In this document: one piece after another, positions 1 to 51,678 of the stretch
Numbering within the stretch: position 1 is the first letter of the stretch
Layout: every line of letters starts with the position of its first letter
NCBI GenBank assembly: GCA_003864475.1
Contig: BGZO01000007.1
Span: 1-51,678, forward strand
DNA: 51,678 bases
Source: Candidatus Termititenax persephonae
Lineage (GTDB): Bacteria > Margulisbacteria > Termititenacia > Termititenacales > Termititenacaceae
Direction of reading: 5' to 3'
Notes under the pieces: generated by a model
The model's input: the letters and a program-made list of their open reading frames with translations, nothing else
The model's database searches: none
Told to the model about the DNA's origin: nothing
Translations under genes and position numbers: made by a program

Positions 1-82
1 CCCCCGTTTTTGGCGTAGGTACGCTGAGAATCTAGTATTTCCTGTATTTAAACATTCAATAAATTTCTCCTGCGTTACGTAG

Positions 83-153
83 CAATTGGCCTCCCCTTTA
101 CAAGGGGAGGCTGCCGCGTTAGCGGTGGTGGGGTGTCTTGCGATAGCAAGACA
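83..153. repeat. Two intergenic hairpins (CCTCCCCTT-tac-AAGGGGAGG and GTCTTGC-gata-GCAAGAC)
   Basis: Perfect inverted repeats just upstream of the 198 lipoprotein gene. Confidence 0.5.
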
Positions 154-197
154 TTGCGAGGCTTATCTGTTTACAAAAACCACAAAGGAGAAAAAAT

Positions 198-2063
198 ATG
201 AAAAAAATAATTTTAGCGATTTTCACAATAATAATCGCGCTGGCGATATTCGGTTGCGGCAAGGTACAGCAGGCGAGCGGCGGAGGGGGCGGCGGCGGCT
301 CGTCGGGCGGAGATAGAGGCGGAAACACAGCACAGACTTTTTCGATAAAGGGTAATATCGCTGGCAGTGGCAGTATAGGGACTGCTGCTCTTTCCACAAT
401 GGCTGCTAGCGATATGCAAATTACCCTGTTTAATTTCAATACTGGCGAACAGCAGGGTACATACAATTTTGGCGCGAACACGTCATACAGGATAGACGGT
501 TTGCCGCTGGGCACAGTTTTTGTAGTTGTTGTGGAACGGGGCGATACCAGAATGAAAAATCTGGCCTGGGGTACAAATGCTGATAAAGGACAAACCAAAC
601 AAACAGACCTAACGCCAACCTCGACCGCGACAGTCGAAGTTGTTTCTAAAAACGCGGCGGCCAGAGCAATGCTGGCGGCGTTCGGGGCGGACGCGGACAT
701 CGATGAAGCCGTGCAGACCGTGCAGGACAAAGTCAATGATATTTATGACAGCAACCCTAATGACCTGCCGACCACGAATACAACTGTAGACGAGAGCGCT
801 AAACTAGACGCTATCGAGGCCGCGGCGATACATACCTACACTTTGACTGTGGGCATTTCACCGAATATTGCGGTGTCGGACGGTGTTTCGGTCAATAGAA
901 TTCCCAGCGCGAACGCCTACCTGAAAGATACTAGAGTGAAATTAAGCTTGCTTGGTAGTGGCGGTTGGACTGGAAAGTCTCCGGTATGGTCTGGCATTGG
1001 CAGTTCTATTTATGATACTACTGATACGGCTCATATTGTTATGGATAACAATAAATTCGTTACGGCTAATGTTACCAGACAGGGAGTATTAGAAATACCT
1101 GATGTTCTCCTTTTTTCGAATAGCGAGGTGGCTGGATATTTTAGCGTCTTGCCCAATCCGAACAATAAAACTTTTTACTCCTTGACCGACGGCGGCGGCA
1201 AGAACTTTAAGATTTGGCGGTACTTTTATGATGAAGGTCAGATAGTAGAGCTGACCGTACACGGACAGGCTGGAGTAGGATATGATTTGGGCGTTTGGGA
1301 AAATCCACCGCCGGACCACGATTGGCCTGGCGAAGAAGATGAAGAAGATATTTCCTGGAATGAAATCTACGACGGTAATGTAGTTACGCTTACAATGGCT
1401 TATCCCCAAGCGATATTGAACTTTGAGGACTTCCGCGTGCTTGGCGCAATTCCGTCCAGCACGAAAACCCTAGACGGAAATTCGGACGATTGGTCTGGCG
1501 GCTACGCGGTACTATTTGATGACACTGCGCCACTACTAAATAGGGATAGAAATCCCAACGCTGAATACGCGGGACAGCCCGGACTGAAAATCAAGTTGGT
1601 AAAAATAGCCAGAGATACTGATTATTTATACTTTCTCTGGGAACAGGATGCTGGTTTCAGCGCGGAAGTTTCGCATAATTATACAATCGGTATTCGCCCT
1701 TATCCTTATCACGGTATTGGTGAGAGGACTGTAATGTTACAGTTATGGAGATATGATTCCGCGTTAGTCGATAACCCCGATTATCCGTGGCTGTCGGGGG
1801 GTGATAACAACGGCGATGGTTTTCATAGCCAAATTTTTTATTCTGCTTCTGCTGGACACCCCATCGACACTACGGATACTACCGGTATAGTGGCTGGCAA
1901 TTTTTATGAGGCGCGGGTAACTATAAGCGTTGTGAAAGCTGAATTTCCGTCATTTAGCGGTAATGAGTGGACAATAAAGCCGCAGATTTGGAGAATTCTT
2001 TCTCCTAGTGGGAAGTGGCGTGGGGGAGCCGCAGACCTTGTGCGGACGCGGGTAACGTTTTAA
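198..2063 (+). CDS. Lipoprotein, Gly-rich after lipobox Cys
   Basis: ATG preceded by aaaggag; signal peptide MKKIILAIFTIIIALAIFGC then KVQQASGGGGGGGSSGG. Confidence 0.85.
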   Translation: MKKIILAIFTIIIALAIFGCGKVQQASGGGGGGGSSGGDRGGNTAQTFSIKGNIAGSGSIGTAALSTMAASDMQITLFNFNTGEQQGTYNFGANTSYRIDGLPLGTVFVVVVERGDTRMKNLAWGTNADKGQTKQTDLTPTSTATVEVVSKNAAARAMLAAFGADADIDEAVQTVQDKVNDIYDSNPNDLPTTNTTVDESAKLDAIEAAAIHTYTLTVGISPNIAVSDGVSVNRIPSANAYLKDTRVKLSLLGSGGWTGKSPVWSGIGSSIYDTTDTAHIVMDNNKFVTANVTRQGVLEIPDVLLFSNSEVAGYFSVLPNPNNKTFYSLTDGGGKNFKIWRYFYDEGQIVELTVHGQAGVGYDLGVWENPPPDHDWPGEEDEEDISWNEIYDGNVVTLTMAYPQAILNFEDFRVLGAIPSSTKTLDGNSDDWSGGYAVLFDDTAPLLNRDRNPNAEYAGQPGLKIKLVKIARDTDYLYFLWEQDAGFSAEVSHNYTIGIRPYPYHGIGERTVMLQLWRYDSALVDNPDYPWLSGGDNNGDGFHSQIFYSASAGHPIDTTDTTGIVAGNFYEARVTISVVKAEFPSFSGNEWTIKPQIWRILSPSGKWRGGAADLVRTRVTF

Positions 2064-2092
2064 TTAGAGTATATGCTTCGTTAAGCGCAAGC

Positions 2093-2155
2093 AAAAGGGC
2101 GGTTGGTGAGCCTGCGGTCATCGAGCGAAGTCGAGATGCTGCAACCACCGCCCTC
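2093..2155. repeat. Intergenic structured element with outer GGGCGGTTGGT/ACCACCGCCC arms and inner TCGAgcgaagTCGA
   Basis: Inverted repeats read from sequence after the lipoprotein stop. Confidence 0.4.
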
Positions 2156-2262
2156 TGCTTCTAAAATATTGAGAGTGTAAATTACACAGTAGTTAGAAAA
2201 AAACCAGTCCGCTGGCCGTAAATATGCTATAATTATAATAGTATCAACTTGGCGGGGGAGTT

Positions 2263-3513
2263 ATGGCTGAGATAAGCGGCTACAATCCGAATATTAATAA
2301 TAATCCTGCGTCCAGACAGCTGAACAGGCCGGGGGATGTCGCGCAAACTGGCGGCATCAAAGGCTCGCAAAGAGTCCAGAAAGCCCTCGACAATGCCGCC
2401 ATCGAGGATGCCAAACGCCAGCAACAGCAACAACCGTTCCAAACCATTGCCCGGCGCATGACCCCGCGCGATGTCATTAACCAGCTCCTGCAAATGGGCA
2501 TCCGCCCCAGCCAAGAAAACCGTTCGCTGGCCACCAAGATGCTGCTGTCCGGGCTGGAATTGAGCAGTGAAAATTTTGAATCACTGGGGACATTGCTCAG
2601 CGGCCTGCCCAAGACCGCCTCGACCGAACAGGCGGCGATTTTAATGGTAACCAAAGGTTTAAACTCCCGCGCCGGAACGCAAAATTTGGCGGCGTTCTTG
2701 GAGCAAAACCCTGAGCTGAGCAAACAAATGCTGGAAATGTTGCAGGCTTCCGCCACGGCACGCAGCGCTTTGGGGCAGACCAGCGGACTGCTCTCGCCGC
2801 AGCTCAGCAATCAACTGGCGGCGATGCTCTCCGCGCTGGACGGCTATGTGTCCCTACTGCCCAAGGAGTTTAAAGACAAGGTGCAAAAAGGCACCGGAAC
2901 TTTCAGCAACGCGGAAATCCTGACCAACACCCGCGCGGTGCGCGCGCTCATCGACGGCGTGGCACGGCAGGTGCAGGAAGCGACTCCCCACCAAACGTCA
3001 GAAGTTAATAATCTGCTCACCGCGCTGGGGACTTTGAGCAAGTCCGCCCAAAATGTCGCGCAGAACCTCATCGTACAGGCGATACTCTCCCGCCCGGACG
3101 AGCGTGAGGACGCGGCCTTGCAAGAAAAGTTTTCTTATTGGCAGATACCCTACGGTCTCGGCAATCCCGCGCAGACCATCGAACTGCTGCTGGAGCGGGA
3201 CAAAAAAGCCAAGCACCGCAACATCAACCCGCGCCGCACCAAGCTGGTTTTGAAAACCGAGTCCGAGGCTCTGGGCGAGATTTCCGCCGAGGTCGAAGTC
3301 GAGGACGACAATTTGGATTTCCGTTTCAACACCAATGACGAAAACATCCGTAAACTCATCAGCGCCAATGTGGACGAATTGCGCAAAAAGTTGGAAACTT
3401 ACAGTTATAAGACCAAAACCGTCCGCGTGGTTAAGCGCAGCTTGGATGTGAAAAACTTTTTAATCCCGACGCTGGATTTTAACACGCTGACCCGTGTCCA
3501 AACCGAGGTGTAG
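2263..3513 (+). CDS. FliK-like / hook-length-like protein
   Basis: Gln-rich N-terminal half, C-terminal LVLKTESEALGEISAEVEVEDDNLDFRF resembling the FliK C-terminal region; next to an FlhB-C-like gene. Confidence 0.5.
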   Translation: MAEISGYNPNINNNPASRQLNRPGDVAQTGGIKGSQRVQKALDNAAIEDAKRQQQQQPFQTIARRMTPRDVINQLLQMGIRPSQENRSLATKMLLSGLELSSENFESLGTLLSGLPKTASTEQAAILMVTKGLNSRAGTQNLAAFLEQNPELSKQMLEMLQASATARSALGQTSGLLSPQLSNQLAAMLSALDGYVSLLPKEFKDKVQKGTGTFSNAEILTNTRAVRALIDGVARQVQEATPHQTSEVNNLLTALGTLSKSAQNVAQNLIVQAILSRPDEREDAALQEKFSYWQIPYGLGNPAQTIELLLERDKKAKHRNINPRRTKLVLKTESEALGEISAEVEVEDDNLDFRFNTNDENIRKLISANVDELRKKLETYSYKTKTVRVVKRSLDVKNFLIPTLDFNTLTRVQTEV

Positions 3514-3516
3514 AAA

Positions 3517-3915
3517 ATGCCAAGCCGCCGCGAATTAGAAGAAAAAGAGGCCCAGCACCGCCGGAAAATTAAACGCTCCACGCTGGAGCTGGACAGCCAA
3601 GACAAAAGTACGCGTTCCGCCATCGCCATCCGTTACGACGCGGAACAGGATGCCGCTCCGGTTATTTTGGCGGCAGGCCGCGGCGATTTTGCCGAGGATA
3701 TTTTAAAAATCGCTGAGGACCACAAGATTCCGTTCTATGAGGATAAGGGTTTGGCGGACTTGTTGCTCAAACTGGAAGTTAGCACGGAGGTGCCGCAGGA
3801 AATGTACGCCTTGATTGCCGAGGTGCTGGCTTTCATTTTCCGGCTTGACCAAATGGCCGCCAAGAGGGAAAAATTCTACAAACGCGTGAAAGAGCTGGAC
3901 AATGTTGAAAAATAA
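3517..3915 (+). CDS. Stand-alone FlhB C-terminal-domain-like protein (FlhX-like)
   Basis: AIAIRYDAEQDAAPVILAAGRGDFAEDILKIAEDHKIPFYEDKGLADLLLKLEVSTEVPQEMYALIAEVLAFIF matches the cytoplasmic FlhB_C pattern; no membrane domain. Confidence 0.75.
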   Translation: MPSRRELEEKEAQHRRKIKRSTLELDSQDKSTRSAIAIRYDAEQDAAPVILAAGRGDFAEDILKIAEDHKIPFYEDKGLADLLLKLEVSTEVPQEMYALIAEVLAFIFRLDQMAAKREKFYKRVKELDNVEK

Positions 3916-4657
3916 GCTGATTTTATTTTTGGTTTGCGCCTGGGGGCTGTTGTCCGCAGGCAATAAACAGACCACGCAGGCCTTAAACGTTTACGAAAAA
4001 GAGTACGGCGCATTGATGAATAACGTGGTCAATGTCAGCACGCCAGGGTACCGTTCCGCCAAGCTGGCCGTGCGGGAAAAAGACGGCAACCTGGTCGTCG
4101 AAGAATTTGCCACTTCCCTGCAAAACGGGCCGCTGATTTACTCGGGCAATTATCTGCATGTGGGCATTGACGGACCCGGCTTCTTCATGGTGCGCACCCC
4201 CAGCGGAGTGATGTTCACGCGGGACGGACGTTTTACTTTCAACGCCAACAATGAATTGGTTACCTTGTCGGGGCAGTACCCGGTGCAGGGACAGAGCGGC
4301 ACAATCGCCATCCAGCCCGGCAATACTTACTCGACGGAGTTTCAAATCACGGAGACCGGGGCAATTATCCATAACGGACAGCAGGTCAACCGTTTGGCGG
4401 TCGGCGTTATCTCCGGGCAGTCCGAATTAAAGACAGTCAACGGCTCCTTCTTCACTTCCGATGGCGGCGAAGGCTCTTTTATCATCCTGCCCACGCCAAT
4501 GTTGAAACAATATTATTACGAGGGTTCCAACGTCGCGATGAATGAGGAATTGGTCGCCATGCCCGATATTTCCAAAAAATACGATGCCAACGCCAAGGTA
4601 CTGCAGATTATGAAAAAAATCCAAACCACCGGGCGGGAAATGGGCAGCGCCCAATAA
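3902..4657 (+). CDS. FlgF/FlgG-like basal-body rod protein homolog with N-terminal signal-peptide-like segment
   Basis: NNVVNVSTPGYR, GPGFFMVRTPSGVMFTRDGRFTFNANNELVTLSG typical of FlgF/G; N-terminus MLKNKLILFLVCAWGLLSAG. Confidence 0.75.
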   Translation: MLKNKLILFLVCAWGLLSAGNKQTTQALNVYEKEYGALMNNVVNVSTPGYRSAKLAVREKDGNLVVEEFATSLQNGPLIYSGNYLHVGIDGPGFFMVRTPSGVMFTRDGRFTFNANNELVTLSGQYPVQGQSGTIAIQPGNTYSTEFQITETGAIIHNGQQVNRLAVGVISGQSELKTVNGSFFTSDGGEGSFIILPTPMLKQYYYEGSNVAMNEELVAMPDISKKYDANAKVLQIMKKIQTTGREMGSAQ

Positions 4658-4661
4658 ACCC

Positions 4662-5783
4662 ATGCTCAGCAAAAAAAACCTAGAAAATCGGGAAGCCAAA
4701 CTGCTGGCACGTTACGCCGTGCGGAGCAACCAATCCCAAGGGCGGAAATACGCCGAGCCGCCGCCCGCCTACCGCACGGAATTTCAGCGCGACCGCGACC
4801 GCGTAATTCATTGCAAGGCCTTCCGCCGTCTCAAGCACAAGACCCAGGTCTTCGTAACCACCCAGCAAGGCGACCATTACCGCACCCGCTTGACGCATAC
4901 GCTGGAGGTTACCCAAATCTCGCGGGACCTCGCGCGGACACTGGGCTTGAACGAGGACTTGGCGGAAACCATCGCGCTGGCGCACGACCTCGGGCATACA
5001 CCCTTCGGGCATACTGGCGAGAAAGTCTTAAACGAATTACTGCAGGCCCACGGCGGCTTCGAGCATAATCGGCAGAGCCGCAAAATCGTCGAACATCTGG
5101 AAAAAAAATATCCTGACTTTGACGGCCTCAATCTCTCCTATGAAGTGCTTGACGGCTTGATTAAGCACCGCAGTCCCTACGACAATGGCGGCGCAGTCGC
5201 GGACTGCGCCCCGACGCTCGAAGCACAAATCGTCAATCTCGCGGACGAAGCGGCCTACAACAGCCATGACGTGGATGACGCTATCGCCTCAGGACTGCTG
5301 ACCCCGCAAGATTTACAAAAAGTCCGCCTCTGGTCAGAATTAACCGCGCGGCAGAAAAAACTCCGCCCCGGACTTTCCACCCCCGCCTTGGTCAACCTCA
5401 ATATCCGTGCGCTCATCGGCGGCATGATTAACGACATCCTGCAGGAAACCGAGAACCGTCTGCGGCGGCATAAAATCAAAAACCTGCGTGATGTCCATAA
5501 TGCCCCGACTGAACTCGTCGGCTTCAGCCGCGGCTTTGGCAGTCAAATCGCTGAATTGCGGGATTTTCTCTACCGCAAATTTTATCGGCACCCGCAGGTT
5601 GTCAAACGCAACAAGGCCGCCGAGAAAATCATCGCCCAATTGTTCAAACACTTGGTCAAACATCCGGCCAAGGCTCTGGCCTCGTCAACCTTTCTGCACA
5701 GCGAGCCGATAGAAATAGCGGTCGGCGACTTTATCGCGGGCATGACCGACCAGTACGCGCTAAGCATGGCCAAGGGCGGGTAA
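4662..5783 (+). CDS. dgt: dGTPase-like HD protein (deoxyguanosinetriphosphate triphosphohydrolase-like)
   Basis: DRDRVIHCKAFRRLKHKTQVF, RLTHTLEVTQISR, LAHDLGHTPFGHTGE. Confidence 0.9.
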   Translation: MLSKKNLENREAKLLARYAVRSNQSQGRKYAEPPPAYRTEFQRDRDRVIHCKAFRRLKHKTQVFVTTQQGDHYRTRLTHTLEVTQISRDLARTLGLNEDLAETIALAHDLGHTPFGHTGEKVLNELLQAHGGFEHNRQSRKIVEHLEKKYPDFDGLNLSYEVLDGLIKHRSPYDNGGAVADCAPTLEAQIVNLADEAAYNSHDVDDAIASGLLTPQDLQKVRLWSELTARQKKLRPGLSTPALVNLNIRALIGGMINDILQETENRLRRHKIKNLRDVHNAPTELVGFSRGFGSQIAELRDFLYRKFYRHPQVVKRNKAAEKIIAQLFKHLVKHPAKALASSTFLHSEPIEIAVGDFIAGMTDQYALSMAKGG

Positions 5784-5796
5784 CTGTCCCTCCCGC

Positions 5797-6825
5797 CTAA
5801 CTCTGCTCATACTCATCCTGAATCTCGCCGATAATCTCCTCCAGCAAATCCTCAAAAGTCAGGATGCCCACTGTTTTTTTATCACGGTTCTGCACGATAG
5901 CGATATGGATATGCTGAAAACGCATATAGCGCATGACTTGCGCGGATTTTTGGTCAATGTAGACAATATAGGGCGGACGGATTAAATCCTGAAATTCCTC
6001 GATTTTTTTTTGCGCATAAGACGGTGTGGTGTGGATTTTCTGCAACAAGTCTTTGAGATACAGCACGCCGATAATATTTCGGCGACCGCCGCGGCACACC
6101 GGGACGCGCGACGGCAAACGCCCTTGGATTTTTTTGAACAAGACCTCAATCGTGTCCGACGCTTCCACCGCAAGCACATTGTCCAGCGGGGTCATCACCT
6201 CGCCGACAAAAGAATCCCCGAAACGAATCACGTCGCGCAGCATATTTTTCTCTTCTTTTTCAATCACCCCGGTCTCCTGCCCCGCGTCAATAATCGAGAG
6301 CAGCTCCTCTTCCGTGATGAGAATGTTCTTGCCGAGATGCTGGCCGCCCAGCAGCGTAATCACCAGATTGGAAAATTTATTGAGCAGGAGAACCAGCGGC
6401 TTAAAAAGGTGTGTAAAAAAAACGATGAGCCGCCCGGAGAACAGCGCAAAATTGCGAGCCTTGCTCAAGCCAATAGTTTTGGGCGTAACCTCGCCGAAAA
6501 CTAAGACCACAAAAGTTACCACACAGGTCGTGATAATCGTCGTCCAAATCTCATTGTCAATGCCCGCCGCCCGCAACAGCTTCAGGACAATCAACGTGCC
6601 GATAGTGGTCAGCATGATATTGACCAAATTATTACCAAGCAAAATAGTCGCCAGCATGATGCCCGGGTTTTGTTTGAGATAGAGTATGTTTTTATAGCCG
6701 CGCACCTTGCGGCTTTTGAGCAGGCTGAGCTGATGCTTGGACAGCGCGGTCAGCGCGGTCTCGGAGCAGGAAAAAAAAGCCGAGACCAAGAGCAGAACAA
6801 AAACTAAGATGGTTTCCGCAAGCAT
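5797..6825 (-). CDS. CNNM/CorC-type (hemolysin-like) membrane protein with CBS domains
   Basis: FFSCSETALTALSKHQLSLL, VFGEVTPKTIGLSKA, EVMTPLDNVLAVEASDTI, LTFEDLLEEIIGEIQDE. Confidence 0.85.
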   Translation of the reverse strand: MLAETILVFVLLLVSAFFSCSETALTALSKHQLSLLKSRKVRGYKNILYLKQNPGIMLATILLGNNLVNIMLTTIGTLIVLKLLRAAGIDNEIWTTIITTCVVTFVVLVFGEVTPKTIGLSKARNFALFSGRLIVFFTHLFKPLVLLLNKFSNLVITLLGGQHLGKNILITEEELLSIIDAGQETGVIEKEEKNMLRDVIRFGDSFVGEVMTPLDNVLAVEASDTIEVLFKKIQGRLPSRVPVCRGGRRNIIGVLYLKDLLQKIHTTPSYAQKKIEEFQDLIRPPYIVYIDQKSAQVMRYMRFQHIHIAIVQNRDKKTVGILTFEDLLEEIIGEIQDEYEQS

Positions 6826-6828
6826 GGG

Positions 6829-7200
6829 TTAAAAAACTCCTGGAAAAATTTTGGGGACAAAAATAACCAGACCCACCACAACCGCGTTAGCGGAAGCAAA
6901 CAGCACCGCGCCCGCCGCCACATCCTTGGCCAGCCGGGCTTCTGGCCGGGATTCCTTGGTAACCAAATCCACATTGGCTTCTAGCGCCGTGTTAATCAGC
7001 TCGGCAAAAATTACCAGCGTAATGGTCAGAAACAAAATCAACCATTCGTAAGGCATAATTTTCAGGAAAGCCGCGCCGACCAACGCCAAAGCACCAGCCA
7101 CCAAGTGGACACGCATATTGGCTTCGTACTTAACCGCCCGGCCAATCCCCCGCAGCGCATAGACAAAACTTAACACCAATCGGAGGTTATGAAATTTCAT
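6829..7200 (-). CDS. dgkA: Diacylglycerol / undecaprenol kinase
   Basis: ALRGIGRAVKYEANMRVH, ELINTALEANVDLV..AKDVAAGAVL. Confidence 0.9.
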   Translation of the reverse strand: MKFHNLRLVLSFVYALRGIGRAVKYEANMRVHLVAGALALVGAAFLKIMPYEWLILFLTITLVIFAELINTALEANVDLVTKESRPEARLAKDVAAGAVLFASANAVVVGLVIFVPKIFPGVF

Positions 7201-7311
7201 ATTGCATTACATTATATAATAGAATTATCCCTTGATGGAATACCCTCTTCTTTATTCAGGCAGGCGGTCGGCCACTCCACGGCACCCCGTGAGCGGGGTA
7301 ATCTCGCCGTA

Positions 7312-7713
7312 TTATATTCGTCCGGTAACGGTTATCTTATATTTTTGCCGGACATAGGTCAGAAGCCGATTTTCCGCTACGTGCATCCGGGCGGCCGCCC
7401 GCGCCCCGGCATGGTCGTGGCCGCACAGGTGGCAGGCGGCATGAACCAATAGATAGAGCAACTCCGCCGCCAAAGAATTGCCGTAGCGCCGCGCGTTCAC
7501 GGCGGCCAGAGCCGGGCAAATGACAATATCGCCAGTCGCAAAAGACAGGACATCGGTTGGCTTATTTTGTCCGCGGAATTTTTTATTGAGTTCCCTAATC
7601 AACTGTTGGGAACAAAAAGTTACCGAAATATCTTGCAGGCCCGCGCGGCGCAAAATGGCCGTGGCGGCGGCGCGGTTAATCTTAGTTTTTACCGCCGTGT
7701 TGAAATAATACAT
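7312..7713 (-). CDS. ybeY: Endoribonuclease YbeY
   Basis: QQLIRELNKKFRGQNKPTDVLSF and metal-binding HAACHLCGHDH. Confidence 0.85.
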   Translation of the reverse strand: MYYFNTAVKTKINRAAATAILRRAGLQDISVTFCSQQLIRELNKKFRGQNKPTDVLSFATGDIVICPALAAVNARRYGNSLAAELLYLLVHAACHLCGHDHAGARAAARMHVAENRLLTYVRQKYKITVTGRI

Positions 7714-7733
7714 TCGCCCGCTCCGTAAAAAAC

Positions 7734-9149
7734 CTAGCCTTTGCTTTTGTCATTGTAGGCAATCCGGTTGTGAAACATATTGGCAACAGTCTTTTGCAAA
7801 GAAAGCTGTATCGCCGTCAATTCACGGATGGTCAAAGGGCAGTCCGCCAATTGCCCCGCGTCCAGTTTTTCCTTAATCAGCCGCCCGATAAGATTATTGA
7901 CGCGCGAGGGTGTGGGTTTTTCCAAGGTGCGCACGGCGGCCTCACAGGAGTCCGCCAGCATGATAACCGCCGCCTCTTTAGTCTGCGGTTTCGGTCCCGG
8001 ATAACGGAAATCATTCTCATTGACCAAGGTTCTTTCGCTCTCCGCCGCCTGGGCATTGGCTTCCTTGAACGTGTGCAGAAAATAAGTTACCACGCTGTCC
8101 CCGTGGTGCTGGCGAATAATGTCGATAATCAACTGCGGCAGTTTGTATTCCCGACCCAAGGCCGCGCCGTCCCGCGTGTGCGCGATGATAATCTGCGAAG
8201 ACATGTGCGGATTGAGCTGATTGTGCGGATTGTCAAAAGCGTGCTGGTTTTCCACGAAAAAAAGCGGCCGTTTTATCTTACCGATGTCGTGGTAATACGC
8301 GCCCACTCTTGCCAGCAAAGCGTTGGCCTTGATGCTCTCGGCGGCTGCGTCAGCAAGATTGGCGACAATCAGCGAATGATGGTACGTCCCCGGAGCCTCC
8401 ATCGAGAGCCTTCTGAGCAGTGGATTGGCGGGGCTGGCCAGCTCCAGAAGTTTGGTCGGCGTAATGATATAAAAAATATCCTCAATATAGGGCAACAATC
8501 CGATGATAACCACAATGGAACAAACCGCCGAAAGCAACAACGCCCCGGCATTGGCATAAAAAGAAACAAAACTGCTCTGCCCCAGCAGGCAAAACATGAC
8601 AATCGCCGCGATTCCCGCCAGCGCACTGTACACCGCGGAATAAGCCAGCGAATTGCGCTCCGTGCGGACACTGGAAAAATAGACCATAAAGAGGCCTTGG
8701 ATAGTATGAACGGTAAAGTAAAAAAAGTAATTTTCCGAACCCTGCAAAGCCAGCACAAAAGACAGGTAAATGGTCAAATAAATCGCCACCGAGCGGTTGC
8801 CGTAAACGAGCGCGTAAATCGCCGTCGCCGCGCTCAACGGCACAAGCAACGGATTGAGCGGCAGCAAATAATCAGCGGCAAGCAGCACCGAGCAGGAAAT
8901 CAACGCCAGCAAAAGAAAAATCCGTTTGGTAAAAAAAATACTGCGCGCGTGCATAGTCAGAATCTTATTAATAATCAGACCCAGCCCCGCGCCGTTTAAG
9001 ACGAGCAGGGCCAGCGCACGCCGCCAGTCAGACGGCACGACGATAATCAGCGACGACAGGACAAACCACGCCGCGGCAATTGAAAACTCAATCAAGCCAG
9101 TCCGCTTGAGAAATTCCGCCCAGTCTAATTTATTTTTCTTAAAAACCAT
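7734..9149 (-). CDS. 7TM-HD (PgpH-type) phosphohydrolase
   Basis: N-terminal multi-TM; PGTYHHSLIVANLADAAAESI, YYHDIGKIKRPLFFVENQ, IRQHHGDSVV. Confidence 0.85.
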   Translation of the reverse strand: MVFKKNKLDWAEFLKRTGLIEFSIAAAWFVLSSLIIVVPSDWRRALALLVLNGAGLGLIINKILTMHARSIFFTKRIFLLLALISCSVLLAADYLLPLNPLLVPLSAATAIYALVYGNRSVAIYLTIYLSFVLALQGSENYFFYFTVHTIQGLFMVYFSSVRTERNSLAYSAVYSALAGIAAIVMFCLLGQSSFVSFYANAGALLLSAVCSIVVIIGLLPYIEDIFYIITPTKLLELASPANPLLRRLSMEAPGTYHHSLIVANLADAAAESIKANALLARVGAYYHDIGKIKRPLFFVENQHAFDNPHNQLNPHMSSQIIIAHTRDGAALGREYKLPQLIIDIIRQHHGDSVVTYFLHTFKEANAQAAESERTLVNENDFRYPGPKPQTKEAAVIMLADSCEAAVRTLEKPTPSRVNNLIGRLIKEKLDAGQLADCPLTIRELTAIQLSLQKTVANMFHNRIAYNDKSKG

Positions 9150-10399
9150 TAGTTTATCCTCTTAATCCGCGCGCCGAGGGCGGAGAGCTTCTCGGTCAAC
9201 TTTTCGTAGCCGCGCTCAATATGCTCCACGCCGTAAATTGTCGTCTCGCCCTGCGCCGCCAGACCCGCCAGCCAAAGCGCCGCTCCGGCGCGCAGGTCAG
9301 TCGCCTTGACTTCCGCGCCGGACAAACCCGCCACACCCTCAATTATAGCAGTACGTTCTTCGGCACGTATGCGCGCACCCATGCGCTGTAACTCGCCGAT
9401 GTGCATAAAACGATTCTCAAAAATCGTCTCCCGCACTGTGCTAGCCCCTTCGGCCAAAGCCAAATAGGCCATCAACTGCGCCTGCATATCGGTGGGAAAA
9501 CCAGGATACGGCTGGGTTACCACTTGGGCGCCGCGCCAGCGCGCGCCGAGGGCGGCGGTGATTGAATTATTCTCTATCTCAAACCGGGCGCCCGTCTCGG
9601 ACAGGACAGACAGGAGCGCGGAGATATCCGCCGGACGAACATTGTTGACGGTAATTTGACCGCGGGTAATCAGCCCCGCTAAAAGCATCGTACCAGCCTC
9701 AATGCGGTCGGGGATTACCGCATGTTTCACGCCGTGCAGGGCAGACACACCGGTAATCACAATGGTCGACGACCCCGCGCCGGAAATATTCGCCCCGGCT
9801 TCATTGAGCAGGTCGGCCAAGTCAACAATCTCCGGCTCACGCGCGGCATTGGCAATCGTCGTTACGCCTTCGGCAAGCGTGGCCGCCATCATAATATTTT
9901 CCGTCGCCCCGACGCTGGGAAAAGGAAAGTTTACCTGACCGCCTTTTAATTTTTTACAACGAATCTCGATAAAACCATGCTCCAGCGAAACCACCGCGCC
10001 CAGAGCCTGAAAACCTTTGAGATGAATGTCCACCGGACGCGAGCCAATCGCACAACCGCCCGGCATCGGCACGCGCACCATGCCGACCTTGGCCAAAATC
10101 GGCCCGGCGATAAAAAACGAGGCACGCATCTTGGTAACCAATTCATAAGGAATCAAATGCTTGACCTGTTTTTTATTGACGATGCGGATTTTCCCGCCGC
10201 TTTGCTCGGCTAAAATATTAATCGAACGCAACATCCGCACCATCGTAGTAATATCGGTCAGTTGCGGTACGTTGGAGATAATGCTCTCGCCGTCCAGCAA
10301 AACCGCAGCCGCCAAAATCGGCAAAGCAGAATTTTTCGCGCCAGAAATATTAATCGCACCGTGCAGGGGCTGTTCGCCGATAATTTTTACTTTCGCCAT
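9149..10399 (-). CDS. murA: UDP-N-acetylglucosamine 1-carboxyvinyltransferase
   Basis: LHGAINISGAKNSALPILAAAVLLDGESII; PMPGGCAIGSRPVDIHLKG; PGFPTDMQAQLMA. Confidence 0.95.
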   Translation of the reverse strand: MAKVKIIGEQPLHGAINISGAKNSALPILAAAVLLDGESIISNVPQLTDITTMVRMLRSINILAEQSGGKIRIVNKKQVKHLIPYELVTKMRASFFIAGPILAKVGMVRVPMPGGCAIGSRPVDIHLKGFQALGAVVSLEHGFIEIRCKKLKGGQVNFPFPSVGATENIMMAATLAEGVTTIANAAREPEIVDLADLLNEAGANISGAGSSTIVITGVSALHGVKHAVIPDRIEAGTMLLAGLITRGQITVNNVRPADISALLSVLSETGARFEIENNSITAALGARWRGAQVVTQPYPGFPTDMQAQLMAYLALAEGASTVRETIFENRFMHIGELQRMGARIRAEERTAIIEGVAGLSGAEVKATDLRAGAALWLAGLAAQGETTIYGVEHIERGYEKLTEKLSALGARIKRIN

Positions 10400-10413
10400 T
10401 TGTACAGAAACCT

Positions 10414-11427
10414 CTATCCCGCGCCGCGCTTCAAGAATTTACGCAGACGCAGGGCCACCAAGGGCAGGATAAATAGTAGCACTAAGCCCAGCAAAACAGA
10501 AGCCAACCCGCTGGTCAGCGACAACAGCACTGCCAAAAAATTGAGTACGGCGGATGCGCCGCACAGCAGCACCACCACCTCGCGCGGGCTGTCGTAAACC
10601 TGTAATAAGCGGTGATGGATATGCTCTTGGTCAGCCCGAAAAATATGCACTTTTTTTTGGAGACGGCGGCAAATCGCCAAGGCGGTGTCCGCCAGCGGCA
10701 CAAACAAAGAGAGGACGGGGATAAGCAAGGCAATGCCCGCGGCGCTTTTCAGCACGCCCTCAATCGAGCAGACCGCCAGCAGGTAGCCCAGCAGGAGCGA
10801 ACCGGTGTCCCCCATAAAAATCGAGGCAGGTGGAAAATTAAATCTGAGAAAACCAAAAACCGCACCGCACAGCGCAAGCAACAAAAAAACCACCTGCAAT
10901 TGCTGGGTAATCAGCGAAATAATAAATAAAGACAAGGCGGAAATCAGCGCGATGCCGGCAGCCAAACCATCCAGCCCGTCAATCAGATTGATAATATTCA
11001 TCACGAGCATAATCCAAAAAACCGAAATGACCTTGCCCCAAAAGCCCAGCTCCAAAACCGCCAGCGAGAACGGGGAGCGGATAAAATCAATGTCAATGCC
11101 GCAGCTGACCACCAAGACGGCAATGGCTAACTGCCCCAGCAGTTTAATCGGCGGCTGGAGCGAGCGTCTGTCATCTAGAAAACCCAAACCCGCCGTCAAG
11201 ACGGCGCCCAGCAAAATAATCAGCGTATGGTTATTGAAAACTCCGCCGTAGAGAAAATGGCTGGCCACCAGAGCCAGCAGAATGCCCGCCAAAATCGCCA
11301 AACCGCCTAGCTTCGGGGTCGCCTGCGTATGCACCTTGCGGCGACCTGGCTGGTCGATAGCCTTGACCGCGGCGGCCAACTTTTTGACCGGACAGACCAA
11401 GGCCAGCGTGGACAAGAGCGCCAGCAA
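10414..11427 (-). CDS. WecA/TagO-family undecaprenyl-phosphate N-acetylglucosaminyl-1-phosphate transferase
   Basis: KVHTQATPKLGGLAI, GFLDDRRSL, NIINLIDGLDGLAAG, FMGDTGSLLLGY. Confidence 0.9.
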   Translation of the reverse strand: MLALLSTLALVCPVKKLAAAVKAIDQPGRRKVHTQATPKLGGLAILAGILLALVASHFLYGGVFNNHTLIILLGAVLTAGLGFLDDRRSLQPPIKLLGQLAIAVLVVSCGIDIDFIRSPFSLAVLELGFWGKVISVFWIMLVMNIINLIDGLDGLAAGIALISALSLFIISLITQQLQVVFLLLALCGAVFGFLRFNFPPASIFMGDTGSLLLGYLLAVCSIEGVLKSAAGIALLIPVLSLFVPLADTALAICRRLQKKVHIFRADQEHIHHRLLQVYDSPREVVVLLCGASAVLNFLAVLLSLTSGLASVLLGLVLLFILPLVALRLRKFLKRGAG

Positions 11428-11435
11428 GAAGGTGT

Positions 11436-12071
11436 CTAGGTAGGCGATGGGGACGCTCCTTTTTCGGCGATAAGCCGCCGGAGTTTTTCGATGACTTGCT
11501 TGTAAATCCGTGTCGTCTGCGACTCGGAAATGCCGATTACCTCGCCGATTTCCTTAAAAGTCTTGTCATGCTTAAAACGGCTGATGATGAGAAATTTTTC
11601 TTTGCGGTCAAGTTTTTTCAAGGCCTCGTTCAGCACCACCCCGGACTCAATTTTGTTCTCAAAACTATTGTCCTGCTCCACGGCCAGATAGAGCGAGGAA
11701 GCATCCGTAACCCAATTGTAGAGGCGCGTCGGCGAAGCCTTGGTAATATAGCGAATCTGGTCGCGCATCGCGCCGCTAATCCGGGAGTAGGCCAGCGGCC
11801 AAACATCCTCGTTGCGTTCGGGATCCCAGACCTTGATTGTCTCAAAAAACTCAATCCGCGCCACATTGGCAATATCGTCGCCCTCGGTATTGACCACATG
11901 CGTCGGCAAAGAAGAGAAATATTTATTGATTAAATAATTGATTTTGTTGTTGTATTTACGCAAAATCTGGTCAGAGTATCTTTCCGTCATGTGTCTTTTT
12001 ATGTCCTTGTCGACGGTTTTCTTGATTTTGCGCCAAGCCTCCTGCAAACGCGGAGCCGCTTCTTCCATCAT
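11436..12071 (-). CDS. FliA/WhiG-type sigma factor
   Basis: AYSRISGAMRDQIRYI, SRFKHDKTFKEIGEVIGISESQTTRIYKQVIEKLR (region 4 HTH). Confidence 0.8.
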   Translation of the reverse strand: MMEEAAPRLQEAWRKIKKTVDKDIKRHMTERYSDQILRKYNNKINYLINKYFSSLPTHVVNTEGDDIANVARIEFFETIKVWDPERNEDVWPLAYSRISGAMRDQIRYITKASPTRLYNWVTDASSLYLAVEQDNSFENKIESGVVLNEALKKLDRKEKFLIISRFKHDKTFKEIGEVIGISESQTTRIYKQVIEKLRRLIAEKGASPSPT

Positions 12072-12347
12072 TTAAGTTAACTCCCTCTCGATTTTCTTGA
12101 GATAATCATCACCACAGGCTTTCTCCGCATCCTCCGGGTCAAGCAAGGCTTCGGCATAAAAACGGTAGACCTGCCGCCATTTATTGCGAAAATACTCGCG
12201 CTCCTTGGCGGAAAATTTTTTCAAAGTCTTGAGTATGTCCTCCAGCGTCGCGGCGGTGGCCACTTGAGGCATGGTCAAATCCACGTCTCCCCAGCCGGTT
12301 AAATATTTAAAACTTATCGGACTATACTCGGACATTCTTGACCTCAC
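12072..12347 (-). CDS. Hypothetical protein
   Basis: ORF directly upstream of, and abutting, the sigma factor. Confidence 0.6.
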   Translation of the reverse strand: MRSRMSEYSPISFKYLTGWGDVDLTMPQVATAATLEDILKTLKKFSAKEREYFRNKWRQVYRFYAEALLDPEDAEKACGDDYLKKIERELT

Positions 12348-12371
12348 GGTTATTATAAGTTTTTTTAGCGA

Positions 12372-13145
12372 TTAAGTCGACAGCCTATCGGCGGGAATTT
12401 TCTCCGCACCGGGACTTGGCAACAAGCCAAGATTGGCGCACAAAGAGCTGCGCAAAGAGTCGTGCATTTTTTTGTCCTCATGCATATACAAGATTTTCGC
12501 AACCAAAGAAGTAATTTTTTCCACAGCCAAGCGAATCCGCAACAGCTCCTTGAGCAGGCGGAAATTATACTTGCGGGAATCTACATTTCCCTGGTATTTT
12601 ATAATAATCCGCTGAATCCGCGCCGCCGTCCGCACAAATGAATCTGCGGAGTGTTTAATCTGCCTGGCGACGCTGACGCGGCCATACTGCTCAGCCCGTT
12701 TAGACGCTTCGTCAAGCAAAAAAATTAAATCATTTTTTAAGATATTGTTGGCCGTTTGCAAGCCTGTCAAGGCGCAGCACAGGACCTCGCCTGAATTTAC
12801 AAAAAAAATAGATAACTGGGACAGAACATAGTTAAATGTTCTGCGGAACATTATATCTTGGTCGGCCAGATGATACCAAATGTTATCCTCAATGAAATTA
12901 TTTTCTCCAAAACCCAGCATTAAGGCCGCAACATCTTCCGGCAAAAAAATTCCAGTGTTTTCCAGAAAAAGGCGGGGGACGATTTTGTTCGTTCTGAACT
13001 CTACTTGATAATATTTACCCCTAACATTGTGTAACTTGAAATATTCCCGTAAGTTTTGGTCGCCAAAATAAGCCTTATATTCTTTTTGCTTAGAGATTTT
13101 GACAATTATTTTTCCCGACCGACCGGCTATCAGTTTGCTCTGCAT
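12372..13145 (-). CDS. Hypothetical protein
   Basis: Long ORF on the same strand as the sigma operon; no family recognised. Confidence 0.6.
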   Translation of the reverse strand: MQSKLIAGRSGKIIVKISKQKEYKAYFGDQNLREYFKLHNVRGKYYQVEFRTNKIVPRLFLENTGIFLPEDVAALMLGFGENNFIEDNIWYHLADQDIMFRRTFNYVLSQLSIFFVNSGEVLCCALTGLQTANNILKNDLIFLLDEASKRAEQYGRVSVARQIKHSADSFVRTAARIQRIIIKYQGNVDSRKYNFRLLKELLRIRLAVEKITSLVAKILYMHEDKKMHDSLRSSLCANLGLLPSPGAEKIPADRLST

Positions 13146-13338
13146 GTTTGAATCCCATAACGTATTGGTGCCAGCATACTAAAATACTATTTCCGTTTTG
13201 TACAGTGGCAAACGCTTGGCCGCAGGCAAAATTTATATTCTCACCTAAAGATACTGCCAGCTGTCCGTGTCGGCGGCAGAAATTCCGGCATCAGCTCTTG
13301 CTTGCCTAAACCCCCACAAATTGTTAAGGTTTCAATAT

Positions 13339-15753
13339 ATGGCTGAACGTTATAATCACTTGACGATTGAACCCAAATGGCAGAAAAAATGGGCGGAAGC
13401 CAAACTGTATCAGGTTACGGAAGACGAGGCCTTCCCTCCAGCCAAGCGTTTTTATTGTCTGGACATGTTTCCTTACCCGTCCGGCGCGGGCCTGCACGTC
13501 GGACACCCGGAAGGTTACACGGCTTCGGACATTTTGTGCCGTTACAAGCGCATGAGCGGTTTTAACGTCCTGCACCCGATGGGCTGGGACGCTTTCGGCT
13601 TGCCCGCCGAGAATTATGCCATCAAGACCGGCACGCATCCTGCCGTCGCCACCGCCAAAAATATTGAGAATTTCCGGCGGCAGATTCAGGCGTTCGGTTT
13701 TTGCTATGACTGGAGCAGGGAAATTGACACGACCGACCCTGAATATTTCAAATGGACGCAGTGGATATTTTTACAGCTGTACCGAAAAGGCTTGGCTTAT
13801 GAAGCCAACATGCCAATCAACTGGTGCGAAAATTGCCAGACCGGTATCGCCAATGAAGAAGTAAAAGACGGCTGCTGCGAGCGTTGCGGCGGCACGGTAA
13901 CCAAAAAAGACCTGCGCCAGTGGATGTTGAAAATTACCGCCTATGCCGAGCGTCTGCTCAATGATTTGGCTTTATTGGACTGGCCAGAGCCAATCAAGCT
14001 GATGCAGCGCAACTGGATTGGCAAGAGCCTGGGTGCGGAAGTGGATTTTGAGTTGGTCGCTGGAAGCGTCGCTTCGACTCCGCTCAGCGACCGGAAACTA
14101 AAACTTAAAATTTTCACCACGCGACCGGATACTTTGTACGGGGCGACTTTTATGGTCGTCGCGCCGGAGCATCCTCTGCTGGAGAAAATCACCTCGCCCG
14201 CGCAAGCAACAAAAGTGCGGGAATATGTGCGGCTCTCACGGCTCAAAAGCGATTTGGAGCGCGCGCATCTGGACAAAGACAAGACCGGGGTTTTCACGGG
14301 CGGCTACGCCGTCAATCCGGTCAACGGCGCGAAAATCCCGATTTGGGTTGCGGATTACGTGCTAAGCTCTTACGGCACCGGGGCAATCATGGCCGTGCCG
14401 GCGCATGACGAGCGCGACCTAGCTTTTGCCCAAAAATATAACATTCCGGTCATCACAATCTTTGGCGAGGACGGTAAAGCAACTAACTCCGGCGCATACA
14501 ACGGCCTGACCAGCGCGGAATTTAAGGAAAAAATCACCGCCGATTTGGAGAAAAAAGGCTGGGGAAAAAAGACCGTCAATTACAAATTGCGCGACTGGGT
14601 CTTTGCGCGGCAGAGATATTGGGGCGAGCCGATACCGCTGGTGCATTGCCCGCAATGCGGCGTGGTCGCCGTGCCGGAAAACGAGCTGCCGCTCAAACTG
14701 CCCGCAGTCGACAGGTACGAACCGACCGGCACCGGAGAGTCGCCGCTGGCCAATATCCCAGACTGGGTCAACACCAAGTGTCCGCACTGCGGCGGCGCGG
14801 CTAAACGTGAAACGAACACCATGCCGCAATGGGCCGGCTCGAGCTGGTACTATCTGCGTTACATCGACCCGCGCAACCCCACGGAATTGGCAGACAAAAA
14901 CAAATTGGCTTATTGGCTGCCGGTCGCCCACTATATCGGCGGCGCGGAACACGCGGTGCTGCATTTGCTATACGCGCGTTTCTGGCACAAAGTTCTTTTT
15001 GACCTCGGCGTGGTCGCCACCCCGGAGCCTTTTCAGCGGCTGACCAATCAGGGCTTAATCTTGGCGGAGGACGGTCAAAAAATGTCCAAGTCCAAAGGCA
15101 ATGTCATCAATCCAGACGAGGTTATTCAAGAGTATGGCGCGGACGCGATGCGCCTGTATGAAATGTTCATGGGGCCGCTGGAAATGGCCAAACCTTGGTC
15201 GACCAAAGGTATTCTCGGCGTGCGGCGTTTTCTGGACAGGGTCTGGAATATTTTTGAGCAGAAAAAAATTGGCGAGGCGCAGGCGGACGAGGAATTATTG
15301 AAAATCCTGCATCAGACCATCAAAAAAGTCGGCGAGGACATTAATAATTTGAGTTTTAATACCGGCCTTGCCCAGTTGATGATTTTCATCAACGCCGCGC
15401 AGAGCCGGGAAATTTTGGCCAAGAAAACTGCGGAAGATTTTTTGAAATTACTGGCGCCTTACGCGCCGCATCTGGCCGAGGAACTGTGGGAAAAACTGGG
15501 TCAGCAAACCTCTATTCACCTGGAGCGCTGGCCGGAGTACGATGCCAAATATTTGACAACCGCTGAAGTGGAAATAGTTTTCTCCGTCAACGGCAAGGCG
15601 CGCGGCACGCAAAAAGCGGCCAAGGGTTTGAGCCAGACCGAGCTGGAAAAACTGGCTCTGGCCAATCCCGCGGTGCAAAAATATCTGGCGGGGAAAACAA
15701 TTATTAAGAAAATTATAGTGCTGGATAAGATCGTGAATTTTGTGGTGAAGTAA
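13339..15753 (+). CDS. leuS: Leucyl-tRNA synthetase
   Basis: [37 protein letters not shown]; start placed at [18 protein letters not shown]. Confidence 0.97.
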
Positions 15754-15789
15754 AAGCCGGAATTTTACTTGAAACGGACAGCTAAATAA

Positions 15790-15826
15790 TTGCAACGATT
15801 TTGGCTTTTTGGCGATAAATAGGCAG
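15790..15826 (+). promoter_or_regulatory. Promoter-like motif TTGCA-N18-CGATA-N2-TAGGCAG
   Basis: Same motif and spacing at 17815 and 19278. Confidence 0.6.
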
Positions 15827-15852
15827 ATACATTTTTATTCAAGGAGGCATTT

Positions 15853-17763
15853 ATGGACATTATCGGCAGTTTGGCTGGCAAGGGATATTTGCTTTATCGC
15901 AATGGCAGACCGGAAAACACCGCAGGCAATGTGGCAATCGATGTTAATGCTGATGGCAAAATTCAGAAACAGGAAATAATCAGCGACCTGAATGATGATA
16001 AAACTATTGCCACAGCTGAACTGCTAGATTTTGTAGTAAATAATGTAACAAGTCTGCCGCTGATAGTAAATATTACTAGAAGCATACAATCCGCGGAAAA
16101 TATCGGGGATTATTTTCAATATAATAAAAAGCTGGCTTTACTGACCATAGAAAAGGCCAGAAGAGAATACGATATTCCCAATATAGTCCGCAGGCTCAGT
16201 CCAGAATTGCTGGACGACAGAGAAGTTGTACTGGCCGCTGTGCAAAACAATGGCTCTGCCTTAAAATACGCCTCGGAAACCTTGCGCGGCGATAAAGAAT
16301 TGGCTTTGCTGGCTATAGAAAAGGCTATTGGCAGTGTTGGCTATTTGGATTTGGTAAGCAGTCTCAGTCCGGAATTGCTGGATGATAAAGAAGTAGTGCT
16401 GGCCGCTGTGAACAGAAATGGCATTGTATTGCGATATGCCTCAGAAACCCTGCGCGGCGATAGAGAAGTAGTACTGGCCGCTGTGAACAAAAATGGCTAT
16501 GCCTTAGAATACGCCTCGGAAACCTTGCGTGGCGATAGAGAAATAGTACTGGCCGCTGTGAACAGAAATGGCACTGTATTGCAATATGCCTCAGAAACCC
16601 TGCGCGGCGATAAGGAATTAGCTTTGCTGGCCATAGAAAAGGTCAGTGAATACGATAGTATTTCCAATCTAGTCCGTAGTCTCAGTCCGGAATTATTGGA
16701 CGATAGAGATGTAATGCTGGCCGCTATGAACATAAATAAAAATGGTTCTCTCTTAAAATACGCCTCGGAAACCCTGCGCGGCGATAAGGAATTGGCTTTG
16801 CTGGCTATAGAAAAGGCTATTGTCTGTGTTGACGATTTAGTAAGCAGTCTCAGTCCAGAATTACGAAACAACAGAGAAGTGATCCTGGCCGCTGTGAGCA
16901 AAGATGGCTATGCCTTAAAATACGCCTCGGAAACCTTGCGCGGCGATAAGGAATTGGCTTTGCTGGCTATAGAAAAAAGTGCAACTACTCCACTTCTGAC
17001 CTTGATAAAAAGCCTCGGGCAAGAATTACGAAACGACAGAGAAATAATGAAACTGGCAATAAGCAAAAATCTAAACAATATTTATTATTTATCGGACAAA
17101 CAGATCAATGACCCAGAGTTTAATAACTGGCTTCATTCTTTATCTTTGACAGATGATATACGCAGCTATCTGGCTTTATTCGGGCAAAAACCGTCTACAG
17201 GGCATATTCCGGCTGATACGGTTATCACTCTGGAGAATTATGCTTCTGTGGCGCTAGCTTTACTGGCGCAGGGTGAGGAGCAGAAAGTGTTGGCGGCCTT
17301 TCTGCGTTTGGGCAGTGAGTCGGTGTTTGTGGCAAATGGAGATAATGGCTGGGGCGGAGAGTCCGGCTATTCATATTATTACCAAACGATTGCCCCGAGA
17401 AATATAGCTTTATTAAGACATTATTATGCCTTATTACCAAATCCAGAAAAATTGCGGCAAATAATTACGGCTGATGTCCAGCCTGTGGAATATAACGCTA
17501 ATATTTATGTCCATAATGCCAGAATACTCACAGAGTTATTGGCTGAAACAAAAATAATATCCCAAAAAGATATTGCGCGGCTTTATTTTGAATATTTAGT
17601 CCTAACGCGTTTGGGTTTTGCTGGAGAAATCGCCTATCAAGAGCTGATAAAAATACATTCCTTGCCGCATAGCGTTGAGGAATTAAAACAGAATTTTAGT
17701 TATCAATATTATCGCTCAGAACGCGAAACTTATACCGGCCAGGAAGTTCAGGACGATTTTTAA
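15853..17763 (+). CDS. EF-hand plus DUF4116-type tandem repeat protein
   Basis: N-terminal DVNADGKIQKQE EF-hand loop; repeats of ALxYASETLRGDREVVLAAVNKNG; RBS aaggaggcattt-ATG. Confidence 0.8.
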   Translation: MDIIGSLAGKGYLLYRNGRPENTAGNVAIDVNADGKIQKQEIISDLNDDKTIATAELLDFVVNNVTSLPLIVNITRSIQSAENIGDYFQYNKKLALLTIEKARREYDIPNIVRRLSPELLDDREVVLAAVQNNGSALKYASETLRGDKELALLAIEKAIGSVGYLDLVSSLSPELLDDKEVVLAAVNRNGIVLRYASETLRGDREVVLAAVNKNGYALEYASETLRGDREIVLAAVNRNGTVLQYASETLRGDKELALLAIEKVSEYDSISNLVRSLSPELLDDRDVMLAAMNINKNGSLLKYASETLRGDKELALLAIEKAIVCVDDLVSSLSPELRNNREVILAAVSKDGYALKYASETLRGDKELALLAIEKSATTPLLTLIKSLGQELRNDREIMKLAISKNLNNIYYLSDKQINDPEFNNWLHSLSLTDDIRSYLALFGQKPSTGHIPADTVITLENYASVALALLAQGEEQKVLAAFLRLGSESVFVANGDNGWGGESGYSYYYQTIAPRNIALLRHYYALLPNPEKLRQIITADVQPVEYNANIYVHNARILTELLAETKIISQKDIARLYFEYLVLTRLGFAGEIAYQELIKIHSLPHSVEELKQNFSYQYYRSERETYTGQEVQDDF

Positions 17764-17814
17764 TGATGCCGGCAAGATAATCCGGATAAAATAGTAAATT
17801 TTGTCGTAAAATAA

Positions 17815-17851
17815 TTGCACCGTCATAAGGTTTCTTACGATAGATAGGTAG
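17815..17851 (+). promoter_or_regulatory. Promoter-like motif TTGCA-N18-CGATA-N2-TAGGTAG
   Basis: Same motif and spacing at 15790 and 19278; ends 1 nt before ATG at 17853. Confidence 0.6.
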
Positions 17852-17852
17852 T

Positions 17853-19205
17853 ATGCAGGGCAAAATCGTTAGTTATGTAGAAATACCCGCTATTGCCGAA
17901 TTGGACGCAGTGCTGGTGAAGCAGCCAATCACGGCGGAAGATTATCCCCCCATGAAAGGCATTGTTCCGCAAAAAGATTATGCCGACCTTTTTTTGCCGC
18001 GTATATTTAACGCGACTCCAGCCTTACAACCAGTAGAATTCTTGGCTGAATTTTTTCCGGAACAATCCACAGGCCTAATAACAAATACAGACGCGTTTAC
18101 CTTGGTGAAAAAAGCATTTTACTTAGAAAATTATCGATTTACGGATAATTTAATCTGGTTTTATGCTCAGCCTGCTGAATTAATGTTTAACTGGATGGAT
18201 TCGTCCATGAAAGTCTTTGCCGAAAGAAATGGCCGTGATACAGATAATTCTAAATTAACGCGTTCTATGTATTTATGGTCTGCTTTCGTAAAGATGTATT
18301 CGCCTGCCGGGGACATTGCCTATTTTCTGCGCAATATGGATATTTTAAGTTCAAATTTTATCCGCTTGGTCTGTCTGGCTCAGGGTTTTTCTGAAGAATT
18401 ATCTTTAGCCAATGAGTCTTACCAAAAAGCCGAACTACGCAATCAGGTGTATTTAGAGGTTCTCCGCCGACCAGAATTTTCTGCATTGAGTATTCCAGAA
18501 TTATTGTCTAGGATGATTTTCAGCGGTAATTGCCTAATCGACACAACAAATCTAACCCAAGATAATCTAAAATCATATGCGGAAAATCTGGCAGACAAAA
18601 TAATCAAGGAGTCGGCTGCTGGTTTGCGGATTGATGACAGCCGGGAGTTTTTAATTAAAGCCAGCACAGCGCAACAAATTGTCTATGTCCCTGATGATAA
18701 CGGCGAGGTTGTTTTTGATTTGGCTTTATTACAGCGGATAGTCCTAAGCAATCCAGCCTTACAAATATTTGTGGTAAGCAATAAAGAACAAGTCAGTAAT
18801 AACGTAAACCAGCAGCTTCTGGAAGCTATTCTAAAAACAGAATATTTTGCGGTTTTATCGCGGAAACAAGCGGCTGGAAGTTTTCGATTTATCGAGATAA
18901 ATAGCTTTCTGGATGTCCCCACTGTAGCAGATTTATCCCGGCCAGCGCAGGAAATTGTCAGACAGAGCAATCTCGTTTTGGTCAAAGGACAAATGCTTTA
19001 TGAATATTGTGATATGTATAATTTAAATCCTAATACCTATCATTTTTTTGTCAGCTCTTCCGCGGGCAATAATATGCTTACCGGCGTTAAAAAAAATGAG
19101 GCAATCGTTGTGCGTATTCCGTCTGCCGAGTCTAAATATCTGATTAGAAATAAGAAACACGTGGAAAAAACTTTGCTGGATTTGCGAAACTCTTCTCCAA
19201 GCTAA
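17853..19205 (+). CDS. Hypothetical protein
   Basis: 450-aa ORF with ATG directly after a promoter-like motif; no family recognised. Confidence 0.7.
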   Translation: MQGKIVSYVEIPAIAELDAVLVKQPITAEDYPPMKGIVPQKDYADLFLPRIFNATPALQPVEFLAEFFPEQSTGLITNTDAFTLVKKAFYLENYRFTDNLIWFYAQPAELMFNWMDSSMKVFAERNGRDTDNSKLTRSMYLWSAFVKMYSPAGDIAYFLRNMDILSSNFIRLVCLAQGFSEELSLANESYQKAELRNQVYLEVLRRPEFSALSIPELLSRMIFSGNCLIDTTNLTQDNLKSYAENLADKIIKESAAGLRIDDSREFLIKASTAQQIVYVPDDNGEVVFDLALLQRIVLSNPALQIFVVSNKEQVSNNVNQQLLEAILKTEYFAVLSRKQAAGSFRFIEINSFLDVPTVADLSRPAQEIVRQSNLVLVKGQMLYEYCDMYNLNPNTYHFFVSSSAGNNMLTGVKKNEAIVVRIPSAESKYLIRNKKHVEKTLLDLRNSSPS

Positions 19206-19277
19206 GGATATATCGCCAATCTGCGGCAGGATTGATGGTTCGGTTGCCGCCGGGGAAGAAAAAATATTTAAAAAATC

Positions 19278-19314
19278 CTGCAATTAATTTAAAATACTTG
19301 CGATATCTAGGTAG
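19278..19314 (+). promoter_or_regulatory. Promoter-like motif CTGCA-N18-CGATA-N2-TAGGTAG
   Basis: Same motif and spacing at 15790 and 17815. Confidence 0.6.
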
Positions 19315-19372
19315 AGTTAATTGCCCTAAAGCAGGGGCAGGTCAAACAATCAAATAATAAAGGAGAATTAGT

Positions 19373-19708
19373 GTGTTATGTCGTAAGATAATTCGCTATG
19401 AGTCTACGGCTAAAAACATTCGCCAGTTGGAGAGTAGCTACCGCGCACTTTATAGAGACAATATGGCCTCTAAATATCACTTTTCTCCTCAAGCTGTCCA
19501 TTCGAGCCTACTGTGTGTTTTAGAAAAAAGTAATGATTTGAAGATTGACTTCAAAGAATCAGAAAACGTAAGCATGAAGATAGGTCAGGAAGAATTTTCC
19601 GGGGTCAAAACAGCGCATTTTTGTGATGGAATAGTTTCGTATATAACCAAGGATGACAAAATGCTTCATTTTTACAATGATCGGCTTTATGACATAACTC
19701 CGACATAA
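19373..19708 (+). CDS. Hypothetical protein
   Basis: ORF with aaggagaatta RBS before GTG. Confidence 0.6.
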   Translation: MLCRKIIRYESTAKNIRQLESSYRALYRDNMASKYHFSPQAVHSSLLCVLEKSNDLKIDFKESENVSMKIGQEEFSGVKTAHFCDGIVSYITKDDKMLHFYNDRLYDITPT

Positions 19709-19854
19709 CACTTAATGTAATCAGATTCAACTATTTCGGTTATAAATAAGGACTGGCATTTTCGACAAGATTATAAGTTTTATCGGAAAATAAATTTCTG
19801 TTATACTATCGCCAAAGTCGGTATATATTTACAATTATTAATGAGCAAAGGCGT

Positions 19855-21432
19855 TTGATGAACAAAGTCCTGTTAGAAAAAATAAGCGAAGCTTTCTCTT
19901 CGGTGTTACCTATTACCGCTATCGTTTTGATTGCCAGTATTATCTTGGTCCCGATGCCGGGCAGTGTCATTTTAATGTTTCTCTGCGGGGCGGCCTTGCT
20001 CATTATCGGCATGGGCTTTTTTACCTTGGGCGCGGATATGGCCATGACCCCTATGGGCGAAGGAATCGGCGTTCAGATTACCAAAATGTCGAACCTAATA
20101 TTGGCGCTCAGCATTAGCTTCATAATGGGAGTCATCATCACCATTGCCGAGCCGGATTTGATGGTACTCGCGCTGCAACTTGAGCAGGCGCTTGGTATCT
20201 GGGTACTAATCGTTACGGTAGGAGTCGGGGTGGGGGTATTCCTAGCCATTGCGGTGTTGCGGGTGCTGGTCGGTATTCCCCTGAGAACCTTGTTGTGTTT
20301 TTTCTACTTCATCACTTTTGGCATTGCGGTATATATGTTTGCCACCGGCAATGACGCTTTTATTCCGGTGTCTTTTGACTCCGGCGGCGTAACCACCGGC
20401 CCCATCACTGTGCCATTTATGCTGGCAATGTGCGTGGGTGTCGCGTCCCTGCTCGGCGACAAAGGTTCGCAGGAAGACAGCTTCGGTTTTGTCGCCCTCT
20501 GCAGTATTGGTCCCATACTCGCGGTGCTGATACTCGGCCTGATTAACAATATTACCCATGTCAACGCGGGCGAACTAATCAATGCTCCGGCACTCGCCGC
20601 CTACACGGACAGAGACATCGTGCTGGCTTTTCTCCAGAGATTTCCGCATATGGCCAGAGAGGTTTCAACTGCGCTCGCCGCCATACTCGTGTGCTTCACG
20701 ACCTTTCAGCTAATCACGCGGCGTTACCAAAAGCACCAGCTGTTGCGGATTACAGTCGGCTTTATTTACACATTTATCGGTCTGGTAATGTTCTTGACCG
20801 GGGTCAATGTGGGTTTCATTCCGGTGGGACATTTATTCGGCAGTGAACTGGCCAGCTCGAATCTCAAATGGATGCTGGTGCCAATCGGCGTGCTTATCGG
20901 TTATTTTATTGTTACGGCAGAACCGGCTGTCCACGTGCTAAATAAGCAAGTGGAGGATGTAACCCAAGGGGCGATTACCCGGAAAATGATGTATACCGGT
21001 CTGGCTGTCGGCATGGCACTGGCGCTAGGCATTACCATGATTAGGATTATCACCGGGTTACCCATTATGTTTATCCTGATTCCCAGCTATACCTTTGCTT
21101 TGCTGCTTACCTTTTTTGTGCCGCCTATTTTTACCGGCATTGCGTTCGATTCAGGCGGGGTCTGCTCCGGCCCGATGACCTCGACGTTCCTGCTACCGTT
21201 GGCGCTGGGCGCCTGCGCGGGGGTCGGCGGCGACATGATGCGGGATGCCTTTGGCATTGTCGCTATGGTTGCCATGACCCCGCTCATCGTTATCCAAATG
21301 ATGGGGCTTATCTATAAGCAGAAACAGAAACAAGCCGCGGCTCTCAAGGAAAAACACGCCGGAGTGCTGGCCGCGCTCACTCCTGAAGAAATTGGCCATA
21401 TCACGATATACGAGGAGGCCGCTCATGGCTAA
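19855..21432 (+). CDS. DUF1538-family membrane protein
   Basis: Two repeats containing AEPDLMVLALQLE / AEPAVHVLNKQVE and SFDSGGVTTGPITVPF / AFDSGGVCSGPMTSTF. Confidence 0.8.
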   Translation: MMNKVLLEKISEAFSSVLPITAIVLIASIILVPMPGSVILMFLCGAALLIIGMGFFTLGADMAMTPMGEGIGVQITKMSNLILALSISFIMGVIITIAEPDLMVLALQLEQALGIWVLIVTVGVGVGVFLAIAVLRVLVGIPLRTLLCFFYFITFGIAVYMFATGNDAFIPVSFDSGGVTTGPITVPFMLAMCVGVASLLGDKGSQEDSFGFVALCSIGPILAVLILGLINNITHVNAGELINAPALAAYTDRDIVLAFLQRFPHMAREVSTALAAILVCFTTFQLITRRYQKHQLLRITVGFIYTFIGLVMFLTGVNVGFIPVGHLFGSELASSNLKWMLVPIGVLIGYFIVTAEPAVHVLNKQVEDVTQGAITRKMMYTGLAVGMALALGITMIRIITGLPIMFILIPSYTFALLLTFFVPPIFTGIAFDSGGVCSGPMTSTFLLPLALGACAGVGGDMMRDAFGIVAMVAMTPLIVIQMMGLIYKQKQKQAAALKEKHAGVLAALTPEEIGHITIYEEAAHG

Positions 21433-22201
21433 AGAAAAATCCTCCGGCCTAAAGGTAAAACTGCCGTTCAGGGTTCCTTTCTTCCACGAGGGAGCAACTG
21501 GTACCGCGCGACACAAAACGGCGCCGCCCGCGCTGAAATTTTGTGTCGTTATCATGAATTGGGACAGGGTTCATCTAATCTCGAAACTGCTCCGAGAAAA
21601 AGAAGTCCTGTTTCACTTCATCAGCAAGGGCAGAGGGACGGCCACCTCCAATATACTCGATATTTTGGGTGTAGGCGCGGAGGACAAAGGGGTGGTAATC
21701 TGCCTGGAACCAGCGGCGCATGCGCTGGAACTTTTGCAGGCAATCCGCGAGGAACTCCATGCGCACGGGCCTGGCGCGGGTATCGCTTTCACGCTGGCTA
21801 TTTCGGCAATCAATACGGTTATCCTAAGAGGGTTTAAGAAAAAGCACCAGAATATAAAAATTTCAACAAACGAAGGAGGAAACAATATGGAAACAACAAG
21901 AAGCGACCTCATTATCTCAATCGTCAATCAAGGCTACAGCGACGAGTTTATGACCGTCGCTAGAGAGGCTGGGGCCCGGGGCGGCACGGTGTTAAGCGCC
22001 CGCGGGCTGGCCAATAAGAATGCGGTGAAATTCTTGGGCGTTTCGGTGCAGGAAGAAAAAGAAATCATCATCATTCTCGTCAAACGGGATAAGAAAGAGG
22101 CCATCATGCAGGCGGTAAGCCGAGCCTACGGCATTGCTTCCAAGGCGGAGGGTGTCATCTTTTCCTTGCCGGTGGACTCGGTGCTGGGGTTAAGCTCATA
22201 A
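21425..22201 (+). CDS. Tandem PII-like (P-II family) regulatory protein, partner of the DUF1538 gene
   Basis: FCVVIMNWDRVHLISKLLREKEVLFHFISKGRGTATSNILDILGVG and a second similar half; ATG overlaps the upstream stop, RBS gaggagg. Confidence 0.7.
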   Translation: MAKEKSSGLKVKLPFRVPFFHEGATGTARHKTAPPALKFCVVIMNWDRVHLISKLLREKEVLFHFISKGRGTATSNILDILGVGAEDKGVVICLEPAAHALELLQAIREELHAHGPGAGIAFTLAISAINTVILRGFKKKHQNIKISTNEGGNNMETTRSDLIISIVNQGYSDEFMTVAREAGARGGTVLSARGLANKNAVKFLGVSVQEEKEIIIILVKRDKKEAIMQAVSRAYGIASKAEGVIFSLPVDSVLGLSS

Positions 22202-22336
22202 GCGCTGAATCAGCCAAACACTGTAAACCAAAAATAAACCAAAAAAAATGAAACGATTTGGCGTAACTTACGATATCTTAACGTAAGTAGAGCCTCTCCC
22301 CCTTTGGTTTCTGCTTGCCAGTTATGGACAAAAGGG

Positions 22337-22377
22337 CCAATGCTTCCTCCCTCCCCAAAAAAGCATTGGTCTTTTTT
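22337..22377 (+). terminator. Rho-independent terminator with C-rich loop
   Basis: CCAATGCTT-cctccctccccaaaa-AAGCATTGG followed by tcTTTTTT. Confidence 0.8.
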
Positions 22378-22482
22378 GTTTATTCCGGGCAGATTTGTCA
22401 AAAATTTGAAACACTGCTACACTCTATGACCATACGCTCAACTAAAAAATAAAATTCAAAGTGCGCGGGGATAAAAAATTAA

Positions 22483-23550
22483 ATGTCGGTTATCGCAATT
22501 ATCAACCAGAAAGGCGGCTGCGGCAAAACCACCACGACTATCAACTTGGCGGCAGCCTTAACCAAAAAAAAGCAACGAGTTTTGATTGTTGATTTTGATC
22601 CGCAAGGACATTCGTCGCTGGGGCTGGGGATAGACAGTCAGCAGATAAAACACACGGTGCAAAATGTGTTGCTGGACGACACAGCGTTTGCCGAGGCGGT
22701 CATCGCCCTGCCCGAAAATCTGGATTTGTTACCGTCCAATATCACGCTGGCGGCCTTAGAACAGAAACTGTCCGGACTGACCGGGCGCGAATATTATCTG
22801 CGTCAATTGCTGGAAACACAAAAACAAAATTACGACACGATAATTATTGACTGCCCGCCGCACCTCGGTCTCCTGAGCGTCAATGCCTTGCTGGCCGCCG
22901 ACCGTGTTATCGTGCCGGTCGAACCCGGTAAGTTTGGCCTAGATGGCCTGCAAAAACTGGTGGAAACAATCCAAATGCTCTGCCAAAAAACCAACCATCA
23001 GCTGGACATCAAATATCTGCTTTCGCTGTTTGACTTGGAGTCTGAGTTTGCCGAAACATTCGCCCAAAGATTCCGCCGCGATTACGGCGACAGCCTACTA
23101 CACAGCCGCATTCACCGTTCCAGTGTCATTCGCGACGCGGCACAGGCTGGCAAAGCCGTCGTGAATTTTCAAACGCGCTCCCTGCCCTATCTTGACTACA
23201 TGGCCTTGGCCAACGAGGTCATTCTCTGGCAAAACCAAGAAATACTCGCCAAGGTCATCAATAGTCCGGCCGCTCCGCCGCAAAAAACACCGCTGGGCGT
23301 ATGCTTTACCTTGCAGACTGAGGATGCCGAGGCCGTGCATCTCGCCGGGGATTTCAACAACTGGATTCCCGAAGCCGCACCGCTAATCAAGCTGGAACAA
23401 AAAGGCGTATGGTACACTTTCCTGTCGTTGCAGGACGGGCGGTACAATTACCAGTATGTCGTCGACGGCAAATATCAAACCGACCCTGCCAACCCTGAGG
23501 TTGCCGACTCGCCTTTCGGCGTAAAACAATCAGTGCTGGAGATTGGTTAA
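22483..23550 (+). CDS. ParA/Soj-type ATPase fused to a C-terminal CBM48/AMPK-type glycogen-binding domain
   Basis: IINQKGGCGKTTTTINLAAAL, IIIDCPPHLGLLSVNAL; C-terminal VHLAGDFNNWIPEAAPLIKLEQKGVWYTFLSLQDGRYNYQYVVDGKYQTDP. Confidence 0.9.
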   Translation: MSVIAIINQKGGCGKTTTTINLAAALTKKKQRVLIVDFDPQGHSSLGLGIDSQQIKHTVQNVLLDDTAFAEAVIALPENLDLLPSNITLAALEQKLSGLTGREYYLRQLLETQKQNYDTIIIDCPPHLGLLSVNALLAADRVIVPVEPGKFGLDGLQKLVETIQMLCQKTNHQLDIKYLLSLFDLESEFAETFAQRFRRDYGDSLLHSRIHRSSVIRDAAQAGKAVVNFQTRSLPYLDYMALANEVILWQNQEILAKVINSPAAPPQKTPLGVCFTLQTEDAEAVHLAGDFNNWIPEAAPLIKLEQKGVWYTFLSLQDGRYNYQYVVDGKYQTDPANPEVADSPFGVKQSVLEIG

Positions 23551-23652
23551 ACCGCGCGAGGGCGCAAGCCGTATGCTCCATGTACGGCAATATCAGCGCA
23601 AAGCATTTTAATCCACGTAGCGGAGGTGTCCAGCAACGCACGGGTGTACGGC

Positions 23653-23684
23653 GTTTCAATCCACGTTCCTGTATGAGGAGCGAC
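23653..23684 (-). repeat. Isolated type I-C-like CRISPR repeat unit (GTCGCTCCTCATACAGGAACGTGGATTGAAAC on minus strand)
   Basis: 32 nt, 30/32 identical to the copy at 29256; GTCGC...GTGGATTGAAAC typical of I-C repeats. Confidence 0.6.
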
Positions 23685-23880
23685 CTGTCCCCAAGTCGGC
23701 TGTACAGGCGTTATTCCTGACATATTTAACCTCCAAAAGTGGTGTAAGTCGCGCCCTGCCCAGCGCGTCATCGTATGCCCACATGCGACCATTTTGCCTG
23801 AAATAAATAATTTTTCCATTAGATTTTTGAGTAAAAAACTGGACATTGATTTTTTCAGGGAAAATGCTAGAATTTTAGCG

Positions 23881-24539
23881 ATGAGTTATAATAGATTTTC
23901 ACCCCCCCCCCCCCCCCCCCCATTTTTTCGCTTAGGTACGCCAAAAATCTAACATATTATTGCAAGCGATTTGCAACAATAACCCTGCTGTCCCTGTTTG
24001 TTGTCGGCTGCGGGGTAACAAAAGATGCTTCGGGCGGCGGCGGGAGCAGTAGCGGCACCGCGCCGCCAAGCGCTCCGGTGGAGCCTAAGTTTTACACGCT
24101 GACAATATCGAGGCGCAAGGATGTAACCGCACCAACGGTTAATTTTTTCGTGGACACGGTGCTGATTGAGAATACCGATTGCCCGCGCTCCTCAAAAGAA
24201 TACAAGGACCCGAACTACCCATACGACACAAATAATCCCCATTATTGGTTTAAGGACATTTCCTATACCCTGACGGAGAATACAAAAGTTTACGCCGTGT
24301 TAAATACCAATATTGTGGGAGCCGACTGGCAAAAACATAATTATTTTAGTTTTGAGGTCAGTAAAAATATTGGGACAGAGAACACCCTAACAAAATATTA
24401 CGCGCAAGAAAAAGATGCGACGCTGGAGCTCGTAATGACCGCTAATTATATTGTCAGCAGATTTGCTCTTGATTGGTGGTCATATTCCCAGTATGACCCT
24501 GACAGCAAACCGCCGAATATTATTACAAAGCCGGAGTGA
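23881..24539 (+). CDS. Candidate phase-variable lipoprotein (frame OFF as assembled)
   Basis: ATG AGT TAT AAT AGA TTT TCA (C)20 then frame IFSLRYAKNLTYYCKRFATITLLSLFVVGC-G; in frame only when C count is a multiple of 3. Confidence 0.6.
23902..23921 (+). repeat. Poly-C tract (20 C)
   Basis: Direct count. Confidence 0.95.
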
Positions 24540-24572
24540 GCGCATGAAAAAACCGCTGGAGAAAAGATAATT

Positions 24573-25124
24573 ATGTGGTCGTTTATAAAAAATATACAGT
24601 CTAATACCGATGTTATTCCTAAAAATGACGCAATGTGGATTATTGGTATTTTTGCAATTATACTAGGATTTCTAATTTATAGTTTTTTCAACGATTTTAT
24701 TGAAGAAAATCGGAAAGCTAATATAAGAATAACATTTAAGAATTTTTTTGAGGGTTTCATTACCCAATGTGTTGGAGTGGTTATTTTCATTATAGTTTTG
24801 TTTTGTATTGTTCTCCTGTTAGATATTGGATATAGAGAAATAACTAAAGAAAAACCCAAGACAGAAGAAAAAGTTAATATCCGTAATTCATCATTGCCAT
24901 ATAAGACTGTAAATGGCTTCCAGATTGAAAGAACTTTTAATGTCGGTAATTATGAAGTTGTTGAAACAATAGATATAGTATCAATGAATAAATATATTGA
25001 CACACCCAATTATTACATAATAATTGACGACAAAGGCAATAAATACACTCTTATCAAAAACAGCAACAATAATGACCCACTAAACTTATTTGAAGATTTA
25101 AGCACAGCAGATTTTGATTTTTGA
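24573..25124 (+). CDS. Hypothetical membrane protein
   Basis: Two TM segments; RBS ggagaaaagataattATG. Confidence 0.6.
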   Translation: MWSFIKNIQSNTDVIPKNDAMWIIGIFAIILGFLIYSFFNDFIEENRKANIRITFKNFFEGFITQCVGVVIFIIVLFCIVLLLDIGYREITKEKPKTEEKVNIRNSSLPYKTVNGFQIERTFNVGNYEVVETIDIVSMNKYIDTPNYYIIIDDKGNKYTLIKNSNNNDPLNLFEDLSTADFDF

Positions 25125-25195
25125 CTTATCAATTTGTAATTGGTGTTGTTTTGGCCATAATACTAAGACTAAGATAATAAACGAGGAGTAAGAAA

Positions 25196-25426
25196 ATGCG
25201 AAAACTTAAAATCAACCAAAAGAGAATGTTTAAGCACTCTATATATACCAGTATTGGCTTTGGCGTTGTGGCAACGATTATGGCAGTGTTTAGTGGAGAC
25301 ATTGGAGTATTTTTCGGCTGTTTAATCGGCGTTCCGCTAGCAACGATAATTCCGCTAATAATCATTTGTTTTATCTGGGAGATTATCAGGAATTTTTTAG
25401 AGTTCGAGGAAGACAACAACAAATAG
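25196..25426 (+). CDS. Hypothetical small membrane protein
   Basis: RBS gaggagtaagaaaATG; two hydrophobic segments. Confidence 0.6.
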   Translation: MRKLKINQKRMFKHSIYTSIGFGVVATIMAVFSGDIGVFFGCLIGVPLATIIPLIIICFIWEIIRNFLEFEEDNNK

Positions 25427-25442
25427 GATTTTGGGGCTAAAT

Positions 25443-26000
25443 TTATTTATTAAGCCCGCAACACTTTTTATATTTTTTACCACTCCCACATGGGCATGGT
25501 TCATTTCTTCCAATTCTATCAAAGCCAACTTCTGGCATAACATAAGAATGTTTCATAAAATCAATATGTCCAATTGACGGTATACGGAATGAAAAAACTG
25601 TTTTTTTGTTAAAATTAGAAATTGCAAAATCACCCACCGTAATAATATCCATTCCTATTAACATATCACATCCTTGGGGAGTTCCTTCTACAACCAACAC
25701 ATTGCTTACCTTTACTTTGTTCGGCAAACCTACATTTACATAATAAAGATTACTCGGAACATCTTTTTCACTAGGGGTGCTTATCAATGTTTTTGACACA
25801 ACACTTAAATCAAGTTTCCTTGCTATTTCTGGTCTTATTAAAGAACAACTTGCCCCGGTATCCCACAACGCTTTAACTTTTTGGGTTTTATTCGTATTAT
25901 AAGCATTCTCAATTAAAACTTCTGTTATAAGTCCTCGCAATAACCCATTCTGGGAAACATATGTGAAACTATAACTTTGGCGCTGAGATGTATTTGCCAT
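25443..26000 (-). CDS. Retropepsin-like aspartic protease with C-terminal SEC-C zinc-binding motif
   Basis: [22 protein letters not shown]-terminal [19 protein letters not shown]. Confidence 0.8.
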
Positions 26001-26264
26001 CTATGCAGCTTTACGTTTAGAAATAGCAACGTTACCCTGAAAATGGTTTACGGCTTGTTTTTTATCCTTAAAACATTCTTGGACTAAAAATGTGCCCAGC
26101 TTTTCTGTTGTCAGCGTCGCATCTAAAGCAGATTTGAATGTATCATAATCCCCTAAAACACCTTGGTTTTTAATCACAAGAAACCTATGCCCGTATTTTT
26201 TATAAAAAGCAGGCATATTTTCAATAAAATATTTATAGTCTTTATCAAGCACTGAATTATTCAT
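26001..26264 (-). CDS. Small hypothetical, DUF5678-like
   Basis: FIENMPAFYKKYGHRFLVIKNQGVLGDYDTFKSALD; abuts the aspartic protease gene. Confidence 0.5.
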   Translation of the reverse strand: MNNSVLDKDYKYFIENMPAFYKKYGHRFLVIKNQGVLGDYDTFKSALDATLTTEKLGTFLVQECFKDKKQAVNHFQGNVAISKRKAA

Positions 26265-26278
26265 ATTTAATCACCAGG

Positions 26279-26342
26279 TATATTATACCACATTTCCACC
26301 CATTTCCAGTATTTTTTAACATGCATAATGTGGTATAATATA
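26279..26342. promoter_or_regulatory. Divergent promoter pair inside a 16-bp perfect inverted repeat
   Basis: TATATTATACCACATT (26279-26294) and AATGTGGTATAATATA (26327-26342); each arm has an extended -10 TGGTATAAT. Confidence 0.7.
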
Positions 26343-26356
26343 AACAGGTGGCAAGT

Positions 26357-26506
26357 ATGATAAGAACATTAAAAATAGCATTAAAAGCCTTGAAAAACTG
26401 CATAAAAAAAGAATATGCCAATGAGGTTTTTTTCAGCGATTTGCATGTGTCAGATTTCATTCATTTTGCTTTAGTACAGAAATTAACCAGTTTATTTACT
26501 CATTAG
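26357..26506 (+). CDS. 49-aa small protein (MIRTLKIALKALKNCIKKEYANEVFFSDLHVSDFIHFALVQKLTSLFTH)
   Basis: Positioned about 17 nt after TATAAT; aggtgg upstream. Confidence 0.4.
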   Translation: MIRTLKIALKALKNCIKKEYANEVFFSDLHVSDFIHFALVQKLTSLFTH

Positions 26507-26511
26507 AGCAA

Positions 26512-27702
26512 TTATTTTGTCTTTCTTTGGCTAATTATAGAATTTAAGGCTAGGCCTCTATTTTTTAATTCAGAGTTTAATAGTTTCTTTCCTAAGCCAA
26601 CTAGTGGCCGTCCAGTTTTTATCGCCACTTTATGTACAATCGGAGAAAACGGAAGTGATAGGGCTGCTATTAACGGATTTTTTACAGCGGCAATACCAGC
26701 GCCAAACCCAGCCGCGCTAGCAACTTGTTTAGAAAAATCGTCAGCATATATTGGAAATAATCTGTTGAACTGCTCTGCCGCCGCGTTTATTTCCTTACCA
26801 AATGTGGATTTAGCCGTATTCAATCCCCTAATAACTCTTTGTCCGGCCTCTGCTTGAGCTGTTTTTAATCCTTCTTTTGTCGCGTTCATTTTTAAGACGG
26901 ATGGGTCATCAATGGCAGCTTTATATAAATCTTTTTTTATGCCAGTAAGCTTTGAGCCAAGTTTAACTATATTATTTTTATTGAAAATATTTTTTGCTAA
27001 TGTTCCTCCACCTAACAATGCCGTATCTAAAATAACAGAAAATTTTGCACTATCTATAGCGTCTTTTAATGCATCCTCATGATTGGCTCTATCTAGTGTT
27101 CTATTTTTAACGTAACTGCCGGTGCCTATCGTACCCGCTCTTGCCATTATTGCTGTGGCATTATTGACCAAAGGTTTAGCTAACGCGCTAGATAATTTTG
27201 CTGACTTGGATATTACTGGCAATGCCCTTAATGCTTGAGGAACTTTACTAGCAGAACCGGCTAAACCCATTATCGCACCCGAAGCAAGAGCTTTGGGTGC
27301 GACTTCCTTTAATACCGATTTTATAACATTAAATTGCTCTTTAATATCTAATCCGGTTTCGTCGTTAGGACTTTTTTTATAAATATCCCTTAGTGCATCT
27401 GTATATTTTGGATACTTTTTATTATATCCGACAAAGCCAGCGGCAAATTTCGCAGTTTTTGGTAGAAAACTTTTGTCATAATTTTCAGCATCTTTTATAT
27501 TTGATAATTGTTTTGGCGTAAAGCGTAATTGTATTGCTAAATCGTTTTTCATTTTTCTCCGCTTCTCTAATAAGTCAGCTCGGTTATTATATATATCCCG
27601 TAAAATCTCATAATCATCGCCTTCAGCATTTGGGTTTAATGCTTTAAATTTATTTATATTTTCCCTATCAAAATTTTCAATATCTGCTGCTACTGTTGTC
27701 AT
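26512..27702 (-). CDS. Phage-like hypothetical protein
   Basis: 396-aa ORF rich in Ala/Lys helices; in accessory region. Confidence 0.6.
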   Translation of the reverse strand: MTTVAADIENFDRENINKFKALNPNAEGDDYEILRDIYNNRADLLEKRRKMKNDLAIQLRFTPKQLSNIKDAENYDKSFLPKTAKFAAGFVGYNKKYPKYTDALRDIYKKSPNDETGLDIKEQFNVIKSVLKEVAPKALASGAIMGLAGSASKVPQALRALPVISKSAKLSSALAKPLVNNATAIMARAGTIGTGSYVKNRTLDRANHEDALKDAIDSAKFSVILDTALLGGGTLAKNIFNKNNIVKLGSKLTGIKKDLYKAAIDDPSVLKMNATKEGLKTAQAEAGQRVIRGLNTAKSTFGKEINAAAEQFNRLFPIYADDFSKQVASAAGFGAGIAAVKNPLIAALSLPFSPIVHKVAIKTGRPLVGLGKKLLNSELKNRGLALNSIISQRKTK

Positions 27703-27772
27703 ACCCTAACTATACAAAAACATGTAGAAAAGTCTATTAGAATTTTGAGTAAAAAATTAGTGATAGCGTGGT

Positions 27773-27800
27773 CAGGGCGGAGTTTTTACGCTCCGCCCTG
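27773..27800. terminator. GC-rich hairpin AGGGCGGAG-tttttacg-CTCCGCCCT
   Basis: Perfect inverted repeat. Confidence 0.5.
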
Positions 27801-28001
27801 TTTGGGTTAGCGTATAATGCTGATAAGCTCAACCATTAACGCGACCAAATTAAGAAACCAAATTAAAATTGATACAATTCTCCCTTTCCGGCAAATAAAA
27901 ACCCTTTACCGGCAATTATTCGCCTTTTTAAAAATTGTTGACATTCATATTTGGAGTAGTAAAATAGACTTCGCTGGGAAGTTAGAAAACCTGCTCTCTT
28001 G

Positions 28002-28035
28002 GAAGCCGATGTTTGCGCATCGGCTTCACTTTTCT
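28002..28035 (+). terminator. Hairpin GAAGCCGATG-tttgcg-CATCGGCTTC with T-rich tail
   Basis: 10-bp perfect stem; TTGACA-16-TAAAAT promoter about 70 nt upstream. Confidence 0.6.
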
Positions 28036-28183
28036 GTATAGACTTTCAATTCAACCACGCCCCTTTCATTGCTTTACAAAACAGGCGGGGCTTATCCCCA
28101 CTACAAGATAAGCCCCATGATTTTTGTAGTGGTTTAAAATTGCACCCCCTCTTATTGGTTTAGACCGCAAGAGGTTTTTTTAT

Positions 28184-28480
28184 TTACTCTTTTTTAAATT
28201 CGTTCATATCAATCATTAACTCTTGAATAAAACCATTGCCACCTAGTTTTTTATACGCATCATAAAGAGAGTTAGCGGTGGAAAATTTATATATGCTTAT
28301 CTTCCTATCTGGCTTGCATTGTTCATATATTTGGTATATTTGACTTCTCAATATTGCAATAAAGGCGTTATTGCTGTCAGCAAAAAGCCATTTTTTTAAC
28401 CTGCCGATAACAACAAAAAGGCCGCCTGCGATAGTCATTACGCAGGCAATTATATTTAATATTTGCTGGATATTATCCAT
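28184..28480 (-). CDS. Small membrane protein
   Basis: N-terminal TM MDNIQQILNIIACVMTIAGGLFVVIG. Confidence 0.5.
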   Translation of the reverse strand: MDNIQQILNIIACVMTIAGGLFVVIGRLKKWLFADSNNAFIAILRSQIYQIYEQCKPDRKISIYKFSTANSLYDAYKKLGGNGFIQELMIDMNEFKKE

Positions 28481-28483
28481 TGC

Positions 28484-28630
28484 TTAATCCTGCTCCTTGT
28501 CCAGTTTTTCATTCAGTTTTTTATAATACAAATAACATTCGTTAAAATAACGAACTTGAAAAACGGCAGAAATAACAGCACTAACAACAACAATTAAACC
28601 AGCACCTACAATTAAAAAATCTTCCTGCAT
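28484..28630 (-). CDS. 48-aa TM protein (MQEDFLIVGAGLIVVVSAVISAVFQVRYFNECYLYYKKLNEKLDKEQD)
   Basis: aaaggattaattATG upstream on minus strand; not in the supplied ORF list. Confidence 0.5.
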   Translation of the reverse strand: MQEDFLIVGAGLIVVVSAVISAVFQVRYFNECYLYYKKLNEKLDKEQD

Positions 28631-28683
28631 AATTAATCCTTTCTTGTTTCAGTATTTAGCATCGTCCCGATTTTGGGACAAAG

Positions 28684-29262
28684 TTACATCACTATGAGCC
28701 TGATATTTTGCTTCTGATTCTTTTTTCTTTCTCCCAAATACTTAATACTCGGCTGGGGGGAAGTTTGTGTAGCTTGTTGTTTTTTCTGTGGCACTTTTCC
28801 GCCAAACTCGACAAGGTTCGCTTCATTCGCTTTTCGCGTGGCCTCTATTGCTTCTCTTAAACGCTTTATCGCCCAGCGCACTTCTGATTCAGGGGAGTCA
28901 AGATTACCAAATGCTTTCTCGACCCTTATACCTTCTTTATCTGATATCGCGCCGGGCAGAAATTTCTTTATATTCTCTAAAACGTTAAACGCATTGAAAG
29001 TCTGGATGAAAGCCGCGTCTTCCATCCATTGTTTGTTTTTTTTATTATTTTTATCAAAAAATGGATTTTTATTTCTCATACTGTAAATACTGTTCTGACC
29101 AATTCCCTTGTTGTAGCCAGTATTGAAACGGTCTAACACGTCTTCCATTTTTGTTAAATTTGCTAAATCGTTTTCAGATTTTGGGAGAAAATCATTATAT
29201 GCGGTTAGAGCGAGGAGCGACCAAAATGGATTAGCAGGTCGGTGCGGTCTGTTTCGTTTCAA
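28684..29262 (-). CDS. Phage-like hypothetical protein, 5' end merges into the CRISPR-like repeat
   Basis: Natural-looking sequence only from about NRPHRPANPFWSLLALTAYNDFLPKSENDL onward; upstream part of the ORF track entry is out-of-frame Arg-rich noise. Confidence 0.45.
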   Translation of the reverse strand: MKRNRPHRPANPFWSLLALTAYNDFLPKSENDLANLTKMEDVLDRFNTGYNKGIGQNSIYSMRNKNPFFDKNNKKNKQWMEDAAFIQTFNAFNVLENIKKFLPGAISDKEGIRVEKAFGNLDSPESEVRWAIKRLREAIEATRKANEANLVEFGGKVPQKKQQATQTSPQPSIKYLGERKKNQKQNIRLIVM

Positions 29263-29287
29263 TCCACGCTCCTGTACGAGGAGCGAC
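29256..29287 (-). repeat. Isolated type I-C-like CRISPR repeat unit (GTCGCTCCTCGTACAGGAGCGTGGATTGAAAC on minus strand)
   Basis: 32 nt with GCTCCT/AGGAGC stem; partial repeat GTCGCTCCTCG at 29211-29221, 34 nt away. Confidence 0.65.
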
Positions 29288-29829
29288 CCAGCGCGGACAC
29301 GGCGACCTCCGCGCCCTGAAAAAATATGTACATCTTGCTTGGATTGGCATTCCTTGTGGTGATGACCAGCCCGGACTGGTGGCCGACCGCAAGCGAGCCG
29401 AGTTGCGCACCGTATACGATGCTGTTGTTGGACGAATTTTGGTAAAAAAACCTCAGCCTTATCCTGATGGAATTTACTGTCGCCCCCGTGCCGAGCGCGG
29501 GAAAATCCCGGACTGCGAGTACGTCGGTAAATTTTGGCCGCCGTACCCCCAGAGCCAGAGCTTGTTGGTCGCGTTGTACGCGATGCTGGTGTTCGATGCC
29601 TGCGATATGGTGTACTGCCTCTGCGTGGACATGTCGTCCGACCACGCCGTCGTCCTCGCGCGGCCAAGGATGCCCGTGATTTGCGCCCGCTCCGGCGCAC
29701 CCGCCTGCGAGATGTCCTCCACCCTCGCCGAGGGTATGGGACTCTTGATTGCGTACCATATCGGTCGACAGAAACATTGACACCCTGCGAGGGCGGTAGT
29801 ATTCTTGTAGCGTTTTCACTAAAAAGCAA
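29280..29829 (-). pseudogene. Frameshifted ORF of unknown family
   Basis: Natural-looking peptide moves across frames at a CCC and a GGGGG run: NATRILPPSQGVNVSVDRYGTQSRVPYP / SARVEDISQAG...TYSQSGIFPRSARG / ATVNSIRIRLRFFYQNSSNNS... Confidence 0.45.
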
Positions 29830-29841
29830 CCGGAGCGTAAA

Positions 29842-30452
29842 GTGTTTAGGTTTATTTTACCCCCCCCCCCCCCAATTTTTCGCGTAGGCACGCCAAAAAC
29901 ACAGCACATTATTGCAAATACATCGCAATAATAATCCTGCTGGCGTTCTTCTCCGCAGGTTGCGGTAAGACAGCGGAGCAAACCGACAGCGGAAGCTCTG
30001 TCGCATCGCCCAGTACTCCTACTCCGCCGCCGGAAACGCCTAAGGTTGTAGCCGAGGACTTGCGCGGGGAGTGGTATTCGGAATATGGAATACAAAAATA
30101 TCCAGTAACATACGGGGATATATTAAAATCATATGCTGATATATATTTGTATCGCTTCACAATAACCAGCGCGACAATGAATATGAAGAACGGAAACTCT
30201 TTTAATGCGTATACGACCGAAAATAGAATTGCCATAAAAGAAACAGACGAAACTATTTATACTTTTACCCGTATTCCCTTATCGGAATATCAGCAGGCTT
30301 ACGATGATGCCGTTGTTGAGGGAAACCCTGGGAAAATACTACAAGCGCAGCATAGGCTTGATGCCGCGCTGGTGCATACTCCAATAGATTTTACTAGCAA
30401 TAATGTTACGACCCGACTATGGCGCGAGCCGGAAACATGGCCAGCGGAATAA
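29842..30452 (+). CDS. Candidate phase-variable lipoprotein (frame OFF as assembled)
   Basis: GGAG-N6-GTG TTT AGG TTT ATT TTA (C)14 then frame NFSRRHAKNTAHYCKYIAIIILLAFFSAGC-GK; in frame only when C count is a multiple of 3. Confidence 0.65.
29860..29873 (+). repeat. Poly-C tract (14 C)
   Basis: Direct count. Confidence 0.95.
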
Positions 30453-30497
30453 AGTGTAGCGCGGACTTTGGTTTGAATAAATTTTAGGAGGCTTATC

Positions 30498-30779
30498 ATG
30501 GCAGAAAAGAATAAGAGTGAACAGGAATCGGAATTACTTGAATGGAGTGCTTGGACTTTTTTTAAAATAACTGGAATGGTAATTTTCATTGGGATAGGAA
30601 TTCATAGAATTTTTGTACCGCCGGAAATTGTGGGCGGAGATGCATATAACTATATAATTGGAACTTTACAAGCCGTTTGCTCTTTCATTCTTGCGCTTAT
30701 TTTAGCTGTTCTGTATAAGGGCACAAATGTAGAGACGATAGTTAAGGCGGAAAAAAGGCCTGAATCTAAAAAAAAATAA
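30498..30779 (+). CDS. Hypothetical small membrane protein
   Basis: RBS taggaggcttatcATG; two TM segments. Confidence 0.6.
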   Translation: MAEKNKSEQESELLEWSAWTFFKITGMVIFIGIGIHRIFVPPEIVGGDAYNYIIGTLQAVCSFILALILAVLYKGTNVETIVKAEKRPESKKK

Positions 30780-30824
30780 TAAATACGGAAAGAATATTTT
30801 TTGACTAGGGAGTAAGTAGGCTAT

Positions 30825-32243
30825 ATGTCCCAAAATGCCATAATAAAAAGCGGAACAGCCATTGATTATGGGTTTATAAAACTACACCCAGACCTTGAAG
30901 GTTTAATTTGGATTGGCGACGGAAAATATAAAAACTATTCCCCCGATAAAAACCTTGAAAATACTTTTGAACTTAACGGATTTGTATTTTCTTTGGAATT
31001 TAGCAATATGGAAGAGCCGAGTTTAATATATACAAAACTTCCAATAAAAGCGCCAGAAACGCCAGTTGAAAGACCACCATACTGGCCGCGTTATTCTGAT
31101 ATATCGCCGGAACAAAGATTTATGTATCTCCAGCTTTTAACGAACCCATATAATACCAAAACAGATATAGGCTATGTTTTTATTTTGTATTACGGGCTTG
31201 AGCGGCACTTGCTACAGGGAAATTTTGAGCGGGCATATCGTCTTATACTAAAATTAAGAGATGTACACAAAAATAAATCTTTTCAGTATTACACAGCTAA
31301 CGCCCTAATACTTACTGCAAAATTACACAAGCGCGAGGATATGTTGCTTGAATTTTTAGGCTCACTGAATAAAGAATACGAATTGCAATTTTCTGAAAAT
31401 CTTTTACTGTTGTTGTGTTATGAGTTTAATATTTCTATTTCGCCAAAAATAATAATACGCTTGGCTAAAATATTTGAATTTACGAATACAAATTATATAA
31501 AAAAATACCCTGAAATATTCGAGAAAAATTTAAAAGAGACGCTCATAGAAAAATACGGCAATGAGAATTTTTCATTAAATAATGTATTTAATAAAGCGGA
31601 ACTTAAAAAATTGAAATTATCTGACGTAAATATATTTGCAAATATATCTATTTTAAACAAGACATTTCAAGTTCCGCTTATGCGTGAAAACTTTAGGTTG
31701 AAAAACGAACTATATGCAGCCTTGAAACTTGCACACGAAAAAACAAAATCTATGGTTGCTAAAAACAGAAAAAGTGGCAATCCTCTAGCCCCCGTTGCGC
31801 CAAAAAAGAGAAGCCCAAAGAAAAAAGAAGCTCCAGAATTATTGGAGCGGGCGCGGATTCAAGCGGCACGCTCCGCAGGTGAGCGACAAAAAAACATAGT
31901 TAAATCTTCGTCGGTATATACGGGAAAGCTAACATGGGTACGGGATAAATCATGTAATGACAATTGTAAATATTATAATTATTGTGATAAATCCTATGAT
32001 GTAAATGATTCGGAACTTGAAAATTGGCCGCCTCTTGCCTGTTGTGGGCGTTTAAGGCCTGAACTTAAATCAGATGCGGAAATATGGGAACTGACAAGGC
32101 AGGGAAGTGTATCGCCAACTAAAGAGCAAGATAAAACACAGCAAAAAACCGACACCGAATACAAGCCAAACTTTATTTTCGTCCTGATTATAATTTTGGG
32201 ATTTATTTTGCTTGTGTTTACCAAAGTACTGGAAGTATTATAA
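30825..32243 (+). CDS. TerB-N domain protein with C-terminal Cys-rich segment and TM helix
   Basis: PPYWPRYSDISPEQRFMYLQLLTNPYNTKTDIGYVFILYYGLERHLLQGNFERAYRLI; CNDNCKYYNYCDKSYD; C-terminal FIFVLIIILGFILLVFTKVL. Confidence 0.7.
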   Translation: MSQNAIIKSGTAIDYGFIKLHPDLEGLIWIGDGKYKNYSPDKNLENTFELNGFVFSLEFSNMEEPSLIYTKLPIKAPETPVERPPYWPRYSDISPEQRFMYLQLLTNPYNTKTDIGYVFILYYGLERHLLQGNFERAYRLILKLRDVHKNKSFQYYTANALILTAKLHKREDMLLEFLGSLNKEYELQFSENLLLLLCYEFNISISPKIIIRLAKIFEFTNTNYIKKYPEIFEKNLKETLIEKYGNENFSLNNVFNKAELKKLKLSDVNIFANISILNKTFQVPLMRENFRLKNELYAALKLAHEKTKSMVAKNRKSGNPLAPVAPKKRSPKKKEAPELLERARIQAARSAGERQKNIVKSSSVYTGKLTWVRDKSCNDNCKYYNYCDKSYDVNDSELENWPPLACCGRLRPELKSDAEIWELTRQGSVSPTKEQDKTQQKTDTEYKPNFIFVLIIILGFILLVFTKVLEVL

Positions 32244-32250
32244 GTTTTTT

Positions 32251-32278
32251 TTGAGAAAAATCCACTTGCCATTAAAAT
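32251..32278 (+). promoter_or_regulatory. Phage-type promoter TTGAGA-N16-TAAAAT
   Basis: Near-identical element at 37291-37318. Confidence 0.5.
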
Positions 32279-32284
32279 ATATGC

Positions 32285-34354
32285 ATGGCAGAAGATGCAG
32301 GTTATATTTACGCTGGAATTGTTTTCGACACTACGCAACTTGAGCAAGGCGTGGTTAAAGCCCAAGCCTCTGTAGATGCAGTCGAGAAAAAAATTAAAAA
32401 ACAAAACGAAAATATAAGCAATCTTACCCAAAAAAACATAAATGGCTTTTTTAAGGCATGGGAAAAAGGCTTTGCGTCCAGCGGCCAAAGATTGGGGCGA
32501 TTATTGTCCTCGATGTTTAACCCCTTGACGCTTGGTATAGGGGCATTGACTGTAGCCATAGGAAAAGCAACATCTGCAATCTCTGAAGCCATTAAGCGGC
32601 AACGCGATTATAATAAAGCCCTGAAAGATGGCAAGGACATTGCTGCGTCTGCCACAAAAGAAGTTACTAATTATGGAGATAAAGTAAAAACTGCTGGTGA
32701 TAGACAAAAAGTTTTTGTGTCAGCAGTTCAAAAAGCACAAGAGGCGCAACGTAATTACAATCTCGCTATGAAAGAGGCCTCTCGAATAGACGATGGCGAA
32801 AAGCGCAAAGAGGCAGAATTAAATGCCGCAAAGCAACTTAACACCGAAGTTTTTACCAATTTGGAACGGCTCAAGGAATCTCGTGAAAACGGAGAAAAAG
32901 AGCTGGAAGCGGCCCAAAAACGGCTTGAGTTAGCGCAAAAATATGGGGGCTTTTTGGGATACATAAATACCAATGCAAAAAGCGCACTTGATACTATGGA
33001 GATACAGGTAAAAAGCCTGGAAAAACAAAATGCTGAATATGACGAACAGATAAAAACATGGCAAGACCTTGATGCCGAACAACAAAGCTCCATCAAAAAC
33101 TCGGAAACATTGACGCGGACAAAAGAGGAGCAGAAAAAATTAGACGATGAGCGAAAAAAAGTTGAGAGCGCAATAAATGACGCTAATGAAAAAGCGGCCA
33201 TGGAATTGAAACATGCGCAAGAGGATTATAACGCTGGCCACATAACAATCGAGCAGCGCGATGAAAAAATTTTATCCGTAGTAAAGCAACAGCGAGAAAC
33301 GATGCAGGATATACGAGACACGGCTGCCGAATATCCCGACTTGCTAAAAGAAGCCGCGGACAAGGTCGTTGAGCTTGACGGAGCGTTGGGGAAACTCAAC
33401 CAAAAAGGGAAGTCCTGGTTTAATAATTTGCTAGATTGGACGAAAGAAAACGAAAACGCCATTACTGCATCAAAAGATATTTTTGTGGCTATGGTTGATT
33501 TGCAGACCGCCACGATGAATCGCGCACTTGAAGACCAGTTGGCGGTTGTGGAAGAAACATTAGCCGCCCAGCAGGAAATGTTAGATGCGCAATATGAAAT
33601 AACGATGTCTAAACTGGAAGAGGAACGGCAGGCCGCGCTTGAGGCCGCAGGGTTTGTGGCGGCCACTACAGAGGAGAATTTATCCGCGGCGATGGAAGCC
33701 GCTATAGCTTCCGGCGATGAGGGCGTGATATACCGCGAAAAACGCAGGCAGGAAGAACTGAAAATCAATCAGAAATACGACAAGCTGGAAAAACAGGCAG
33801 AACTGGATAAAGAAAAAGCCGAAAAAGAATTACAGGAACAGGCCGCGCGGGAAAAAGCAGACCTTGAGTACCAAATGGCCATGAATACTTGGGAACAGCA
33901 ACTCATACAGGCTCATCTTGATTTGGCCACCGGAATCATAAAATCATGGGCGCAGGGCGGTGGCTTGATTGGTGGAATTCTTGCCGCTCTTACGGCGGCG
34001 GCCGGCGCGATACAAATTCAGACAATTCAGCAAAGTAAACCTAAACAGCCGGCCTTTGCCGCTGGCGGTGTTATAGGTTTGCCGCAAACATACAGTTACG
34101 CAAATGGCGGCATCGTGGACAGCCCGACACCACGCGGCGTGGACGCCGTGCAAGCCACGCTTGCTAACAGAGAGATGATACTTAATGATAGCCAGCAGGC
34201 TAATTTGTTTAATGCTATCAACTCCGGCGCGGTCAATGGCGGAATTAGCCTGACCCTCAACACAATACTGGACAGCGAAATTATTGCCACGAGAACCATT
34301 GAGCTGGTCAATAACGGCATAACCCAAACTATAGATAATCGAATGGTGGTGTAG
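32285..34354 (+). CDS. Tape-measure-like phage tail protein
   Basis: Long coiled coil, then Ala/Gly-rich hydrophobic segment and IQTIQQSKPKQPAFAAGGVIGLPQTYSYANGGIVDSPTPRGVDAVQATLANREMIL. Confidence 0.75.
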   Translation: MAEDAGYIYAGIVFDTTQLEQGVVKAQASVDAVEKKIKKQNENISNLTQKNINGFFKAWEKGFASSGQRLGRLLSSMFNPLTLGIGALTVAIGKATSAISEAIKRQRDYNKALKDGKDIAASATKEVTNYGDKVKTAGDRQKVFVSAVQKAQEAQRNYNLAMKEASRIDDGEKRKEAELNAAKQLNTEVFTNLERLKESRENGEKELEAAQKRLELAQKYGGFLGYINTNAKSALDTMEIQVKSLEKQNAEYDEQIKTWQDLDAEQQSSIKNSETLTRTKEEQKKLDDERKKVESAINDANEKAAMELKHAQEDYNAGHITIEQRDEKILSVVKQQRETMQDIRDTAAEYPDLLKEAADKVVELDGALGKLNQKGKSWFNNLLDWTKENENAITASKDIFVAMVDLQTATMNRALEDQLAVVEETLAAQQEMLDAQYEITMSKLEEERQAALEAAGFVAATTEENLSAAMEAAIASGDEGVIYREKRRQEELKINQKYDKLEKQAELDKEKAEKELQEQAAREKADLEYQMAMNTWEQQLIQAHLDLATGIIKSWAQGGGLIGGILAALTAAAGAIQIQTIQQSKPKQPAFAAGGVIGLPQTYSYANGGIVDSPTPRGVDAVQATLANREMILNDSQQANLFNAINSGAVNGGISLTLNTILDSEIIATRTIELVNNGITQTIDNRMVV

Positions 34355-34355
34355 G

Positions 34356-35276
34356 ATGATTTTTTTGCCGAACGAAACCAAAGAAATGCGCATGTATTCC
34401 GAACACGAATACGCTTTTAACCCAGAGGACTTTTGGGTTTATCAGTACAACGCGCCGAGGATATATGACAGTTATTCCCAGCTTGAAGAAGGCTATGCCA
34501 TGACAGACCTTGACGACACCGCATATCAAAACAACATTTTATTTAAAGGCGACGGAGCGGTAATCACCGGACATTTTTCAGAGCCGACACCGGTCAATAG
34601 TTTGATATTAGGAAACTGCAACGGACACTCTTGTCAGTTGTCGCTTTCCGGTCAGGGCGGGACAGAGGATTTGTGGGGCGGCGTAACGGAACTTCTTACG
34701 GAAAATAATCAATATTTATTGGCGGAAAACGGTTATCGTTTGGCGGCGGACGGGGATAATCCCGAATTGCCAATTAGCAGACAGCTCGCGCCCGGCCAGT
34801 CCCAGCCGTCTAGCCTTGACCAAAAACTATGGATATACCACAACTTGACTACATTTCTGGCAACCGATTTTTCGCTGACTATTTACGGATCAGAACCGGT
34901 AAGCTTATGCTATCTTTACATCGGCATGAGGACGGGCTTGCCGAGGCCGGAGACAATATCCGCGCAAATGGACATCAACAGCACGTATTCGCGCAACGCC
35001 TATGGTCAGGTATCCGGCATGAGACAGAGAAGCTTTAGGAGTGTTGCGGCTAGTTATCCTCTGATGGACGACCGCCAGCGGCGCATAGTAGAGGAGTATG
35101 TAAATAACGTGCAAACTTGCGAGCCGCATGTCATCAACCCAATGCATCACAAACAGGAATATATCCAGCCGATGTACTGCACGCTTGCCGCCAACAAATT
35201 GGGAAATCAGAAAAATAAAAACCTGCGCGGCTGGTGGTGGGAAGGCAACGACTTGAGCTGGTCAGAGGCGGAATAA
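34356..35276 (+). CDS. Phage tail protein (distal-tail-like position)
   Basis: Position after the tape measure gene; no family recognised from sequence alone. Confidence 0.5.
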   Translation: MIFLPNETKEMRMYSEHEYAFNPEDFWVYQYNAPRIYDSYSQLEEGYAMTDLDDTAYQNNILFKGDGAVITGHFSEPTPVNSLILGNCNGHSCQLSLSGQGGTEDLWGGVTELLTENNQYLLAENGYRLAADGDNPELPISRQLAPGQSQPSSLDQKLWIYHNLTTFLATDFSLTIYGSEPVSLCYLYIGMRTGLPRPETISAQMDINSTYSRNAYGQVSGMRQRSFRSVAASYPLMDDRQRRIVEEYVNNVQTCEPHVINPMHHKQEYIQPMYCTLAANKLGNQKNKNLRGWWWEGNDLSWSEAE

Positions 35277-37255
35277 TGCAAACGCTTTTGGAAATAAGCT
35301 ATACATCAGAGCTGCTAATATCGACGATATACGACACTCCGGTCTGGCGTATTTTGCTCTGGCGCATAGGAGAAATGCTGGATTTTATGCAGGATACTTA
35401 TAATACCACTCCGATAAAAGTTGACAGCGTGCGTGTGGGTTTGCAGCAGTACTCACTTGCGCTGTCTATCGAAGCGGTCAAGGCCGAAGCGCAAACTTAC
35501 TATATTGAGGATAATTGGTTGTATGTCCACTACAAAGCCCTAGAGGAAAATGCCGAATATGCGTCTGCGCAAGATTGGCGCGTGGACAAAGACTACAATA
35601 CCACGCAAGGCTTTACCGATGGCGACGCTCTGGTGATAAGCGGCTTTAAGTATCAACCTAGGCTTTCCACTCCGGCGGCGCAAAAAATATCTAGCGACTT
35701 ATACAAATACGACAAAATGAAATTCAACACGTCCAAACTGACGTTAAATCGCAAATATAGCCCAGATTATTATTATAATTTTTTTGGCAATAAGAGCGTG
35801 CTGAAAACGCCAGATGGAGAGGTTATCTCTGACCATTTTATCGAAAAAATAAATATCACGGACAGCACGGTAAATTTTGAATTGAAAGACAGCCGCGCCA
35901 GATTGACCGATATGGTAGTCGCGCAACAGCCAGTTTTTTTTAACGAAAACGGAAACAACGTTGTAGACCCGGAAGCCAAAAAACAATATTTGCAAGATGC
36001 TGTCGGATATTGCCGAGGCGTGCCGTGCGTGTGCTTGAATGGTTATGCTTTTGATACGATGAATAAAAGAATTTACCGCGCCTGTTTTGATACATTCGTA
36101 CCCGATAGAAGTCTTATCATGGACGGCAGAGAAATTGCTGTAGAGATTGAGATAGAGAACGGCTGGCTTCCTTTGTCTTTTTCTCCTGCGCCTGACCCAA
36201 GTACAAGTGCGCCAATATACTGGATAGAAACCGTACAGGAAGCCGACGAAAAGGGCGGCAGTCATACCACAACGGTTATCTGCGTGCCTATATATGTCGC
36301 CCACCCACCAGAGGCCGGAACAGCAATTCCAACTTACCATGATACGCCTCGCAGAGTGCGTGTTACCGGCTGGTTTCACGCGGAAAGATTTTCTGTAGCG
36401 GAAAGAGACCATATTACGCGCCCGTACGAAATATTGCGCTACCTCATTGAGCGGTGGTCTAGTCTGCCTTACTCCATGGATAACTGGGACATTGAAGAAT
36501 TAAGCAGCGAACTTGGCTTGCTAAATAATTTTCCCGTTGGAATTTTTATAGAAAAGCCGACTGATTTTTTCAACATCATCGAAAAACTACAGAATGGCTC
36601 GCGATACGGCTGGACATTATGCACCAATAACGCCAAATTGACCGCACGCGTTGACCTGCCACCGCATGACATCTATACGGGGCAAGGACGCCAGATCGCC
36701 AAGACCATAAAATCTACCGATATAATGGCATGGCCGGAACGCAAAATCAGCACCAATGCGGACACATACGCATCGTCCATTGATATAGGATACAGCAGGC
36801 TCTATAGCGCAAGTGATGAAGAAGCAAACGATATTAGATATATAGATTCATCGCTTGAGACTGTTATTTTACGCCAGCGACGTATACCGAAAAGATTGCA
36901 GATAGACACGTTACTTAAAAATGAGATTGACGCAAGAGCGCGTGCGTCTGACTATCTCAATGATTATAAAAATATCAATATCACGGTGGACGGCATTAAA
37001 TTACACGGCAAAAAATGGTTTGGCTTGCGGCAGTATGATTACATAAATATCGACCTTTCGATTAAGGGACTGGACGTGCAAAAATTCTCGCCTGCTCAAC
37101 AGGCGTTCCTGTCCGCACTGGGCGTGGACATATCACCGGATAACGTCGGCGCAGAAAAATACGGCAACGATAATATAATTATGAAAGTTATGCAGGTTCA
37201 AACCGATATATACAACGAAACTGTAACGCTTAATTTGCGTTCGATGAATTTGTAA
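35276..37255 (+). CDS. Phage tail/baseplate hub-like protein
   Basis: Start taken at MQTLLEISYTSELLI overlapping the upstream stop; position in tail cluster. Confidence 0.5.
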   Translation: MQTLLEISYTSELLISTIYDTPVWRILLWRIGEMLDFMQDTYNTTPIKVDSVRVGLQQYSLALSIEAVKAEAQTYYIEDNWLYVHYKALEENAEYASAQDWRVDKDYNTTQGFTDGDALVISGFKYQPRLSTPAAQKISSDLYKYDKMKFNTSKLTLNRKYSPDYYYNFFGNKSVLKTPDGEVISDHFIEKINITDSTVNFELKDSRARLTDMVVAQQPVFFNENGNNVVDPEAKKQYLQDAVGYCRGVPCVCLNGYAFDTMNKRIYRACFDTFVPDRSLIMDGREIAVEIEIENGWLPLSFSPAPDPSTSAPIYWIETVQEADEKGGSHTTTVICVPIYVAHPPEAGTAIPTYHDTPRRVRVTGWFHAERFSVAERDHITRPYEILRYLIERWSSLPYSMDNWDIEELSSELGLLNNFPVGIFIEKPTDFFNIIEKLQNGSRYGWTLCTNNAKLTARVDLPPHDIYTGQGRQIAKTIKSTDIMAWPERKISTNADTYASSIDIGYSRLYSASDEEANDIRYIDSSLETVILRQRRIPKRLQIDTLLKNEIDARARASDYLNDYKNINITVDGIKLHGKKWFGLRQYDYINIDLSIKGLDVQKFSPAQQAFLSALGVDISPDNVGAEKYGNDNIIMKVMQVQTDIYNETVTLNLRSMNL

Positions 37256-37290
37256 AATTTTTCATTTATGTTTTTTCTCTAAAAACCTTT

Positions 37291-37318
37291 TTGAGAAAAA
37301 TGACTTCCGTAATAAAAT
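37291..37318 (+). promoter_or_regulatory. Phage-type promoter TTGAGA-N16-TAAAAT
   Basis: Same element as 32251-32278. Confidence 0.5.
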
Positions 37319-37346
37319 TATAAACAACACGAGAAAGGACAATTCG

Positions 37347-37832
37347 ATGGCCGACGAACAGGCAGTAAAAATCTCCGCTTTACCGGCGCATAGCGGAAAC
37401 ACAATAGCCTCTGGGTCATTATTCCCGATGACTAATATGGCAGGCGAACCGGTTACGGAGAAGCTGACTATTGAGCAGTTGACGGCTGCATTATCGTCAG
37501 TAGGCGGCGTGATACTGACTGCTACGCTTACCACAAGTGGGGAAACCAAGACATTTAATTATGGCACTACGACAACGCTTGTTACCACGGATATAAACGG
37601 GCTTGCATTGCCTAACGGCGCAGGTGTTGCCTTCGCAAATCTCAATGCAGGTAATACGATTTTTCTGTTTCACTCCGATAATAGTTTTGCGGCGGCAATT
37701 ACCGTTAGGGTTAAAGTTACGGTCAGCCAGATAACGGCCAATACTATTTTGCTTGAGCCGCCGGTCAAATCGGTCAACTGGGCAAAGGGCGTGGTCGTCC
37801 TTGACGGCAATAATATCAACGTGGAGTACTAA
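37347..37832 (+). CDS. Phage structural protein, hypothetical
   Basis: Position; RBS gaaaggacaattcgATG. Confidence 0.5.
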   Translation: MADEQAVKISALPAHSGNTIASGSLFPMTNMAGEPVTEKLTIEQLTAALSSVGGVILTATLTTSGETKTFNYGTTTTLVTTDINGLALPNGAGVAFANLNAGNTIFLFHSDNSFAAAITVRVKVTVSQITANTILLEPPVKSVNWAKGVVVLDGNNINVEY

Positions 37833-37833
37833 C

Positions 37834-39933
37834 ATGGCGCAAATGACACTAAACAATGCTTTGGCAAAAATAAAAACTGATATTGGCGACGACGCGATAG
37901 CATCAGGCGCGCTGACGGCCACGGACATAGCCACGGCTAAAATCGCGCTGACCAAAGGCGATGCGACAGTAATAAATATCTCCCTGTCGGACTTACAAAA
38001 TATCCTGCTCAAACGCTCCGCGACGCACGCCAACGGGTCAACCAATTTAAACAACAATGACAATAACGACGGCTTTTCCGCACTGTCTACCGAAACTGAC
38101 ACCAACTCCATAGGCGGTTTAGAAACCAACTCCGAAGCGGATAATCCAGTAGTGGCCGGAATGTATCTAAAACATAACGTAAATACGGACGACAATGTGC
38201 GGATATTGCTCATGAATAACGGCACGACAAAAGAGGCTTATTTGCTAAAGAATAAAGCCGTACCGACAACAAGAAATGCTATTGCCCCGAACGACAAACT
38301 TGTTAATCTGGGAGAAATAAATACCCTGATCGCTACGGCCTTGTCCACTTTTTCGGACGGCGGTTTGAAAACTCCGGTGTCGCTGGATAAAGAGAGCAAC
38401 CTGCCGGATATAGCGACAGCGGAAAAAGGCGATTATTATGTTATTGCCGACATGGACGTAAAGTCTCCCGACGTGCAGAAACAAGGCCGCGCCTGGTACA
38501 ATCCCGATGAAAGCACCACGGACTGGCAGAAAATAGTTGACTTGGTGCAAGCCCCTGACGACGAAACCATCGTGCTTAACGAGGATAGCCAGTTAGCAAT
38601 TAGCGAAGATTTGGTAGACCTTATCGATGGCGCGGTGCAGGGAAGCCAGATAGACACGTCCGAACCCACCGCAAGCAGCACGGACAATCAACTTACATCG
38701 GCTAAAAGATTATGGGAAATGTTCGGCGCGGCATTATCGACGCTGACCACAACAGCAAAAACGGTGGTGGGTGCGATAAATGAGTTGGTGTCCGGCAAGG
38801 CCGACAAAGTAACTTCTGCCACTTCCGGCAATTTTGCCGGACTGGACAGTAACGGTAATCTTTCGGACAGCGGTAAAAAGACAGCGGACTTCGCCACGGC
38901 ATCGCAAGGAACGAAAGCGGATAACGCGCTTCAGCCAGTAACAAACCCGACAGCAGGTAATTTTGCCTCGTTGACTTCGGGCGGAGCGGTGCAGGACAGC
39001 GGCGCAAAGACATCTGATTTTGCCACCGCCGCGCAGGGGGGGAAGGCCGACACAGCCGTACAGCCTGCGGACTTGGCTTTTAGCCCAATCCCTGCCGCCC
39101 TGCTCACCGCTTTATACGCCGAGGGATTTAACACTTCAGCTTCCGGCAACGCCCTTGCCGCCGCGCTAATCGCGCTGGCCAACAACAGCCAGTATTCAGG
39201 CTATGTGAATTTCGAGACCAAGACCGGCATGAATTTGCCCAACACGACCGGCACGGGATTTACCGGCACGCTCAAATTGTACAAATCCATAACCGGCGCT
39301 TACGTCCGCGCGGAATTATTTATGGAAGGCGACAGAACGACCATATCCATAGCAGGAGCGTGGGAGTGCAAATGGCTGATAACTAGCGGCAACGCTAACC
39401 TGCAAACTTTAAATGCGTATTCCCCTAGAGGCTGGACTAACTTAATGCCGCCAACCAGCATAATAAACCCCTCGATAATTTGGCGCGACGGGACAAAATC
39501 CAATTTATTTACTGTCAGCCAGACAGCGGCTAATGTCGTATCTTTTGCTTACACGGCTGGTTCTGCGTGGGCGATCAATACTGCCGGTACTGCGATTTCC
39601 TTTCCGCTGTTTCAGGCAGGCACTGTAATTTATGATTTGCAGGGCATAAATGATATAACGCTAACCACCTCGACGTTCACTTTTCAACCCCTTTTAATTG
39701 GCGCGGCTATAACAATAGGCGTTCGCATCACACCTACAAATGGCTTGGAGTGGTGTTACAGTATTGACGAGCCAACTGTTTTTAGGAATATTGCGTTTCA
39801 AAAATTTATACCAGTTTGTATTATCGACCAGTCCAGCATATTAGTTCCTTTTGACAATTATGTTAATCGCTGGACGGCAAACGCGGCTCACACTCTGACC
39901 TACTTTTCAGCGCAAGTGAATACCCTGACGTAA
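37834..39933 (+). CDS. Phage tail-fibre-like protein
   Basis: Internal repeats TSGNFAGLDSNGNLSDSGKKTADFATASQGTKADNALQ / TAGNFASLTSGGAVQDSGAKTSDFATAAQGGKADTAVQ; start at MAQMTLNNALAKI. Confidence 0.65.
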   Translation: MAQMTLNNALAKIKTDIGDDAIASGALTATDIATAKIALTKGDATVINISLSDLQNILLKRSATHANGSTNLNNNDNNDGFSALSTETDTNSIGGLETNSEADNPVVAGMYLKHNVNTDDNVRILLMNNGTTKEAYLLKNKAVPTTRNAIAPNDKLVNLGEINTLIATALSTFSDGGLKTPVSLDKESNLPDIATAEKGDYYVIADMDVKSPDVQKQGRAWYNPDESTTDWQKIVDLVQAPDDETIVLNEDSQLAISEDLVDLIDGAVQGSQIDTSEPTASSTDNQLTSAKRLWEMFGAALSTLTTTAKTVVGAINELVSGKADKVTSATSGNFAGLDSNGNLSDSGKKTADFATASQGTKADNALQPVTNPTAGNFASLTSGGAVQDSGAKTSDFATAAQGGKADTAVQPADLAFSPIPAALLTALYAEGFNTSASGNALAAALIALANNSQYSGYVNFETKTGMNLPNTTGTGFTGTLKLYKSITGAYVRAELFMEGDRTTISIAGAWECKWLITSGNANLQTLNAYSPRGWTNLMPPTSIINPSIIWRDGTKSNLFTVSQTAANVVSFAYTAGSAWAINTAGTAISFPLFQAGTVIYDLQGINDITLTTSTFTFQPLLIGAAITIGVRITPTNGLEWCYSIDEPTVFRNIAFQKFIPVCIIDQSSILVPFDNYVNRWTANAAHTLTYFSAQVNTLT

Positions 39934-39943
39934 GGAAAATGAA

Positions 39944-40213
39944 ATGGACATCTCGGACATCATCAATTACATCGTTACCATTGTCGGTCTGGGCGCGTCC
40001 TTTGTCAGCATTGGTGTGTCCTACGGGTCGCTGAAAAACAAAGTTGAGCAGCACGCCGAGGACATCAAAAACCACCGCGAAAATATCGGCAAGCTGTTTG
40101 ATGCGCAGCGCGATGTGTCCACGCTCACCGCGAAGCTGGAAGGGCGGTTGGAAGTTATAGAGACCACGCTCAACCGCATAGCCGAAAAGATTGAGCGCGT
40201 GCTGGAGAGGTAA
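39944..40213 (+). CDS. Holin/XhlA-like single-TM protein
   Basis: N-terminal TM then coiled coil; directly before endolysin. Confidence 0.5.
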   Translation: MDISDIINYIVTIVGLGASFVSIGVSYGSLKNKVEQHAEDIKNHRENIGKLFDAQRDVSTLTAKLEGRLEVIETTLNRIAEKIERVLER

Positions 40214-40216
40214 ATA

Positions 40217-40624
40217 ATGGGCTACAGACCGCAACATTACAAGATACAGGAGCTGGTCAATCCGAAACTCCTATCGGAGTTTGGCGAGGCTAAATGCTGG
40301 GAAATGTTAGATGCTGATTTGCTTTACATGGCCGACGCTATAAGGGATAAGTACGGGGCTATCGGAGTTAATTATGGCGGCCTTGTGGACTGCGGCTTGA
40401 GGGACTGGCGCAACCCGACGACTGGAAGCAGCGCAAGCGCGCACTGCCATGGCAAAGCATTAGATTTACATATCTTAAACATTCCGCAGACAGTAGGGGC
40501 TTATGACAAAGTGCGCGAGGAGTTACTCGACAATGCTATGTTTTTGCGGCTCTGTTTTGAGACCGGCGTTAATTGGCTACACATCGACATAAATAATCGT
40601 GAATACCGGACGTTTAGCGCATGA
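40217..40624 (+). CDS. M15-type peptidase, probable endolysin
   Basis: SAHCHGKALDLHI and NWLHIDI zinc-ligand motifs. Confidence 0.8.
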   Translation: MGYRPQHYKIQELVNPKLLSEFGEAKCWEMLDADLLYMADAIRDKYGAIGVNYGGLVDCGLRDWRNPTTGSSASAHCHGKALDLHILNIPQTVGAYDKVREELLDNAMFLRLCFETGVNWLHIDINNREYRTFSA

Positions 40625-40782
40625 GCCAGATGGTGAGCGACTTTATCCGCAAGGAAGCGGAGAAAGACATGACGAAAAAGAAATTATCGGAACTTACGCT
40701 AGCGGATTGTTTGGCGGATAAGGCGGAGCGTCCGAGAAACTGGGAGATAAAAACAACTATTCAAAACGGGGGAAATGAATAG
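40621..40782 (+). CDS. 53-aa hypothetical protein
   Basis: ATGA overlap with the endolysin stop; MSQMVSDFIRKEAEKDMTKKKLSELTLADCLADKAERPRNWEIKTTIQNGGNE. Confidence 0.45.
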   Translation: MSQMVSDFIRKEAEKDMTKKKLSELTLADCLADKAERPRNWEIKTTIQNGGNE

Positions 40783-40889
40783 TTTTGTTATGGATTGTGA
40801 ATAATTGGCCGCGTGCCGTGGAACATTGATATAGGGTTTGTGTAATTTGCGTGAAATAACATTATGCTATAATGTTATAGGGGTTTACT

Positions 40890-41129
40890 ATGATAATCAA
40901 AAAAGATGCGCCCAAGGACAAAATGTTGTTAGAGTTTTCCAATGGCGACATTGAAAAGTTCAAAGATGTCATGGGAAAATACAACTTCAAGGATGAGCAG
41001 TCTTTGATAAGATTTGTTTTGAGTGTGCTGTTGGTTACAGAGGATAATGAAGTACAAATAAAAAAAGATGGTGTTTTTACGCCGGTGGTTCCCGCCAACC
41101 ACTCAATAAAAGGCGGCGAACATGTCTAA
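40890..41129 (+). CDS. Hypothetical protein
   Basis: ORF overlapping the next start. Confidence 0.5.
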   Translation: MIIKKDAPKDKMLLEFSNGDIEKFKDVMGKYNFKDEQSLIRFVLSVLLVTEDNEVQIKKDGVFTPVVPANHSIKGGEHV

Positions 41130-41466
41130 AAACCCAAAGGGCGTCGATAATTTTGAGCCCCTCAAAGAAATACAATCTACACTTGATAAAATAGTCCACC
41201 CTGACCAATTTGCTAAAGTATTCTGTAACGCAGCTAGAACGCAATCAAGTATTAAAGATTGTTTGAGTGAAACCATAAGAGACACGCTATTGAAAGACAA
41301 AAAATTTGATAAATATTTTGAAGATGCCGCTAAAAAAGTTATTAAGGAAGACAGGTATTATTTTTGGGTTAATTTAAGCCGCGGGTTTGAAAAGATTTTC
41401 CTAGTTGTTCTTGGAGCGGTTATTACTTTCGTTTTTAATCTGTTTTCTAAAAAACTAGGCGTTTAG
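41122..41466 (+). CDS. Hypothetical protein with C-terminal TM
   Basis: RBS aaaggcggcgaacATG; IFLVVLGAVITFVFNLF. Confidence 0.5.
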   Translation: MSKNPKGVDNFEPLKEIQSTLDKIVHPDQFAKVFCNAARTQSSIKDCLSETIRDTLLKDKKFDKYFEDAAKKVIKEDRYYFWVNLSRGFEKIFLVVLGAVITFVFNLFSKKLGV

Positions 41467-41538
41467 TTAATCAAGTTCTATATTTTCTAATAACAATCTC
41501 ACAAACCCTATTCAGTGAAAAAAATATAGGAGCAACTT

Positions 41539-41925
41539 ATGAGCATCTGGGCTTGCCCAAAGTGCAAAGTATTAACAAACACTCCCGTGTGCCAGAAGTG
41601 CGGGAGCGCGACGGAGCGTGTCGAGCAGCAAATATCCAGCGCGGATATAAGCAATTATACGCCCGTGTCGATAACGTACACCGAGCCGCCAAAGCCAGAG
41701 AATACGCAGGAGAAACCGCAAATGCTAAAAAAATACATCGCCGAAAGCCTTGACGAGATGACACCCAATAAGGTTGTTGGCTACATCATTGCCTTGTGTG
41801 GTGTTGTCGGATTTTTCATGCGGTTGGATTCCAGTATAGCGCAGATTTGTATACTTGGCGGCCTTGCGCTGTGCGGCATATCGGACAAAATAGATGCGGA
41901 TTATTACGGCAAAAAGGAGCAATGA
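41539..41925 (+). CDS. Zinc-ribbon membrane protein
   Basis: CPKCKVLTNTPVCQKCG; hydrophobic C-terminal half. Confidence 0.6.
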   Translation: MSIWACPKCKVLTNTPVCQKCGSATERVEQQISSADISNYTPVSITYTEPPKPENTQEKPQMLKKYIAESLDEMTPNKVVGYIIALCGVVGFFMRLDSSIAQICILGGLALCGISDKIDADYYGKKEQ

Positions 41926-42152
41926 TGTGGCAGATAATTATTTTAGTAATCCTTGGCGTTGCTGTATTTGTTTACATCAAATGCCGGAAAGGAAGCAAGC
42001 AGCATGATGCGGCAAAAAAGATTATTAGCGAGTTTAATTCTATGTCTGACGCTTCTAAATGGGAACTTGCTCGCGGCCTCGACAGCAGGATTAACGACGG
42101 CGGACGCTACAGAGGGGACACCGCCCAAAAGCCTGATCGAGATGCAACTTGA
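41922..42152 (+). CDS. Small N-terminal TM protein, possible inner spanin-like
   Basis: aaaaaggagcaATG; MMWQIIILVILGVAVFVYIKCRKG. Confidence 0.45.
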   Translation: MMWQIIILVILGVAVFVYIKCRKGSKQHDAAKKIISEFNSMSDASKWELARGLDSRINDGGRYRGDTAQKPDRDAT

Positions 42153-42294
42153 CGCTTATGCGGCGAAAGTAAGGTATGAGACGTTAGAGGAGATACAGGC
42201 GGACCGGATAAAGGATAAAGAAGCGCAAATACAGCGGCAATGGTGGCTGAATATTGCGCTAATTATTGCGCTGGGTTATGCGGCTGGAAAATAA
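42004..42294 (+). CDS. Small protein with signal-like N-terminus and C-terminal TM, out-of-frame overlap with 41922 gene
   Basis: ggaaaggaagcaagcagcATG; MMRQKRLLASLILCLTLLNGNLLAAS...WWLNIALIIALGYAAGK. Confidence 0.5.
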   Translation: MMRQKRLLASLILCLTLLNGNLLAASTAGLTTADATEGTPPKSLIEMQLDAYAAKVRYETLEEIQADRIKDKEAQIQRQWWLNIALIIALGYAAGK

Positions 42295-42310
42295 ATAAAG
42301 GAGTTTAATC

Positions 42311-42677
42311 ATGGCAGAAATAAGAAAGGCAAGATTATCTATATTTACAATGCAGGAGTGGCTTAATCCAACAGGCGCGGCATACAATCTTGATGGATGT
42401 TGGTGATAACGGCATTTACGGCGTGGCTATCGGTATTGATCCTGCTGATAATAACAGAATAGATATTCGCGTCAGTAACGGAGCGCAAAAATTCCGTGAA
42501 TTAAAATCAATGGCTCTTACGCTGGAAAATTTAGCCCCGTTATTAAATGGCGTATATCAGCGTGAACTTGTGGCCGGAAATAATATCACTAAAACAGAAC
42601 AAATACTAGTACAAACGGCAAACGAGGTTGGCCTATACGAGGATTTTGTAGTACAACTAATATCAACACATCAATAA
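42311..42677 (+). pseudogene. Hypothetical gene with +1 nt frameshift
   Basis: Good RBS and MAEIRKARLSIFTMQEWLNPTGAAYNLD, then the frame continues as DVGDNGIYGVAIG... if one G is removed from gatgGatg. Confidence 0.55.
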
Positions 42678-42740
42678 TAATCAGTAATATTTGCTAAAAT
42701 ATCCCGCATGGTATAGTATATCGACAGGGAGATAACCATA

Positions 42741-42908
42741 ATGCTTATATGCCCATACTGCAAGCACAAAATCAACAAAGCCGATATAGCCGCTTACCTT
42801 GGATCAATAACTAGCAAGCGCAAATCAAAAGCTAGCCGCGCAAACGGCAAACTTGGCGGTAGGCCAAAAGGCGCAAAAGATAAAGCCCCGCGTTTTCGCG
42901 GCAAATAA
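42741..42908 (+). CDS. 55-aa basic Zn-finger-like protein (MLICPYCKHKINKADIAAYLG...GGRPKGAKDKAPRFRGK)
   Basis: Read directly; not in the supplied ORF list. Confidence 0.5.
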   Translation: MLICPYCKHKINKADIAAYLGSITSKRKSKASRANGKLGGRPKGAKDKAPRFRGK

Positions 42909-43015
42909 TTTTAATTTTATTTTCTAATTTTTTTTTGCAAAAAACCTAAGAGCATTTCGGCAAACTTTTCTATAATTTACCTACAATGACCCTGGTCATC
43001 TTTACACCCCTTCCC

Positions 43016-43077
43016 AGGAGTGCTACAATCATTATGCCTATAATGACTGGCACTCCTATTTTTTTTAAAAGCCGCTG
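43016..43077 (+). terminator. Terminator with nested stems AGGAGTG...CACTCCT and CATTAT/ATAATG followed by T run
   Basis: Perfect arms and poly-T; a second hairpin AAGCCGCTG...CAGCGGCTT follows. Confidence 0.65.
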
Positions 43078-43332
43078 CTACTAACAGCGGCTTTTACATA
43101 TCACAATATAAGACTTTCAATTTAATCACCTACCTTTCTGCCAGTTAAAACAGAAATTGTCCCAAAAATAAAATTTAGAAAAGCCGGTACTGATAAAATT
43201 TGTGTTGAAATTGTTTGACATCTACACACAACCTTTCGTCGCGAGGCATTAGTCGGTGTAGGTGAAGATATTATATACAGTTAGCACCACAAATTTAACT
43301 TTTTAAAGCATATTATAGTGAACCAAATATAA

Positions 43333-43376
43333 AAACTTGATAACATATTGACAAATCAAGTTTGTAGTGATAAAAT
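43333..43376 (+). promoter_or_regulatory. Sigma70-like promoter TTGACA-17-TAAAAT with a 9-bp operator-like inverted repeat spanning the -35
   Basis: AAACTTGAT (43333-43341) / ATCAAGTTT (43355-43363); TTGACA 43348-43353; TAAAAT 43371-43376. Confidence 0.65.
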
Positions 43377-43383
43377 TCTCATC

Positions 43384-43542
43384 ATGAAAGCTTGGGGTGG
43401 AAAACGTAGGGGCGCAGGCCGAAAGAGGATAGACAGGGAATTACAAATTCCGAGGTCTATAGCGTTGAGCAACTTTTTATGGGGCAAGTTTAATAAACTC
43501 GGCGGTGTGGTATGGTTAAGAGAGTTTTTGAGAAAACAATAA
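43384..43542 (+). CDS. Small basic DNA-binding-like protein
   Basis: MKAWGGKRRGAGRKRIDRELQIPRSIALSNFLWGKF. Confidence 0.5.
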   Translation: MKAWGGKRRGAGRKRIDRELQIPRSIALSNFLWGKFNKLGGVVWLREFLRKQ

Positions 43543-43560
43543 AAAAAGAGGTTATGGGTT

Positions 43561-44355
43561 ATGAACGAATTAGAATTATTTGCTGCTTATATGTCCGGCA
43601 AGGGCTGGAAAGAAATAACAAAATATACTTATAAAATTATCATCAAAAATTTCATATCAAATAATCCTGACTATCGATATTTTGACAGCACAAAAGCCAG
43701 AAATTTAGTAAATGCCATACGGCAGACAAAGACACGTAAGACCACAAGGCAAATGGTAATTGTGTTCAAATACTTTTATCACTGTTTAGGACTTGATCCG
43801 CAAATATGGAATATCCGCATTGTGCCGGAGCGAAAAATACCAAAGCATTTATCACAAGAAAAAATCAACTGTATATTAGACAACATACAGGGTGAAGACA
43901 TTTACACAATAAGAGACAAGGCGATATATGAACTTATATATGCTGCAGGATTGAGAACTTCCGAAGTGCGAGACGTAACCATATCCGATATAAATTCAAA
44001 AGAAATGTACATAAAGATCGGCAAGAAACGCGCTTATTTTGGCAATAGGGCAAAAGAAGCAATAATAAAATATCTCAATATTAGAGAACAATTTAACCCT
44101 GTTAGCGAGCAATTATTTTTAAATGTACATGGCAAACCTATAAGCCGCCAAAAAATACTTTCAAGATTAAAAAAATATTCAGGCTCAAGCCCATTGGAGT
44201 TGCGAAATTCTCTAGCCGTGCATCTTTTTGATAATGGCGCGGATGCAAAATCGGTGCAAAAAATAATGCGCTATCGCAGAACTAATCATATAAATCGTTA
44301 TGTAGAATTAAGCAAGCCATTCAAAGACAAAATGTTAGGTTATGCGAGCCTGTAA
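43561..44355 (+). CDS. Tyrosine recombinase-like protein with degenerate catalytic residues
   Basis: Core-binding plus catalytic fold AAGLRTSEVRD ... SPLELRNSLAVHLFDNGADAKSVQKIMRYRRTNHINRYVEL; both usual His replaced. Confidence 0.75.
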   Translation: MNELELFAAYMSGKGWKEITKYTYKIIIKNFISNNPDYRYFDSTKARNLVNAIRQTKTRKTTRQMVIVFKYFYHCLGLDPQIWNIRIVPERKIPKHLSQEKINCILDNIQGEDIYTIRDKAIYELIYAAGLRTSEVRDVTISDINSKEMYIKIGKKRAYFGNRAKEAIIKYLNIREQFNPVSEQLFLNVHGKPISRQKILSRLKKYSGSSPLELRNSLAVHLFDNGADAKSVQKIMRYRRTNHINRYVELSKPFKDKMLGYASL

Positions 44356-44800
44356 ACATGAAGAAATAGAAAAAATTTTTAGAGATAGAGACGTGCCATC
44401 GGAAACGTTATACTATCTGGCTTTGTGTTATTACTCTGCTCTACGTGTATCTGAAGCATTAAATTATAACGGATCAGAGATAATAACCGGAAAAGGTGGC
44501 CATGAAAGATATGTTTATTTTAGTGAAAAAGCAGAAAAATATGGCGCAATTAAAAAACAGAAATTAACCAGATATGCTTTATGCAATAGATTATACCGAG
44601 TATCAAAGCGTATTCTCGGCTATAGAATTTCTCCGCATGATCTACGTCGTTCAAGAGCGACAACTCTTTACAAAAAAACTCAAGACATATTAAGCGTGCA
44701 AGCATTATTGGGGCATAAGGATACCGTTACGACCTTTCAATACATTGTTTATTCGGATAATGATGTAGAAAAAACGTACCGGATTTGTTTCAAGAGATAA
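44342..44800 (+). CDS. Tyrosine recombinase catalytic domain without core-binding domain
   Basis: SALRVSEAL, SPHDLRRSRATTL, ALLGHKDTVTTFQY; start overlaps the upstream gene by 14 nt. Confidence 0.8.
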   Translation: MRACKHEEIEKIFRDRDVPSETLYYLALCYYSALRVSEALNYNGSEIITGKGGHERYVYFSEKAEKYGAIKKQKLTRYALCNRLYRVSKRILGYRISPHDLRRSRATTLYKKTQDILSVQALLGHKDTVTTFQYIVYSDNDVEKTYRICFKR

Positions 44801-44958
44801 TTCTTAATTTCACGTGAAGCCTTATTTTATATGGCTTCCAGCGGTATTATAAATCACAAAAAAATAACACTTGACAAATGTTTATAATGTGTTATTTTAG
44901 ATGCGGAATTTTTGAGAAACACTATCGACCACTCTGACACCTCTCCGTGGAGCGCAAA

Positions 44959-45963
44959 TTATATCACAACTTTTTTCAGCGAATCTCCGCGGCTAAAATC
45001 CACATAACGGTCGATACTTTCTACCAATGATTCCATGCACAGCGCGCATTGGCCGGTTGGCTCGCTGATACAGCGTTTGCCCGGATAAATTTCGTAATTT
45101 TTTTTGTAAGGCTGCGGCGTGAAATTGGGCATAAGCACATTAGCGCCGGCTTGCAGTCCGTCCAGCCGGTAATCTTTGTCCAAACTGCCCAGCGCGGTTG
45201 TGGCCGGCAAATGCGCATTTTGGGTCAGTATCCGCGTCAAAGCGACACAACGCAAAGTCAGGTCTACGCTGCCGCGCGGCAGGTCTTTTAATTCCGTGGC
45301 CTGATGCGGTATGAGCGGCCCGATACCGATCATGTCGAAATCTCTGGAGGCAAAAAATAAAATATCTCCGGCCAGTATTTCCGGCGTCTGGTAGGGCAGG
45401 CCGACAATAATGCCGGAGCCGGTTTGATAGCCGAGTTCTTGCAGATCGCTAAGACAGCGCAGGCGATTGGCGAAACTCATCTTCGGGTGCAGCCGTTCGT
45501 ATAGCGCCGCGTCAGTGGTTTCGATTTTTAGCAAATATCTGTCCGCGCCGGCATCGTGCCAGAGTTTGTAGGTGTCCCGTGTTTTTTCGCCGACGGAGAG
45601 CGTGATCGACAAAGCGTATTTTGTTTTGAGCGCGCGGATTATTTCCGCCAGCCATTCCGGATCAAGCTCCGGGTCTTCGCCGGACTGCAGCACTATAGTC
45701 TGTATACCGCTGGAGCGGATCAGTCCGGCGGCCTGTATTATTTCCGCTTGGGTCATGCGATAGCGCGGCGTGTTTTTATTCTGCTTGTTAAGTCCGCAAT
45801 AAGCGCAGCTGCCCTGGCAATAACTGCTAAACTCTACAATGCCGCGCAGCAGCACGCCGTCGCCGCAGTATTTCCGGCGCGCCGCGTCCGCGCGCGCGAA
45901 AAGCTCCTGTATTTTTAGCCGGTCGTCTGTTTTTAAATATTCTAAAATTTCTGCTTTATTCAT
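44959..45963 (-). CDS. hydE: [FeFe] hydrogenase H-cluster maturation radical SAM protein HydE
   Basis: CQGSCAYCGLNKQN radical SAM cluster motif; GSGIIVGLPYQTPEILAGDILF, IGIGPLIPHQATEL. Confidence 0.85.
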   Translation of the reverse strand: MNKAEILEYLKTDDRLKIQELFARADAARRKYCGDGVLLRGIVEFSSYCQGSCAYCGLNKQNKNTPRYRMTQAEIIQAAGLIRSSGIQTIVLQSGEDPELDPEWLAEIIRALKTKYALSITLSVGEKTRDTYKLWHDAGADRYLLKIETTDAALYERLHPKMSFANRLRCLSDLQELGYQTGSGIIVGLPYQTPEILAGDILFFASRDFDMIGIGPLIPHQATELKDLPRGSVDLTLRCVALTRILTQNAHLPATTALGSLDKDYRLDGLQAGANVLMPNFTPQPYKKNYEIYPGKRCISEPTGQCALCMESLVESIDRYVDFSRGDSLKKVVI

Positions 45964-46835
45964 AATTTCAAAGCCCGTAAAGTATTTTGAAAATCCGGCG
46001 GCTCCGGAGCGGCGGCCTGCAAGATTTTGCCGCTGAAAGGATTGATAAAACGAACTGCTGCGGCATGCAGCATTTGACGCGGCGCTTGGCGGTAAACGGC
46101 ATTTTTTAGCGCTGCGGTTTGATAAATATTTTCGCCGAGCAGCGGAAAACCGGCCTGTGCCAGATGCGCGCGGATTTGATGTTTGCGGCCGGTGATGATT
46201 TGCGCTTCAAAATAACTGGCCAGCGCGTTAGTTTTGAGCACGCGTATTCTGGTTTCGGCGGACTGGCCGTCGATTGGCTGGTTGAGCGTAAATTTGGCGG
46301 AAAATTTTCTCAATAAATCGCCCTGCGCGATTCCGCGGTAATATTTCTCCACGCCAAATTTTTGAAAAACTTTGACGATTTCCGCAAACGCCGCTGCATT
46401 TTTGGCAAAAATAACCACGCCGCTGGTGTCTCTGTCGAGACGGTGCGCCGCGCGAATTTGCGGATTTTTTAAATCTTTTTGCAGGAGATTTTCCAGAGAA
46501 TTTGCCTGCGCGTTGACCAGCAGTCCAGCCGGTTTGTTTACTATTATATATTCGCTGTCTTCCGCGGCGACAACATAACGAACGCTTCGATTTCCACCGG
46601 CTGTTCTGCTTAACTGGCGCTGAGCAGCGTGGACATTGAGCGAAGCCGAAATGTCCGCTGTTGTTTCCACCGCATCGCCGGGTTTCAATTTGTATCCCGC
46701 GATCCAGACGCGCTGCTGATTGACAAAAACTTTTTTGGCGTCAAGCAATTTTTTGGCCTGCGTCGCGGAGATGCCCAAACTCTGCGCCAAAAAATCTTTG
46801 AGCAGACCGGCGCGTTTGACTGTAAATCTTGGCAT
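45960..46835 (-). CDS. RluA-family pseudouridine synthase
   Basis: S4-like N-terminus; AAHRLDRDTSGVVIFAKN; ITGRKHQIRAHLAQAGFPLLGE. Confidence 0.9.
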   Translation of the reverse strand: MPRFTVKRAGLLKDFLAQSLGISATQAKKLLDAKKVFVNQQRVWIAGYKLKPGDAVETTADISASLNVHAAQRQLSRTAGGNRSVRYVVAAEDSEYIIVNKPAGLLVNAQANSLENLLQKDLKNPQIRAAHRLDRDTSGVVIFAKNAAAFAEIVKVFQKFGVEKYYRGIAQGDLLRKFSAKFTLNQPIDGQSAETRIRVLKTNALASYFEAQIITGRKHQIRAHLAQAGFPLLGENIYQTAALKNAVYRQAPRQMLHAAAVRFINPFSGKILQAAAPEPPDFQNTLRALKL

Positions 46836-46945
46836 GGCCTGGATTATACCACTGCTGAATTTGCGGCGCGCTGATTGTCATTTTAGAGGAAATATACTAT
46901 ATTACCAAAACTTAATTGTCCGCAAATCCGGAGGTAATTACAAAA

Positions 46946-47419
46946 GTGTCCAGTGAACTGCAGTTGTCCAAAGACCTGCAAGATTTTATCAAAACATGGA
47001 AAGACAAACCCGGCAATCTCATTATGATCCTGCACCGCGTCCAGCAGGAGTACAAGTATGTGCCGCGTGAAGTGGCTCTCTATCTGTCCAAAGAATTAAA
47101 TGTGCCGCTGGCCAAAATTTACGGCGTAGTAACGTTCTATCATTTTTTTAAACTCAAAAAACCCGGCCGGCACAATATTCAGGTCTGCATCGGCACGGCC
47201 TGCTATCTCAAAGGCGGCGGCGACCTGCTGCTAGAGTTGGAAAATCTGCTCGGCGTGGGCGTGGGCGGTGTGACCGGCGACGGCCTCTTCTCTATCGAAG
47301 GCGTGCGCTGTGTGGGCTGCTGCGGTCTGGCGCCGGTCGCGGTCATTGACGGCGAGGTTTTCGGCAAACTCAAAAAAGACAAACTGCCGGAAATCATTGC
47401 CAAATTTAAAGACAAATAA
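46946..47419 (+). CDS. NuoE-like / HydC-type [2Fe-2S] subunit
   Basis: GVVTFYHFFKLKKPGRHNIQVCIGTACYLKGG; CVGCCGLAPV. Confidence 0.9.
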   Translation: MSSELQLSKDLQDFIKTWKDKPGNLIMILHRVQQEYKYVPREVALYLSKELNVPLAKIYGVVTFYHFFKLKKPGRHNIQVCIGTACYLKGGGDLLLELENLLGVGVGGVTGDGLFSIEGVRCVGCCGLAPVAVIDGEVFGKLKKDKLPEIIAKFKDK

Positions 47420-47430
47420 CGGAGCGCAAA

Positions 47431-49272
47431 ATGGCTAAAGCAACAGTTGCAGATTTGCAAAAAATCGCTCAAGAACAAAGCGGCGTGAAGTCCGCGTATC
47501 AAAAAGTCGTGCTGGTCTGCGGCGGCACAGGCTGCGAGTCCAGCAAATCGGACTTGATTTATCAAAATTTGCGGCAGGGCGCGCAGGATGCCGGTTTGAC
47601 TAATGTGCAGGTCATCAAGACCGGCTGTTTCGGTTTTTGCGAGAAAGGGCCTATCGTCAAAGTTCAGCCGGACGAATCTTTTTACGTTGAGGTCAAACCG
47701 GAAGACGCGGCGGAGATTGTCGCCGAGCATCTGGTCAAAGGCCAGGAAGTCGCGCGGCTGCTGTATGACAAAAATAAAAAACCCGGCACGAAAGCCGACG
47801 ACATCGATTTTTACAAAAAGCAGGTGCGCGTGGTTTTGCGCAATTGCGGCATCATCGATCCGGAGAATATCCACGAATACATTGCCCGCGACGGCTATCA
47901 GGCTTTGGCCAAAGTTTTGTTTGAGTTGACGCCGGAACAAGTCATTGAGGAATTGAAAAAATCCGGCCTGCGCGGACGCGGCGGGGCGGGTTTTCCAACC
48001 TGGCGCAAATGGGATTTTAGCAAGGCGGCGCCGGGCGCGCAAAAATATATAGTCTGCAACGCGGACGAAGGCGATCCGGGCGCGTATATGGACCGCAGCA
48101 CGCTGGAAGGCGATCCGCATTCTGTGCTGGAAGCGATGACCATTGCCGGCCGCACTATTGGCGCGAACCGCGGCTTCATCTATATACGCGCGGAATATCC
48201 GCTGGCCATACATCGTTTGGAAATAGCTATTAAACAGTCCCGTGAACTGGGGTTGCTCGGCAAAGGGATTTTGGGCAGTAATTTTGATTTTGATATTGAA
48301 CTGCGTCTGGGCGCGGGGGCGTTTGTCTGCGGTGAGGAAACCGCTCTGCTGGCATCTATCGAAGGCTCGCGCGGCATGCCGAAGCCCCGTCCGCCGTTCC
48401 CGGCGGTGAAAGGTTTGTGGGGACAGCCGACAGTCATCAACAATGTAGAAACTTACGCCAATATCGCGGCAATTATTCTCAAAGGCGGCGAGTGGTTTGC
48501 CGGCATGGGTACGGCGACTTCCAAAGGCACAAAAGTTTTTGCGCTGACCGGCAAGGTGAAAAATTCCGGCCTTATCGAAGTGCCGATGGGCACGACGCTG
48601 CGCGAGATTATTTTTGACATCGGCGGCGGCATCAGCAGCGGCAAAAAATTCAAGGCCGCGCAGTCCGGCGGTCCGTCCGGCGGCGTGATTGCCGAGGAGT
48701 TTTTGGACACGCCGATTGATTATGAAAATCTGGCCAAGATCGGCTCGATCATGGGCTCTGGCGGCCTGATCGTCATGGATGAAGATGACTGCATGGTTGA
48801 CGTCGCGAAATTTTATTTAGAATTTACGGTCGATGAATCCTGCGGCAAATGCTCGCCGTGTCGGATCGGCGGCAAACAAATTCTCGGCCTGCTGGAAAAA
48901 ATCACCAAAGGTCAGGGAGCTCTGGAGGATATTGAGAAAATCAAAAAAATCGGCAAGGCCATGCAGCGGGCTTCGCTTTGCGCGCTGGGCGGCACAGCGG
49001 CCAATCCGGTAATTTCCACGCTCAAATATTTTGAGCAGGAATATTTAGAACACATCAACGCCAAAAAATGCCGTGCCGGAAAATGCAAAGACTTGCTGGC
49101 GTTCAGCATTATCGCCGAGAAATGCAAAGGCTGCGGTTTGTGTCTACGCAAATGTCCGGCTGGCGCGATCAGCGGAGAAAAACTAAAACCGCATGTGATC
49201 GCTGAGAAAAAATGTATCAAATGCGGCGCGTGTCTGGCGAGCTGCAAGTTTGGCGCGATTGTTAGGAAATAA
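47431..49272 (+). CDS. NuoF-like / HydB-type flavoprotein subunit
   Basis: LRGRGGAGFPTWRKWDF, CNADEGDPGAYMDRS, ESCGKCSPCRIGG, two C-terminal 4Fe-4S motifs. Confidence 0.93.
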   Translation: MAKATVADLQKIAQEQSGVKSAYQKVVLVCGGTGCESSKSDLIYQNLRQGAQDAGLTNVQVIKTGCFGFCEKGPIVKVQPDESFYVEVKPEDAAEIVAEHLVKGQEVARLLYDKNKKPGTKADDIDFYKKQVRVVLRNCGIIDPENIHEYIARDGYQALAKVLFELTPEQVIEELKKSGLRGRGGAGFPTWRKWDFSKAAPGAQKYIVCNADEGDPGAYMDRSTLEGDPHSVLEAMTIAGRTIGANRGFIYIRAEYPLAIHRLEIAIKQSRELGLLGKGILGSNFDFDIELRLGAGAFVCGEETALLASIEGSRGMPKPRPPFPAVKGLWGQPTVINNVETYANIAAIILKGGEWFAGMGTATSKGTKVFALTGKVKNSGLIEVPMGTTLREIIFDIGGGISSGKKFKAAQSGGPSGGVIAEEFLDTPIDYENLAKIGSIMGSGGLIVMDEDDCMVDVAKFYLEFTVDESCGKCSPCRIGGKQILGLLEKITKGQGALEDIEKIKKIGKAMQRASLCALGGTAANPVISTLKYFEQEYLEHINAKKCRAGKCKDLLAFSIIAEKCKGCGLCLRKCPAGAISGEKLKPHVIAEKKCIKCGACLASCKFGAIVRK

Positions 49273-49296
49273 CCTCTCCAGTAAAAAGGAGTAAGT

Positions 49297-51051
49297 ATGA
49301 GCAAGCAGGTAAATCTAAAAATCAACGGCAATCCGGTAACTGTGGAACAGGGCACGACAATACTCGACGCCGCGAAAAAGGTCGGCGTGAAAATCCCGAC
49401 GCTTTGTTATCACCCCGACCTGACTTCCTGGGCGGCCTGCGGCATCTGCATAGTCAAAGCCGAAAACTCGCCCAAGACTTTTCGCGCCTGCGCCACGCCT
49501 GTGGAAGAGGACATGAGTATTATCACGCATGACGCGGAAATCGTGGAGATACGCAAAACTGTGCTGGAATTAATTTTGTCCAATCACCCCAATGACTGTC
49601 TGCAATGTCCGCGCAGCGGAAATTGCGAGCTGCAAACTATCGCCGCGGAATTTGGCCTGCGCGAAAGTCCGTACCGGAAAGTTTTGCGCGGCCTGCCGGC
49701 GGATAACAGCTCTCCCTCGATTGTACTCAATCCTGAAAAATGTATTTTGTGCGGACGTTGCGTACATGTCTGCCAGGAAATGCAAAATGTTTGGGCGCTG
49801 GAATTTATCGGCCGCGGCCACAAAGTGCGCATCGCGCCGGCGGCGGACGTTAGCCTCAATGACAGCCCCTGCATCAAATGCGGCCAGTGCAGCGCGCATT
49901 GTCCGGTGGGCGCGATTTACGAAAATGACGAGACCGGCAAAGTCTGGACGGCTCTCGGCGACAAAGAAAAATATCCGGTGGTACAGATCGCTCCTGCGGT
50001 GCGCGTAGCGGTCGGCGAGGCTTTTGGTTACAAGTCAGGAGAATTATTGACCGGCAAACTTTACGCCGCACTGCGCCGTCTGGGTTTCCGGGCGGTCTTT
50101 GACACGAATTTTACAGCTGACCTGACGATCATGGAGGAAGGCAGCGAGTTTGTGAAATTGTTCAAGGAAGAGCCGGACAAACTGCCGCTGGTCACTTCCT
50201 GCTGTCCGGCCTGGGTGGATTATCTGGAAAAATATTATCCCGACCTGATCCCGCATTTTTCCACCGCTAAATCTCCGCAGGCTATGCTCGGCGTTCTGGC
50301 CAAAACTTATTACGCGGAAAAAAATAAAATTGAGCCTAAAAATATTTTTATGGTTTCGATCATGCCCTGCACGGCGAAAAAATACGAGATTTCACGCAGC
50401 GCCGAGATGCGCGCCAGCGGCCAGCAGGACATCGATGTGTCGCTGACCACGCGCGAGCTAGTACGCATGATCAAAGCAGCCGGCATCGACTTCAATAATC
50501 TGCCGGACGACCGGGCGGATTCTGTTCTGGGCGAATACACCGGCGCCGGCACAATATTTGGCGTAACCGGCGGCGTGATGGAAGCGGCTTTACGTACCGG
50601 ATATCATTTACTGACCGGCGAAGAATTGGGCAATGTGGAGTTTCAAGATGTGCGCGGCTTGAGCGGTGTGAAAGAAGCCGCTGTTGACATCAAAGGCACG
50701 AAAATAAATGTAGCGGTGGCGCACGGTGTGGCCAATGTGCAGTATGTGCTGGACAAAGTCAAAGCAGCTAAAACAGCCGGACAACCCAGCCCCTATCATT
50801 TTATAGAAGTCATGGCCTGCCGCGGCGGTTGCGTGTCCGGCGGCGGACAGCCTTACGGCGCGACTGACGAGATTCGCAAATTACGCACCGCAGGGATTTA
50901 TCAGGACGACCAACTAGCCGCCAAACGCTGTTCGCATCAAAATCCGGAAATACAAAAATTGTATAAAGATTTTTTAAGCCAGCCTTTGAGCGAAAAGTCG
51001 CATCATCTCCTGCACACCAAATATAAGGCGAGGCCGCTGTATAATAGGTAG
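49297..51051 (+). CDS. hydA: [FeFe] hydrogenase large subunit, HydA type
   Basis: TSCCPAWVDYLEKYYPDL, IMPCTAKKYE, MACRGGCVSGGGQPY; N-terminal 2Fe-2S and 4Fe-4S domains. Confidence 0.95.
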   Translation: MSKQVNLKINGNPVTVEQGTTILDAAKKVGVKIPTLCYHPDLTSWAACGICIVKAENSPKTFRACATPVEEDMSIITHDAEIVEIRKTVLELILSNHPNDCLQCPRSGNCELQTIAAEFGLRESPYRKVLRGLPADNSSPSIVLNPEKCILCGRCVHVCQEMQNVWALEFIGRGHKVRIAPAADVSLNDSPCIKCGQCSAHCPVGAIYENDETGKVWTALGDKEKYPVVQIAPAVRVAVGEAFGYKSGELLTGKLYAALRRLGFRAVFDTNFTADLTIMEEGSEFVKLFKEEPDKLPLVTSCCPAWVDYLEKYYPDLIPHFSTAKSPQAMLGVLAKTYYAEKNKIEPKNIFMVSIMPCTAKKYEISRSAEMRASGQQDIDVSLTTRELVRMIKAAGIDFNNLPDDRADSVLGEYTGAGTIFGVTGGVMEAALRTGYHLLTGEELGNVEFQDVRGLSGVKEAAVDIKGTKINVAVAHGVANVQYVLDKVKAAKTAGQPSPYHFIEVMACRGGCVSGGGQPYGATDEIRKLRTAGIYQDDQLAAKRCSHQNPEIQKLYKDFLSQPLSEKSHHLLHTKYKARPLYNR

Positions 51052-51057
51052 GAAAAC

Positions 51058-51678
51058 ATGAACAAACAACAAACAACAAACAACAAACAACAAACAACAA
51101 ACAACAAACAACAAACAACAAACAACAACAAGACACTACTAACTGTTTTATATAAAATATTAAAGAAATTTTCTCGGCCTGTTATAAAACTTATTCCACG
51201 GGTTGTTTATATTCCATTGGCCAGATTAATGTTTGCTAATATTTATGACAAAACACGGTTTTTGTATAAAAACAACAAAAATGTGTTTGAAATTATATAT
51301 ACTAATAATCTCTGGGATTCGAGAGAGTCTCGTTCAGGCGTCGGCTCGGAGATAGATACCACTAAAACGATCAGAATGATATTGCCGAAGCTGTGGAAAA
51401 AGTACAAGATAAAAACTTTTTTAGATATTCCCTGCGGCGATTATAATTGGATGAAAGAAGTAAATAAGGAAACTATTACTTATATTGGCGGAGATGTAGT
51501 CCAAGAAATTATTGCACAAAATAAGCAGAAATATGCCCGCGGCAATATATCGTTTGTTGTGCTGGATATAACGCACGATGTTTTGCCGCAGGTTGATATG
51601 ATTTTTTGCAAAGATTGTTTACAGCATTTATCCTATGAAAGTGTGCGCCGGGCGTTATTAAATTTTCAAAAAAGCAAA
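51058..51678 (+). CDS. Class I SAM-dependent methyltransferase, 3' end beyond window
   Basis: ATG then (NKQQTTN)x3; FLDIPCGDYNWMKEVNKETITYIGGDVVQEII...DMIFCKDCLQHLS; open to the window end and missing from the ORF list. Confidence 0.8.
   Translation, partial: MNKQQTTNNKQQTTNNKQQTTNNNKTLLTVLYKILKKFSRPVIKLIPRVVYIPLARLMFANIYDKTRFLYKNNKNVFEIIYTNNLWDSRESRSGVGSEIDTTKTIRMILPKLWKKYKIKTFLDIPCGDYNWMKEVNKETITYIGGDVVQEIIAQNKQKYARGNISFVVLDITHDVLPQVDMIFCKDCLQHLSYESVRRALLNFQKSK
51061..51123 (+). repeat. Heptanucleotide tandem repeat (AACAAAC)x9
   Basis: Direct count; perfect copies starting right after an ATG. Confidence 0.95.

Follow-up and report, generated by a model that had tools for sequence, protein, structure and literature searches.

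A genus-wide element of start codon, leader, C tract and hairpin in Candidatus Termititenax as a candidate phase-variation module

A run of 20 C was analyzed inside the start of a lipoprotein gene of Candidatus Termititenax persephonae (contig BGZO01000007.1; the window, i.e. the whole stretch of DNA that was analyzed, comprises 51,678 nt). Judged by its sequence, this tract is a member of a Termititenax element family composed of a start codon, a short leader, a C tract of 7 to 22 nt (C7-C22) and a conserved 24-nt hairpin. A broader reading, with a probability of about 0.55, is that in Termititenax a modular, genus-wide element would place many unrelated genes of surface or secreted proteins under random ON/OFF control, which would be inherited and would act on transcription or translation. 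The module would consist of start, leader, C tract and a pause-like hairpin, with a terminator in a third of the copies, often with the stop of the long frame in its loop. For the window locus itself, the proposal of the preliminary description that the C20 tract is a slipped-strand ON/OFF contingency switch of the lipoprotein gene is likely to hold, and across the family random changes in C number probably switch genes for presumed surface proteins on and off.

Start, tract and reading frame in the window

The tract occupied positions 23902-23921 of the forward strand with an A (23901) just 5' of it, and the exact count of 20, as read from the assembly, is uncertain. In the window, runs of at least 20 C and of at least 14 C were expected 5.5e-9 and 4e-5 times, respectively, and the longest other C run, its two tracts set aside, was 6. 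The features of this locus and of the other copies are given in Table 1.

Table 1. Features of the C-tract elements in the window
Feature	Position	Strand	Remark
Putative promoter, TTGATT-16-TAGAAT	23846..23873	+	transcription predicted to begin at the A of ATG 23881 or beside it (leaderless)
Start codon and 7-codon leader, MSYNRFS	23881..23901	+	sole start able to reach the lipoprotein frame
C20 tract, polyproline codons	23902..23921	+	lipoprotein OFF at 20, predicted ON at 18 or 21
Lipoprotein reading frame, 205 codons, lipobox VVGC	23922..24539	+	no family match
24-nt palindrome (hairpin) conserved in the element family	23924..23947	+	weak in the window copy, -2 kcal/mol
Downstream gene, 183 aa, apparent membrane protein	24573..25124	+	possibly co-transcribed
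Second switch: GTG start, GGAG upstream, leader VFRFIL	29842..29859	+	
Second tract, C14	29860..29873	+	OFF in the assembly
Second fused lipoprotein frame, 192 codons	29874..30452	+	out of frame
Third copy, of a class A leader: hairpin behind a C tract of at least 5 nt	1..30	+	truncated by the contig end

The lipoprotein frame begins IFSLRYAKN...FVVGCG, with a hydrophobic segment and the lipobox, and a TAG sits directly 5' of ATT-TTC-A in this frame. It had been stated that the frame has no normal start 3' of the tract and that the ATG of MSYNRFS is the only one in reach. Both statements were confirmed: the first in-frame ATG, GTG or TTG was GTG 24078, beyond the lipobox, and ATG 23881 lies 21 nt before the tract, reading into it as ATG-AGT-TAT-AAT-AGA-TTT-TCA. 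Since the lipoprotein frame has no start of its own, it is joined to ATG 23881 only if the C count is divisible by 3. At 20 C, the ATG frame continued past the tract as FFRLGTPKI and then met a stop, so that the product ends 9 codons on, in line with the early stop that had been described. In the proposed mechanism, the ribosome would translate MSYNRFS and then the C run as polyproline, would enter the lipoprotein frame only at a C count that is a multiple of 3, and at 20 would terminate at that stop. A mixed population would arise as DNA polymerase slips on the tract.

The contingency architecture that had been suggested was supported by this frame logic and by the lack of an alternative start: a long simple repeat lies at the start of the coding sequence, and its unit number sets the frame with no start that bypasses it. 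Further support came from the second window lipoprotein (C14, out of frame), from the many C tracts at gene starts in this genome, and from an open counterpart in a congener (L097 in genome G003, C14), in which a single open frame runs from the ATG through the tract into the lipoprotein, with 302 codons past the tract. The open form at this related locus and the OFF form in the window belong to two different loci.

Upstream of the start, TTGATT-16 nt-TAGAAT was the sole promoter-like match within 23700-24100, with TAGAAT ending 7 nt before the ATG, though by itself this match is weak (1 found versus 0.5 expected in shuffles). No Shine-Dalgarno sequence precedes ATG 23881. In six sibling leaders (L061, L067, L077, L089, L093 and L096), TATAAT was located exactly 7 nt before the ATG, also without a Shine-Dalgarno sequence. 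Based on the promoter match and the spacing in these siblings, a leaderless mRNA is the simplest reading, and the transcript probably starts at ATG 23881. The element begins at the promoter (23846), further 5' than the preliminary description had placed it. An effect on transcription had also been considered there, on account of a TATAAT at 23887-23892. The tract might then change the spacing of a promoter or the region in which the transcript starts; poly-C within promoters can alter transcription in other systems. This TATAAT is indeed present, 9 nt 5' of the tract, but it has no -35 partner, and TTGATT-16-TAGAAT is the better promoter, with a -10-to-ATG spacing of 7 nt like that of the siblings. 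Moreover, other siblings use Shine-Dalgarno starts, and in each of these the start codon precedes the tract. A transcriptional effect of this kind was therefore disfavoured and appears quite improbable.

The first lipoprotein matched no family in Pfam, PHROGs or NCBIfam, and an initial genome scan with it as query returned no relatives. The two window lipoproteins shared 45% identity over about the first 55 residues past their tracts (residues 2-56 of the query), and the third, truncated copy precedes a lipoprotein gene of the MKKIILAIFTI type (198-2063). Small genes for apparent membrane proteins (24573-25124 and 30498-30779) come after the two window lipoproteins, and the neighbour of L091 is similar. 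Two other features were observed on the 5' side of the C20 tract. About 200 bp away, two degenerate CRISPR-like repeat copies (GTCGCTCCTCATACAGGAACGTGGATTGAAAC, minus strand) at 23603-23690 may be the remnant of an array, and at 22483-23550 a ParA/MinD-type ATPase carries a fused C-terminal glycogen-binding AMPK1_CBM/CBM48 domain.

Family, distribution and tract lengths

A total of 40 distinct Termititenax copies were collected. A search of 85,462 species genomes for eight C and the palindrome, separated by 0-5 nt, gave 25 matches, 24 of which belonged to Candidatus Termititenax aidoneus NkOx7-01 or to termite-gut Margulisiibacteriota MAGs of the same genus or family as the genome of the window. 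The match in an Alistipes MAG (L116) was an ordinary AT-rich stem and was taken as chance. In a looser search within the family, the reversed control pattern gave 6 matches versus 41 in one genome and 0 in the others. The element was not found in viral contigs, and a viral origin was rejected. C tracts of at least 12 numbered 3 to 34 per congener and 0-2 in nearly all other genomes of the phylum, while the present genome contained about 20 tracts of at least 14 and 39 places with at least 9 C after a non-C base.

In fused copies the frame past the hairpin is the protein itself; these were both window lipoproteins, L064/L097, L091, L094, L069 and L056. In leader copies the gene is a separate one, and its own start lies about 80-300 nt further on. 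The genes behind leaders include those for lipoproteins of the MKKIILAIFTI type, proteins with an FGE-sulfatase domain (found in the second gene past the L041 leader, E 1.8e-31) and large unclassified proteins. Clear starts, either a Shine-Dalgarno sequence or a -10 at 7 nt, preceded most tracts.

Among the copies with a clear start, 4 of 24 were in the long frame in the assemblies (p = 0.13 against one in three), which is compatible with one in three. Near-identical paralogues differed in their C counts (9/10/13 and 8/11). Several contigs ended inside C tracts, as expected for repeats or length-mixed templates. These contig ends, together with the two window lipoproteins being out of frame in the assembly, would also fit a decayed or chance feature, a pseudogene or an assembly artefact. 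However, the same anatomy was observed across independently assembled genomes, and the frames were intact over 205 and 192 codons; such an origin is highly unlikely.

Hairpin and terminators behind the tract

The consensus hairpin of the 40 Termititenax copies was TTTTTnGCGTAGnTACGCnAAAAA. A strict palindrome pattern detected 20 sites in two genomes, only 2 of which, by inspection, were clearly without a C tract; most palindromes thus go with a C tract. The window hairpin folded no better than shuffles; its weakness and the missing Shine-Dalgarno sequence count against the switch. Over the family, 89% of the cells were paired and 15 two-sided changes were counted, a number reached in 6/500 shuffles; for the pairs with a two-sided change the corresponding figure was 137/500, and G-U and A-C occurred 18 and 7 times, so the covariation is suggestive only. 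Depending on the fused gene, translation passes through the hairpin in one of two frames, giving IFSLRYAKN in the window, IFRVNKPKI in L091 and IFGVNTRKI in L094. Peptide conservation was therefore rejected as its cause, and the hairpin is conserved as nucleic acid. A role as an aid to DNA slippage was likewise rejected, because tracts without a hairpin were equally long. Folding was weaker in fused than in leader copies (median -2.6 versus -8.8 kcal/mol, p = 0.0008; the copies are not independent), which suggests that the hairpin serves a leader function.

A homopolymer with an adjacent stem-loop is also the layout of a frameshift signal, and the conserved hairpin keeps a fixed position past the tract. 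RNA polymerase or the ribosome might accordingly slip on the C run, aided by the hairpin 1-5 nt 3' of it, and some product would arise in each frame regardless of the DNA length. Yet tracts that lack the hairpin were just as long, close paralogues differed in tract length, and the hairpin was weakest in the fused in-frame copies, opposite to the prediction for a frameshift stimulator. Recoding was thus considered rather unlikely.

Returning to frame choice by the DNA tract, a canonical intrinsic terminator was identified in 12 leader copies from five genomes, starting 49-69 nt past the tract (at about +50 to +90). In these copies the two short frames ended 23-52 nt before the terminator. The long frame had its stop in or beside the terminator loop in L014, L015, L057, L074, L088 and L098, and passed the terminator, ending shortly ahead of the next gene or a little way inside it, in L023, L024, L041, L045, L049 and L068. 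Coding constraint on the long frame was detected in two groups of leaders, the terminator-bearing group T and class A. The synonymous/nonsynonymous counts of the long frame were 73/74, compared with 28/104 and 14/114 for the other frames, in one of these groups, and 66/63, compared with 49/93 and 35/104, in the other. No such constraint was detected in the leader groups modC and B. No recognisable intrinsic terminator was found in class A and B leaders, nor any at the window tracts 23902 and 29860. Since class A and B lack a terminator, the attenuator reading applies to only part of the family, where it is strong. The 12 terminator-bearing copies would be phase-variable transcription attenuators: the choice of frame would decide whether a translating ribosome reaches the terminator ahead of the separate gene, presumably causing antitermination. 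The window copy, without a terminator, is not itself an attenuator; about one third of its family looks like one.

A run of identical codons ahead of a terminator is the classical attenuator layout as well, and polyproline stalls ribosomes. The Pro codons could then sense charged tRNA or stalling, as in a proline/EF-P attenuator, and the length of the tract in base pairs would be irrelevant. But CCC alone was used, never CCA, CCG or CCT, and the lengths were not multiples of 3; what is maintained is therefore the DNA homopolymer rather than a run of proline. In addition, glycosyltransferase and methyltransferase gene starts carry C tracts without a leader. An attenuator of this classical type is very improbable.

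Known systems and other homopolymer tracts

Phase variation is known mostly from pathogens, and Candidatus Termititenax is attached to spirochaetes and protists. If the genus-wide reading is true, uncultured termite-gut Margulisbacteria would possess a large phase-variable surface repertoire. The poly-C/G contingency loci of Neisseria, Campylobacter and Helicobacter carry a homopolymer near the 5' end of surface or glycosylation genes, where the frame sets ON/OFF, and the Termititenax loci resemble them in both respects. To our knowledge, those tracts are not parts of a shared module, whereas the Termititenax tract lies in a repeated start-leader-hairpin module common to unrelated genes. The trp and his attenuators combine a leader peptide, an early hairpin and a terminator under the control of tRNA charging. 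The terminator-bearing Termititenax leaders have the same parts, but control would be exerted by the inherited reading frame instead of tRNA charging.

In pil1/pil3 of Streptococcus gallolyticus, the repeat number of the leader ORF sets the position of its stop (PMC3894217), and the 12 terminator-bearing Termititenax leaders share this geometry. In pil1, leader stops at least 28 nt before the terminator gave low expression, expression was high when the stop lay inside the terminator or past it, and mutants supported ribosome-driven antitermination (PMC3894217). The Termititenax elements differ from pil1/pil3 in that the repeat unit is a single C and not GCAGA, that a second conserved hairpin lies past the tract, that tens of copies exist in the genus rather than two loci, and that in the window copies the lipoprotein is fused on directly, without a terminator. 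If the reading is true, repeat-controlled leader-peptide attenuation, as proven in pil1, would be a copied module used genus-wide.

C tracts without the hairpin were located at or just before genes of a family-2 glycosyltransferase (L009) and of FkbM and other methyltransferases (L019, L020). A GT11 transferase gene (L022) has a C tract ahead of its ATG, also without the hairpin, and a G run lies within a DUF5672 gene (L013). Genes of this sort are what a phase-variable surface repertoire usually comprises. Among tracts of at least 9 C in this genome, TTA preceded 17/32 and A preceded 25, whether or not the hairpin was present. At L036 (3278-3286), a C9 lies inside a gene and the broken frame resumes like a variable FGE-type domain, a possible internal phase switch.

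A diversity-generating retroelement as the origin of the C run and hairpin was rejected, because the reverse transcriptases do not look DGR-like and a non-exhaustive search showed no template repeat at the tracts. The three reverse-transcriptase matches in the genome were clustered on one contig and, by inspection, appeared to comprise a DRT3-type pair and another reverse transcriptase; the three genes span 8 kb (L083, 2051-10153), and two overlap in the manner of DRT3-type defence.

Another repeated leader without the palindrome, ATGCAAGT-C11/12-ATCGATATATAGG...GGGAGGTGATT, was observed at L044 (four copies) and L047, and one of its frames ends beside the start of the following gene.

Follow-up and report, generated by a model that had tools for sequence, protein, structure and literature searches.

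Does a run of cytosines placed between a start codon and a lipoprotein reading frame decide, through its length, whether the lipoprotein is made? This question is raised by a locus in a 51,678-nt stretch of Candidatus Termititenax persephonae DNA (the window), in which a GTG with a Shine-Dalgarno (SD) sequence is followed by five further codons, 14 consecutive cytosines and a long open frame. The features of this locus are the following:

29777-29805, plus strand: sigma-70-like promoter, TTGACA-17-TATTCT (10 of 12 matches; one found, 0.3 expected)
29832-29835, plus strand: SD sequence GGAG, 6 nt (N6) 5′ of the GTG
29842-29859, plus strand: GTG start and five codons (GTG TTT AGG TTT ATT TTA) 5′ of the tract
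29860-29873, plus strand: poly-C tract, C14, a putative frame switch (ON at multiples of 3 and OFF at the assembled length)
29874-30452, plus strand: predicted lipoprotein ORF 3′ of the tract, 192 codons and a stop (TAA, 30450-30452)
29876-29899, plus strand: 24-nt inverted repeat TTTTTCGCGTAGGCACGCCAAAAA, which stops one frame and, read in the lipoprotein frame, gives a basic n-region
29929-29931, plus strand: TAA at which the GTG frame ends with the C14 of the assembly, giving a 29-residue peptide
29961-29963, plus strand: lipobox cysteine codon (FFSAG-C), from sequence and translation
30498-30779, plus strand: next gene, a 93-aa predicted membrane protein

A first-pass annotation had described GGAG-N6-GTG, six codons, C14 and then a lipoprotein frame, and this order is indeed found at 29832-29873. 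Its arithmetic also holds for the sequence as assembled: the distance from the GTG to the tract is 18 nt, so the GTG joins the 192-codon frame, which from 29874 reads NFSRRHAKNTAHYCKYIAIIILLAFFSAGC-GK, only with a C count divisible by 3, and 14 cytosines lead instead to the product VFRFILPPPPPIFRVGTPKTQHIIANTSQ. The C14 allele would consequently be OFF, a call that is unsure because homopolymer counts in a draft assembly may err by one or more. A simple repeat thus separates the start codon from the main frame, and its length sets the frame. After the tract, the lipoprotein frame runs for 192 codons without a stop, compared with 10 and 12 stops in the two remaining frames of the plus strand. 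The first ATG, GTG or TTG after the tract is at residue 63, 3′ of the lipobox cysteine, and translation must therefore cross the tract, as no start codon is placed to bypass it. In keeping with this, promoter, SD and GTG all lie immediately 5′ of the tract.

From this anatomy, the locus is very probably a case of translational phase variation by slipped-strand mispairing. Translation from the GTG at 29842 would cross a hypermutable tract read as proline codons, and the signal peptide of the lipoprotein would be reached only at C counts that are multiples of three. Slippage in vivo would alter the count, and the cells of a population would consequently differ in lipoprotein production. Contingency genes for surface structures or glycosylation in Campylobacter, Neisseria and Helicobacter have their reading frame fixed by a homopolymer close to the 5′ end, and the window tract, in a like position, would have the same effect. 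By contrast with those genes, the window has its poly-C on the coding strand, a palindromic frame filter follows the tract, and the host is an uncultured Margulisiibacteriota symbiont.

A companion locus with the same arithmetic, as had been claimed, is also found in the window:

23846-23873, plus strand: promoter-like TTGATT-16-TAGAAT
23881-23901, plus strand: ATG and six further codons 5′ of the tract, without a clear SD
23902-23921, plus strand: poly-C tract, C20, under the same divisible-by-3 rule and OFF as assembled (with the same uncertainty in the count)
23922-24539, plus strand: lipoprotein ORF, 205 codons and a stop
23924-23947, plus strand: inverted repeat TTTTTCGCTTAGGTACGCCAAAAA

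Just 5′ of this locus, at 23603-23666, there are two short repeats, GC[AG]TTT[TC]AATCCACGT, with the look of a CRISPR-array remnant. The two loci had been regarded as independent, which they are not, as both carry a poly-C and inverted-repeat module that occurs throughout the genus.

It might be argued that the tract is mainly a 5′-UTR or leader element whose length tunes expression, and that the lipoprotein is translated from another site, such as a rare start codon after the tract. In the genus, the module does mostly take the form of a separate leader ORF 5′ of a gene with its own ATG. Nevertheless, we consider this explanation unlikely for the window, where neither locus has an ATG, GTG or TTG before residue 63 (residue 53 in the companion), beyond the cysteine in both cases. 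In addition, no second SD was found between tract and signal peptide at either locus, and a search for a terminator after the C14 tract found none, the signal peptide following directly.

The predicted product has the attributes of a bacterial lipoprotein, provided that the frame is in phase: a basic n-region (RRHAK..K), a hydrophobic core (YIAIIILLAFFSAG) and the lipobox cysteine can be read in the sequence. Secretion would follow from these features, and a surface location is suggested by the lipobox. Regarding the mature domains, no Pfam or PHROG match was found above the cut-off, and AlphaFold single-sequence models of the mature lipoproteins are of low confidence (mean pLDDT 44-45). The codon usage of the lipoprotein frame is the best of the six, but weak, at -0.08 bits per codon, compared with 0.40-0.50 bits per codon for three reference genes on the same measure. 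The gene may thus be decaying, and it could be supposed that the lipoprotein is a pseudogene, or that an assembly error has altered a fixed in-frame tract, so that there is no switch. The long homopolymers of a draft assembly would fit this second explanation, as would the four of 39 tracts in the genome that lie at contig ends, which are compatible with length heterogeneity but also with sequencing dropout. We find it improbable all the same, as 192 codons are fully open, the same design is in frame in a relative, and similar paralogues differ in tract length.

The relative in question (L110, genome G003) has a C14 tract that places a related lipoprotein in frame from its ATG, while in another (L111, G001) a C17 tract leaves a related lipoprotein out of frame from an SD-bearing GTG. 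In both, the first ATG, GTG or TTG after the tract lies beyond the cysteine, at residues 67 and 68, respectively. These relatives keep the poly-C and the signal peptide, and the part in common is essentially the signal-peptide region, whereas the mature proteins differ. Additionally, in L114 (1-110, G003:C60) a pentanucleotide, (ACACA)n, takes the place of poly-C directly 5′ of a related lipoprotein frame. Among paralogous leaders whose 100-nt upstream flanks are 78-93% identical, tracts of C12, C12, C13, C14, C18 and C20 were found. Such unlike lengths fit mutable tracts, although they are draft-assembly values with uncertain exact counts, compared between paralogues and related species.

Poly-C is far more abundant than expected by chance, with 18 C9 matches in the window and 0.21 expected (none of 100 shuffles reached 18). 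Runs of at least nine cytosines occur at the 39 places mentioned above in the 1.83-Mb draft genome, whose sequence was read in the stretches around the tracts. Loss of mismatch repair was considered as a cause of the long tracts and rejected, since mutS and mutL are both encoded in the genome; with MutS and MutL present, slippage need not be unusually fast.

At about 30 sites across the genus, poly-C is followed by a 24-nt inverted repeat, TTTTTSGCKTARRYAMGCCAAAAA, and the motif that the first-pass annotation had put forward for a genome-wide search, TTTTTCGC[GT]TAGG[TC]ACGCC, is the first part of this repeat. With up to three mismatches allowed, the repeat is present in each of the six genomes of the genus, mostly directly after a run of at least eight cytosines, and a reversed control pattern was almost never matched. 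Among 84,980 species, C9 followed by the repeat was found at nine places, all of them in Candidatus Termititenax aidoneus or in Margulisiibacteriota MAGs; the T. aidoneus and Gx481_bin108 loci carry sequences identical to those of G001 and G003, and a kinship listing places the window genome in the same genus as these two. The module is found genus-wide, but many other gene types lie 3′ of it, mostly via a separate leader ORF. Likewise, the proposal of a family of switchable lipoproteins is favoured by the same design in related species, while the shared motif does not define lipoproteins; a lipoprotein-specific motif was rejected, as it also lies at the leader ORFs of other genes.

The effect of the repeat is that of a frame filter: together with the adjoining flank, it closes two frames by nucleotide 57 in 27 of 30 modules and keeps the third open to nucleotide 63 or more, with 13.8 such modules expected from shuffles, a count that we take as support and not as a clean test because the modules are related and the shuffles overstate their independence. 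The repeat would stop one frame internally and, usually, a second one just 3′, and the open frame would add basic residues before the hydrophobic core. Hairpin pairing is kept at 89% of cells, compared with 38-61% for slid versions, and covariation is modest, its score being reached by 24 of 500 shuffles; the hairpin may also have a role as RNA or DNA.

Being multicopy, with upstream and downstream flanks common to several loci, the poly-C and repeat could also be a mobile or recombination site (the end of an insertion sequence or the target of a diversity-generating retroelement) that lies before lipoprotein genes by chance. We regard this as very improbable, as the module lies regularly between an SD or start codon and a frame or terminator, and the reverse transcriptases are of the defence types DRT3 and UG39, not diversity-generating. 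A retroelement target site, in particular, was rejected since the three RVT_1 genes are all of DRT type (DRT3a, DRT3b and UG39). A phage-borne module was also rejected: the C9 and repeat pattern had no match in viral contigs, though some modules lie 5′ of tail-fibre-like genes.

Poly-C is found in three arrangements, in which gene names such as tail-fibre-like, glycosyltransferase-like and methyltransferase-like come from reading the sequences and not from family searches. In the first, the tract and its repeat are continuous with a long frame, as at the two window loci, L110, L111, L139 (a secreted protein) and L051 (methyltransferase-like); glycosyltransferase-like frames are likewise continuous with poly-C, but with no repeat. 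The second is commoner and consists of a short leader ORF 5′ of terminators or other genes, in the order promoter-like region, SD, short ORF, tract, repeat, strong terminator, short gap and next gene, the latter including tail-fibre-like proteins and lipoproteins. One multicopy family of such leaders (L014, L019, L029 and L040-L043) has a common upstream region, tracts of C12 to C20 and a peptide of the form ..GHSDNRAA..VVLS..Y-PPP, and lies 5′ of tail-fibre-like genes. At seven leader loci (L019, L040, L041, L042, L053, L057 and L058), only the open frame reaches the terminator and the others stop earlier; the eighth row of the terminator list, L031, is not of leader type.

In the third arrangement, poly-C lies between -35-like and -10-like hexamers. 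There are seven such tracts (L024, L094, L127, L136, L142, L147 and L158), whereas shuffling the flanks among tracts gives 1.4 (and 6 at most in 2000 shuffles). Five of the spacers measure 14-17 nt and the other two 19-20 nt, and a downstream gene was recognised by script for six of the seven tracts, being a lipoprotein in all six. These tracts resemble that of opc in Neisseria meningitidis, for which a variable poly-C in the promoter is described (PMC3447861, citing Sarkari 1994); the window locus differs in having its tract in the coding region. Another family of poly-C, lacking the inverted repeat, is seen at L039/L069 (G000:C40) and L044, which are tandem genes, each 3′ of CATGCAAGT-C11/12-ATCGATATATAG.

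For the leader arrangement, there is a precedent. In Streptococcus gallolyticus, phase variation through a leader peptide has been tested by mutation at pil1 (and pil3), two pilus loci with GCAGA repeats, and out-of-frame changes at pil1 move the leader stop into or past a terminator, raising downstream transcription (PMC3894217). As in pil1, the short leader ORF of the Termititenax leader modules contains a simple repeat, and promoter, SD, leader, repeat, terminator and gene follow one another in the same order. By contrast, these modules join poly-C to a conserved inverted repeat by which two frames are closed, and they occur at many loci; the window loci differ further in having the module fused to a lipoprotein, with no terminator. 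On this analogy, the leader modules would probably, if with clearly less confidence than the frame switch at the window locus, act by a translation-dependent escape from termination: ribosomes in the open frame would advance into the intrinsic terminator, and the next gene could then be transcribed. The literature found describes a combination of attenuation and repeat-based phase variation for the S. gallolyticus pilus operons. If the leader modules work as their anatomy suggests, one genus would use this attenuation switch as a general-purpose device at many genes.

More tentatively, and with slightly less than even confidence, poly-C and its palindromic frame filter may be seen as a portable cassette that has spread through one symbiont genus and been joined to different outputs. 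In this view, some secreted proteins would be fused directly to the cassette, tail-fibre-like and lipoprotein genes would be attenuated through a leader peptide and, where the repeat is absent, poly-C would act as a promoter spacer. If this is true, each genome would hold tens of independent random switches, many of them on surface genes. Termititenax-type bacteria have been reported attached to ectosymbiotic spirochaetes of termite-gut protists (title of Utami et al. 2019, in the reference list of PMC7228121), and, with such a partner-attached lifestyle, a switchable surface becomes a testable question on how attachments are kept.

Some other features deserve mention. Phage-like genes lie on one strand at 32285-44355 of the window (a weak tape-measure match, an endolysin and an integrase), with the lipoprotein gene at the upstream edge of this region. 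At 25443-26000, on the minus strand, there is a predicted aspartyl protease with a C-terminal SEC-C motif. Finally, the defence-type reverse transcriptases, UG39 and the DRT3a/DRT3b pair, are found at L070 (G000:C9), positions 2051-10153.
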